Virus record (IMG/VR): IMGVR_UViG_3300010389_000089
Location: 1 to 29,573 of that record
Source of the DNA: a virus
DNA length: 29,573 nucleotides
Reading direction: 5' to 3' (one strand)
Shown: piece by piece, positions 1-29,573 of the stretch
How the letters are laid out: each line of letters begins with the position of its first letter
Numbering within the stretch: the first letter of the stretch is position 1
Translations under genes and position numbers: made by a program
The notes under the pieces: generated by a model
What the model saw: the letters and a program-made list of their open reading frames with translations, nothing else
What the model was told of the DNA's origin: nothing
Database searches by the model: none

Positions 1-53
1 ACAAAACGCAACACCATTTTGCCCGTGTTACCAAACCGTTATCTAACGTCCCT

Positions 54-82
54 CTAATTGCTATACGTGTATAGCAAGTCAA
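54..82 (-). promoter_or_regulatory. Candidate promoter facing the terminase genes
   Basis: On the minus strand TTGACT (77-82) is followed after 17 bases by AATTAG (54-59). The -35 is good and the -10 poor. The spacer is almost entirely the palindrome at 58-77, so a bound protein would block polymerase. If the ends are joined, this would transcribe TerS and the late operon. It is only a candidate because the -10 is weak. Confidence 0.25.
58..77. promoter_or_regulatory. 20-bp perfect palindrome, operator-like
   Basis: TTGCTATACGTGTATAGCAA is a perfect inverted repeat: nine-base arms TTGCTATAC and GTATAGCAA around a GT centre. It lies in non-coding DNA, overlaps a possible minus-strand promoter that would face TerS if the genome is circular, and has the form of a dimeric repressor or activator operator. 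No second copy was found by eye. Confidence 0.5.
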
Positions 83-130
83 GGACCGTTACCAAATCGT
101 TGCACGATTCACAGAATTGCCGAAAAAAAA

Positions 131-157
131 TTTCCCCAGGAACAATTCTTAACCGAA
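131..157. repeat. Imperfect direct repeat, copy 1, downstream of the HNH gene
   Basis: This 27-bp segment starts TTTCCCCAGGAACAATT and matches 543-569 at 23 of 27 positions. The similarity continues loosely into a shared CTACCGAAC downstream of each copy. The copies flank the HNH gene on both sides at a spacing of 412 bases. The following stretch (to about 183) is also rich in the pentamer CCGAA. Confidence 0.5.
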
Positions 158-169
158 TCCGAACCGAAG

Positions 170-496
170 CTACCGAACCGACTTATTCCCTCTCGAAGCA
201 TTACACGACCTATGCGCTGGCGCTAAAACACTGTACATGTCACCAGGGACAACATGGTCAGCCTGCCACGGGTCATCCACTCTGGCACCCTCACCACACA
301 ACCAACACACAGTCGCATTCTCACGGACCTCTTTAGCGCGTTTCCGATAGTCACCACTGTACTGACCAGTCATGCGCTTGCGTTCCGCCTTCTTATAGTC
401 AGCGTACTTATTCACAATAGCGGCGTGCTCCTCACACCTTGAGCCGTTGCGAGTCAACTTGCCACAGTCAATGCAGGGCTGCCTGAACTTCCCCAT
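170..496 (-). CDS. HNH endonuclease with N-terminal zinc ribbon
   Basis: This 108-residue protein begins with a small Cys cluster (CIDCG, then C and H about ten residues later), followed by a basic linker and an HNH fold. Visible HNH elements are CWLCG, the ADHVVPG His motif, and HRSCNASRG with the final Asn and Arg. HNH proteins next to the terminase are common in cos-type HK97-like phages, where they take part in packaging or terminus cleavage. If the window ends are joined, this gene lies just upstream of TerS. I chose ATG at 494-496, preceded by GGAGG 11 bases upstream. A TTG 18 bases further up is in frame but has no separate ribosome site. Confidence 0.85.
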   Translation of the reverse strand: MGKFRQPCIDCGKLTRNGSRCEEHAAIVNKYADYKKAERKRMTGQYSGDYRKRAKEVRENATVCWLCGEGARVDDPWQADHVVPGDMYSVLAPAHRSCNASRGNKSVR

Positions 497-542
497 CGAC
501 CCAGCAACCTCCAAGCGTGAACACAGATTGTTGAAATAATTT

Positions 543-569
543 TTTCCCCAGAAACAATTTCTGACCGAA
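543..569. repeat. Imperfect direct repeat, copy 2, upstream of the HNH gene
   Basis: This 27-bp segment starts TTTCCCCAGAAACAATT and is the partner of 131-157, with four differences. It lies about 47 bases upstream of the HNH start codon. Together the copies bracket the HNH gene, which could reflect insertion with a duplicated flank or a repeated regulatory element. Confidence 0.5.
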
Positions 570-586
570 ACTTTTGTCTACCGAAC

Positions 587-600
587 TTAGGTTAACCTAA
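587..600. promoter_or_regulatory. 14-bp perfect palindrome in the intergenic region
   Basis: TTAGGTTAACCTAA is a perfect palindrome. Within 75 bases lie a second inverted repeat (GTTCAG at 615-620 pairing with CTGAAC at 628-633) and a 10-bp palindrome GGAAATTTCC (664-673). They sit in the gene-free stretch 497-787 between the end of the early operon and the HNH gene. The clustering suggests protein-binding sites for late gene control or packaging. Confidence 0.45.
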
Positions 601-694
601 CTTGACTGTGGGCTGTTCAGAGTCGAACTGAACGGAAACGGAAAGGAATGGAAACACTAGGAAGGAAATTTCCGACAAACCTGTCAGCCCTTGT

Positions 695-721
695 GGGGGA
701 TACCCCCCCCTATATTTTTTT
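695..721. other. G5/C8 hairpin next to a T7 tract
   Basis: GGGGG (695-699), three bases, then a run of eight C, then TATATTTTTTT. On the plus strand this resembles an intrinsic terminator with a very short loop, but no plus-strand gene precedes it. On the minus strand it has no U tract. It could instead be a structured part of the packaging site. The rest of 497-787 shows no convincing gene. Confidence 0.3.
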
Positions 722-787
722 GTACGTAATTAACTTACTACGATGCAACTGAAACACAAAACTGTGGCGGCTACCGTTACCGTACCG

Positions 788-961
788 TTATGAAGACTGA
801 AGAACGCGAGAAACCTCTTCATAATAGTTCCTGATACCAGTGGCAATATCATCTTGGCTATCGTTACTATACCGAGCATGAATATCGCTGACATTATCAA
901 CCGTAGCGATTTCCTTAGCATAGTTGCTCAGTATCTTCAGTAGCTCTTCATTTTTCTTCAT
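788..961 (-). CDS. Small acidic protein, unknown function (57 aa)
   Basis: A 57-residue soluble protein starting MKKNEELLKIL, rich in charged residues and probably helical. Its start is well supported: AGGGGG lies five bases before ATG and overlaps the TAG stop of the preceding phosphoesterase gene, with eight bases between the genes. It is the last gene of the early minus-strand operon. I recognise no family. A longer ORF in another frame (730-921) overlaps it but has no ribosome site and is rejected. Confidence 0.65.
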   Translation of the reverse strand: MKKNEELLKILSNYAKEIATVDNVSDIHARYSNDSQDDIATGIRNYYEEVSRVLQSS

Positions 962-969
962 AGCGCCCC

Positions 970-2115
970 CTAAAAGCGTTTTATCTCTCCCTGATAGTAA
1001 ACACCCTTTTCAAGCTCAAAGCAAGTAATAGCGGTCATCGAGTCCTCCTGCGCCATGCGGCGGAACCAGTCAGACCCGTTATCCATAGTTGACGCCTGAA
1101 TCCACCACCTACTCCCCCCCCTGGGTGAATTCCCCAACTCTTGAACAATCGTGTGATGAAAATGCCCTGTAACGAGAGTCGATACAGCAGCTAGATACTG
1201 TGAACCAAACAAGGCTTTCTTCCAGAAGTCAGGGATACCGTTAGGGTTTCTAACCTGGTGTCCGTGAATGGCACCAAGGACGTGAGAGCCGTCACCGAAC
1301 ACATCAATGGCGAAACCCTCCTCATCCGGTTGTGGCACAAAGAAAGTAACATCCAAGCCGACTTCATGGGCGAGCCTGCGGAGCTGTTGCAGGATGACGA
1401 TACCCCAGTCGTCTTTACCTGGCTTACCCACAACCTGCCCATGGTGACGCCACTGACAATGGTTAGACGCAACCGAACCATACATGACCGGTGCATACTT
1501 AGCTAACCGTTTCATCAAATCCCACATCACCGACGCAGCCAAATCAACTTGCTGCATAGGTGACAAATCATTCGACTCTAACTGAATCTGGTCGCCCTTA
1601 TTCGACACAGACTCAATAATGTCCCCAACATCAATCAGAACAATCTTCTCCGGCTTCGCCTTCTTCACCGCATCCTCAATACGGTCAAACGAATCGAACA
1701 AACGTTCGAGTAGCTCCTTAGTGCCACCACGCGAACCAGTCTTACCCACCTGCCAATCGGACGGCAAAACAACAAACGCTTTATCTTTCCCTGGCGTTAC
1801 CCGTTTCGTTTTTTTCGATTTGCGTGCCTCAGCAAACAGGGTAGGCAAATCAAAGGAAGTAACTTTCTTACGGAAATGGAAGCGATAGGCCGTGAGCCAC
1901 TCACCATCCCAGCGTTGCCATTGAGAAGTACGCGGTGTCCCTACTACCTCATACTCCTCTGGTGAGTAACCACGTTCCGCAAGAAAGTCATCAAAGTTAG
2001 GGGCATCAAGTAACCCCTCAGTAGTTGCAGTGCCCTCGTTGCCGTCGAACTCGATAGCGGGACGGAAACCCGCTGGGGCTTCAATCTTTTTCGCTGGTTG
2101 CAAATCATCCAACAT
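970..2115 (-). CDS. Calcineurin-like metallophosphoesterase
   Basis: This 381-residue protein has an N-terminal domain of about 110 residues typical of actinophage members, then a metallophosphoesterase core. Visible motifs in order: SDWQVGK (motif I, Asp-x-Gln in place of the usual Asp-x-His), GDIIES (motif II), SNHCQWR (motif III), HGHQ and GHFHH (His metal ligands). The fold hydrolyses phosphomonoesters or phosphodiesters with two metal ions. Beside SSB, RusA and YqaJ, a Mre11/SbcD-like nuclease role in DNA processing is likely but unproven. ATG at 2113-2115 overlaps the previous stop as TAATG, so the upstream in-frame start is discarded. Confidence 0.85.
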   Translation of the reverse strand: MLDDLQPAKKIEAPAGFRPAIEFDGNEGTATTEGLLDAPNFDDFLAERGYSPEEYEVVGTPRTSQWQRWDGEWLTAYRFHFRKKVTSFDLPTLFAEARKSKKTKRVTPGKDKAFVVLPSDWQVGKTGSRGGTKELLERLFDSFDRIEDAVKKAKPEKIVLIDVGDIIESVSNKGDQIQLESNDLSPMQQVDLAASVMWDLMKRLAKYAPVMYGSVASNHCQWRHHGQVVGKPGKDDWGIVILQQLRRLAHEVGLDVTFFVPQPDEEGFAIDVFGDGSHVLGAIHGHQVRNPNGIPDFWKKALFGSQYLAAVSTLVTGHFHHTIVQELGNSPRGGSRWWIQASTMDNGSDWFRRMAQEDSMTAITCFELEKGVYYQGEIKRF

Positions 2116-2339
2116 TAGCGGAAGCACCCACAACCTTTGCTGCGGTGCAAACCAATCGGACCCTCAGTAATCGATAACCCACGGTCAGTGAGGGCACGAG
2201 CTAACGGTTTAGCAGCCCACACGTGAACATCATCCAAAGCCTTTTGAAGAATCGCCTGGTCCTTCTCATCCAAAGAGTCAAGAATGCGACCCATCTTACA
2301 ACGGGTGCTACGAACCGGTGGCGTCAAATCCTCAAGCAT
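2115..2339 (-). CDS. Small HTH-like protein preceding the phosphoesterase
   Basis: A 74-residue protein. The segment RILDSLDEKDQAILQKALDD followed by LARALTDRGLSIT and a C-terminal HRSKGCGCFR resembles a small helix-turn-helix-like family that often precedes phosphoesterase genes in actinophages (recalled, not searched). The CGC near the C terminus and Cys14 could bind metal. It overlaps the upstream 59-residue gene by 8 bases and is coupled to the next gene by TAATG. A DNA-binding role is inferred. Confidence 0.7.
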   Translation of the reverse strand: MLEDLTPPVRSTRCKMGRILDSLDEKDQAILQKALDDVHVWAAKPLARALTDRGLSITEGPIGLHRSKGCGCFR

Positions 2340-2511
2340 CTACTTCTCCCAAAATAATTCTTGACAACCCAAGAACGCTAGGGTGCGGATTCTCACACTG
2401 AAACAATAACACTCTTGACAGTTGTTTGCGAATCGCCTCAAAGTCGTCATCCCAGACCAGGTTGTCGTCCTCAAGGAACTCAGATGCTGCAAATACGGTT
2501 TCGTTTTTCAT
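2332..2511 (-). CDS. Small acidic protein, unknown function (59 aa)
   Basis: A 59-residue protein with an acidic N-terminal half (FLEDDNLVWDDDFEAI) and a hydrophobic, slightly basic C-terminal half. ATG at 2509-2511 is preceded by AAAGGGG at five-base spacing, and the TGA stop overlaps the next gene's ATG region by 8 bases, as expected for a coupled gene. I recognise no family. The acidic part could mimic DNA or contact a host protein, but that is speculation. Confidence 0.7.
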   Translation of the reverse strand: MKNETVFAASEFLEDDNLVWDDDFEAIRKQLSRVLLFQCENPHPSVLGLSRIILGEVDA

Positions 2512-2571
2512 AGCTACCCCTTTCCTTAAACACTTTATGTAGCTACAACGAGTATCTACGGTAACGACACG
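2512..2571 (-). promoter_or_regulatory. Gap with palindrome, possible internal early promoter
   Basis: A 60-base gap in an operon whose genes otherwise mostly overlap. It holds the perfect palindrome TGTAGCTACA (2538-2547). A weak promoter can be drawn on the minus strand (TTACCG, 17 bases, TACATA). The gap and palindrome suggest an internal control site for the last four early genes; the promoter match alone is not convincing. Confidence 0.25.
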
Positions 2572-2985
2572 CTACGTCAAGAGCAGTGACCGAATCGTTA
2601 TACTCGCGCCTGCATCCCTCGTGTCGTCATAAACCTTGTATGCGGTTACTTTGCAAACGAGCGAATCATCTTCCCAAACCAAGGCATTCGAGCAACTGTC
2701 GGCGACGGCGCGAATAAGTTTGTCGATGTCCGGTGGCGTGGTCGGGAGTATGCGTTTACCTGGGGCAACGGATTTTGGGCGAGGTAAGAAGAAAACGACA
2801 CTGAGTTCCGCAGGCCCAGATAACGTAACCCAGTCAGCATCAACGACAGCTTGCTCGGCTGCCGCGAGGACCGCTTTACGCCAAGCTGGAAGCTTCTTAC
2901 TTGCCTCAACAAACCTGTTATTACCGATGCTTTTCTTACTGCCCTGAGGGGCAGGAATCCCGTAAACCTCAAAGAAAAGCTCCAC
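2572..2985 (-). CDS. rusA: RusA-like Holliday junction resolvase
   Basis: This 137-residue protein fits RusA in length and motifs: N-terminal PAPQGSKKS, central PDIDKLIRAVADS with the catalytic Asp residues, and WEDDSLVCKV. RusA dimers cut four-way junctions symmetrically; in phages they resolve recombination and replication intermediates before packaging. It follows SSB in the early operon. The start is GTG at 2983-2985, eight bases after the SSB stop, without a clear Shine-Dalgarno sequence, so translation may depend on coupling to SSB. An ATG one frame away produces only a shadow ORF. Confidence 0.92.
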   Translation of the reverse strand: MELFFEVYGIPAPQGSKKSIGNNRFVEASKKLPAWRKAVLAAAEQAVVDADWVTLSGPAELSVVFFLPRPKSVAPGKRILPTTPPDIDKLIRAVADSCSNALVWEDDSLVCKVTAYKVYDDTRDAGASITIRSLLLT

Positions 2986-2993
2986 ATTCTATT

Positions 2994-3368
2994 TTAGAAC
3001 GGAGCCTGCTCGTCAACAGCGCCAGGAACCTCAGCGACAGGCCAAACCTCATTCAACGCGGCAACACCCTGCTTGTTCGACTGACGGCGCTCAGCAACCT
3101 TCATTTCACGGGCACGCACATTCAACGCAACACCCTTACTGCCGTCCTTCTTGTCATAAAGCTTCGTCTTCAAAGTGCCAATAACAAGACACTGGTCGCC
3201 CTCATTGAAACCCTTAGGTCCAGTAACCGAAAGGTAATCCTTACCAGCAACCTTCCACTCGCCCTGGTCATCCTTCATCATCTGGTTATGCGCCATGTCA
3301 TACACGACACCCCACTCAAACTCACGCACACCATTCACAAAACCAGTGAACTCAATGTTGATAGCCAT
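2994..3368 (-). CDS. ssb: Single-stranded DNA-binding protein
   Basis: A 124-residue OB-fold SSB. The N-terminal strand pattern, the GDQCLVIGTLKTKLY segment and the following VRAREMKVAE fit the family, and the last residues DEQAPF match the acidic, Phe-terminated SSB tail that recruits replication and repair proteins. It coats single-stranded DNA during replication and recombination. The ATG is fused to the preceding stop as TAATG. Neighbours are an HNH-like protein and RusA. Confidence 0.85.
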   Translation of the reverse strand: MAINIEFTGFVNGVREFEWGVVYDMAHNQMMKDDQGEWKVAGKDYLSVTGPKGFNEGDQCLVIGTLKTKLYDKKDGSKGVALNVRAREMKVAERRQSNKQGVAALNEVWPVAEVPGAVDEQAPF

Positions 3369-3631
3369 TACTCTTCCCTTTCAATATGTTCTGGGTTTAC
3401 ACAATCATTCATACCGCATAAACGTTTACCTGGCAACACCGGCAACCCATCATCATCTACCGGTGTAACCTCATCAGCCGTAAACAAACCCTGCCAAGGA
3501 GTGCAACGACCATATTCAGTTATCACTGTTTTGGCTTTCCTAGCCCTACACGAAACACAGAATCGAACATTCTTTCGAGCAGTATTTGAATCCCAGCGTA
3601 AACCACACCTCTGACATTCGATAACCGGCAT
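3368..3631 (-). CDS. Zinc-ribbon protein with HNH-like C terminus
   Basis: An 87-residue protein with an N-terminal zinc ribbon (CQRCG at residues 6-10 and CVSC at 27-30) and a C-terminal CGMNDCVNPEHIE. The latter resembles the C-terminal half of HNH/His-Me nucleases (C-x-NP-x-HI). The middle part has no clear first catalytic His, so it is either a degenerate HNH protein or a DNA-binding derivative. It lies between a Cys-containing protein and SSB, and its stop overlaps the SSB start. Confidence 0.65.
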   Translation of the reverse strand: MPVIECQRCGLRWDSNTARKNVRFCVSCRARKAKTVITEYGRCTPWQGLFTADEVTPVDDDGLPVLPGKRLCGMNDCVNPEHIEREE

Positions 3632-3640
3632 TAAACCAGT

Positions 3641-3814
3641 TTAAACATAAATGTTCCTCAGCGCCCACTGATGACGCGCATCCACTGACATGTAATCCGC
3701 TTCCTCAAAAATAGTCGTATAACACTTCTGACATTGAGTAATCGGCAAATTGTGAATACGGCAAATCGGTTCCTCAAACCTCCCAGCGGTCTGGGCAATC
3801 TGGTCCACAGGCAA
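3641..3814 (-). CDS. Small Cys/His protein with TTG start, unknown function
   Basis: A 57-residue protein with a C-x-x-H (CRIH) and a C-x-x-C (CQKC), a plausible zinc site. I place the start at TTG (3812-3814) because AAGGAAGGAG lies six bases upstream. A GTG at 3851-3853 would extend it by 13 residues but lacks a comparable site. Its 5' end overlaps the end of the replication initiator gene by 41 bases. Function is unknown; the context is replication. Confidence 0.65.
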   Translation of the reverse strand: MPVDQIAQTAGRFEEPICRIHNLPITQCQKCYTTIFEEADYMSVDARHQWALRNIYV

Positions 3815-4625
3815 AATGTTCTCCTTCCTTATGTAAAGCTTTAATCCACTCACCCTTACCTGGTCCCTCAGCGGGAGGCTTCAACGCCTTGTCCACCGGT
3901 GCCGGTAAAGATTCGTTTTCCCAAGCATCAGCATTCAACCACGTTGCAGGGTTCTTTGTAAACCTGGCTTCCCTGTTCGGGTCATTCGCATACTTTGTCG
4001 CACCATCCAACAGACGCTCAAAGTCCACACGCTTCAAAGCAGACTTAAACGCTTTCAACGCTGCACGCTTATCCACCTTCTTCGGATACACAGACCAGAA
4101 TTCATCAAATGCTGTATTTATATAGTTAAGTGGTTCTAGTTCATTGGTTATAGTTCTATGCGTCACCGGTGTCCCTACCCTGGCGTCACCGGTGTCCCCA
4201 CCTAGGGACACGGGTGTCCCCACCCCCCCTCTTTTGATTGTGTACAGTGACGACTGGTAAACACCATCTTTTATGCGCTTTTCAGACTCAATCGCACCGA
4301 AATCTAACAACTCCTTCAAAGCCCTATCCACAGATTTCACCGAAGTATTCACACGTTTCGCAATCAGCGCACGAGAAGGAAACGCAGTTAATGTTTCGCT
4401 GTCCGCAAATCCAGCCAAAACAGCGTAAACACGCACAGCCCATTTCACCGAAGTATTCACACGTTTTGCAATCAGCGCACGAGAAGGAAACGCAGTCAAC
4501 GTTTCGTTGTCCGCAAATCCAGCCAAAACAGCGTAAACACGCACAGCCCTATCAGAAACCGGCGAATTCACCAACCAGTCAGGGACAATACTGAACCGAA
4601 TATCAGCGCTTATCTGCTCCGTCAT
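3774..4625 (-). CDS. Replication initiator / helicase-loader-like protein with duplicated wHTH segment
   Basis: A 283-residue protein. The N-terminal domain is a winged-helix type (SDRAVRVYAVLAGFAD, then FPSRALIAKRVNTSVKSVDRA) like phage replication initiators such as lambda O. A 36-residue part of it occurs twice in tandem, from a 108-bp DNA duplication. The C-terminal part (FDEFWSVYPKKVDKRAALKA to NPATWLNADAWENE) matches a domain common in phage replication proteins thought to load the host helicase. The middle is encoded by three iterons, so the gene probably contains its own origin. The start is ATG at 4623-4625 with AAAGGG nine bases upstream; it overlaps the upstream nuclease gene by 23 bases. 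Confidence 0.85.
   Translation of the reverse strand: MTEQISADIRFSIVPDWLVNSPVSDRAVRVYAVLAGFADNETLTAFPSRALIAKRVNTSVKWAVRVYAVLAGFADSETLTAFPSRALIAKRVNTSVKSVDRALKELLDFGAIESEKRIKDGVYQSSLYTIKRGGVGTPVSLGGDTGDARVGTPVTHRTITNELEPLNYINTAFDEFWSVYPKKVDKRAALKAFKSALKRVDFERLLDGATKYANDPNREARFTKNPATWLNADAWENESLPAPVDKALKPPAEGPGKGEWIKALHKEGEHFACGPDCPDRWEV
4104..4224. other. Putative replication origin: three iterons beside an AT-rich segment
   Basis: Three copies of GGTGTCCC, each within a longer match (CGTCACCGGTGTCCCTACC, CGTCACCGGTGTCCCCACC, then a variant), have their cores at 4168, 4191 and 4213. The spacing is 23 and 22 bases, about two helical turns. On one side is an AT-rich stretch (about 4104-4160). 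Sequences one mismatch from the DnaA box TTATCCACA lie at 4069-4077 and 4324-4332. An origin within the initiator gene is the lambda-type arrangement. The function is inferred. Confidence 0.55.
4334..4549. repeat. 108-bp tandem duplication inside the replication gene
   Basis: Copies at 4334-4441 and 4442-4549 are directly adjacent and differ at four positions, all transitions. The unit is 36 codons, so the frame is kept. Only one difference changes the protein (Asn versus Ser in FADNE/FADSE). The duplication repeats part of the winged-helix domain. Confidence 0.95.
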
Positions 4626-5022
4626 TCCGAAAAACCCTTTCCACCACATCAGTAACTCGAATCAAAAACCCGCGTGTATCACGCGAAGTAGGCGAAGAAC
4701 GCGCCATATGCACTTTCCTGCCAGTAGTCAACACAAGGTCAACTAAATCTTGTGTCCTGATAGACACGAAACCACTACCTGTAGGGCCAGCGAAACAGTA
4801 AAAATCGCTTTTACTAATCGCTAAACCTGAATCAACCCACTCGCCACGTATCTCTTGCTGCGTCTCAATATATAAATTACCCGTTTCCCAAGCCCTGTAA
4901 TCAGTCTTCGTCTCCAACGTAGACCCATCCAGCACACTCAAAAACGAGTCAACTAAATCCTCACCGACCTTACCACGACGAAAATCATGGTCAAAATCAG
5001 GTTGATATTCACTCCTGCTCAT
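4603..5022 (-). CDS. PD-(D/E)XK nuclease-like protein
   Basis: A 139-residue protein. RRGKVGEDLVDSFL near the N terminus, LETKTDYRAWETGNLYIE with an Asp/Glu-x-Lys core, and ISKSDFYCF fit small PD-(D/E)XK nucleases encoded by phages, probably structure-specific or resolvase-like enzymes. The assignment is by motif only. ATG at 5020-5022 overlaps the upstream gene (ATGA pattern nearby) and is preferred to a TTG seven codons upstream. Its 3' end overlaps the replication initiator gene. Confidence 0.6.
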   Translation of the reverse strand: MSRSEYQPDFDHDFRRGKVGEDLVDSFLSVLDGSTLETKTDYRAWETGNLYIETQQEIRGEWVDSGLAISKSDFYCFAGPTGSGFVSIRTQDLVDLVLTTGRKVHMARSSPTSRDTRGFLIRVTDVVERVFRNDGADKR

Positions 5023-5194
5023 TGTCAGCCCACAGGCTTTCAAGAGGACGTGACTTCCAATACATTTCAGATTGCTGCAACATTAGTTTCTTGTTGCGTA
5101 ACTGCATTGGATGCCCAGGATGCTCCGACCAAAGATGAGGAACGTATATCCCCAGTTCTTTAGCCCAATTTACATCAAAATGTGTCTCCGACAT
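5009..5194 (-). CDS. Hypothetical protein (61 aa)
   Basis: A 61-residue protein starting MSETHFDVNWAKELGIYVPH, rich in aromatic residues and His, without a recognisable domain or membrane segment. It overlaps the HNH gene upstream (20 bases) and the nuclease gene downstream (14 bases), the usual packing in this operon, which supports it being real. The function is unknown. Confidence 0.6.
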   Translation of the reverse strand: MSETHFDVNWAKELGIYVPHLWSEHPGHPMQLRNKKLMLQQSEMYWKSRPLESLWADNEQE

Positions 5195-5519
5195 CTATTT
5201 CGACCTTTCCACCATCGGAATCCAAAACATACCACCGGAAAGCAACACTGTCAAAAACTGGCATAGAAATGTCTTCCCAGAACGGAACCTTACGCCCCCA
5301 ACCTACCGCGTCGCGCCGCACAAGCGCGTCAGACTCCATCTCACCGTTGTAACGGGCACACACAAGGATAATGTTCTGAATGTCGTTCTCCAGCACCCTA
5401 GAACCGCCCATAGCTTTATTCTTGCGGTGATGCGGCACAAGGTCCTCAGTTTGCCCACAATGCCAACAGTGAGCGTCCCGTTCACGCAAAATACGCATCA
5501 CACGTTTCGTAACAGCCAT
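5175..5519 (-). CDS. HNH endonuclease-like protein
   Basis: A 114-residue protein with the HNH signature CWHCGQ, LVPHHRKNKAMGG, then NIILVCARYNGEMESD. This is the C-x-x-C, His-His, Asn order of a small phage family; the second Cys pair of the classical zinc site is reduced to one Cys. These proteins nick or cut DNA and are often free-standing or mobile. It is coupled to the cupin gene upstream by TAATG. Confidence 0.75.
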   Translation of the reverse strand: MAVTKRVMRILRERDAHCWHCGQTEDLVPHHRKNKAMGGSRVLENDIQNIILVCARYNGEMESDALVRRDAVGWGRKVPFWEDISMPVFDSVAFRWYVLDSDGGKVEIDVGDTF

Positions 5520-5857
5520 TACAGCCCCTTATCTACCCTGCCGTAATCATCCTCAAAACGAACCACATCATTCGCGTCAATCAACCCTGAAGTGACCTCG
5601 AAAATAACCATGTCGTTCACCATTGCCGATAAACGGTGAATTTGCTCAGTATCAATATAAACCGAGTCACCAGGACCAATAAGGTACACGGTTTCCTCAA
5701 TCATTAGTTCACCGTTACCTGACTCCACAAACCAAAAATGCGATTGATTTTCGTGCAAATGTAAAGAGGTTCGTGCGCCTTCACGTAGGGTGAACTGGCT
5801 GACAACAAAATGCTCGCCCGAGAACCAGTCGTACACTTTGCCCCACGGTTTGTCCAT
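5519..5857 (-). CDS. Cupin protein, type II phosphomannose isomerase-like
   Basis: A 112-residue single-domain cupin. It begins PWGKVYDWFSG, as do the C-terminal domains of ManC-type enzymes. Motif 1 (HLHENQSHFWFVESGNG) supplies two His and possibly Glu ligands. Motif 2 (GPGDSVYIDTEQIHRL) supplies the third His. Family members act on sugar phosphates or nucleotide sugars, but isolated small cupins can bind other ligands. It may support the glycan cassette at 19.5-22.6 kb, although it lies in the early operon. The start codon lies 13 bases from a strong hairpin, with no clear Shine-Dalgarno sequence. Confidence 0.75.
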   Translation of the reverse strand: MDKPWGKVYDWFSGEHFVVSQFTLREGARTSLHLHENQSHFWFVESGNGELMIEETVYLIGPGDSVYIDTEQIHRLSAMVNDMVIFEVTSGLIDANDVVRFEDDYGRVDKGL

Positions 5858-5870
5858 GCGGGTAGTCTAC

Positions 5871-5916
5871 AAGATAAAGCCCGCCATTCCAGTAAGGAAG
5901 ACGGGCAACTATCTTT
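5871..5916 (-). terminator. Intrinsic terminator or attenuator upstream of the cupin gene
   Basis: Read on the minus strand, an 11-bp stem with one bulge (GCCCGTC TTCC pairing with GGAA GGCGGGC) closes a five-base loop and is followed by TTTATCTT. Outer flanks (AAGATA and TATCTT) can add six pairs. It lies between the coiled-coil gene and the cupin gene, so it either ends the first early unit or acts as an attenuator in the cupin leader. Confidence 0.6.
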
Positions 5917-5926
5917 AGCTTAGCAT

Positions 5927-6253
5927 TTAAAGTTTCATCTCCGCTTGCAAAATCTTAGACATCGTAGCGTGAGCCATAATTTCACCCTCAAGACCACGCA
6001 ACTTAGTGCGTACACGATTGACTTTAGCCTTGCAAATATCACGAGTGAATCGTGCTTCAGCAGCCTCTAACTTAGCTAACGCTTGCCTGTCCGCGACAGT
6101 ACCTTGTGCCTCCAAAAACGCTTGCGATTCCGCAACATCTAAGGCACGCTCAGCTTCCGCTAACTCAGTTTCAGCCTCATATAGCGCCTCGACCCCTTTG
6201 CGAGTCATCGCTGTCAGCTCTTGCAAGCCCTTCACTATCTCTAAGGGCATCAT
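5927..6253 (-). CDS. Coiled-coil protein, unknown function
   Basis: A 108-residue protein, Ala/Glu-rich, with long heptad-like stretches (ALYEAETELAEAERALDVAE and further on), predicted mainly helical coiled coil. It has no catalytic motif and no membrane segment. It lies in the recombination module between a short hypothetical gene and the terminator. Proteins like this occur near phage recombinases, but no function can be given. Confidence 0.75.
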   Translation of the reverse strand: MMPLEIVKGLQELTAMTRKGVEALYEAETELAEAERALDVAESQAFLEAQGTVADRQALAKLEAAEARFTRDICKAKVNRVRTKLRGLEGEIMAHATMSKILQAEMKL

Positions 6254-6386
6254 TTAAGGTAGCCATCCTCTCCAACAAACACTCACGCCAGAACACAATG
6301 TTGTCATCATTGCGCCTCACGGATTCCAGGTACGCTTGTAACACCTCACGAGCGCTTGCCTTTAGAACCCTGTAGTCCCTCTGCAC
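6177..6386 (-). CDS. Hypothetical protein (about 69 aa), start uncertain
   Basis: This ORF starts with GTG at 6384-6386 and encodes MQRDYRVLKASAREVLQAYL and a charged tail. It overlaps the upstream gene by 41 bases and the coiled-coil gene by 77, which is long. However, it is the only ORF filling the 93 bases between them, and the N-terminal half is protein-like. An internal GTG could give a shorter form. It has no recognisable domain. Confidence 0.45.
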   Translation of the reverse strand: MQRDYRVLKASAREVLQAYLESVRRNDDNIVFWRECLLERMATLNDALRDSEGLARADSDDSQRGRGAI

Positions 6387-6825
6387 GTTTCTTCACCTCA
6401 TCGAGAATTTGTTGAGTAACACCGGCTGCTTTAGCCTCTGTCCATAACAACCGTAACGCATCAGCGTCAGTCAACGAATTCGCCTCAGTGATAAAATCCC
6501 TACCAGGATTCGGCACCTTACGCATCTCCTCACGAGAAGCACGCTTATTACCGTGCAACCCCATGTTTGCAAGGGCGCGTCCGATAGCGCTCGTCTCCGC
6601 AACTTCAGCAGCAAAGGGGCTAGAACCCTTCTTTTCCGTGGCGTAACCAGAACCCTTCGGTAAATCCGCAGCCTGGTCCCCAACATTCAAATACACGAAA
6701 CCCTTGAAAATCCATTCATTCTCATCAGGAATCAACTCGGTCCAAATCCGCCCATCCTCATGCTGCTCCAAGAATCTACGAATACGAACCTCAACCATTT
6801 CATAATCGTTAGGATTCCAAGCCAT
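6346..6825 (-). CDS. Putative single-strand annealing / recombination protein
   Basis: A 159-residue protein. It starts MAWNPNDYEMVEVRIRRF, has a beta-rich middle (WIFKGFVYL), and a motif AETSAIGRALANMGLHG that recurs in phage proteins beside RecE/YqaJ-type exonucleases. The pairing with YqaJ suggests a RecT/Erf-like annealing partner, though no named family can be assigned with certainty. The ATG at 6823-6825 overlaps the stop of the 37-residue zinc-ribbon gene. A start 15 codons further up would run through that gene and is rejected. Confidence 0.6.
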   Translation of the reverse strand: MAWNPNDYEMVEVRIRRFLEQHEDGRIWTELIPDENEWIFKGFVYLNVGDQAADLPKGSGYATEKKGSSPFAAEVAETSAIGRALANMGLHGNKRASREEMRKVPNPGRDFITEANSLTDADALRLLWTEAKAAGVTQQILDEVKKRAEGLQGSKGKRS

Positions 6826-6938
6826 CAGCGACCACCACCAACAGTGAACGTGTGACCACACTGAGTACACGTCATCTCGCCCGTTTTCCTATCCGAAGCA
6901 AACCACCGAGTACAACTCGGGCATTTAATTTGAATCAC
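6825..6938 (-). CDS. 37-residue zinc-ribbon protein
   Basis: A very small protein with two C-x-x-C knuckles: CPSC at residues 6-9 and CTQC at 24-27, a minimal zinc ribbon. Its GTG start (6936-6938) overlaps the YqaJ stop as GTGA and is preceded by AAGGGGGAAAA. Its TGA overlaps the next ATG. This double coupling between exonuclease and candidate annealing protein makes it a convincing gene. It may be an adaptor or DNA-binding subunit of the recombination pair; that is inference. Confidence 0.75.
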   Translation of the reverse strand: MIQIKCPSCTRWFASDRKTGEMTCTQCGHTFTVGGGR

Positions 6939-7840
6939 TTTTCCCCCTTCACAACAAGCCACGGCTTGCCTTGACCACGAGCTTGGCGTTGCGCCACAAC
7001 CCACTTCTTACCATCTTTCATAACATAACCATATTTAGCGTTACCCATCTCGTCAAGTACCTCCGACTTGTACTGATTGAGCAACTCCTCCGCTTTTTGA
7101 AACCGAAGGTTAGCTTCAACTAAACCGAAACCGATACCACCGAGGTCAACCTCATCATCTTCAATGTCAGGATGCAGATAGCGGACAGCCTCATATGTTG
7201 CCTTAGAACCATCCCACTCCGGTTTCTCAACATCAATTAAATGATTCCAAAACCGTGTCGCGGCAGTAATCTGTGCCGCAGACTGGAACGAATCATAGTC
7301 AACCCAACGCTCCTCATAATTCCAACCAGCCACAGCAACAATCACCGCTTTTTCAAGCTGCAACACCTCCATATAGTGCAACACTTGGGCGACATAATGC
7401 GGTGGTGTCTCACCCCAATGACCACGAGAAGTCTTTACCTCCACAACAATCCACTCGCCCGTCTCCCTGTGACGTGCCAAAGCGTCAGGGTTAGCGTGCA
7501 AATAATCAAAATCCTTGTGACGCCATGTACCAGTTAAAAACACTTCATACTCGGGGTGCTGCTCAGCCCACAACTCCAACATCGGCAACTCAAATGCTCT
7601 ACCGAATCGAATACTCCAGTTATCCAACGGCGGGTCGGGAATTTGCCCTGTACGTTTAGCCCACAAAGCAAACGCTGATTCCCAAGGATTTAAACCCATG
7701 ATGGTGCCAATCTCAGAACCACCAATGCCTTTATTGCGTAAACCTAACCATTCAGGGCTACCAGAATCGTAAACACCAAGGTTCACTGCACCATTGAAAG
7801 TTTCTTCATCAAAAATTTGGAACATAGATTCATTTCTCAT
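6935..7840 (-). CDS. YqaJ-family exonuclease (RecE/lambda Exo fold)
   Basis: A 301-residue protein matching the YqaJ viral recombinase family. Visible motifs: GIGGSEIGTIMGLNPWES, the Glu of FGRAFELP, the catalytic Asp in HANPDAL, VEVKTSRG (Glu-x-Lys) and YVAQVLHYMEVL (Gln-x-x-His-Tyr). The enzyme degrades one strand of duplex DNA to feed an annealing protein in phage recombination. ATG at 7838-7840 has AAGGTGA upstream. Only 11 bases separate it from the divergent WhiB start, so its first codons also contain the WhiB promoter. Confidence 0.9.
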   Translation of the reverse strand: MRNESMFQIFDEETFNGAVNLGVYDSGSPEWLGLRNKGIGGSEIGTIMGLNPWESAFALWAKRTGQIPDPPLDNWSIRFGRAFELPMLELWAEQHPEYEVFLTGTWRHKDFDYLHANPDALARHRETGEWIVVEVKTSRGHWGETPPHYVAQVLHYMEVLQLEKAVIVAVAGWNYEERWVDYDSFQSAAQITAATRFWNHLIDVEKPEWDGSKATYEAVRYLHPDIEDDEVDLGGIGFGLVEANLRFQKAEELLNQYKSEVLDEMGNAKYGYVMKDGKKWVVAQRQARGQGKPWLVVKGEK

Positions 7841-7845
7841 AGACT
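7817..7845 (+). promoter_or_regulatory. Leaderless promoter of the WhiB gene
   Basis: TTGGAA (7817-7822), a 17-base spacer, TAGACT (7840-7845), then six bases to the WhiB ATG at 7852. The transcript would start at or very near the ATG, and indeed no Shine-Dalgarno sequence is present. Most of the promoter lies within the first eight codons of the divergent YqaJ gene. Confidence 0.55.
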
Positions 7846-7851
7846 CACCTT

Positions 7852-8112
7852 ATGACTAACCACGGACAAACATCAAAACCGTACCTAGAGCTATACGCCG
7901 AAATGGACAAACATGATGACATACCGTGCCGTGACCTACCAGACGTGTTCTTCCCAGAAGACTACACAGAACGACCAGTTCGTAAACACGCCATCAAAAC
8001 AGCAAAAAACCTTTGCGCTCAATGCCCAGTGAGACTGCAATGTCTATACACGGCAATTATCACTAAAGAGCAGTACGGTATTTGGGGCGGCACCACACCC
8101 CAAGAACGTTAA
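7852..8112 (+). CDS. WhiB-like transcriptional regulator
   Basis: An 86-residue protein with all WhiB features: four cysteines that hold a 4Fe-4S cluster (PCRD, then NLCAQCPVRLQC as C-x2-C-x5-C), a DLPDVFFPEDY segment, and the GIWGG turn before a short basic tail. WhiB proteins bind host sigma factor region 4 and alter promoter choice; phage versions (for example TM4 WhiBTM4) repress host genes or switch programmes. This is one of two plus-strand genes, appears leaderless, and its stop overlaps the opposing gene's stop by four bases (TTAA). Confidence 0.93.
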   Translation: MTNHGQTSKPYLELYAEMDKHDDIPCRDLPDVFFPEDYTERPVRKHAIKTAKNLCAQCPVRLQCLYTAIITKEQYGIWGGTTPQER

Positions 8113-8315
8113 CCGTCCTCAGGTTCTGGTGTTGCACTAGACGTAAGAACAAACTCGAACGTCCCCGGCAGGCTGCTCTCCAATAGCTTCTCAGACAGCT
8201 CACGCGCCTCCCTGACGGTCAAAACCAGTGTCCCCGTCCCTCCGCGGTGAACACAATCAAAACCGTGCTCAGAAACGACTACAACCTCATCATGGTGTCT
8301 TTCAACCTCAAACAT
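8109..8315 (-). CDS. Hypothetical protein (68 aa)
   Basis: A 68-residue protein starting MFEVERHHDEVVVVSEHGFD, beta-rich then helical, with an acidic end. No domain is recognised. ATG at 8313-8315 forms TAATG with the stop of the upstream membrane-protein gene, which fixes the start. It converges with WhiB with a four-base overlap. It is the second gene of the first early minus-strand unit. Confidence 0.65.
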   Translation of the reverse strand: MFEVERHHDEVVVVSEHGFDCVHRGGTGTLVLTVREARELSEKLLESSLPGTFEFVLTSSATPEPEDG

Positions 8316-8500
8316 TACAACAACCCCGCAATCCAAATAATTAAACCAACATTAGTAATCAACGAAAGCGACAAACCCAAAATAACGGTCAACCACTCAC
8401 GCACAGTAACAGTTATCAACTTGCTAGACAACAGCCGATGCTCCTCCCTATCCGGTTCTTCAACGGAACTAAACACATCCATGTTTTTGAAATATCCCAT
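8315..8500 (-). CDS. Small membrane protein, unknown function
   Basis: A 61-residue protein with a charged cytoplasmic-type N terminus (VEEPDREEHR) and about 25 hydrophobic residues at the C terminus (WLTVILGLSLSLITNVGLII), which form one long or two short membrane segments. It is the first gene leftwards of the divergent control region and so probably among the earliest expressed. Such position and form fit superinfection exclusion or host-takeover membrane proteins, but nothing specific is recognised. Start at ATG 8498-8500; no clear ribosome site. Confidence 0.6.
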   Translation of the reverse strand: MGYFKNMDVFSSVEEPDREEHRLLSSKLITVTVREWLTVILGLSLSLITNVGLIIWIAGLL

Positions 8501-8587
8501 AACAAGTAATAAACCACACCACCGACACGAACACAAGCACCATTTGATAACGTTTAAGTAACGGTTGAAAGTATGTAAACTTGTAAT
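8501..8587. promoter_or_regulatory. Divergent early control region with leaderless promoter for the HTH gene
   Basis: Bases 8501-8587 separate the leftward early genes from the rightward HTH gene. On the plus strand TAAACT (8576-8581) lies exactly six bases before the ATG at 8588, the same geometry as the WhiB promoter; the -35 (TTTAAG, 17-base spacing) is weak. On the minus strand TTTACA, 17 bases and TAAACG can be drawn as an early promoter. No Shine-Dalgarno sequence precedes either start. Confidence 0.4.
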
Positions 8588-8797
8588 ATGCGCGATTTAT
8601 CACATGCAGACCTGGGCGACCACAGCCTAGAACAGCTCGCTGACCTGCGAGACTGGCAGCTAACCCGTGTCGAAATCGTCACAGACGTGCTCCGAGACCG
8701 TGTGAAGGAACAAGCCGACAAAGGCGTCAGCATAACCGAATTGTGCAAAAAAGCCGGTGTCACCCGCAAAACCATCTACCACTGGTTAGGTAAATAG
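8588..8797 (+). CDS. Small helix-turn-helix DNA-binding protein
   Basis: A 69-residue protein. The N-terminal two thirds are helical and charged; the C terminus is a clear HTH (SITELCKKAGVTRKTIYHWL) of the resolvase/Hin-like or Xre-like kind. It is the only transcription-factor candidate beside WhiB. It starts the rightward unit in the divergent control region and ends at a strong bidirectional terminator, consistent with an autoregulating early-gene repressor or activator. The start has no ribosome site and is probably leaderless. Confidence 0.8.
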   Translation: MRDLSHADLGDHSLEQLADLRDWQLTRVEIVTDVLRDRVKEQADKGVSITELCKKAGVTRKTIYHWLGK

Positions 8798-8836
8798 AAA
8801 AACCCCCGCAGTGATGGTGGTGACTACGGGGGTTTT
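8798..8836. terminator. Bidirectional terminator between the HTH gene and the lysis module
   Basis: AAAACCCCCG (from 8799) pairs with CGGGGGTTTT (ending at 8836) around an 18-base loop. The A run and T run make it work in both directions: it ends the rightward HTH transcript and the long leftward structural/lysis transcript. Bases 8837-8868 show no feature. Confidence 0.85.
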
Positions 8837-8868
8837 CAAGGAAGAACCTAAGTTCTAACTACAGTTTA

Positions 8869-8943
8869 TCACTGACAACTGTCACACTGCAACAGTTCCA
8901 TAGGGTCAGTAGGACAAACATAACCATCCACAACATCGTCCAT
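8869..8943 (-). CDS. 24-residue Cys-containing micro-protein
   Basis: A 24-codon ORF with three Cys, ending LLQCDSCQ. Its ATG (8941-8943) is two bases after the holin stop, and GGAG lies six to seven bases upstream within the holin's last codons. The tight coupling supports translation. It is the last gene before the terminator. Size makes chance possible; the function is unknown. Confidence 0.45.
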   Translation of the reverse strand: MDDVVDGYVCPTDPMELLQCDSCQ

Positions 8944-8945
8944 AA

Positions 8946-9149
8946 TTACTCCACTGGTACACGGTCATACTGAAGAACCGAAGTCAACAAAGACATAATC
9001 CCAGCAAGAGCCGAGACAGAGCCTACATTTATCCAGTCCACTTCAAATATACCAACCGCACCAACACCGATTGTGGCGAGAGCTGTCTGTGCCAGCGTTT
9101 TGATGGCACGCTCCCCAGCGTAAGCCCAATACTTCTTCAACTTATCCAT
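8946..9149 (-). CDS. Holin, phage r1t type
   Basis: A 67-residue protein with the r1t-holin pattern: a basic amphipathic start (MDKLKKYWAYAGERAIKTLAQ), a first membrane segment (ALATIGVGAVGIF), a short turn with VDWINV, and a second segment (SALAGIMSLLTSVL). Holins make the inner-membrane holes that release the endolysin and time lysis. The start at ATG 9147-9149 overlaps the previous gene's end; a much longer upstream extension is discarded because it runs through that gene. Confidence 0.85.
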   Translation of the reverse strand: MDKLKKYWAYAGERAIKTLAQTALATIGVGAVGIFEVDWINVGSVSALAGIMSLLTSVLQYDRVPVE

Positions 9150-9366
9150 CAGGGTTTTCTCCTTTGTGATGCCATTTGTCATCAATAGTGGCGAATCCGA
9201 CGAATGCTGACGCAACCAAGGTAATGAGTGACGTGCCAGCAATGACCAATTCCCCTGTCATCTTATCGTTGAATAACCCTATAGCGCCGATACCGACCAT
9301 AGCAAATCCACCAACAATGGACGACCAAATTACTTTACGGCGGATAGCCCAGGATGGTTTAGACAT
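9142..9366 (-). CDS. Small two-segment membrane protein, holin-like
   Basis: A 74-residue protein with a basic start (MSKPSWAIRRK), two hydrophobic segments (IVGGFAMVGIGAIGLF and LVIAGTSLITLVASAFVGF) and a charged tail. It lies between the XhlA-like gene and the r1t holin with overlaps of 8 bases on both sides. It could be a second holin, an antiholin or a lysis chaperone. Family unknown. Confidence 0.7.
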   Translation of the reverse strand: MSKPSWAIRRKVIWSSIVGGFAMVGIGAIGLFNDKMTGELVIAGTSLITLVASAFVGFATIDDKWHHKGENPDG

Positions 9367-9625
9367 CCAAGAACCTCACAATGATGGGCATGGCTGCGGC
9401 AACAAACCCGGCAACACCGAATATCTGCCACACACGGCGTTCAACAGCTCTCAGACGGTTCTCAAAGTCCTCAAACTGTTCCTTAGTTTCCTTCTCATGG
9501 TCCTCAAGTTTCTGTGCCGTTGTAGGCAAGTTTTGGTTTAGTTTCTCAAGTTGGCTCTTGAGGTCCATCACTATTGTGTAAACGTCTCGCAAAGTCACTC
9601 TCATCGACGGTTCTTGGTCAGCCAT
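9359..9625 (-). CDS. XhlA-like lysis protein (coiled coil plus C-terminal membrane anchor)
   Basis: An 88-residue protein with a long amphipathic coiled coil (about residues 12-60) followed by a C-terminal membrane segment (IFGVAGFVAAAMPIIVRFL). This is the layout of the hemolysin XhlA family, which works with holins in Gram-positive phages. ATG at 9623-9625 overlaps the endolysin stop as TGATG; a GTG just before it is out-competed. It lies directly after the endolysin and before two small membrane proteins. Confidence 0.7.
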   Translation of the reverse strand: MADQEPSMRVTLRDVYTIVMDLKSQLEKLNQNLPTTAQKLEDHEKETKEQFEDFENRLRAVERRVWQIFGVAGFVAAAMPIIVRFLDV

Positions 9626-10203
9626 CACCAGCCCCCCTCATTCAGGAAGGTTTGCAAAGACCGAATCAGTGCCCGGTCCCGCTTACCGGTGATAGCGCCT
9701 TTGTAATATCCTTTGGCGGTCAACATTCTTGCCACGGCAGACCAAGTGTTTTTACCGAGTATGCCGTCTGTTACGAGTTTGTGCGGGGCGTCCGCTTTAT
9801 TAAAAAAAGGCATCGGGTCCACCGTGTTACCCCAACGACGTGATTTACGCACCTCGAAGTGCAGGTGGGGGCCTGTGCTCCTGCCCGTGTTTCCGGATAG
9901 ACCCACTTTCTCGCCCTCGACGACCCGAGTGCCCTTATTCAAATGTGATGGCTTCTGAAGGTGATAATAAACAGTGAACAAATCGGGGGCGTGTTGAATA
10001 ATCAACGTGTATCCGCCGGAAGCACCAGACCCTTTGTGTACGATTGTGCCGTTCGCGGGCGCAGTCAACGGTGTACCCACCGGTAGGGCTACGTCAATAC
10101 CGTGGTGGAACTTGCGACGCCCAGTAATAGGGTCACGACGGTACCCGTAGGGCGAGTTCTTATTGACCGTGTATCCTTCAGGCCAAGGCTGCGACAGTTT
10201 CAT
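9625..10203 (-). CDS. Endolysin: M23 peptidase with C-terminal peptidoglycan-binding domain
   Basis: A 192-residue protein. The M23 (LytM-type) domain covers about residues 15-135 with the metal-binding motifs HHGIDVA and GPHLHFE. The C-terminal part (DGILGKNTWSAVARML to IRSLQTFLNEGGW) is a short peptidoglycan-binding repeat pair. It has no signal peptide, so export needs the holin genes that follow. It cleaves peptide cross-links of the host wall. ATG at 10201-10203 overlaps the preceding Cys-rich gene's stop (TAATG). Confidence 0.92.
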   Translation of the reverse strand: MKLSQPWPEGYTVNKNSPYGYRRDPITGRRKFHHGIDVALPVGTPLTAPANGTIVHKGSGASGGYTLIIQHAPDLFTVYYHLQKPSHLNKGTRVVEGEKVGLSGNTGRSTGPHLHFEVRKSRRWGNTVDPMPFFNKADAPHKLVTDGILGKNTWSAVARMLTAKGYYKGAITGKRDRALIRSLQTFLNEGGW

Positions 10204-10313
10204 TACACCGCTACTTCCGCACAGAAGTGTTCACCGCACGCGGGACCACAACCAGGTGTTTTGCAATCATGTTGTTGTAGGCAGGAACCCCACGGGCAAG
10301 TGTTCTCCGCCAT
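10203..10313 (-). CDS. 36-residue Cys-rich micro-protein
   Basis: A 36-residue protein with six Cys at residues 6, 11, 17, 22, 26 and 31 plus two His, enough for one or two metal sites or disulfides. AGAGG lies eight bases before ATG (10311-10313), and the stop overlaps the endolysin ATG. It is therefore translated between a tail-fibre gene and the endolysin. I know of no named family; similar tiny Cys-rich ORFs occur before lysins in related phages, as far as I recall. Confidence 0.7.
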   Translation of the reverse strand: MAENTCPWGSCLQQHDCKTPGCGPACGEHFCAEVAV

Positions 10314-10316
10314 GGG

Positions 10317-10574
10317 TTACGCCTCTAGACCGAACGCAACCTTGACCTCATCCACCGTCAAACCGAGTGCCTCAAGTTTGGTGATAGCGGATTGGCGTGC
10401 CTCAATGCGTGCCTGTTCCTCAGCCTGGATTTCTGCTTGGACTGTAGGCCAGAGTGCTTCCAGTTCCGCCTGAGTGGGTTGTTCACTATCGGATAGCCAG
10501 GTGAGTCCATCGTCACCGTCAAGAGCCCATTCACTGCCAGGATATTTCCTGGTCAAAATCAGAACAATATCCAT
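10317..10574 (-). CDS. XkdW-like tail-associated protein, copy 2
   Basis: An 85-residue protein of the XkdW type: MDIVLILTRKYPGSEW at the start, a conserved tryptophan region, a long helix and the C terminus LEALGLTVDEVKVAFGLEA. It is paralogous to 11587-11850 along its entire length. XkdW-like proteins occur beside tail-fibre genes and may be fibre chaperones or caps. It follows fibre paralog C, and its last codons (GLEA) contain the AGAGG ribosome site of the next gene. Confidence 0.7.
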   Translation of the reverse strand: MDIVLILTRKYPGSEWALDGDDGLTWLSDSEQPTQAELEALWPTVQAEIQAEEQARIEARQSAITKLEALGLTVDEVKVAFGLEA

Positions 10575-11074
10575 TAGCCAGCAACCTCCATGAGAGTCAA
10601 AGTACCTTGAGTTCCTGAATCAAACGCAGTGATACTAGCCCCAGATGCCCTAATAGCCAAAGTGTATGTCGTTGCACTTGTAGTGCTGGGAGAATCCAAA
10701 AAGTTCGCAGAATGAGGATGTATCGTAATTTCATTCTGTGTTTGGCTGGAGCACATGCCAGCATTTCCATTACCAAGATTAGTTCCTGTGGCTACATCTC
10801 CTCGGAATAATGTTGAAACGCCCAGAACACCAGGACTAGCCGCGATGCTAACTGAATAAACCGCTAAAATTTTACTTGTAGCACTGCTGGGAGTGATGCT
10901 TGCTGTCAAATTTGAAGTAACAAATGAGGTTGAACTCGTGCTTGTTGTGCTTGTTCTGTTCGCAGACACGACCTGCAAGATACTCCCAGGCGCACTAAAC
11001 ACCCCACCCGTACCAGAAGCAACCGCGTTACCGTTCGAGTCCTGCCACTCATCAAAACGCATAACCGAAGCCAT
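10574..11074 (-). CDS. Tail-fibre/adhesin module, paralog C
   Basis: A 166-residue protein with the shared fibre module: ILQVVS, SITPSSATSKIL, LFRGD, NFLDSPSTTSATTYTL and the C terminus LTLMEVAG. The N-terminal 30 residues are unlike the other two paralogs. The module is beta-rich and found in distal tail proteins of environmental phages; host recognition is the likely role. ATG at 11072-11074 is fused to the previous stop (TGATG) and has GGAGG nine bases upstream. Confidence 0.7.
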   Translation of the reverse strand: MASVMRFDEWQDSNGNAVASGTGGVFSAPGSILQVVSANRTSTTSTSSTSFVTSNLTASITPSSATSKILAVYSVSIAASPGVLGVSTLFRGDVATGTNLGNGNAGMCSSQTQNEITIHPHSANFLDSPSTTSATTYTLAIRASGASITAFDSGTQGTLTLMEVAG

Positions 11075-11586
11075 CAGCCAGCCACCTCCATCACAGTAAT
11101 ACTTGAGGTTCCACCCCAAAAGGTGTCCGCAGTCCAACGATTCACATACAAACTGCCACTACTAACAAAGGCTTGTAACTTGTAAGTAAGACTAGAAACG
11201 GAACTTGGTGAATCCAAAAAGTTAATCTGACTTGTGTTGAGGTCTACTGTTGAGTTGACCCCAGGACAATATGCAACACTCACTTCCTTAGTGACAGTCG
11301 CAGTAGTTACAGAAATGTGTGTGCTGTCCCTCAGAAGATTGACTCCGAGTGAGTTACCGGCACTTGTATTCAACATCACATTAGCGAAAACCATAATTTT
11401 ACTGCTAGTCGAACTTGGAGTAATCGAAACACTCAAACCAGTTATATCGACTGGGGATGTTGAACTGCTAGTAAAGGTGTCTGTTTTTGTGGTGGACACA
11501 ACCTGCAAAATCTGTCCAGCATAAGCCGGAATCGTAGGCGCATCACCACCAAGGTCAGTGACCTCATTCACTTTGAGCAAAGACAT
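11074..11586 (-). CDS. Tail-fibre/adhesin module, paralog B
   Basis: A 170-residue protein with the same module: ILQVVSTTKTDTFTSSSTSP, SITPSSTSSKIM, LLRDST, NFLDSPSSVSSLTYKL, and ITVMEVAG at the end. Its short N terminus (MSLLKVNEVTDLGGDAP) probably attaches it to the tail. GGAGG five bases before ATG comes from the last codons of the XkdW-like gene. It lies directly before paralog C with overlapping stop and start. Confidence 0.7.
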   Translation of the reverse strand: MSLLKVNEVTDLGGDAPTIPAYAGQILQVVSTTKTDTFTSSSTSPVDITGLSVSITPSSTSSKIMVFANVMLNTSAGNSLGVNLLRDSTHISVTTATVTKEVSVAYCPGVNSTVDLNTSQINFLDSPSSVSSLTYKLQAFVSSGSLYVNRWTADTFWGGTSSITVMEVAG

Positions 11587-11850
11587 TTACGCCTCCAAAC
11601 CGAAAGCGACAGACACTTCCTCAACAGTCAAACCCAATGCTTCAAGTTTTGCAATCGCCGAAGCCTTAGCATCCAGTTTCGCCTGAGCCTCATCCGCGAT
11701 TTCCTGTTGCACAGTAGGCCACAGTTTCTCCAACTCAGCTTTAGTAGGTGCTTTACCGTCACTGTGCCACACCAAACCAGAGTAGTCATCTCCTGAGAGG
11801 GTCCACTCTTTCCCAGGGTACTTACGGGTCAGAATTGTTGCAATATCCAT
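11587..11850 (-). CDS. XkdW-like tail-associated protein, copy 1
   Basis: An 87-residue protein, MDIATILTRKYPGKEW to LEALGLTVEEVSVAFGLEA. It is an obvious paralog of 10317-10574, with two extra residues in the first third. AAGGAG lies eight bases before ATG. It follows fibre paralog A and precedes B. The arrangement suggests duplication of a fibre-plus-XkdW unit, with a further fibre copy between. Confidence 0.7.
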   Translation of the reverse strand: MDIATILTRKYPGKEWTLSGDDYSGLVWHSDGKAPTKAELEKLWPTVQQEIADEAQAKLDAKASAIAKLEALGLTVEEVSVAFGLEA

Positions 11851-11885
11851 TAGTTGTTCTCCTTAGTCAAGTTTACGGTAAGCAT
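11850..11885 (-). CDS. 11-codon micro-ORF bridging two tail genes
   Basis: Between fibre paralog A and the XkdW-like gene a tiny ORF (MLTVNLTKENN) starts in the stop codon of A (TAATG) and ends in the start codon of the next gene (TAATG). It includes the AAGGAG ribosome site of that gene. It could carry terminating ribosomes across the gap. It may equally be chance in 36 bases. Confidence 0.25.
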   Translation of the reverse strand: MLTVNLTKENN

Positions 11886-12463
11886 TAGCCAGCCACCTCC
11901 ATCGCCGTAATAGTAAAACCAGTACGGCTATTGGTATGTGAATTATTGTCTGCATCTAGCGAGCCGCGACCAAGATAAAAAGTGCTACCCGATTGTATCG
12001 CGCCCTGCAATTTATAGGTAACGGCGGAAGTAGTATTCGGAGAGTCTAAAAATGTATAACTAACCGCCTGTCTAGGTCGGTTCGACTCGCCACCTCCGGT
12101 CCAGCCCATTGTGACCTGTCTCCGACTGCCAGCCGCCGCGCCAAGTCCAAGCGCTGTAGAGTCACGCAAAAGGTAAACGCTACTGTAGTCTAGTGCGCTC
12201 ATAGAAAAAGAGCCACTAAAAGTAATCAGCACTTTCGAGGTTGCTGAAGATGGCGTAATCGTTACTGAAGCGCCGGTAATATCAACCGGAGATTGTGAAG
12301 TCGTAGCAAAAGTATCGTCTTTGAAAGTACTTACAACCTGAATCACACTCCCAGCCGGAAGCGTAGCCCCATTCGACAAATCCAGGCTAGACCCAGACGC
12401 CACATCAATCACATAAGAATTAGCAGCCAACCCAGACAAGGTTCCAACAGTCAACTCACTCAT
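11885..12463 (-). CDS. Tail-fibre/adhesin module, paralog A
   Basis: A 192-residue protein. The N terminus (MSELTVGTLSGLAANSYVID) has the form of a fibre attachment segment. The module follows: VIQVVSTFKDDTF, TITPSSATSKVL, LLRDST, TFLDSPNTTSAVTYKL and ITAMEVAG. It is the longest of three paralogs. ATG (12461-12463) has GGAG six bases upstream and overlaps the previous stop as ATGA. It probably contributes to host binding at the tail tip. Confidence 0.7.
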   Translation of the reverse strand: MSELTVGTLSGLAANSYVIDVASGSSLDLSNGATLPAGSVIQVVSTFKDDTFATTSQSPVDITGASVTITPSSATSKVLITFSGSFSMSALDYSSVYLLRDSTALGLGAAAGSRRQVTMGWTGGGESNRPRQAVSYTFLDSPNTTSAVTYKLQGAIQSGSTFYLGRGSLDADNNSHTNSRTGFTITAMEVAG

Positions 12464-12834
12464 ACAATACTCCAAGCACTCGCAGTACCCACCGTCACAG
12501 TAGCCCCAGACGCAATCGTGACCGGACCAGCAGACACACCGTTATACCCATCCACAAAAGTGTAATTCTCGCTAATGGTGTTGAAATTAGGCTGAATAGA
12601 ATCATTCGCCACATTCCCACCACCACCGCCGGAAATCGTCGTCCACCCAGCCGTACCAGCGTAAACCTCAACACTGCCACCACCAACATACGACAACATA
12701 CCCTCAACCGGAGTACCAATCGCAGTAGCACGAGCAGCCGTACCAGCAAACGTCAAAATAGTTTGATTACCGATATAGGTATTCATATCAGCAGCAGTCA
12801 AAATCTCATTGACTTGCCAAATCTTATAGGGCAT
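12460..12834 (-). CDS. Small tail-fibre protein
   Basis: A 124-residue protein starting MPYKIWQVNEILTAADMNTY, a start common in distal tail proteins of actinophages, followed by Gly/Ala-rich, beta-type sequence with a Gly5 linker (SGGGGGN). AAGGAT lies about six bases before ATG. It is the first gene after the minor tail protein and probably links or forms part of the receptor-binding tip. Confidence 0.65.
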   Translation of the reverse strand: MPYKIWQVNEILTAADMNTYIGNQTILTFAGTAARATAIGTPVEGMLSYVGGGSVEVYAGTAGWTTISGGGGGNVANDSIQPNFNTISENYTFVDGYNGVSAGPVTIASGATVTVGTASAWSIV

Positions 12835-12843
12835 GTGTAATCC

Positions 12844-14067
12844 TTACCAGCTCAAAGTGCCTACATCTAGTTTACCGAACACCGCGTCATCAAGAACGAG
12901 AGGCGCGTATCTTGTCTCATTAAATCCTAACTCAACACGATGAAATTCGGTCTGAACATTATGGCTAATCTCACGAACTTCAACATAACGAACAATCTGC
13001 GGAGGAATACTGTTCGGTGTGAACGAAACACTACAAATATCACCAATTTCCAAAGCAAGAATTTGAGCCTGTTGAGACGCTGACAGCTTCTCCAAAGCAA
13101 TCCCAACACTCTCAAAACGGTACTCCGGTTGTGAATACAGTGAAGCATAACCAATAACAAAATCAATCAAATCAGCGTCATCATTCAACTGAGTCTCATT
13201 GATTGTCAAATCACGAATACCATAACTATTTTGAGAAGCAATATCCGATGCTATAGCCGTGCCACCAGACTGGCGTGAAGCGGTCACACGGTTAAACAAC
13301 AGCTCAGCCCCATAAGTCACATTAAAGTTTGCCGCAGGGATACCACCCTCACCAATCGAAACCAAATCCGCTGACGTTGGTGCTTTACGGCGGTCACGGT
13401 AAGCAAACTTGCCATCACGAGTCACAAACACATAACCAGGGTCCGAACCTGCAACATTCTGTAAATAATTCAACGCATTCAAACCCGCAGGCACAGGGTT
13501 AGCGGCAAGGCTCACAGCACCAGGGTCAATATCGCGCAACGCAGCAGGCCAATCAATTTCTGGCCTATCAAGCACAGCGTTCACACGAGCACCACCAAGC
13601 TCCACAGACGGTGTATGTGCGTCAAGTGTTTGGTTAGCAATGACACTCAACGTGTCAATAGCTTTAGCTAATGCAACCGAATCACCAGACGGTTGATAAC
13701 CCAAATCCCAATCCTCAATCCACCCAATGAAAACAATTTCCCCACCAGAAGTGACACGTATTTCACGTCTAGGAACAATCTCAGGGTAAAAAGGTGAAGA
13801 AGTATAAAGAGGGTCAAAAGCGCGAGTGTGGTTGGTAAATTCAACTGTGCATTCACCAGGAGGAAAAGCCCCAAGAATCGCCGACTTACCCCGTTGAATA
13901 TCAACCGATATTACATATTGGCTGACATCATAGAAAAGAGTCCCGCCAAGACGGTAAGTAGTGTTATCTAAGCGTCCCTGAACCGAATCATCTAACCGAA
14001 AAAAGTTAGCAATGGGGCTATCGGTAAGGTCAAAACCGATTTCTACTTTTAGGGTTGGCGCAGCCAT
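12844..14067 (-). CDS. Minor tail protein (distal tail / Tal-like)
   Basis: A 407-residue protein directly after the tape measure, the usual place of distal tail and tail-associated proteins. Segments such as GECTVEFTNHTRAFDP, VFIGWIEDWDLGY and FVTRDGKFAYRDRR fit the minor tail proteins of Siphoviridae-type actinophages, which form the base of the tail tip. The start ATG (14065-14067) abuts the tape measure stop (TAAATG). Confidence 0.8.
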   Translation of the reverse strand: MAAPTLKVEIGFDLTDSPIANFFRLDDSVQGRLDNTTYRLGGTLFYDVSQYVISVDIQRGKSAILGAFPPGECTVEFTNHTRAFDPLYTSSPFYPEIVPRREIRVTSGGEIVFIGWIEDWDLGYQPSGDSVALAKAIDTLSVIANQTLDAHTPSVELGGARVNAVLDRPEIDWPAALRDIDPGAVSLAANPVPAGLNALNYLQNVAGSDPGYVFVTRDGKFAYRDRRKAPTSADLVSIGEGGIPAANFNVTYGAELLFNRVTASRQSGGTAIASDIASQNSYGIRDLTINETQLNDDADLIDFVIGYASLYSQPEYRFESVGIALEKLSASQQAQILALEIGDICSVSFTPNSIPPQIVRYVEVREISHNVQTEFHRVELGFNETRYAPLVLDDAVFGKLDVGTLSW

Positions 14068-17022
14068 TTATCCGCCACCAACCCCGTAATTGAATGTGCC
14101 CCATCTTTGCTGACTTGTATCAATACCGGCGCGTGAATTCGACGTTGTTGCAAGATTTTGGAACGCACGTACCGTATTGGTAGCGAATACTTGAATGATT
14201 CTTCCAGCGGTTTGAGGGGCTGGCGCTCCGGCTGAACCTGGTCTTACAGTTACGGGTCTATCAAAACCAATCGGTCCCATTTCTTCAAGGTTTCTGCGAG
14301 CCTGTTCTTCCGCAGCCCTCACGGCAGCTTGTGTTTGCAAAAGTTTTGCACGCTCCGCTATGGCCCCAGCGCTAAGACTGACAACGTTTTCAGCGGCGGG
14401 ACCGGCATTAGGATAATTGAAATTAAAAGTATCGCCATTACCGGAGCCGGGGCCTGGACCAGGGCCAGGCTCATAACTGAATCCTGGTGCTTTCGGCATA
14501 CGCGCCAAAGCAGCTTCAGCAGCCGCAATAGCCTTCTCAATGCCAGCAATCAGCACTTCCTCAAACGTGCTAGTAAACGACTCAGCCAGGCTATTAGCCA
14601 TAGCCTCAAGCTCACCAAGCTGGGATTCAAGACCCTGAACAATACCGTCAACAAAGTTCTCGCCCTGCCCATACATTACCTGGGCGGTGTTCTCACCAAG
14701 TTCCTGACCGAGCGCATCAAGCTCAGCAAACAACCCATTAACTTCGGTGATTGTGTCAGCGCCGCCCTCAACCAAAGCCTGTGCTGTAGCACCACCAGCC
14801 TCAACACCAGCCTCAATAAGCTGGTTAAACAACATCGGGTCCAAACCAAGCGCACGAAGCGTCTTCAGGTTCTCAACAAACTCCCGCGTACGGTCAACAA
14901 CAGCACGATAACCCTGAACAAGCTTGTCAGCCTGAGACTGTGCTTCCTCAATCGGTTCCACAAAGTTGTACAACAAAGCGGTACGGAACTCTTTAAGACT
15001 CGTACCAGCAGACACGGTGCGGTTAGCAAACTCGACAACATCAACACCTTGAGCTTCATCCTGCACATCACGCAGAATGTTGACAATGTTCCCAGATGAC
15101 CGAATGTTCGACTGAACCTGCGAAATCAGTGCAGCCGCAGCATCCCTACGAGCCAACAACTGGTCACGTTGCCGCTCAATCTCACGAAGAACACCAAACT
15201 CGTCACGAGCGTACTGCAACAAATTGCGATACGAGTCGTCAAGCAACTGACCGTTATCAAACGCTTCCTTTAACTGCTCCTCAACGCTTTCAAGCTTATT
15301 AACCGCATCCTGCTCAAAAGCACCAATCTCAGCAGCGATAGAAGGCAGAACCTCAAACTCGCGCACAAACTCGATAAGAGCGTCACGCGCCTCAAGAGCT
15401 GACTTTTCAAAGTCTTTGAAAGCGTCAAACTCTTCCTGCCATTTATCCATGGCCTCATCAAAACCGGTAGCGGTCTGCAAGAACATTTCCTGCACACGCT
15501 GAACCGAAGCCATGCCATCACGGGTAACTTCCTCAAAGACCTTGTACCACTCTTCACCAGACCCAAGAATTTTCTCAATAAGCCCAGCGGAAGCACCCAG
15601 GGTTTCAAGTTGTAGACGTGCGGAAAGTTTTGCCGCATCATTGGCGAGACTGCGGAAGAAATCACCAACCGCGTCTTTATTTGCCCCAGCCGCATCACCG
15701 AGGTCTTGCATGCCATCTTCAAGACCCTGAAGGGCATCTGTTGCGCCAACAGCTTCTTCAATGGCAGTGTCAAAGTTGAATGCGTCCATCTCGGACTGAA
15801 TAGTCTCAAGTTGCTCATCAATACCGTCGGTGGCGTTCAGAACCGCCGCACCCACGGTGCCTAGAACCGCAACAAGTAAACCAATACCACTAGCCGCAAT
15901 AGCGAAACGAAGAACCTTAAGTGACCTTGCTACACCCGCGATGCGACCCGTTGTCGTAAGCAACGCACCATTGACGAGAACAATCGCGTCGCGCATTGTT
16001 GTGAAAATCTTGATAGATATGACGAGACCGCCAATCATCAAAGCTAGATTCTTCACAAGCTCTGCGTTTTGAATCAAGAATCGCGCAAAGAAACCAAGAA
16101 CCTTGGTAATAATCAGAAGCGCCTCCATCGCCTCCAAAACCATGTCCCGCAGCTTCTCTTTGTTATTAGTGACACTCTGAATCGTCGGAATCAAAGACTC
16201 AAAAATAGCCATCAAAGCAGGAATCAACTGCTCAACCAGCGGAATTAAACTCTCAACCAGTTCAGCAAAAACAGGTGTAAGTTTGAAACCAACAACCGCT
16301 TGCACATTCTCAAACGTTGCCCGCAAACGTTGCTGTGCCGCAAAAAGAGTCCCAGCCTGTTTCGCATACTGACCCAAAGCGTCAGAAGCACGCTCGAACA
16401 AGAACTCGACACGAATAGTTTGCTCAGCAAGACGACGCGCAGAACCGGTCAAATTATCTTGTTCACGACGCGCCAACTCAGTATTAATCTCGTTCTGCTT
16501 CATGGCGACACCGAACTTCTCAATCGGGTCATACTCACCACGGAACAGAGCCGTCATACCAAGCAACGCCTCTTGGACGTCATAACCATACGTAATAGCA
16601 AGGTCGGCACCAAGACCAACCAAACGCTCAGTCAGGTCAGCGGTCTCCTGAATACTGAAACCAGACTGTTTCAGAACCGAACCAATAAACGTTGACGCTT
16701 TGGCGGCCTGATTCATAGACAGACCCATATCCACAGCGTCTATCGAGAACTGACGCATCTGCGGAGTAACCGAACCGAAAACAGACTGCAAACCATTCAG
16801 GTTACGAGTTAAGTCACGAGATTCCTCAATCGCATCCCCAGCGAACCGAACAAGCTGACCACCAACCTTGAAAGCAGCAAAAGCCGCACCAGTAGCAATC
16901 GCGGTGCTCGCAAGCTTATCCATTTGCTTGCCAAGACGAGAAATATCCTTCTTGGCTTCGTCGATGCCCTTACCCTTGAAGAGGGTAACAAGCCTCATCC
17001 GAATATCGCGCATATTAGCCAT
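14068..17022 (-). CDS. Tape measure protein
   Basis: At 984 residues this is the largest protein. The N-terminal region (FKGKGIDEAKKDISRLGKQ to about 260) is the conserved TMP domain with a long helical part. Hydrophobic helices lie around 290-400 (ALMIGGLVISIKIF and IAASGIGLLVAVLGTVGAAV). Coiled-coil segments follow, then a Pro/Gly stretch (PGPGPGPGSG) near 870 and a flexible end. TMPs set tail length at about 0.15 nm per residue, which predicts a tail of roughly 150 nm (inference). It lies after the chaperone and gp10-like genes. Confidence 0.93.
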   Translation of the reverse strand: MANMRDIRMRLVTLFKGKGIDEAKKDISRLGKQMDKLASTAIATGAAFAAFKVGGQLVRFAGDAIEESRDLTRNLNGLQSVFGSVTPQMRQFSIDAVDMGLSMNQAAKASTFIGSVLKQSGFSIQETADLTERLVGLGADLAITYGYDVQEALLGMTALFRGEYDPIEKFGVAMKQNEINTELARREQDNLTGSARRLAEQTIRVEFLFERASDALGQYAKQAGTLFAAQQRLRATFENVQAVVGFKLTPVFAELVESLIPLVEQLIPALMAIFESLIPTIQSVTNNKEKLRDMVLEAMEALLIITKVLGFFARFLIQNAELVKNLALMIGGLVISIKIFTTMRDAIVLVNGALLTTTGRIAGVARSLKVLRFAIAASGIGLLVAVLGTVGAAVLNATDGIDEQLETIQSEMDAFNFDTAIEEAVGATDALQGLEDGMQDLGDAAGANKDAVGDFFRSLANDAAKLSARLQLETLGASAGLIEKILGSGEEWYKVFEEVTRDGMASVQRVQEMFLQTATGFDEAMDKWQEEFDAFKDFEKSALEARDALIEFVREFEVLPSIAAEIGAFEQDAVNKLESVEEQLKEAFDNGQLLDDSYRNLLQYARDEFGVLREIERQRDQLLARRDAAAALISQVQSNIRSSGNIVNILRDVQDEAQGVDVVEFANRTVSAGTSLKEFRTALLYNFVEPIEEAQSQADKLVQGYRAVVDRTREFVENLKTLRALGLDPMLFNQLIEAGVEAGGATAQALVEGGADTITEVNGLFAELDALGQELGENTAQVMYGQGENFVDGIVQGLESQLGELEAMANSLAESFTSTFEEVLIAGIEKAIAAAEAALARMPKAPGFSYEPGPGPGPGSGNGDTFNFNYPNAGPAAENVVSLSAGAIAERAKLLQTQAAVRAAEEQARRNLEEMGPIGFDRPVTVRPGSAGAPAPQTAGRIIQVFATNTVRAFQNLATTSNSRAGIDTSQQRWGTFNYGVGGG

Positions 17023-17629
17023 TTATGTTTTTCTCAATTCTCTCGGCTGCATCAAACATAAGATTCGCAAACTTTTCCCTCGCCTCAGGAACTCTCTTCT
17101 CGGCACCTGGATACACGTAACGTGAACGATTCTGTGGTGAAACACCCAACGCCTGAACCATTGCGCGACCCTGCCCACTAATACGGTGACGACGTTCACC
17201 AGGGCGACTATTCTCAGTTGTTGTCTTAGACCGAGGGTACACATACCAATCGGTCATAGCGCCATCACGTCTACCAAAATTCTTAGCCATGTCAGCAATA
17301 ATCGTCGCGGGCGACGGAACAACCAACGTGACCAAAGCCTGGTCTTTATCTAAACCTCGCTTCGGAGAAGAAACCTCAATCTTCACAGTGCGTGCGCGTC
17401 TGCCCGTATTCCATGTTTTACCAACAGGCGACAATTTACGAACCATACCACTAATTGGTGCGCGAGACGGGATGGCAGCGCGAATACCGGCACGCACCGG
17501 CTCAGCAATTTGACGAATACCACGACGCATTTCCTTTACCAGGTCGTCATCCATCTTGTTCAGCTCGCGGACAATGCGTTTAAAATCGCTGACTAAAAGT
17601 TCAGCTTCGTAATCTGTAGCCACGCCCAC
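17015..17629 (-). CDS. HK97 gp10-like neck/tail completion protein
   Basis: A protein of about 204 residues with features of the gp10-like family: VRAGIRAAIPSRAP, an internal basic stretch (SPKRG), ATIIADMAKNFGRRD, and the end SRYVYPGAEKRVPEAREKF. These proteins join head and tail or complete the tail. In most related phages the gene lies before the tail tube gene; here it lies after the chaperones. I chose GTG near 17627 after GAGAGATAGG; the ORF reaches further up only by reading through a terminator. Confidence 0.6.
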   Translation of the reverse strand: MGVATDYEAELLVSDFKRIVRELNKMDDDLVKEMRRGIRQIAEPVRAGIRAAIPSRAPISGMVRKLSPVGKTWNTGRRARTVKIEVSSPKRGLDKDQALVTLVVPSPATIIADMAKNFGRRDGAMTDWYVYPRSKTTTENSRPGERRHRISGQGRAMVQALGVSPQNRSRYVYPGAEKRVPEAREKFANLMFDAAERIEKNING

Positions 17630-17667
17630 ACCGCCTATCTCTCTTACTATTCTACAGAACAAGAAAA

Positions 17668-17686
17668 CCGCCCCACATGGGGGCGG
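17668..17686 (-). terminator. Intrinsic terminator after the tail chaperones
   Basis: CCGCCCC and GGGGCGG form a perfect 7-bp stem with a five-base loop. On the minus strand it is followed by TTTTCTTGTT. It lies six bases after the stop of the frameshifted chaperone product. It may lower expression of the tape measure and tip genes relative to the tail tube. Confidence 0.75.
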
Positions 17687-17691
17687 CTTCC

Positions 17692-18089
17692 TCATCTAGG
17701 TAAGTTTTTTGCTACCAACCACCTGTGCATGGTCCATAGCATCCTAGGTTCTAATTTCATTAACTCTCTAGGACTAATACCTGTTTCAACGGCTAGACCC
17801 GCAAGAAACCAGTGAGCTGAGGTTTCTCCTAGCCCTTGGATTTTGGGTCTTCATCCGATTCGCCAATGTTGCTCACCGAAGTCAACCACTTCTCGTAGTC
17901 TTCCTTAGTCGCACCAGTGCGCTTCTCGGAATGCCAAGCCAGGTACAACAACCAGCCGACGCGGGGCTCATCACCCAGTTTCGCAACACTGATGTTGTGC
18001 TGATTTTCAAAAGCAACAAGGTCAGCGGCGTTGCAAACAACGTCCTTGGATGTACCGTCCTCGAACTGAATGTGTAGGTTGATTTTCAT
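17692..18089 (-). CDS. Tail assembly chaperone GT, made by -1 frameshift
   Basis: The upstream 86-residue frame contains CCCAAAA (17841-17847 on the minus strand), in phase as C CCA AAA. A -1 slip there continues in a second frame: PKIQGLGETSAHWFLAGLAV to a stop at 17692-17694, about 132 residues in all. G and GT chaperones with this arrangement are nearly universal before siphovirus tape measures and hold the TMP during tail assembly. The T part (GISPRELMKLEPRMLWTMHR) looks like known T domains. It has no start of its own. Confidence 0.8.
17829..18089 (-). CDS. Tail assembly chaperone G (short form)
   Basis: An 86-residue protein starting MKINLHIQFEDGTSKDVVCN, with the WLLYLAWHSEKRTG segment typical of gpG-like chaperones, ending SDEDPKSKG. 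The start has AAGGG seven to eight bases upstream. It lies directly after the tail tube gene. Most ribosomes end here; a minority shift at the CCCAAAA before the stop to make the longer form. Confidence 0.85.
   Translation of the reverse strand: MKINLHIQFEDGTSKDVVCNAADLVAFENQHNISVAKLGDEPRVGWLLYLAWHSEKRTGATKEDYEKWLTSVSNIGESDEDPKSKG
17841..17847 (-). promoter_or_regulatory. -1 ribosomal frameshift slippery site
   Basis: Minus strand CCCAAAA read as C CCA AAA, an exact X-XXY-YYZ heptamer, four codons before the stop of the short chaperone. Both tRNAs can re-pair after slipping to CCC AAA. The downstream frame is open for 50 codons. It is the same layout as lambda G/GT. Confidence 0.85.
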
Positions 18090-18102
18090 TTATTTTCCCT
18101 TA

Positions 18103-18513
18103 CTAGGCAGTTGCGTATGTAACAGCCCCAGAGGTCGGGAACGTAACCGAGAAGGTCGCTAGGTCCCCTACCGCCCCGCTCACCGGAGTGAACGAAGAAA
18201 TAAGCACCTCAGCGGTGTACTTCGGGTTAGTTGCCGACACAGCAGTGCCGTTAGGTGTAAGGGTAACAGTTCCAATCGTTCCAACCAAGTCTTGGAACAG
18301 AGCGGACACGCCACCTGCACCAAAGTCGTTGTGGAAGTCAAGAGTTACAGAGCCGGACTTTAGTCCGCCAATGACCTCAGTCCACCCGTTGGAACCAAAA
18401 TCCGTGGTCTCTACCTCGGCGGAGTTGATGACCAACTCTGCACGAGCACAGGCACTGGAAATGTCGGTCCCGTTAAGGTTAACGTCAGTCGCGGTGACAA
18501 CGTATTTCGCCAA
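18103..18513 (-). CDS. Major tail (tube) protein
   Basis: A 136-residue beta-rich protein with tail-tube features (VNLNGTDISSACARAEL, FGSNGWTEVIGGLKSG, FHNDFGAGGVS, FSVTFPTSG). It polymerises into the tail tube around the tape measure. It lies just before the chaperones. The start is TTG at 18511-18513: AAGGAG is seven bases upstream, the previous stop overlaps that site, and there is no ATG alternative in the N-terminal region. Confidence 0.88.
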   Translation of the reverse strand: MAKYVVTATDVNLNGTDISSACARAELVINSAEVETTDFGSNGWTEVIGGLKSGSVTLDFHNDFGAGGVSALFQDLVGTIGTVTLTPNGTAVSATNPKYTAEVLISSFTPVSGAVGDLATFSVTFPTSGAVTYATA

Positions 18514-18524
18514 TTTATTTCTCC

Positions 18525-18929
18525 TTATGCGTACACGGCAACAGAAAACTCTGCCGCCATATATTCCGTATCATTCAGTTGCAGAGAGCCAACGCTGGTC
18601 ATACCTCGGACCCGACAGTCCATTGCATTTCCGCCAAGACTCCTATCTGATTCTACCGCAGTTTTGATGCTACGTTCCCCATTCTGCGACGCATACTGAT
18701 TTAGTGAGCGTTGCGAGATGCGGTCCGATTGCCTGCCCACAATCACAATAACTGTGAACATAAACGTTGTTACGCCTTGTTGAAACGCACCGTCATAGTC
18801 GATGGTTTCTAACGCAACAACAGCGGTAGGAGGGTTAGGACTATCTGGTAATTCCGCGCTTGTGCGAAGCCCAGAAATCGTTGCAAGGTTTGTGGCTATA
18901 CCTTGACGAATGGCGGTGATGTCGCTCAC
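18525..18929 (-). CDS. Tail terminator / completion protein
   Basis: A 134-residue protein between the head-tail connector and tail tube genes. The N-terminal helix and strand pattern (MSDITAIRQGIATNLATISG, then VVALETIDYDGAFQQG) fits the tail terminator family that caps the tail tube before head joining. Start is GTG at 18927-18929, overlapping the connector stop (TAGTG). The assignment rests on position and general features. Confidence 0.7.
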   Translation of the reverse strand: MSDITAIRQGIATNLATISGLRTSAELPDSPNPPTAVVALETIDYDGAFQQGVTTFMFTVIVIVGRQSDRISQRSLNQYASQNGERSIKTAVESDRSLGGNAMDCRVRGMTSVGSLQLNDTEYMAAEFSVAVYA

Positions 18930-19522
18930 TACGCCATCCTTACACGGCAGAACGGTTCAAGAAGGGTAGCAATGTCAGGGTCGATTCGTGACAACCGAAC
19001 CACGCCCATGGCGTCGAATCCGGCGACCCCCATCGGGCTATCCGCCCTACGGTAGTACCTAGCCGATTGCAAAACACAAGCTTGACGAATAGCTGTCGGT
19101 ATCGTCGCATGACCGAACACGCCAGTCACCTGCACAGTAGCCTCGCCCATGCTTGTGGGGAACCAGTAATCACCAACAGCACGAATATGATTGTAAGGAA
19201 CCTCCATGCCACCAGCGAGACCATTCAAAGGCTCCAACTGGTAATCAGTTGTAGTCCATGTTTGGTCAAACACCCCATCCAGGTTTGTTGACGTTTTCAA
19301 AGTGGTCAACGAGGTCAGGTCATCAATCTCAACATTGAAGTTATCCTGCGGTGTATAAATTCGTGTAGCGGTAGACGAAGTAAAAATACGTTCCGTGTAC
19401 TGCTCAATCTGCCGTGACGCAGCCTCAATGACAAGCTCCAGCAATGTGTCATCAACACTGTCGGTCAAATCCAGGCTTCTTTTTACCTCTGCAAGAGTAG
19501 CCAGACCATTAGTAATTGCCAC
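18929..19522 (-). CDS. Head-tail connector (gp6-like adaptor)
   Basis: A 197-residue protein with the gp6/gp15-type start (LATLAEVKRSLDLTDSVDDT, LLELVIEAASRQIEQYTERIF), in which helices pack on the portal. The remainder is a beta insertion typical of longer adaptors. The start is GTG at 19520-19522 with GGAGG six bases upstream. It follows the glycan cassette, which separates it from the capsid genes. Confidence 0.85.
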   Translation of the reverse strand: MAITNGLATLAEVKRSLDLTDSVDDTLLELVIEAASRQIEQYTERIFTSSTATRIYTPQDNFNVEIDDLTSLTTLKTSTNLDGVFDQTWTTTDYQLEPLNGLAGGMEVPYNHIRAVGDYWFPTSMGEATVQVTGVFGHATIPTAIRQACVLQSARYYRRADSPMGVAGFDAMGVVRLSRIDPDIATLLEPFCRVRMA

Positions 19523-19543
19523 AATAAACCTCCAGTATCTAGT

Positions 19544-20200
19544 CTATCGCGGATTATCCCACGCATTCACGCGACGCCGGTCAAGCGACCATTCACCAGA
19601 ACCATAATTTTCCGCTTGAACTTTCTTTTGATAATACACAGCATTGTTATGAAACGTTGCCGAGTTTTTACCCATCAAATTTGCATCGCTATTGATTGTT
19701 GAAGAATTATCGTGACTTGTCGGTATGTTGATTGACCGAATCTTTACGTTTTTTTCTGTGGCGCGTCTCTGATAGTCGTTATCTTCAAAATATGCCGGAT
19801 AAAGTGCTTCATCGAATAAACCGACCCTCCTGACAGCCTCTTCACCGACACAAAACGTGTGCCAGAAGGGAAACATATCAGAAAGGGTTATCTCGTCTCT
19901 ACGAGCCTCTGAGAGCCTTTGAAGGGCATTTGGTCCGTAAGTCATGTCATTTGAGGCAAAAAACCATCTATCATCGTGCGGAAACAGTTTGATACCAAGA
20001 TTCCATGACGCCGCCACCCCAAGATTGCTTGGCAGATTCAAAACACGCACATTCTTCACGAACTCAGAATGTAGAACATCGTAGAACAGTCCACCATTAT
20101 CAATAATCAGTACGTCGCGTATCGGATAGTCGATTGACTGAAACATTCTGTGCAACAAGTCATACCTATTGAGCACAGGAATTATCAGATTCGGTAACAT
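19544..20200 (-). CDS. Family 2 (GT-A) glycosyltransferase
   Basis: A 218-residue protein with a GT-A fold start (NLIIPVLNRYDLLHRMFQSI), LIIDNGG, NLPSNLGVAASWNLGI and the SND variant of the Asp-x-Asp nucleotide-sugar site (WFFASNDMTYGP). FDEALYPAYFEDNDYQRR supplies the catalytic-base region. It transfers a sugar from a nucleotide donor. ATG at 20198-20200 is fused to the methyltransferase stop (TGATG). It is the last gene of the four-gene cassette and shorter than most bacterial GT2 enzymes. Confidence 0.85.
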   Translation of the reverse strand: MLPNLIIPVLNRYDLLHRMFQSIDYPIRDVLIIDNGGLFYDVLHSEFVKNVRVLNLPSNLGVAASWNLGIKLFPHDDRWFFASNDMTYGPNALQRLSEARRDEITLSDMFPFWHTFCVGEEAVRRVGLFDEALYPAYFEDNDYQRRATEKNVKIRSINIPTSHDNSSTINSDANLMGKNSATFHNNAVYYQKKVQAENYGSGEWSLDRRRVNAWDNPR

Positions 20201-20790
20201 CACAAAAATACCGCTGACAACCGACCCCAACGTTTCACTTCATGGTCAGGCCACAACTCCCGCAACACACTATAAGCTTCAGGCACATCCTCCACAACAT
20301 AACGACCACCCTCATTCATTAAAGGTTTCATAAACTCTGCTGTGCGACGTATCGCCTCAACCTTATGCGGTCCATCATCAATGAAAACATCAGCACGAAA
20401 CTCAACCGGGAAAGGTTCGGGTGCGAAAGCGTCCCACACAAACACAAGCGGTTTATTCAAAGTGAAAGCGCCACGCGATTCCAGCCCGTCCCAATCCATA
20501 CGGTTTAGGTCAACATCAAGACCAATCACCTGAGCGTCAGGATACAAATCACACCACACCGCCAAAGAAACCCCAGTCAAAACCCCAAGCTCCACAAACA
20601 CGCGAGGATTCACGCCGGTCAGAATCTCCGCATACGCCTCACCATAATCGTTCCCCCAAGCATCAAACTTATCCGCACCCCTATTAGTAGGCACACTTGT
20701 CGGTGCATCCAAAGGTGACACAATCCTCGGCGCAGTCACTAAACCAGGGGCGAATTTTCTTTCCGCCGCGATAAGAGTTCTCGCATCCAT
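20200..20790 (-). CDS. Class I methyltransferase, CmcI / sugar O-methyltransferase-like
   Basis: A 196-residue protein. RVFVELGVLTGVSLAVWCDL is SAM motif I, AQVIGLDVDLNRMD holds the acidic ribose-binding end, VFIDDGPHKVEAIR and GGRYVVEDVPEAY match the CmcI/macrocin-type enzymes (metal-binding Asp and Asp-Asp-x-x-His). Family members methylate hydroxyl groups of sugars. The cassette position suggests it methylates the glycan built by the two glycosyltransferases. TAATG links it to the preceding gene. Confidence 0.75.
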   Translation of the reverse strand: MDARTLIAAERKFAPGLVTAPRIVSPLDAPTSVPTNRGADKFDAWGNDYGEAYAEILTGVNPRVFVELGVLTGVSLAVWCDLYPDAQVIGLDVDLNRMDWDGLESRGAFTLNKPLVFVWDAFAPEPFPVEFRADVFIDDGPHKVEAIRRTAEFMKPLMNEGGRYVVEDVPEAYSVLRELWPDHEVKRWGRLSAVFL

Positions 20791-21431
20791 TACATACCCC
20801 CAAACGTGTGACCCTCAAGATGCAGATTCACAAACGGATTCAACGAATAAGTATTCACACCATAAGTATCTTTCAACCAATCCCGCATCAAAGCCAAATG
20901 ACGGTTCCACACCACAAAAGAACGTTGCGTCGCATTAGGGTACTTTGAAAAGTTCACATCATTATCAAGCGTTCCACAATCCACACCAACAAGCACAATG
21001 TTCTTCGCCCCCACATAAGCAGCCAAGTGCATTGACCCGTGAACACTCGAAGAACCAAACACAAGCTGGTGTGCGTGAGCCGGTTTGTCATGCCCAAACG
21101 GGTCAAACTTGTCGTGACTGTTCTTCACAGTTTTCGGGTCGTGAACTATCACATTCTCCGGCGGATTAGACCACTGATTAGTTGTCGGATAGTCGTAACG
21201 GTTCACAACAAACACAGTGTCAGGATTATCGTCAACGAAACCATGAAAACGTGGGTGGTGGTGAGTAAAACCATAATTCGGTTTGATACCAAAATGTATA
21301 GCACCAGCGTTAGTGGCAATCGTCAGTTTGTCTTTGAAGAAATCGGGCGACAAATAATTCAATGTTGCGCCAGAACCAAACACCCAGGCTGTATCACCGA
21401 CATGACGGTTCTGAATGTCCATCAACAACAT
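20790..21431 (-). CDS. MptE / DUF115-like protein
   Basis: A protein of about 213 residues starting VGDTAWVFGSGATLNYLSP, LTIATNAGAIHFGIKPNYGFTHH, and later NIVLVGVDCG. The pattern GxGxTL and TN... fits the 6-hydroxymethylpterin diphosphokinase MptE-like/DUF115 group, related to sialyltransferase-like and flagellin-glycosylation proteins. In this setting a glycan-transfer or sugar-modification role is likely. Start at ATG 21429-21431 (TAATG with the upstream gene); a second ATG nine bases on is possible. Confidence 0.7.
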   Translation of the reverse strand: MLLMDIQNRHVGDTAWVFGSGATLNYLSPDFFKDKLTIATNAGAIHFGIKPNYGFTHHHPRFHGFVDDNPDTVFVVNRYDYPTTNQWSNPPENVIVHDPKTVKNSHDKFDPFGHDKPAHAHQLVFGSSSVHGSMHLAAYVGAKNIVLVGVDCGTLDNDVNFSKYPNATQRSFVVWNRHLALMRDWLKDTYGVNTYSLNPFVNLHLEGHTFGGM

Positions 21432-22642
21432 TAGACAAATTCTTTCCTGAGTAAAGGCATCCAGTCTCGCTTCCACACAGTCTCAACATCAAAATCCTTA
21501 GCGAACTTAACCGAAACATCCGACCTCGTTTTACCCTTTTGGTAAGCCGCCTCTAAAGCCTCCGCAATCTGCGAAATAGAAGGCACCTTCCACCAAGAAC
21601 TTTGACCAGCATCCCAAGTTGGCATACCCTCAACCAACCAGCCATCATCAGATACCAAATCTTGTGAAGCAGCCCAGTTAGAAGCAATCGCCCTAGTTCC
21701 ACAAGCCTGAGCTTCAATCGTCGGCACACCAAAACCTTCACCCATGCTCGGAGCCAATAGAACATCCATTGCCGTGTAATACGCTGCCAAATCCTCCTGC
21801 TTAGACCCATAACGGTACTCGACAGGATTAACCATGACAACAGCTTCCGGTGGCACATCCAACGACTTCAACAACTCCAACAAATTCCAACCAATGCCGG
21901 AACCAGTCACATCGGTATGCAAATACAACACAGTGTCAGGATGCTTACGATGCAAAATACTAAAAGCGGTTAAATTCTCGCTGAATGCTTTACGGTGCAC
22001 AAGCCCAGACGCTTTATTTGCGGCAACCATACCCACAACAAACTTGTCCTTGCTTTTGAAATAATCCACAACATTCATGCCGTTGCTTAAAGTCCACGTT
22101 TCTTTCAAAACCTTCGTGTCAATACCGTGAGGTATATACACGTTATCTATATCTTTCTCATGCATTTGACGTTGACCAAAAGGCGACATTGAAATAGGCA
22201 ACACGTTGGGTCGTGTCAACCAACGCTCAACACCCTTAGGCATCACAATATGGTCCAGTGGTGTCCAAGACCAAATACTCTGAAACTTCTCATAATGTGG
22301 GGACTCCAGTACCCACACGTCATACAAAGTAAAAAACACATCCTTAGCGTGCTTGACCGAATTCGTAAACATCATGTGGTCAAGTGGTGCAGTGTCCTGC
22401 GAATAAGGACTGAAGCTACGCGGAAAATGCTGAGCCGGACCATGCGGTGTCTGAATAACCGAACGTTGACCCTCAAGACCAAAGTTAGAAATGTTAGCCA
22501 CATCAAGACCATGGCGAACCAGACGGTCAATCATGTACTTGACCTGTTGACCATAACCCGTAGGTGCATCATACGAGTTAGAGAAAACACTAAACGTGCC
22601 GGTGAATTGTTCTTTTAGAGCTGGGTTTCCCTTTTTCGACAT
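21431..22642 (-). CDS. Family 4 (GT-B) glycosyltransferase
   Basis: A 403-residue protein. N-terminal Rossmann half: FSVFSNSYDAPTGYGQQVKY. C-terminal donor half: VGMVAANKASG, then PSMGEGFGVPTIEAQACGT, the EX7E motif of GT4 retaining enzymes (Glu-x7-Glu over EGFGVPTIE). It transfers a sugar to a glycan or protein. It opens the cassette behind a candidate promoter and after the capsid terminator; ATG at 22640-22642 has GAGG only two bases away, so initiation may be weak or leaderless. Confidence 0.88.
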   Translation of the reverse strand: MSKKGNPALKEQFTGTFSVFSNSYDAPTGYGQQVKYMIDRLVRHGLDVANISNFGLEGQRSVIQTPHGPAQHFPRSFSPYSQDTAPLDHMMFTNSVKHAKDVFFTLYDVWVLESPHYEKFQSIWSWTPLDHIVMPKGVERWLTRPNVLPISMSPFGQRQMHEKDIDNVYIPHGIDTKVLKETWTLSNGMNVVDYFKSKDKFVVGMVAANKASGLVHRKAFSENLTAFSILHRKHPDTVLYLHTDVTGSGIGWNLLELLKSLDVPPEAVVMVNPVEYRYGSKQEDLAAYYTAMDVLLAPSMGEGFGVPTIEAQACGTRAIASNWAASQDLVSDDGWLVEGMPTWDAGQSSWWKVPSISQIAEALEAAYQKGKTRSDVSVKFAKDFDVETVWKRDWMPLLRKEFV

Positions 22643-22650
22643 AGCCTCAT

Positions 22651-22678
22651 ACTATACAAAAGAGAAGGGCCGGAGCAA
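22651..22678 (-). promoter_or_regulatory. Candidate promoter for the glycan cassette, inside a terminator
   Basis: On the minus strand TTGCTC (22673-22678), 16 bases and TATAGT (22651-22656), eight bases before the ATG of the GT4 gene. The -35 overlaps the loop and right arm of the capsid terminator. The -10 is strong and the -35 moderate. Confidence 0.45.
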
Positions 22679-22694
22679 CCCACAACTCCGGCCC
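22667..22694 (-). terminator. Intrinsic terminator after the major capsid gene
   Basis: GGGCCGGAG pairs perfectly with CTCCGGCCC across a 10-base loop. On the minus strand the stem is followed by TTCTCTTTTGT. It lies 19 bases after the capsid stop and separates capsid from the glycan cassette. Confidence 0.85.
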
Positions 22695-22713
22695 TTCGGC
22701 TTTGCGTCTAGTA

Positions 22714-23871
22714 CTAGGCAGCGTTTCCGATGAAGTACTTGACGTGACCTGCGTGAGTCAGGTCTCCATCCACGCGCATCAGGAACCGGTAGTAGGTCAG
22801 GTCCTGGTTGAAGGCGTAGTCGGTGGAGGTAGCAACCTGAAGACCGCCAGCCATACGCACCTTGAACGACGGGATGTGTCCAAAGATGACGCTCTTGGCA
22901 GAAAGACCCTGAGCTGCCATTGCCGGGTTCTCCAAGATGGGGAATCCAGCGAAGGTGTCAGGCTGTCCAACGCCAACCTGGTACAGGTACTGTCCAGAGT
23001 TGTCCTTCAGCTTACGCATTGCGCCGAGCGAAGCGGTGTTAGCCATGTAAGCAACACCAGGCAGGCGGCGAGCTGCACCGTCAAGGCTGTAAGCCAAGTC
23101 GATGAGGTTGTCAGCGGTGAACGCACCAGTAACGGCGGTTCCACCAGTGATACCAGAACCAGCAGCGGTAACAATACCCTTAGGCTTGCTGCTTCCGTCA
23201 CCCGTGGTGAGGACGTCGTTAACGGTGTAACCGATAGCGTTACCAGCGGCTTCAGCGATAACACCTGCGATGTCGAATCCAGCGTCTGCGAGCAGCTCGT
23301 TGGAAATCGGCACGAGGAATGCGTACTTGTAAGCACCAAGAGTGATGCTGGAGAAGGTCGGGTCGCTTTCAGCGATTGCAGAACCTTCAGTACGGAGCGA
23401 AGCAGTGCTGTAAGCGGTCAGCGTCGGGATGGTGATGTCCTCACCCGAAGTCGTGTTGATGATTTCGGGAGCGTCAAGCATCGGTCCGACGAGACGAGCA
23501 ACCTGGAACACCTGGTCGTAGAACGACTTGGGAACCGTGTTGGTTGAGCTTACGAGAGTGCGCTGCTCGAAGTTGTGAGAACGCATCTCACCGTGAGCAA
23601 TGGCGCGAAGGATGTCGCTGTCGCTACGCTCTTCCTGAGAAGGAACGTACCCGCGAGAAGCCTCAGCAGCCTCCATTTTGCGCTCTTCCTGACGCTGAGC
23701 AGCGGCGATGATTTCGTCAGCGCTGCGAATCTCAGCTTCGAGAGCGTCAATCTTTCCTTTAGCCTCAGCGTCAAGCCCACCGCGCTCCTCAGCAACATCC
23801 AGGGTCTCCTGAATCTGTCCGACGAGGTTTGCGCGGAGTTCTTGCTGAGTCTTAATCAAAGATTCAGACAA
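22714..23871 (-). CDS. Major capsid protein, HK97 fold
   Basis: A 385-residue protein. The N-terminal ~90 residues form an acidic coiled coil (scaffold-like delta domain). The HK97 fold begins near VSSTNTVPKSFYDQVFQVAR and includes FLVPISNELLADAG, VLTTGDGSSKPKGIV and the C-terminal YRFLMRVDGDLTHAGHV strand. The delta domain is normally removed by the prohead protease, probably just before the fold (inference). I place the start at TTG 23869-23871 because AAGGAG is six bases upstream; an ATG nine codons further up has none. Terminators lie on both sides. Confidence 0.93.
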   Translation of the reverse strand: MSESLIKTQQELRANLVGQIQETLDVAEERGGLDAEAKGKIDALEAEIRSADEIIAAAQRQEERKMEAAEASRGYVPSQEERSDSDILRAIAHGEMRSHNFEQRTLVSSTNTVPKSFYDQVFQVARLVGPMLDAPEIINTTSGEDITIPTLTAYSTASLRTEGSAIAESDPTFSSITLGAYKYAFLVPISNELLADAGFDIAGVIAEAAGNAIGYTVNDVLTTGDGSSKPKGIVTAAGSGITGGTAVTGAFTADNLIDLAYSLDGAARRLPGVAYMANTASLGAMRKLKDNSGQYLYQVGVGQPDTFAGFPILENPAMAAQGLSAKSVIFGHIPSFKVRMAGGLQVATSTDYAFNQDLTYYRFLMRVDGDLTHAGHVKYFIGNAA

Positions 23872-24031
23872 TTTATTCTCCTTGTTAGTGATTATCATTA
23901 TCAGTCGCGCTGACGCAGACTTAAATTACGGCGGTGTTGACACTCAACCGTTACTTTAATTCTACCGAATCACTGCACAATAAAGAAAAGACCCTCCCAG
24001 GGAAAGGGGGAAAACTGGGAGGGGAAACCCG
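23872..24031 (-). promoter_or_regulatory. Capsid upstream region with terminator and small palindrome
   Basis: This 160-base gap holds an intrinsic terminator at 23992-24023, a perfect GTTGA-CAC-TCAAC inverted repeat (23936-23948), and the capsid ribosome site. Possible -10s (TAGAAT near 23957-23962) have weak -35 partners. A separate capsid promoter is likely because a terminator stands just before it. Confidence 0.35.
23992..24023 (-). terminator. Intrinsic terminator before the capsid gene
   Basis: CCCTCCCAG and CTGGGAGGG form a 9-bp perfect stem around 14 bases. On the minus strand it is followed by TCTTTTCTTTATT. It lies nine bases after the 66-residue gene's stop. Confidence 0.85.
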
Positions 24032-24232
24032 CTACCTCTTCTCTGAGGGACGAATAACGCGAGTTTCTTTGACCGGTTCCTCGTCCTCGCGCACAACAGT
24101 GCGTGTCGGGGCGGGAGAATCGAGCGCAACAATCGCGTCAGCCCAAGCATCAGCAAACTGACGCACAGGACCAGATTCTGGGTTTCCAGCGACCTCAAGA
24201 ATAGTCTTTTTGATTTCAGCCTTAGAAGCCAT
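24032..24232 (-). CDS. Small protein before capsid, unknown function (66 aa)
   Basis: A 66-residue protein starting MASKAEIKKTILEVAGNPES, helical, then a charged tail (VREDEEPVKETRVIRPSEKR). It lies between the protease and capsid genes, a frequent site of small scaffold-associated or decoration proteins, and is cut off from the capsid gene by a terminator. AAAGG lies nine bases upstream of ATG. No family is recognised. Confidence 0.7.
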   Translation of the reverse strand: MASKAEIKKTILEVAGNPESGPVRQFADAWADAIVALDSPAPTRTVVREDEEPVKETRVIRPSEKR

Positions 24233-24234
24233 AA

Positions 24235-25836
24235 TTAAATACCTTTCAACAGTTGCTCAAGCTTCTTCTTTTTCAGCTCAAGCATTTCAGCACTAAGAGT
24301 ATCAGTTTTCTCTTCCTCAACCGACTCCTCAGGTTCAGGAGAAAGAGTGTCAACCACTTTGGCAAACATTGCGGCTTCGTCTGCGGTCAACTCAAGGTTA
24401 GACTCAATCTTCAACATGGCGTCAGCCAATGCGTCAGGGTCAACACCAGCACGCTCGCTAATTTGGTCCAAACCACGCACCATTGTCTTACCAGTTGTTC
24501 CCTCGTAAGCGGGGAAAGCAACAATCGAAACCTCGTGCAAACGAACCGAATTCAAGACGCGCTCATTCTCGGATACCCATTCGTCGCCACCCTTGGGAAC
24601 AGAGAAGCCGAAGCTCATGCTAGAAACATCGCCACGCTTCAAAAGATAAGCCGCGTCACGTCCAGCCTGAGTGTCAGGCAAGTCTGCGGTTACACGCAAA
24701 CCAACCGAATCCTCTTCAAGGCGCATGGTGCCAGCGCGGGTAGAACCAAGAATCTGTCCAGTGTCGTGATTCCACAACATCTTAATGTCGTTACGGGCGG
24801 TGAGAGAACGGCGGAAAGCACCAGGCTTAATGCGCTCAATAAACGGTAAGGGTTGGCTTGGGCTGTCGAATACTGCGGCATAACCCGTGAAAGTCATACC
24901 GTTGCCACCCTCAGCTTCGCGCAGCTCAAAGTCAGTAGTGTTTACCCGCGTTTCAATCTTTGCCATATTTGCAGCCTCCACGCTGACAAGGTTTCTGTTC
25001 TCTTCTTCTAGTCTAGCGACAATTCTTTCAGCATATGCCATGGCGCGATTAGCTGCGCGCTTTGACGGACCAGAGCCCCATAGCAAATGTGCTACAACAC
25101 CAGCGGACGGGTAATCCTCATTACCCGGGTTAGCAGATGGTGAATCAAGGTCGTCCAAGTGACGCGCAATCCAAGCTGCTATACGCACCCACTTATCTGC
25201 CGTGACGTTACCCGCAGCCATAGCGCGAGCCTCACGAACCGTCGCCGGTTGTAAACCATCCCCCGAGTAACCTTCTTCGTGATATTTCAAACCTTGACGT
25301 GCGGCAGCGCGCATAAATGCAGGAGGTGTCAAATTGACTTCCCTGTTTTCGGAATCCATCGATGCGAGTTCTTCCTCAGGGGCTGGCTCATCCTCAAAAG
25401 TGAACTCAGGCATGTCGTCGTCAGCCAGCGCGCCAACCTTAGTCATCTGTGAGAACTTTAAACCGAGGAATGTTGAGCTTTCAACCCACTGCCCGTTAAC
25501 CTCTTCCCACATTTGCACCAATGCAGCAGGGTCAAAATAAGTTCCCTCAATTTGCACGCCAGAACCAGGAACATCAATGCTGCCTGCGGTGACAACCTCA
25601 CGGATACGTCCCTGATAGGTTTCGCCAGCTTCTTTCCAGCTAATAAAATCTCCGGCGCTAAGAGTACCTGGCATGGCGCGCTCGCCCAAGAATTCTGAGT
25701 CCTCCGCCTGAGCGATGGCTAAAGCTTGGTCGATAGCGTCTTGTTTGGTGTCGTGGCATCCCATTACTTCGCCATCCTCCTTGATTGTTGCCCACCCCGA
25801 GCAACCCTCAGCCGAATCAGTAATGTAGTAAGGCAT
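24235..25836 (-). CDS. Multidomain prohead protease (HK97 U35-type)
   Basis: A 533-residue protein, about twice the usual length. N-terminal parts: a short Cys domain (CSGWATIKEDGEVMGCHDTK, residues ~10-45), a DUF2945-like domain (AGDFISWKEAGETYQGRI to FDPAALVQMW, ~60-115), and a helical domain (VNLTPPAFMRAAARQGLKYH to WGSGPSKRAANRAMAYAERI, ~165-275). The U35 protease follows from about 295: FTGYAAVFDSPS, IKPGAFRRSL, LWNHD (His), SSMSFGF (Ser) and LHEVSIVAFPAY. It matures the capsid by removing the delta domain. The extra domains could act in scaffolding. Confidence 0.88.
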   Translation of the reverse strand: MPYYITDSAEGCSGWATIKEDGEVMGCHDTKQDAIDQALAIAQAEDSEFLGERAMPGTLSAGDFISWKEAGETYQGRIREVVTAGSIDVPGSGVQIEGTYFDPAALVQMWEEVNGQWVESSTFLGLKFSQMTKVGALADDDMPEFTFEDEPAPEEELASMDSENREVNLTPPAFMRAAARQGLKYHEEGYSGDGLQPATVREARAMAAGNVTADKWVRIAAWIARHLDDLDSPSANPGNEDYPSAGVVAHLLWGSGPSKRAANRAMAYAERIVARLEEENRNLVSVEAANMAKIETRVNTTDFELREAEGGNGMTFTGYAAVFDSPSQPLPFIERIKPGAFRRSLTARNDIKMLWNHDTGQILGSTRAGTMRLEEDSVGLRVTADLPDTQAGRDAAYLLKRGDVSSMSFGFSVPKGGDEWVSENERVLNSVRLHEVSIVAFPAYEGTTGKTMVRGLDQISERAGVDPDALADAMLKIESNLELTADEAAMFAKVVDTLSPEPEESVEEEKTDTLSAEMLELKKKKLEQLLKGI

Positions 25837-26099
25837 TACACAATCTCAATTCTTATCCAAGACAGGGTGTGGGCACCGCCGTCACTTACAGCGTAAATAT
25901 CAGTCAGTGGTGGCAAATCAAACGATGTGCTTTCTGACTTCAACAAACGATAACCATTGTTAATCGTCACGTTTGGTCCGCCAAGAAATAAATCTTTAGT
26001 GTTGTCATCGTTGTGAATGTACAGTCTGCTATAAACAACGGAGCGACCATCAAGTTGGGTTGCCGTGCCCGCAACACTTTGCCTACCGTTAGTAATCAT
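25836..26099 (-). CDS. Small beta-rich virion-associated protein (87 aa)
   Basis: An 87-residue protein, mostly beta strands (SVVYSRLYIHNDDNTKDLFLGG, and so on), without a signal or membrane segment, overlapping portal and protease genes with the TAATG and TTACA patterns. The position suggests a small head-associated or decoration protein. No family is recognised by sight. Confidence 0.7.
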   Translation of the reverse strand: MITNGRQSVAGTATQLDGRSVVYSRLYIHNDDNTKDLFLGGPNVTINNGYRLLKSESTSFDLPPLTDIYAVSDGGAHTLSWIRIEIV

Positions 26100-27463
26100 T
26101 ATTCGACGACATACTCCGAGTTCGGGTCATTTGGGTCAATCTGCGAGGTAGGTTGCAACTGAACCGAAGGCAGACCGGTGTGAGCAATCTCAGGCAAACC
26201 AAGAGCCGAGAGCGTCTCCGCTGGGTCAAAACCAACCTGAATCAAAGCCGAAGCCATCTGCACGCGCTCAGTCTCTTCCTTCAAATTAGCCGCTGCAACG
26301 TTCACGTTAGCCAAAGGCACACGAACGGTCTGCGCTGACGGGTCATCAATGTCCTGAAGGTCCTCAAGGCGACGAACATCGTTGATTGTGAGAAAACCGG
26401 ACAGCAAACCAGTGCTGTATGCGGTCATACGTGAGTTAATGTCAGCGCGAAGCAGACCGTCAAGGTTGAACTTGATAAACGCGGTCTCTCCACCCTGGTA
26501 ACGAGCCATAAGAGGCGTGAGAGCGCTTTCTAGCTTCTGAACAATAGGTCGGAGGCAGTGAGTTACCCACGCAAGGTTGTTTTGTTCTACAGAAGCGTAA
26601 GAGTTTGTTCCTGGGAGACCCAAAAGGTGTGGTGGCACGTTGAAGGCGCGTGCAACATCCTCTACAGCCATGCGACGTGAGTCAATGAACTGTGCTTGGT
26701 CGTTACCAATGGTTGTGGGCTTGTAAGTTGCGCCGGCAGAGAGAATTCCGGTCTTGTGAGCACGTTTCCAACCCTTGTGGCGTGCATCGAAGCCCTCTTG
26801 CAGTTGTTTTGCCTGCTCGCCGGTCAGTTTGCCGGGATATTCGATAATTCCGTGCGTGGTAGCACCAGAACCAAAGAATTTAGCTGCATAGTTCTCTAAC
26901 GCAATCGCAAGACCGAAGTTTTCCTTCAGCGCCTCTACACGGGAGACACCGCGGACGTGTCCGGGGCGAACAACGTCGGGAATATGAATGATTTGGTCAG
27001 AGGACAGCATTCCATCTTCGCCCTCAATCTCGTACATGACTCGTCCGATACCGTTACGGCGAATGTGAACATCGTTCGGGTTAAGAACCACCAGGTTTGT
27101 GATTTCACCGCGGCGATTGGCGTAAACACGGATAAAGGCGTTGCCATCGAGCAGCATTGACACAATCACTGCGCCATAGAAAGCCTCTTTCGTGGTGTCA
27201 ACGTCCGGCTTCTGTACCCAAGCGGGGCGAGGGCGGAAAGCGAAACGGCGACCATCTCTGCGAATGTAAGAATCAACGGGAAGCGTAGCAATAGTGTCAC
27301 TGATAAGGCTCACAGCCGAGAAGATGGCGTTGACCTGAAAAGCTGTCGCAGAATTGACAACAGTCCCCGACTCGTTCGTGAACTCTAAGAAGTCACCGGA
27401 GCCCCACACTGTTTGAAACGAGACAGCCCGCTCCTCGGACTCACCAAAAATACCACCAAGCAT
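26099..27463 (-). CDS. Portal protein, HK97 family
   Basis: A 454-residue protein. Characteristic parts: FQVNAIFSAVSLISDTIATLPVD, LLDGNAFIRVYANRRGEI, DQIIHIPDVVRPG, GILSAGATYKP and RMAVEDVARAFNVPPHLLGLPG, all typical of HK97-type portals. The dodecameric ring forms the packaging and tail vertex. ATG at 27461-27463 overlaps the stop of the 44-residue membrane gene (TAATG). Confidence 0.93.
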   Translation of the reverse strand: MLGGIFGESEERAVSFQTVWGSGDFLEFTNESGTVVNSATAFQVNAIFSAVSLISDTIATLPVDSYIRRDGRRFAFRPRPAWVQKPDVDTTKEAFYGAVIVSMLLDGNAFIRVYANRRGEITNLVVLNPNDVHIRRNGIGRVMYEIEGEDGMLSSDQIIHIPDVVRPGHVRGVSRVEALKENFGLAIALENYAAKFFGSGATTHGIIEYPGKLTGEQAKQLQEGFDARHKGWKRAHKTGILSAGATYKPTTIGNDQAQFIDSRRMAVEDVARAFNVPPHLLGLPGTNSYASVEQNNLAWVTHCLRPIVQKLESALTPLMARYQGGETAFIKFNLDGLLRADINSRMTAYSTGLLSGFLTINDVRRLEDLQDIDDPSAQTVRVPLANVNVAAANLKEETERVQMASALIQVGFDPAETLSALGLPEIAHTGLPSVQLQPTSQIDPNDPNSEYVVE

Positions 27464-27597
27464 TATCTACGCTCCAAACTGACACCGAACAGAATTGCGA
27501 AAGCACCGGCAACAACTAAACCTGCTGGTGGGAAAATCCAGGCTGCACCCGCTGCTATAAGAACAGCGCCGCCGATTTGCAAAGAATTAATTAACAT
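27463..27597 (-). CDS. 44-residue membrane protein between TerL and portal
   Basis: A 44-residue, very hydrophobic protein with one or two membrane segments (IGGAVLIAAGAAWIF and AGLVVAGAFAILFGV) and a C-terminal LERR. ATG (27595-27597) has AAGGA five bases upstream, shared with the TerL stop (TAAGGA). Its stop overlaps the portal start. Such tiny membrane genes occur at this position in several actinophages. The role is unknown. Confidence 0.75.
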   Translation of the reverse strand: MLINSLQIGGAVLIAAGAAWIFPPAGLVVAGAFAILFGVSLERR

Positions 27598-27604
27598 AAC
27601 ATCC

Positions 27605-29119
27605 TTAGAAGAAAAACTCCGGCACTCCTTCATCTATTCTACCTGCGGTTGCTCTATCGTATGCGATAATAAACGCGATTGCAGCGTCAATCTTCTTCCT
27701 AGAGGTCGCAGACTCTTTCGTAACCCTCTGACCACGATGGTCCATCTTGATAACACAGTTATCTATGTGCCGAGATAGTATCGGGTTGCCATCATGCACT
27801 AACCGACCCTCAGTGACCGCCTCAAACACTTTTTGAGTCGCAGGAATCATCAAATTCAATAAATTTGTTTTATATTCGACGATTGGCAGGTCCATTTCCT
27901 CCAATTCCTGCATCATTGCCGCCCAACGGTACGGGTCACACGCTATTTCACGGCATTGAGGGTAATCCTGCACATATTTGATGATTGTTTGCTTCACTTC
28001 TTCGATAGAAACACGCCAAGAGTCATCATCGCGGTCAAAATCCTTCTCCCACACCTTAATTAGCTTCACTTTTGGCTTCTCGTCGTCCTTTGGGAGCGTT
28101 ACAGCGCAAATAGCGGTGCTGTCATTCGCGTAAGAGCCGTCAAAGCCCAAAACATAGTCTTCGTCGGCGGTTATCTCAACATTTCCCGCCAAAGTGTCCC
28201 ATAAACCGTTCGGCAACCACGCTTGCTGGGCTGAAACCCACTGATTACACCGTTTTGTACGAAATTCAGCCTCAGGTGTACGTTTTACCGCAGATTCAAA
28301 GTCGCTTTTAGCAACAATGTCATCAAAACCAGGGTTTGCCGCACGCCAAGTCGCTTCTTTCGTGTGGTCTGCCTCCTGAGGTGCCTCCCACCACGCCATA
28401 AAGAACGTTTCATCGTCTACTTCTTTCTGAGCAATTTTTTTACCGTAGTTGTACAAGGTATAAGCGATTGAGTCTTTACCGGTTTGCGCTTCCGTCTTCA
28501 CACCGGCTGTTGTAATGGCTATTAGCGTGGCCTGCTTACCCCGCGCACCTTGCGCCAGTGACATTACATCGAAAAGTTTACGGTTAGGTTGCGCGTGCAA
28601 CTCATCAAACAACACGAGTGTCGGTGACAAACCCTCATGCCTTGGAGCATCAGCCGACAGCACGCGGTACACGTTATTCGTAGCCGGAACCATGATGCTA
28701 TCGCGGTAAATTTTCACATGCTCAGCCAGTTCACTGTTCTGAATCATCCGCTTCGTATCCTCAAACACAATACGAGCCTGATTACGGTCAGCGGCAACCG
28801 AATAAATCTCAGCACCCTGCGTCTTCACATCCATCAACGCAAACGCACAAATCAAAGAACCAAGCGCCGACTTGCCCTGTTTCCTCGGAAGCCCCAACAA
28901 AGAAATCCGGTGACGAAGCCCGCCATCCTCATCCCTCGCAAAAACCTGACCCAGCAACTCCTTCTGCCACTCACGCAACACCATCTTGCTACCAGCACGC
29001 CCAGCAACCGAGTCCTTCGTGATGGTCGCAAACGCATCAGCGAAACGGCAAAGAAAATCGCCGTCACCTCTCTCAATGGCATCCGCAGGCACCGGCGTCA
29101 ACCATGCCGGAGAAGTCAT
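27605..29119 (-). CDS. terL: Terminase large subunit
   Basis: A 504-residue protein with an ATPase domain (GLPRKQGKSALGS Walker A; LVLFDELHA Walker B) and a C-terminal nuclease domain: YVLGFDGSYANDSTAICAV (first Asp), CDPYRWAAM, and CVIKMDHRGQRVTKESATS with DAAIAFIIAYDRA (final Asp). It cuts concatemers and drives packaging through the portal. ATG overlaps the TerS stop (ATGA). Confidence 0.95.
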   Translation of the reverse strand: MTSPAWLTPVPADAIERGDGDFLCRFADAFATITKDSVAGRAGSKMVLREWQKELLGQVFARDEDGGLRHRISLLGLPRKQGKSALGSLICAFALMDVKTQGAEIYSVAADRNQARIVFEDTKRMIQNSELAEHVKIYRDSIMVPATNNVYRVLSADAPRHEGLSPTLVLFDELHAQPNRKLFDVMSLAQGARGKQATLIAITTAGVKTEAQTGKDSIAYTLYNYGKKIAQKEVDDETFFMAWWEAPQEADHTKEATWRAANPGFDDIVAKSDFESAVKRTPEAEFRTKRCNQWVSAQQAWLPNGLWDTLAGNVEITADEDYVLGFDGSYANDSTAICAVTLPKDDEKPKVKLIKVWEKDFDRDDDSWRVSIEEVKQTIIKYVQDYPQCREIACDPYRWAAMMQELEEMDLPIVEYKTNLLNLMIPATQKVFEAVTEGRLVHDGNPILSRHIDNCVIKMDHRGQRVTKESATSRKKIDAAIAFIIAYDRATAGRIDEGVPEFFF

Positions 29120-29550
29120 TGCGCCCTTTCAGCCATCAAAGTCTCAAAAGCAGACTTCGCCTTAATCTCAGCCAACCCCAAACGCGAACGCGAATCAACC
29201 GTAAACCCAAGCTGACCAAGATTAGACATAATCGCCTTCTCCAACTCCAACAACTGCCTCAGCAAATGAAAATCATCAGGCGCAGACTCAACCTGCTGCT
29301 CCAACATCACCTGACGGTCCAACTGCTTACACACAATCATCAAAGCCTCAACATCCGTCTGCCGAGACACCCACGTTTTACCCGCACCAAACACGCGGTC
29401 CCACAACATCTTCCCCGCCACACCCAAATCACGGTGCGGCTCCACATAACCACCCTCAAGCTCAAACGTCTCAGACAACGCAGGCAACTTACGATTCCCC
29501 GGATTCCCCAACAAACGTTTCTGCTCAAGAGGCGTCGCAGGATTAGGCAT
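29116..29550 (-). CDS. terS: Terminase small subunit, P27 type
   Basis: A 144-residue protein. Start MPNPATPLEQKRLLGNPGNRKLP, central LGVAGKMLWDRVFGAGKTWV and the C-terminal GLAEIKAKSAFETLMAERAQ fit the P27-family small terminase, which recognises the packaging site and recruits TerL. AGGG lies eight bases before ATG. Only 23 bases remain to the window end, so its promoter must lie beyond it, probably at the window start if circular. Confidence 0.88.
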   Translation of the reverse strand: MPNPATPLEQKRLLGNPGNRKLPALSETFELEGGYVEPHRDLGVAGKMLWDRVFGAGKTWVSRQTDVEALMIVCKQLDRQVMLEQQVESAPDDFHLLRQLLELEKAIMSNLGQLGFTVDSRSRLGLAEIKAKSAFETLMAERAQ

Positions 29551-29573
29551 ATTTCAACCCTAGCACTTTTTGT

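Follow-up and report, generated by a model that had tools for sequence, protein, structure and literature searches.

Predicted Virion Glycosylation by a Capsid-Linked Gene Cassette in a Lineage of Aquatic Phages

Introduction

What might a tailed phage glycosylate with enzymes encoded among its own head genes? The question is raised by a 29,573-base virus record from IMG/VR (IMGVR_UViG_3300010389_000089), which was analyzed at its full length and is referred to here as the window. Most demonstrations of phage virion glycosylation come from mycobacteriophages, in which it protects the particle against antibodies (PMC12363180, PMC11256854). For freshwater actinophages, a role in modifying DNA or the wall has been attributed to such glycosyltransferases (PMC10202952).

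Gene Layout and Probable Hosts

The window contains the late module of a siphophage on the minus strand, comprising genes for the small and large terminase, portal, protease, capsid, the cassette, connector, tail terminator, major tail protein and tape measure. The cassette and its flanking genes are as follows:

22714..23898, minus strand: major capsid protein of the HK97 type, upstream flank (PF05065, 3.8e-54)
21431..22642, minus strand: GT4 glycosyltransferase, 403 aa (Pfam; phrog_2170, 9.7e-37; EX7E motif E302/E310)
20790..21431, minus strand: MptE-like (DUF115-type) protein, 213 aa (PF01973 below cut-off); start overlaps the GT4 stop (TAATG)
20200..20790, minus strand: putative CmcI/MycE-type O-methyltransferase, 196 aa; start overlaps the stop of the MptE-like gene (TAATG)
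19544..20200, minus strand: GT2 glycosyltransferase, 218 aa (phrog_29879, 9.3e-59); start overlaps the methyltransferase stop (TGATG)
18929..19522, minus strand: gp6-like head-tail connector with a Shine-Dalgarno sequence, downstream flank (PF05135, 5.2e-8)

An initial annotation had described four genes joined by overlapping stop and start codons between capsid and connector, and the same coordinates, overlaps and strand were recovered. Because the gene order is kept in dozens of contigs, the arrangement is not due to chance. A search of the entire window against Rfam returned no match. The virus probably infects aquatic actinobacteria. One phage contig whose GT4 is 73% identical has been binned with an uncultured Microbacteriaceae genome, and although bins can hold contaminants, this assignment makes Microbacteriaceae-like hosts likely for the window phage.

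Predicted Enzymes of the Cassette

The two glycosyltransferase identities that had been proposed at the outset are both borne out above Pfam cut-offs. GT4 matches PF13692 (7.5e-12; 46.1 bits, cut-off 27) and PF00534 (9.2e-11), and its EX7E glutamates E302 and E310 are retained in at least 95% of 142 distinct relatives, so that profile and motif agree on the GT4 family. GT2 matches PF00535 (2.9e-6; 27.8 bits, cut-off 23.3), which places it in its family, and weakly resembles rhamnosyltransferases (TIGR01556, 1.5e-4). Both genes are under purifying selection, with dN/dS values against the nearest relative of 0.05 for GT4 and 0.13 for GT2.

The names given to the other two proteins, MptE-like and CmcI-type, have Pfam matches below cut-off but find support in a fold match and in matches to solved structures, respectively. 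The MptE-like protein falls just under the cut-off for PF01973 (6.1e-8; 33.1 bits, cut-off 34.6) and matches the phrog_4603 sialyltransferase family at 2.1e-4. With an AlphaFold model built on an alignment of ten relatives (mean pLDDT 78.6), Foldseek retrieved the MptE kinase of M. jannaschii and then CstII sialyltransferases, and VIA-align placed first Maf 5mu5 (Z 13.5, 178 residues, rmsd 3.6), followed by MptE 8sd5 (Z 13.0) and CstI/CstII (about 10). Maf is a flagellin glycosyltransferase. The model thus fits the Maf/GT42/MptE fold superfamily, although the scores for Maf and MptE are tied, so that the fold alone cannot choose between a transferase and a pterin kinase. In the fetched loci, however, the gene is nearly always accompanied by sugar genes, and this constant context makes a Maf/GT42-type transferase the better guess. 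The initial label agrees with the fold, and the protein is probably a glycosyltransferase rather than a pterin enzyme.

The methyltransferase matches Methyltransf_24 (0.0011) and RMNT_CmcI (0.0051), both below the Pfam cut-off. Among solved structures, phmmer aligned it with CmcI (4.3e-5), MycE (0.0012) and demethylmacrocin O-methyltransferase (0.019), the latter two of which are sugar O-methyltransferases. Its FIDD and VVED segments align on CmcI D160, E186 and D187, the Mg2+ ligands of that enzyme, and the protein combines sequence homology with the Asp and Glu-Asp ligand positions of CmcI/MycE-type Mg2+-dependent O-methyltransferases. Its single-sequence model (pLDDT 39.5) was too poor for fold comparison. 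No relative was found in IMG/VR (by peptide pattern), in about 220 fetched loci or in six tested records, and the only weak matches (33%) lie in mycobacteriophages MaryV and EniyanLRS, outside the structural genes. The methyltransferase is the sole part of the cassette without a counterpart among the fetched relatives.

A Constant GT4 and Exchangeable Partners

A survey of capsid-connector intervals in related phages, which had been suggested as a check, revealed a constant GT4 and variable companions. When GT4 and capsid queries were pooled, 81 intervals were complete from capsid to connector, and GT4 was present in 81/81. The gene sets that follow it differ in content and size:

24 of 81 intervals: GT2 and a cytidylyltransferase
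13 of 81 intervals: no further gene
10 of 81 intervals: MptE-GT2
6 of 81 intervals: a TOD1-type glycosyltransferase and GT2
5 of 81 intervals: proteins C7 and C8, glycosyltransferase-like by eye, without a Pfam match
5 of 81 intervals: GT2 and a methyltransferase of family C4
Remainder of the 81 intervals: rarer sets with GT17, a UDP-glucose/GDP-mannose dehydrogenase or an epimerase

All interval genes with Pfam matches are related to sugar, nucleotide-sugar or methyl transfer. Independently, a search with the MptE alignment mostly brought up arrays of the order capsid-GT4-MptE-GT2-connector, whose capsid identities reach down to about 42%; dozens of contigs from aquatic phages carry GT4-MptE-GT2. 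The combination of genes, initially regarded as unusual, is thus for the most part ordinary, GT4-MptE-GT2 being a common cassette in the lineage, and the mycobacteriophage Che8 cassette already includes a methyltransferase domain; only the particular methyltransferase of the window is unique.

The same constancy of GT4 is seen when relatives are fetched with the capsid protein alone. Among the 72 such loci with enough flank to be testable, some of which repeat one contig, GT4 lies downstream of the capsid gene in 71, and within 700 nt in 70; the single exception is a partial capsid match of 35% identity. GT4 also adjoins the capsid gene in contigs of metagenome-assembled genomes (MAGs) binned as Steroidobacteraceae, Pirellulales and Chloroflexi, at capsid identities of only 32-38%. 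Farther out, capsid relatives such as phiC31 (capsid 33%) do not carry GT4, which points to either a gain within the lineage of the window or a loss outside it. Within the cassette, GT4 behaves as the core gene.

Across deduplicated contig pairs, identity correlates with that of the capsid most strongly for GT4 (r 0.80) and the connector (0.77), followed by GT2 (0.64) and MptE (0.51). In pairs with at least 90% capsid identity, MptE falls below 60% in 30% of cases and GT4 in none. The nearest relative of the window exemplifies this pattern, with 92% identity in GT4 and 96% in the connector but 46% in MptE, and without the methyltransferase; conversely, the MptE of the window shares 74% identity with its counterpart in a phage whose capsid identity is only 52%. 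The accessory genes, namely MptE, other glycosyltransferases, cytidylyltransferase, epimerase, dehydrogenase and methyltransferases, are exchanged, and these identity patterns look like those of a constant first enzyme with exchangeable outer-sugar enzymes. The capsid was also considered as the specific partner of GT4, but partial correlations gave 0.58 for the connector versus 0.39 for the capsid; the fit of GT4 to the connector is no worse than that to the capsid, and no acceptor is singled out.

Transcriptional Signals Ahead of GT4

A terminator and a candidate promoter had been noted initially just ahead of the cassette, and both were upheld by comparison with relatives. The elements of this region are:

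22664..22697, minus strand: terminator-like hairpin in the gap between the capsid gene and GT4 (13-bp stem; loop TGTGGGTT at 22677-22684)
22649..22654, minus strand: -10-like box TAGTAT of a candidate leaderless-type promoter, 6 nt before the GT4 ATG (context TAGTAT-GAGGCT-ATG)
22622..22627, minus strand: AACCCA near the start of the GT4 coding sequence, a six-pair complement to the hairpin loop

A strong hairpin is present in 119/119 distinct capsid-GT4 intergenic sequences. Its stems mostly consist of 13-18 perfect pairs and are built from 75 different 5' arms, showing that pairing is kept while the sequence changes. Upstream of GT4, TANNNT lies 6 or 7 nt from the start in 108/109 distinct loci, and a Shine-Dalgarno sequence occurs in none; shuffling leads one to expect the box in about 3/114 loci per spacing. 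For other genes, the box is found in 0-23%, and Shine-Dalgarno sequences precede 83% of capsid and 93% of tail-tube genes. Although a generic sigma-70 scan returned no promoter match ahead of GT4, the conservation of TANNNT supports a predicted leaderless-type promoter that is conserved across the lineage.

Given the hairpin and this promoter, the cassette is more than a read-through extension of the capsid transcript, and a second transcript probably starts at the cassette and runs into the connector and tail genes. The plain late co-expression with the capsid assumed in the initial annotation is therefore not what these signals indicate: a conserved hairpin separates the transcripts, and with an apparent promoter of its own the cassette is not assured of expression together with the capsid gene.

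Complementarity also links the hairpin loop (often TGTAGGTT) to the first GT4 codons (often AACCTAC), and the two change in concert, as in TCTAGGTT with AACCTAGA, CGTAGGTT with AACCTACG and TGCAGGTT with AACCTGC. With one sequence taken per cluster, the longest loop-GT4 complement averaged 6.31 over 49 clusters versus 4.98 after permutation (sd 0.17, max 5.47, 1000 permutations); the signal was weaker at the loosest threshold, which left nine clusters (6.73 versus 4.68, sd 0.56, max 7.00). This complementarity could reflect RNA pairing or a DNA inverted repeat. A global operator was also considered as an explanation of the loop motif and is disfavored, as there are few further copies of the motif.

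Function of the Cassette

The best reading of this locus is that the cassette glycosylates a virion protein, capsid or tail, to which a probability of about 0.7 may be assigned. It draws on the deep synteny with capsid and connector genes, the lack of thymidylate-synthase-type and integrase or recombinase genes in the window, and the precedent of Che8. Decoration of the virion with a methylated glycan, as initially proposed, thus survives as a prediction, although its supporting argument from plain co-expression with the capsid does not. In such a pathway, GT4, as the constant enzyme, would probably add the first or core sugar to the acceptor, the MptE-like protein and GT2 would add further residues (perhaps an acidic sugar in the case of the MptE-like protein, judging by its fold), and the methyltransferase would then cap a sugar hydroxyl; the order of addition and the donors are part of this conjecture. 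By precedent from mycobacteriophages, capsid and tail tube would be the most probable acceptors. A mycobacteriophage-like Ser/Thr acceptor site is not seen at the capsid C-terminus, which is not rich in these residues (13%); the tail-tube C-terminus is rich (37%), which is not diagnostic.

It is unlikely, though worth weighing, that the cassette instead modifies the cell-wall polysaccharide of the host during infection, blocking superinfection or the adsorption of progeny to debris. Hosts of the Pontimonas type appear to possess numerous wall glycosyltransferases and wall oligosaccharides based on polyrhamnose (PMC6106888), and GT2 weakly resembles rhamnosyltransferases; a wall role has been proposed for phage glycosyltransferases by the freshwater-actinophage authors (PMC10202952), and genes at the capsid-connector position could still modify the host envelope. 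Such a role, however, does not predict a fixed capsid linkage down to 32% capsid identity. Moreover, neither a tyrosine integrase nor a serine recombinase was found in the window or in Pontimonas phage phiPsal1, which speaks against temperate (lysogenic) conversion and leaves lasting conversion of the host of little benefit.

Alternatively, the glycan might end up on a lipid carrier or on a different protein, whether of phage or host, with the capsid-connector gap serving as a tolerated insertion hotspot that has no link to the virion. The variable content and size of the interval, together with the absence of a GT4 preference for capsid over connector in the partial correlations, would suit this explanation. 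It is nevertheless decidedly improbable, as it accounts neither for GT4 in 71/72 testable relatives with a conserved promoter nor for the restriction of all other Pfam-matched interval genes to sugar and methyl transfer.

Some phage glycosyltransferases act on DNA bases. Glycosylation of hypermodified phage bases as a means of resisting host nucleases, also proposed for freshwater actinophages (PMC10202952), is very improbable here, since the window and the complete phiPsal1 genome contain no thymidylate-synthase-type gene, the sole base-modification gene among those annotated in phiPsal1 is a DNA methylase, and the cassette lies in the structural module rather than among replication genes.

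Implications for Aquatic Phages

Virion glycosylation itself is already known; the new parts are the capsid linkage, the MptE/Maf-like gene, the exchange of alleles and the promoter architecture. The comparative case for the cassette, built from sequences, is firm, and the order of the genes suggests that virion glycosylation belongs to the core traits of a large aquatic phage lineage. The constant linkage of the cassette to capsid genes speaks for the virion as the target, rather than the DNA or wall assigned earlier. As aquatic phages do not meet antibodies, the glycan would have to serve other ends, such as adsorption, decoys or particle stability.

A bolder model can be offered only tentatively and may well prove wrong. 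The lineage might carry a capsid-linked "virion serotype" locus, in which a fixed, protein-directed GT4 and swapped outer-sugar genes give near-identical particles different glycans; a leaderless promoter of its own would drive the locus, and pairing of the capsid-terminator loop with the start of the GT4 message would couple glycosylation to capsid transcription. If true, a selective force other than immune shielding would be needed in antibody-free waters.

Comparison with Known Systems

According to PMC12363180 and PMC11256854, virion glycosylation cassettes of mycobacteriophages include Che8 gp108-gp110, Corndog gp38 and one in Myrna. The same papers report that glycosylation of Che8 virions was shown experimentally (Freeman et al. 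2023), place gp108-110 near genes tied to the demonstrated capsid glycosylation and name gp110 as essential. Che8 gp108-110 overlap in the order GT2+Methyltransf_24, GT2, GT25. Che8-type cassettes and the window have in common adjacent, overlapping, phage-encoded glycosyltransferases, and the Methyltransf_24 domain of gp108 belongs to the family weakly matched by the window methyltransferase. By composition, the window cassette resembles the Che8 system. In contrast, the Che8 cassette lies at the far end of the genome rather than beside the capsid gene, combines GT2 with GT25 without a GT4 or MptE-like gene, and belongs to a phage of Mycobacterium; of these two families, the window shares GT2 at the Pfam level but has no GT25 match, and it carries GT4 and the MptE-like gene instead.

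The predicted Maf/GT42-type transferase of the window shares its fold with Maf (5mu5), CstI/CstII and MptE (8sd5), at sequence identities of only 13-18%. Outside the lineage, cyanophage S-CBS4 and Microcystis phage Mae-JY09 have GT4-type genes with GT2, methyltransferase or epimerase genes beside head genes; they represent other phage lineages with weak similarity to the window (34-35%), and in S-CBS4 the cassette is flanked by portal and head genes. The closest isolate is phiPsal1 (MG835450), called lytic by its authors and since lost (PMC6106888). Its genome plan is that of the window, in that capsid and neck genes flank a GT4 (49%), a methyltransferase and a GT2 (51%), but it lacks an MptE-like gene, and its methyltransferase belongs to family C4 and is annotated antisense.

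Partner genes in the capsid-connector intervals

The commonest partner of the GT4-GT2 pair is a small cytidylyltransferase (CTP_transf_like match, 2.3e-16), which occurs in 24 capsid-connector intervals, such as that of the related locus L037. Its association with the pair hints at a CDP-activated decoration, perhaps glycerol-phosphate, in the phages carrying it. A C4-family methyltransferase, distinct from the CmcI-like enzyme of the window, lies antisense within an otherwise co-directional late module in two relatives (L002, 8162-8680, and L035), whereas in other relatives it is in sense orientation. In L212, a 42.8-kb phage contig, an MptE-like gene resides amid putative glycosyltransferase-like genes (3943-9676), after two genes, one glycine-rich and tail-fibre-like and the other peptidase-like, with no related capsid gene within the stretch examined.

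Capsid terminator and other features of the window

In the window (22622-22697) and its relatives, loop types of the capsid terminator hairpin covary with the early GT4 codons. These codons are complementary to the loop, which could represent either RNA pairing or an operator.

5519-5857, weak similarity to phage proteins annotated as cysteine dioxygenase (phrog_7851, 2.2e-6)
11074-11586, tail-fibre family match, C-terminal part (phrog_6942)
11885-12475, tail-fibre family match, C-terminal part (phrog_6942)

The first is among the few window genes besides GT4 having a TANNNT box at leaderless spacing. The other two lie close together and their matches fall in the C-terminal part of one family, which suggests duplicated or exchangeable fibre tips.
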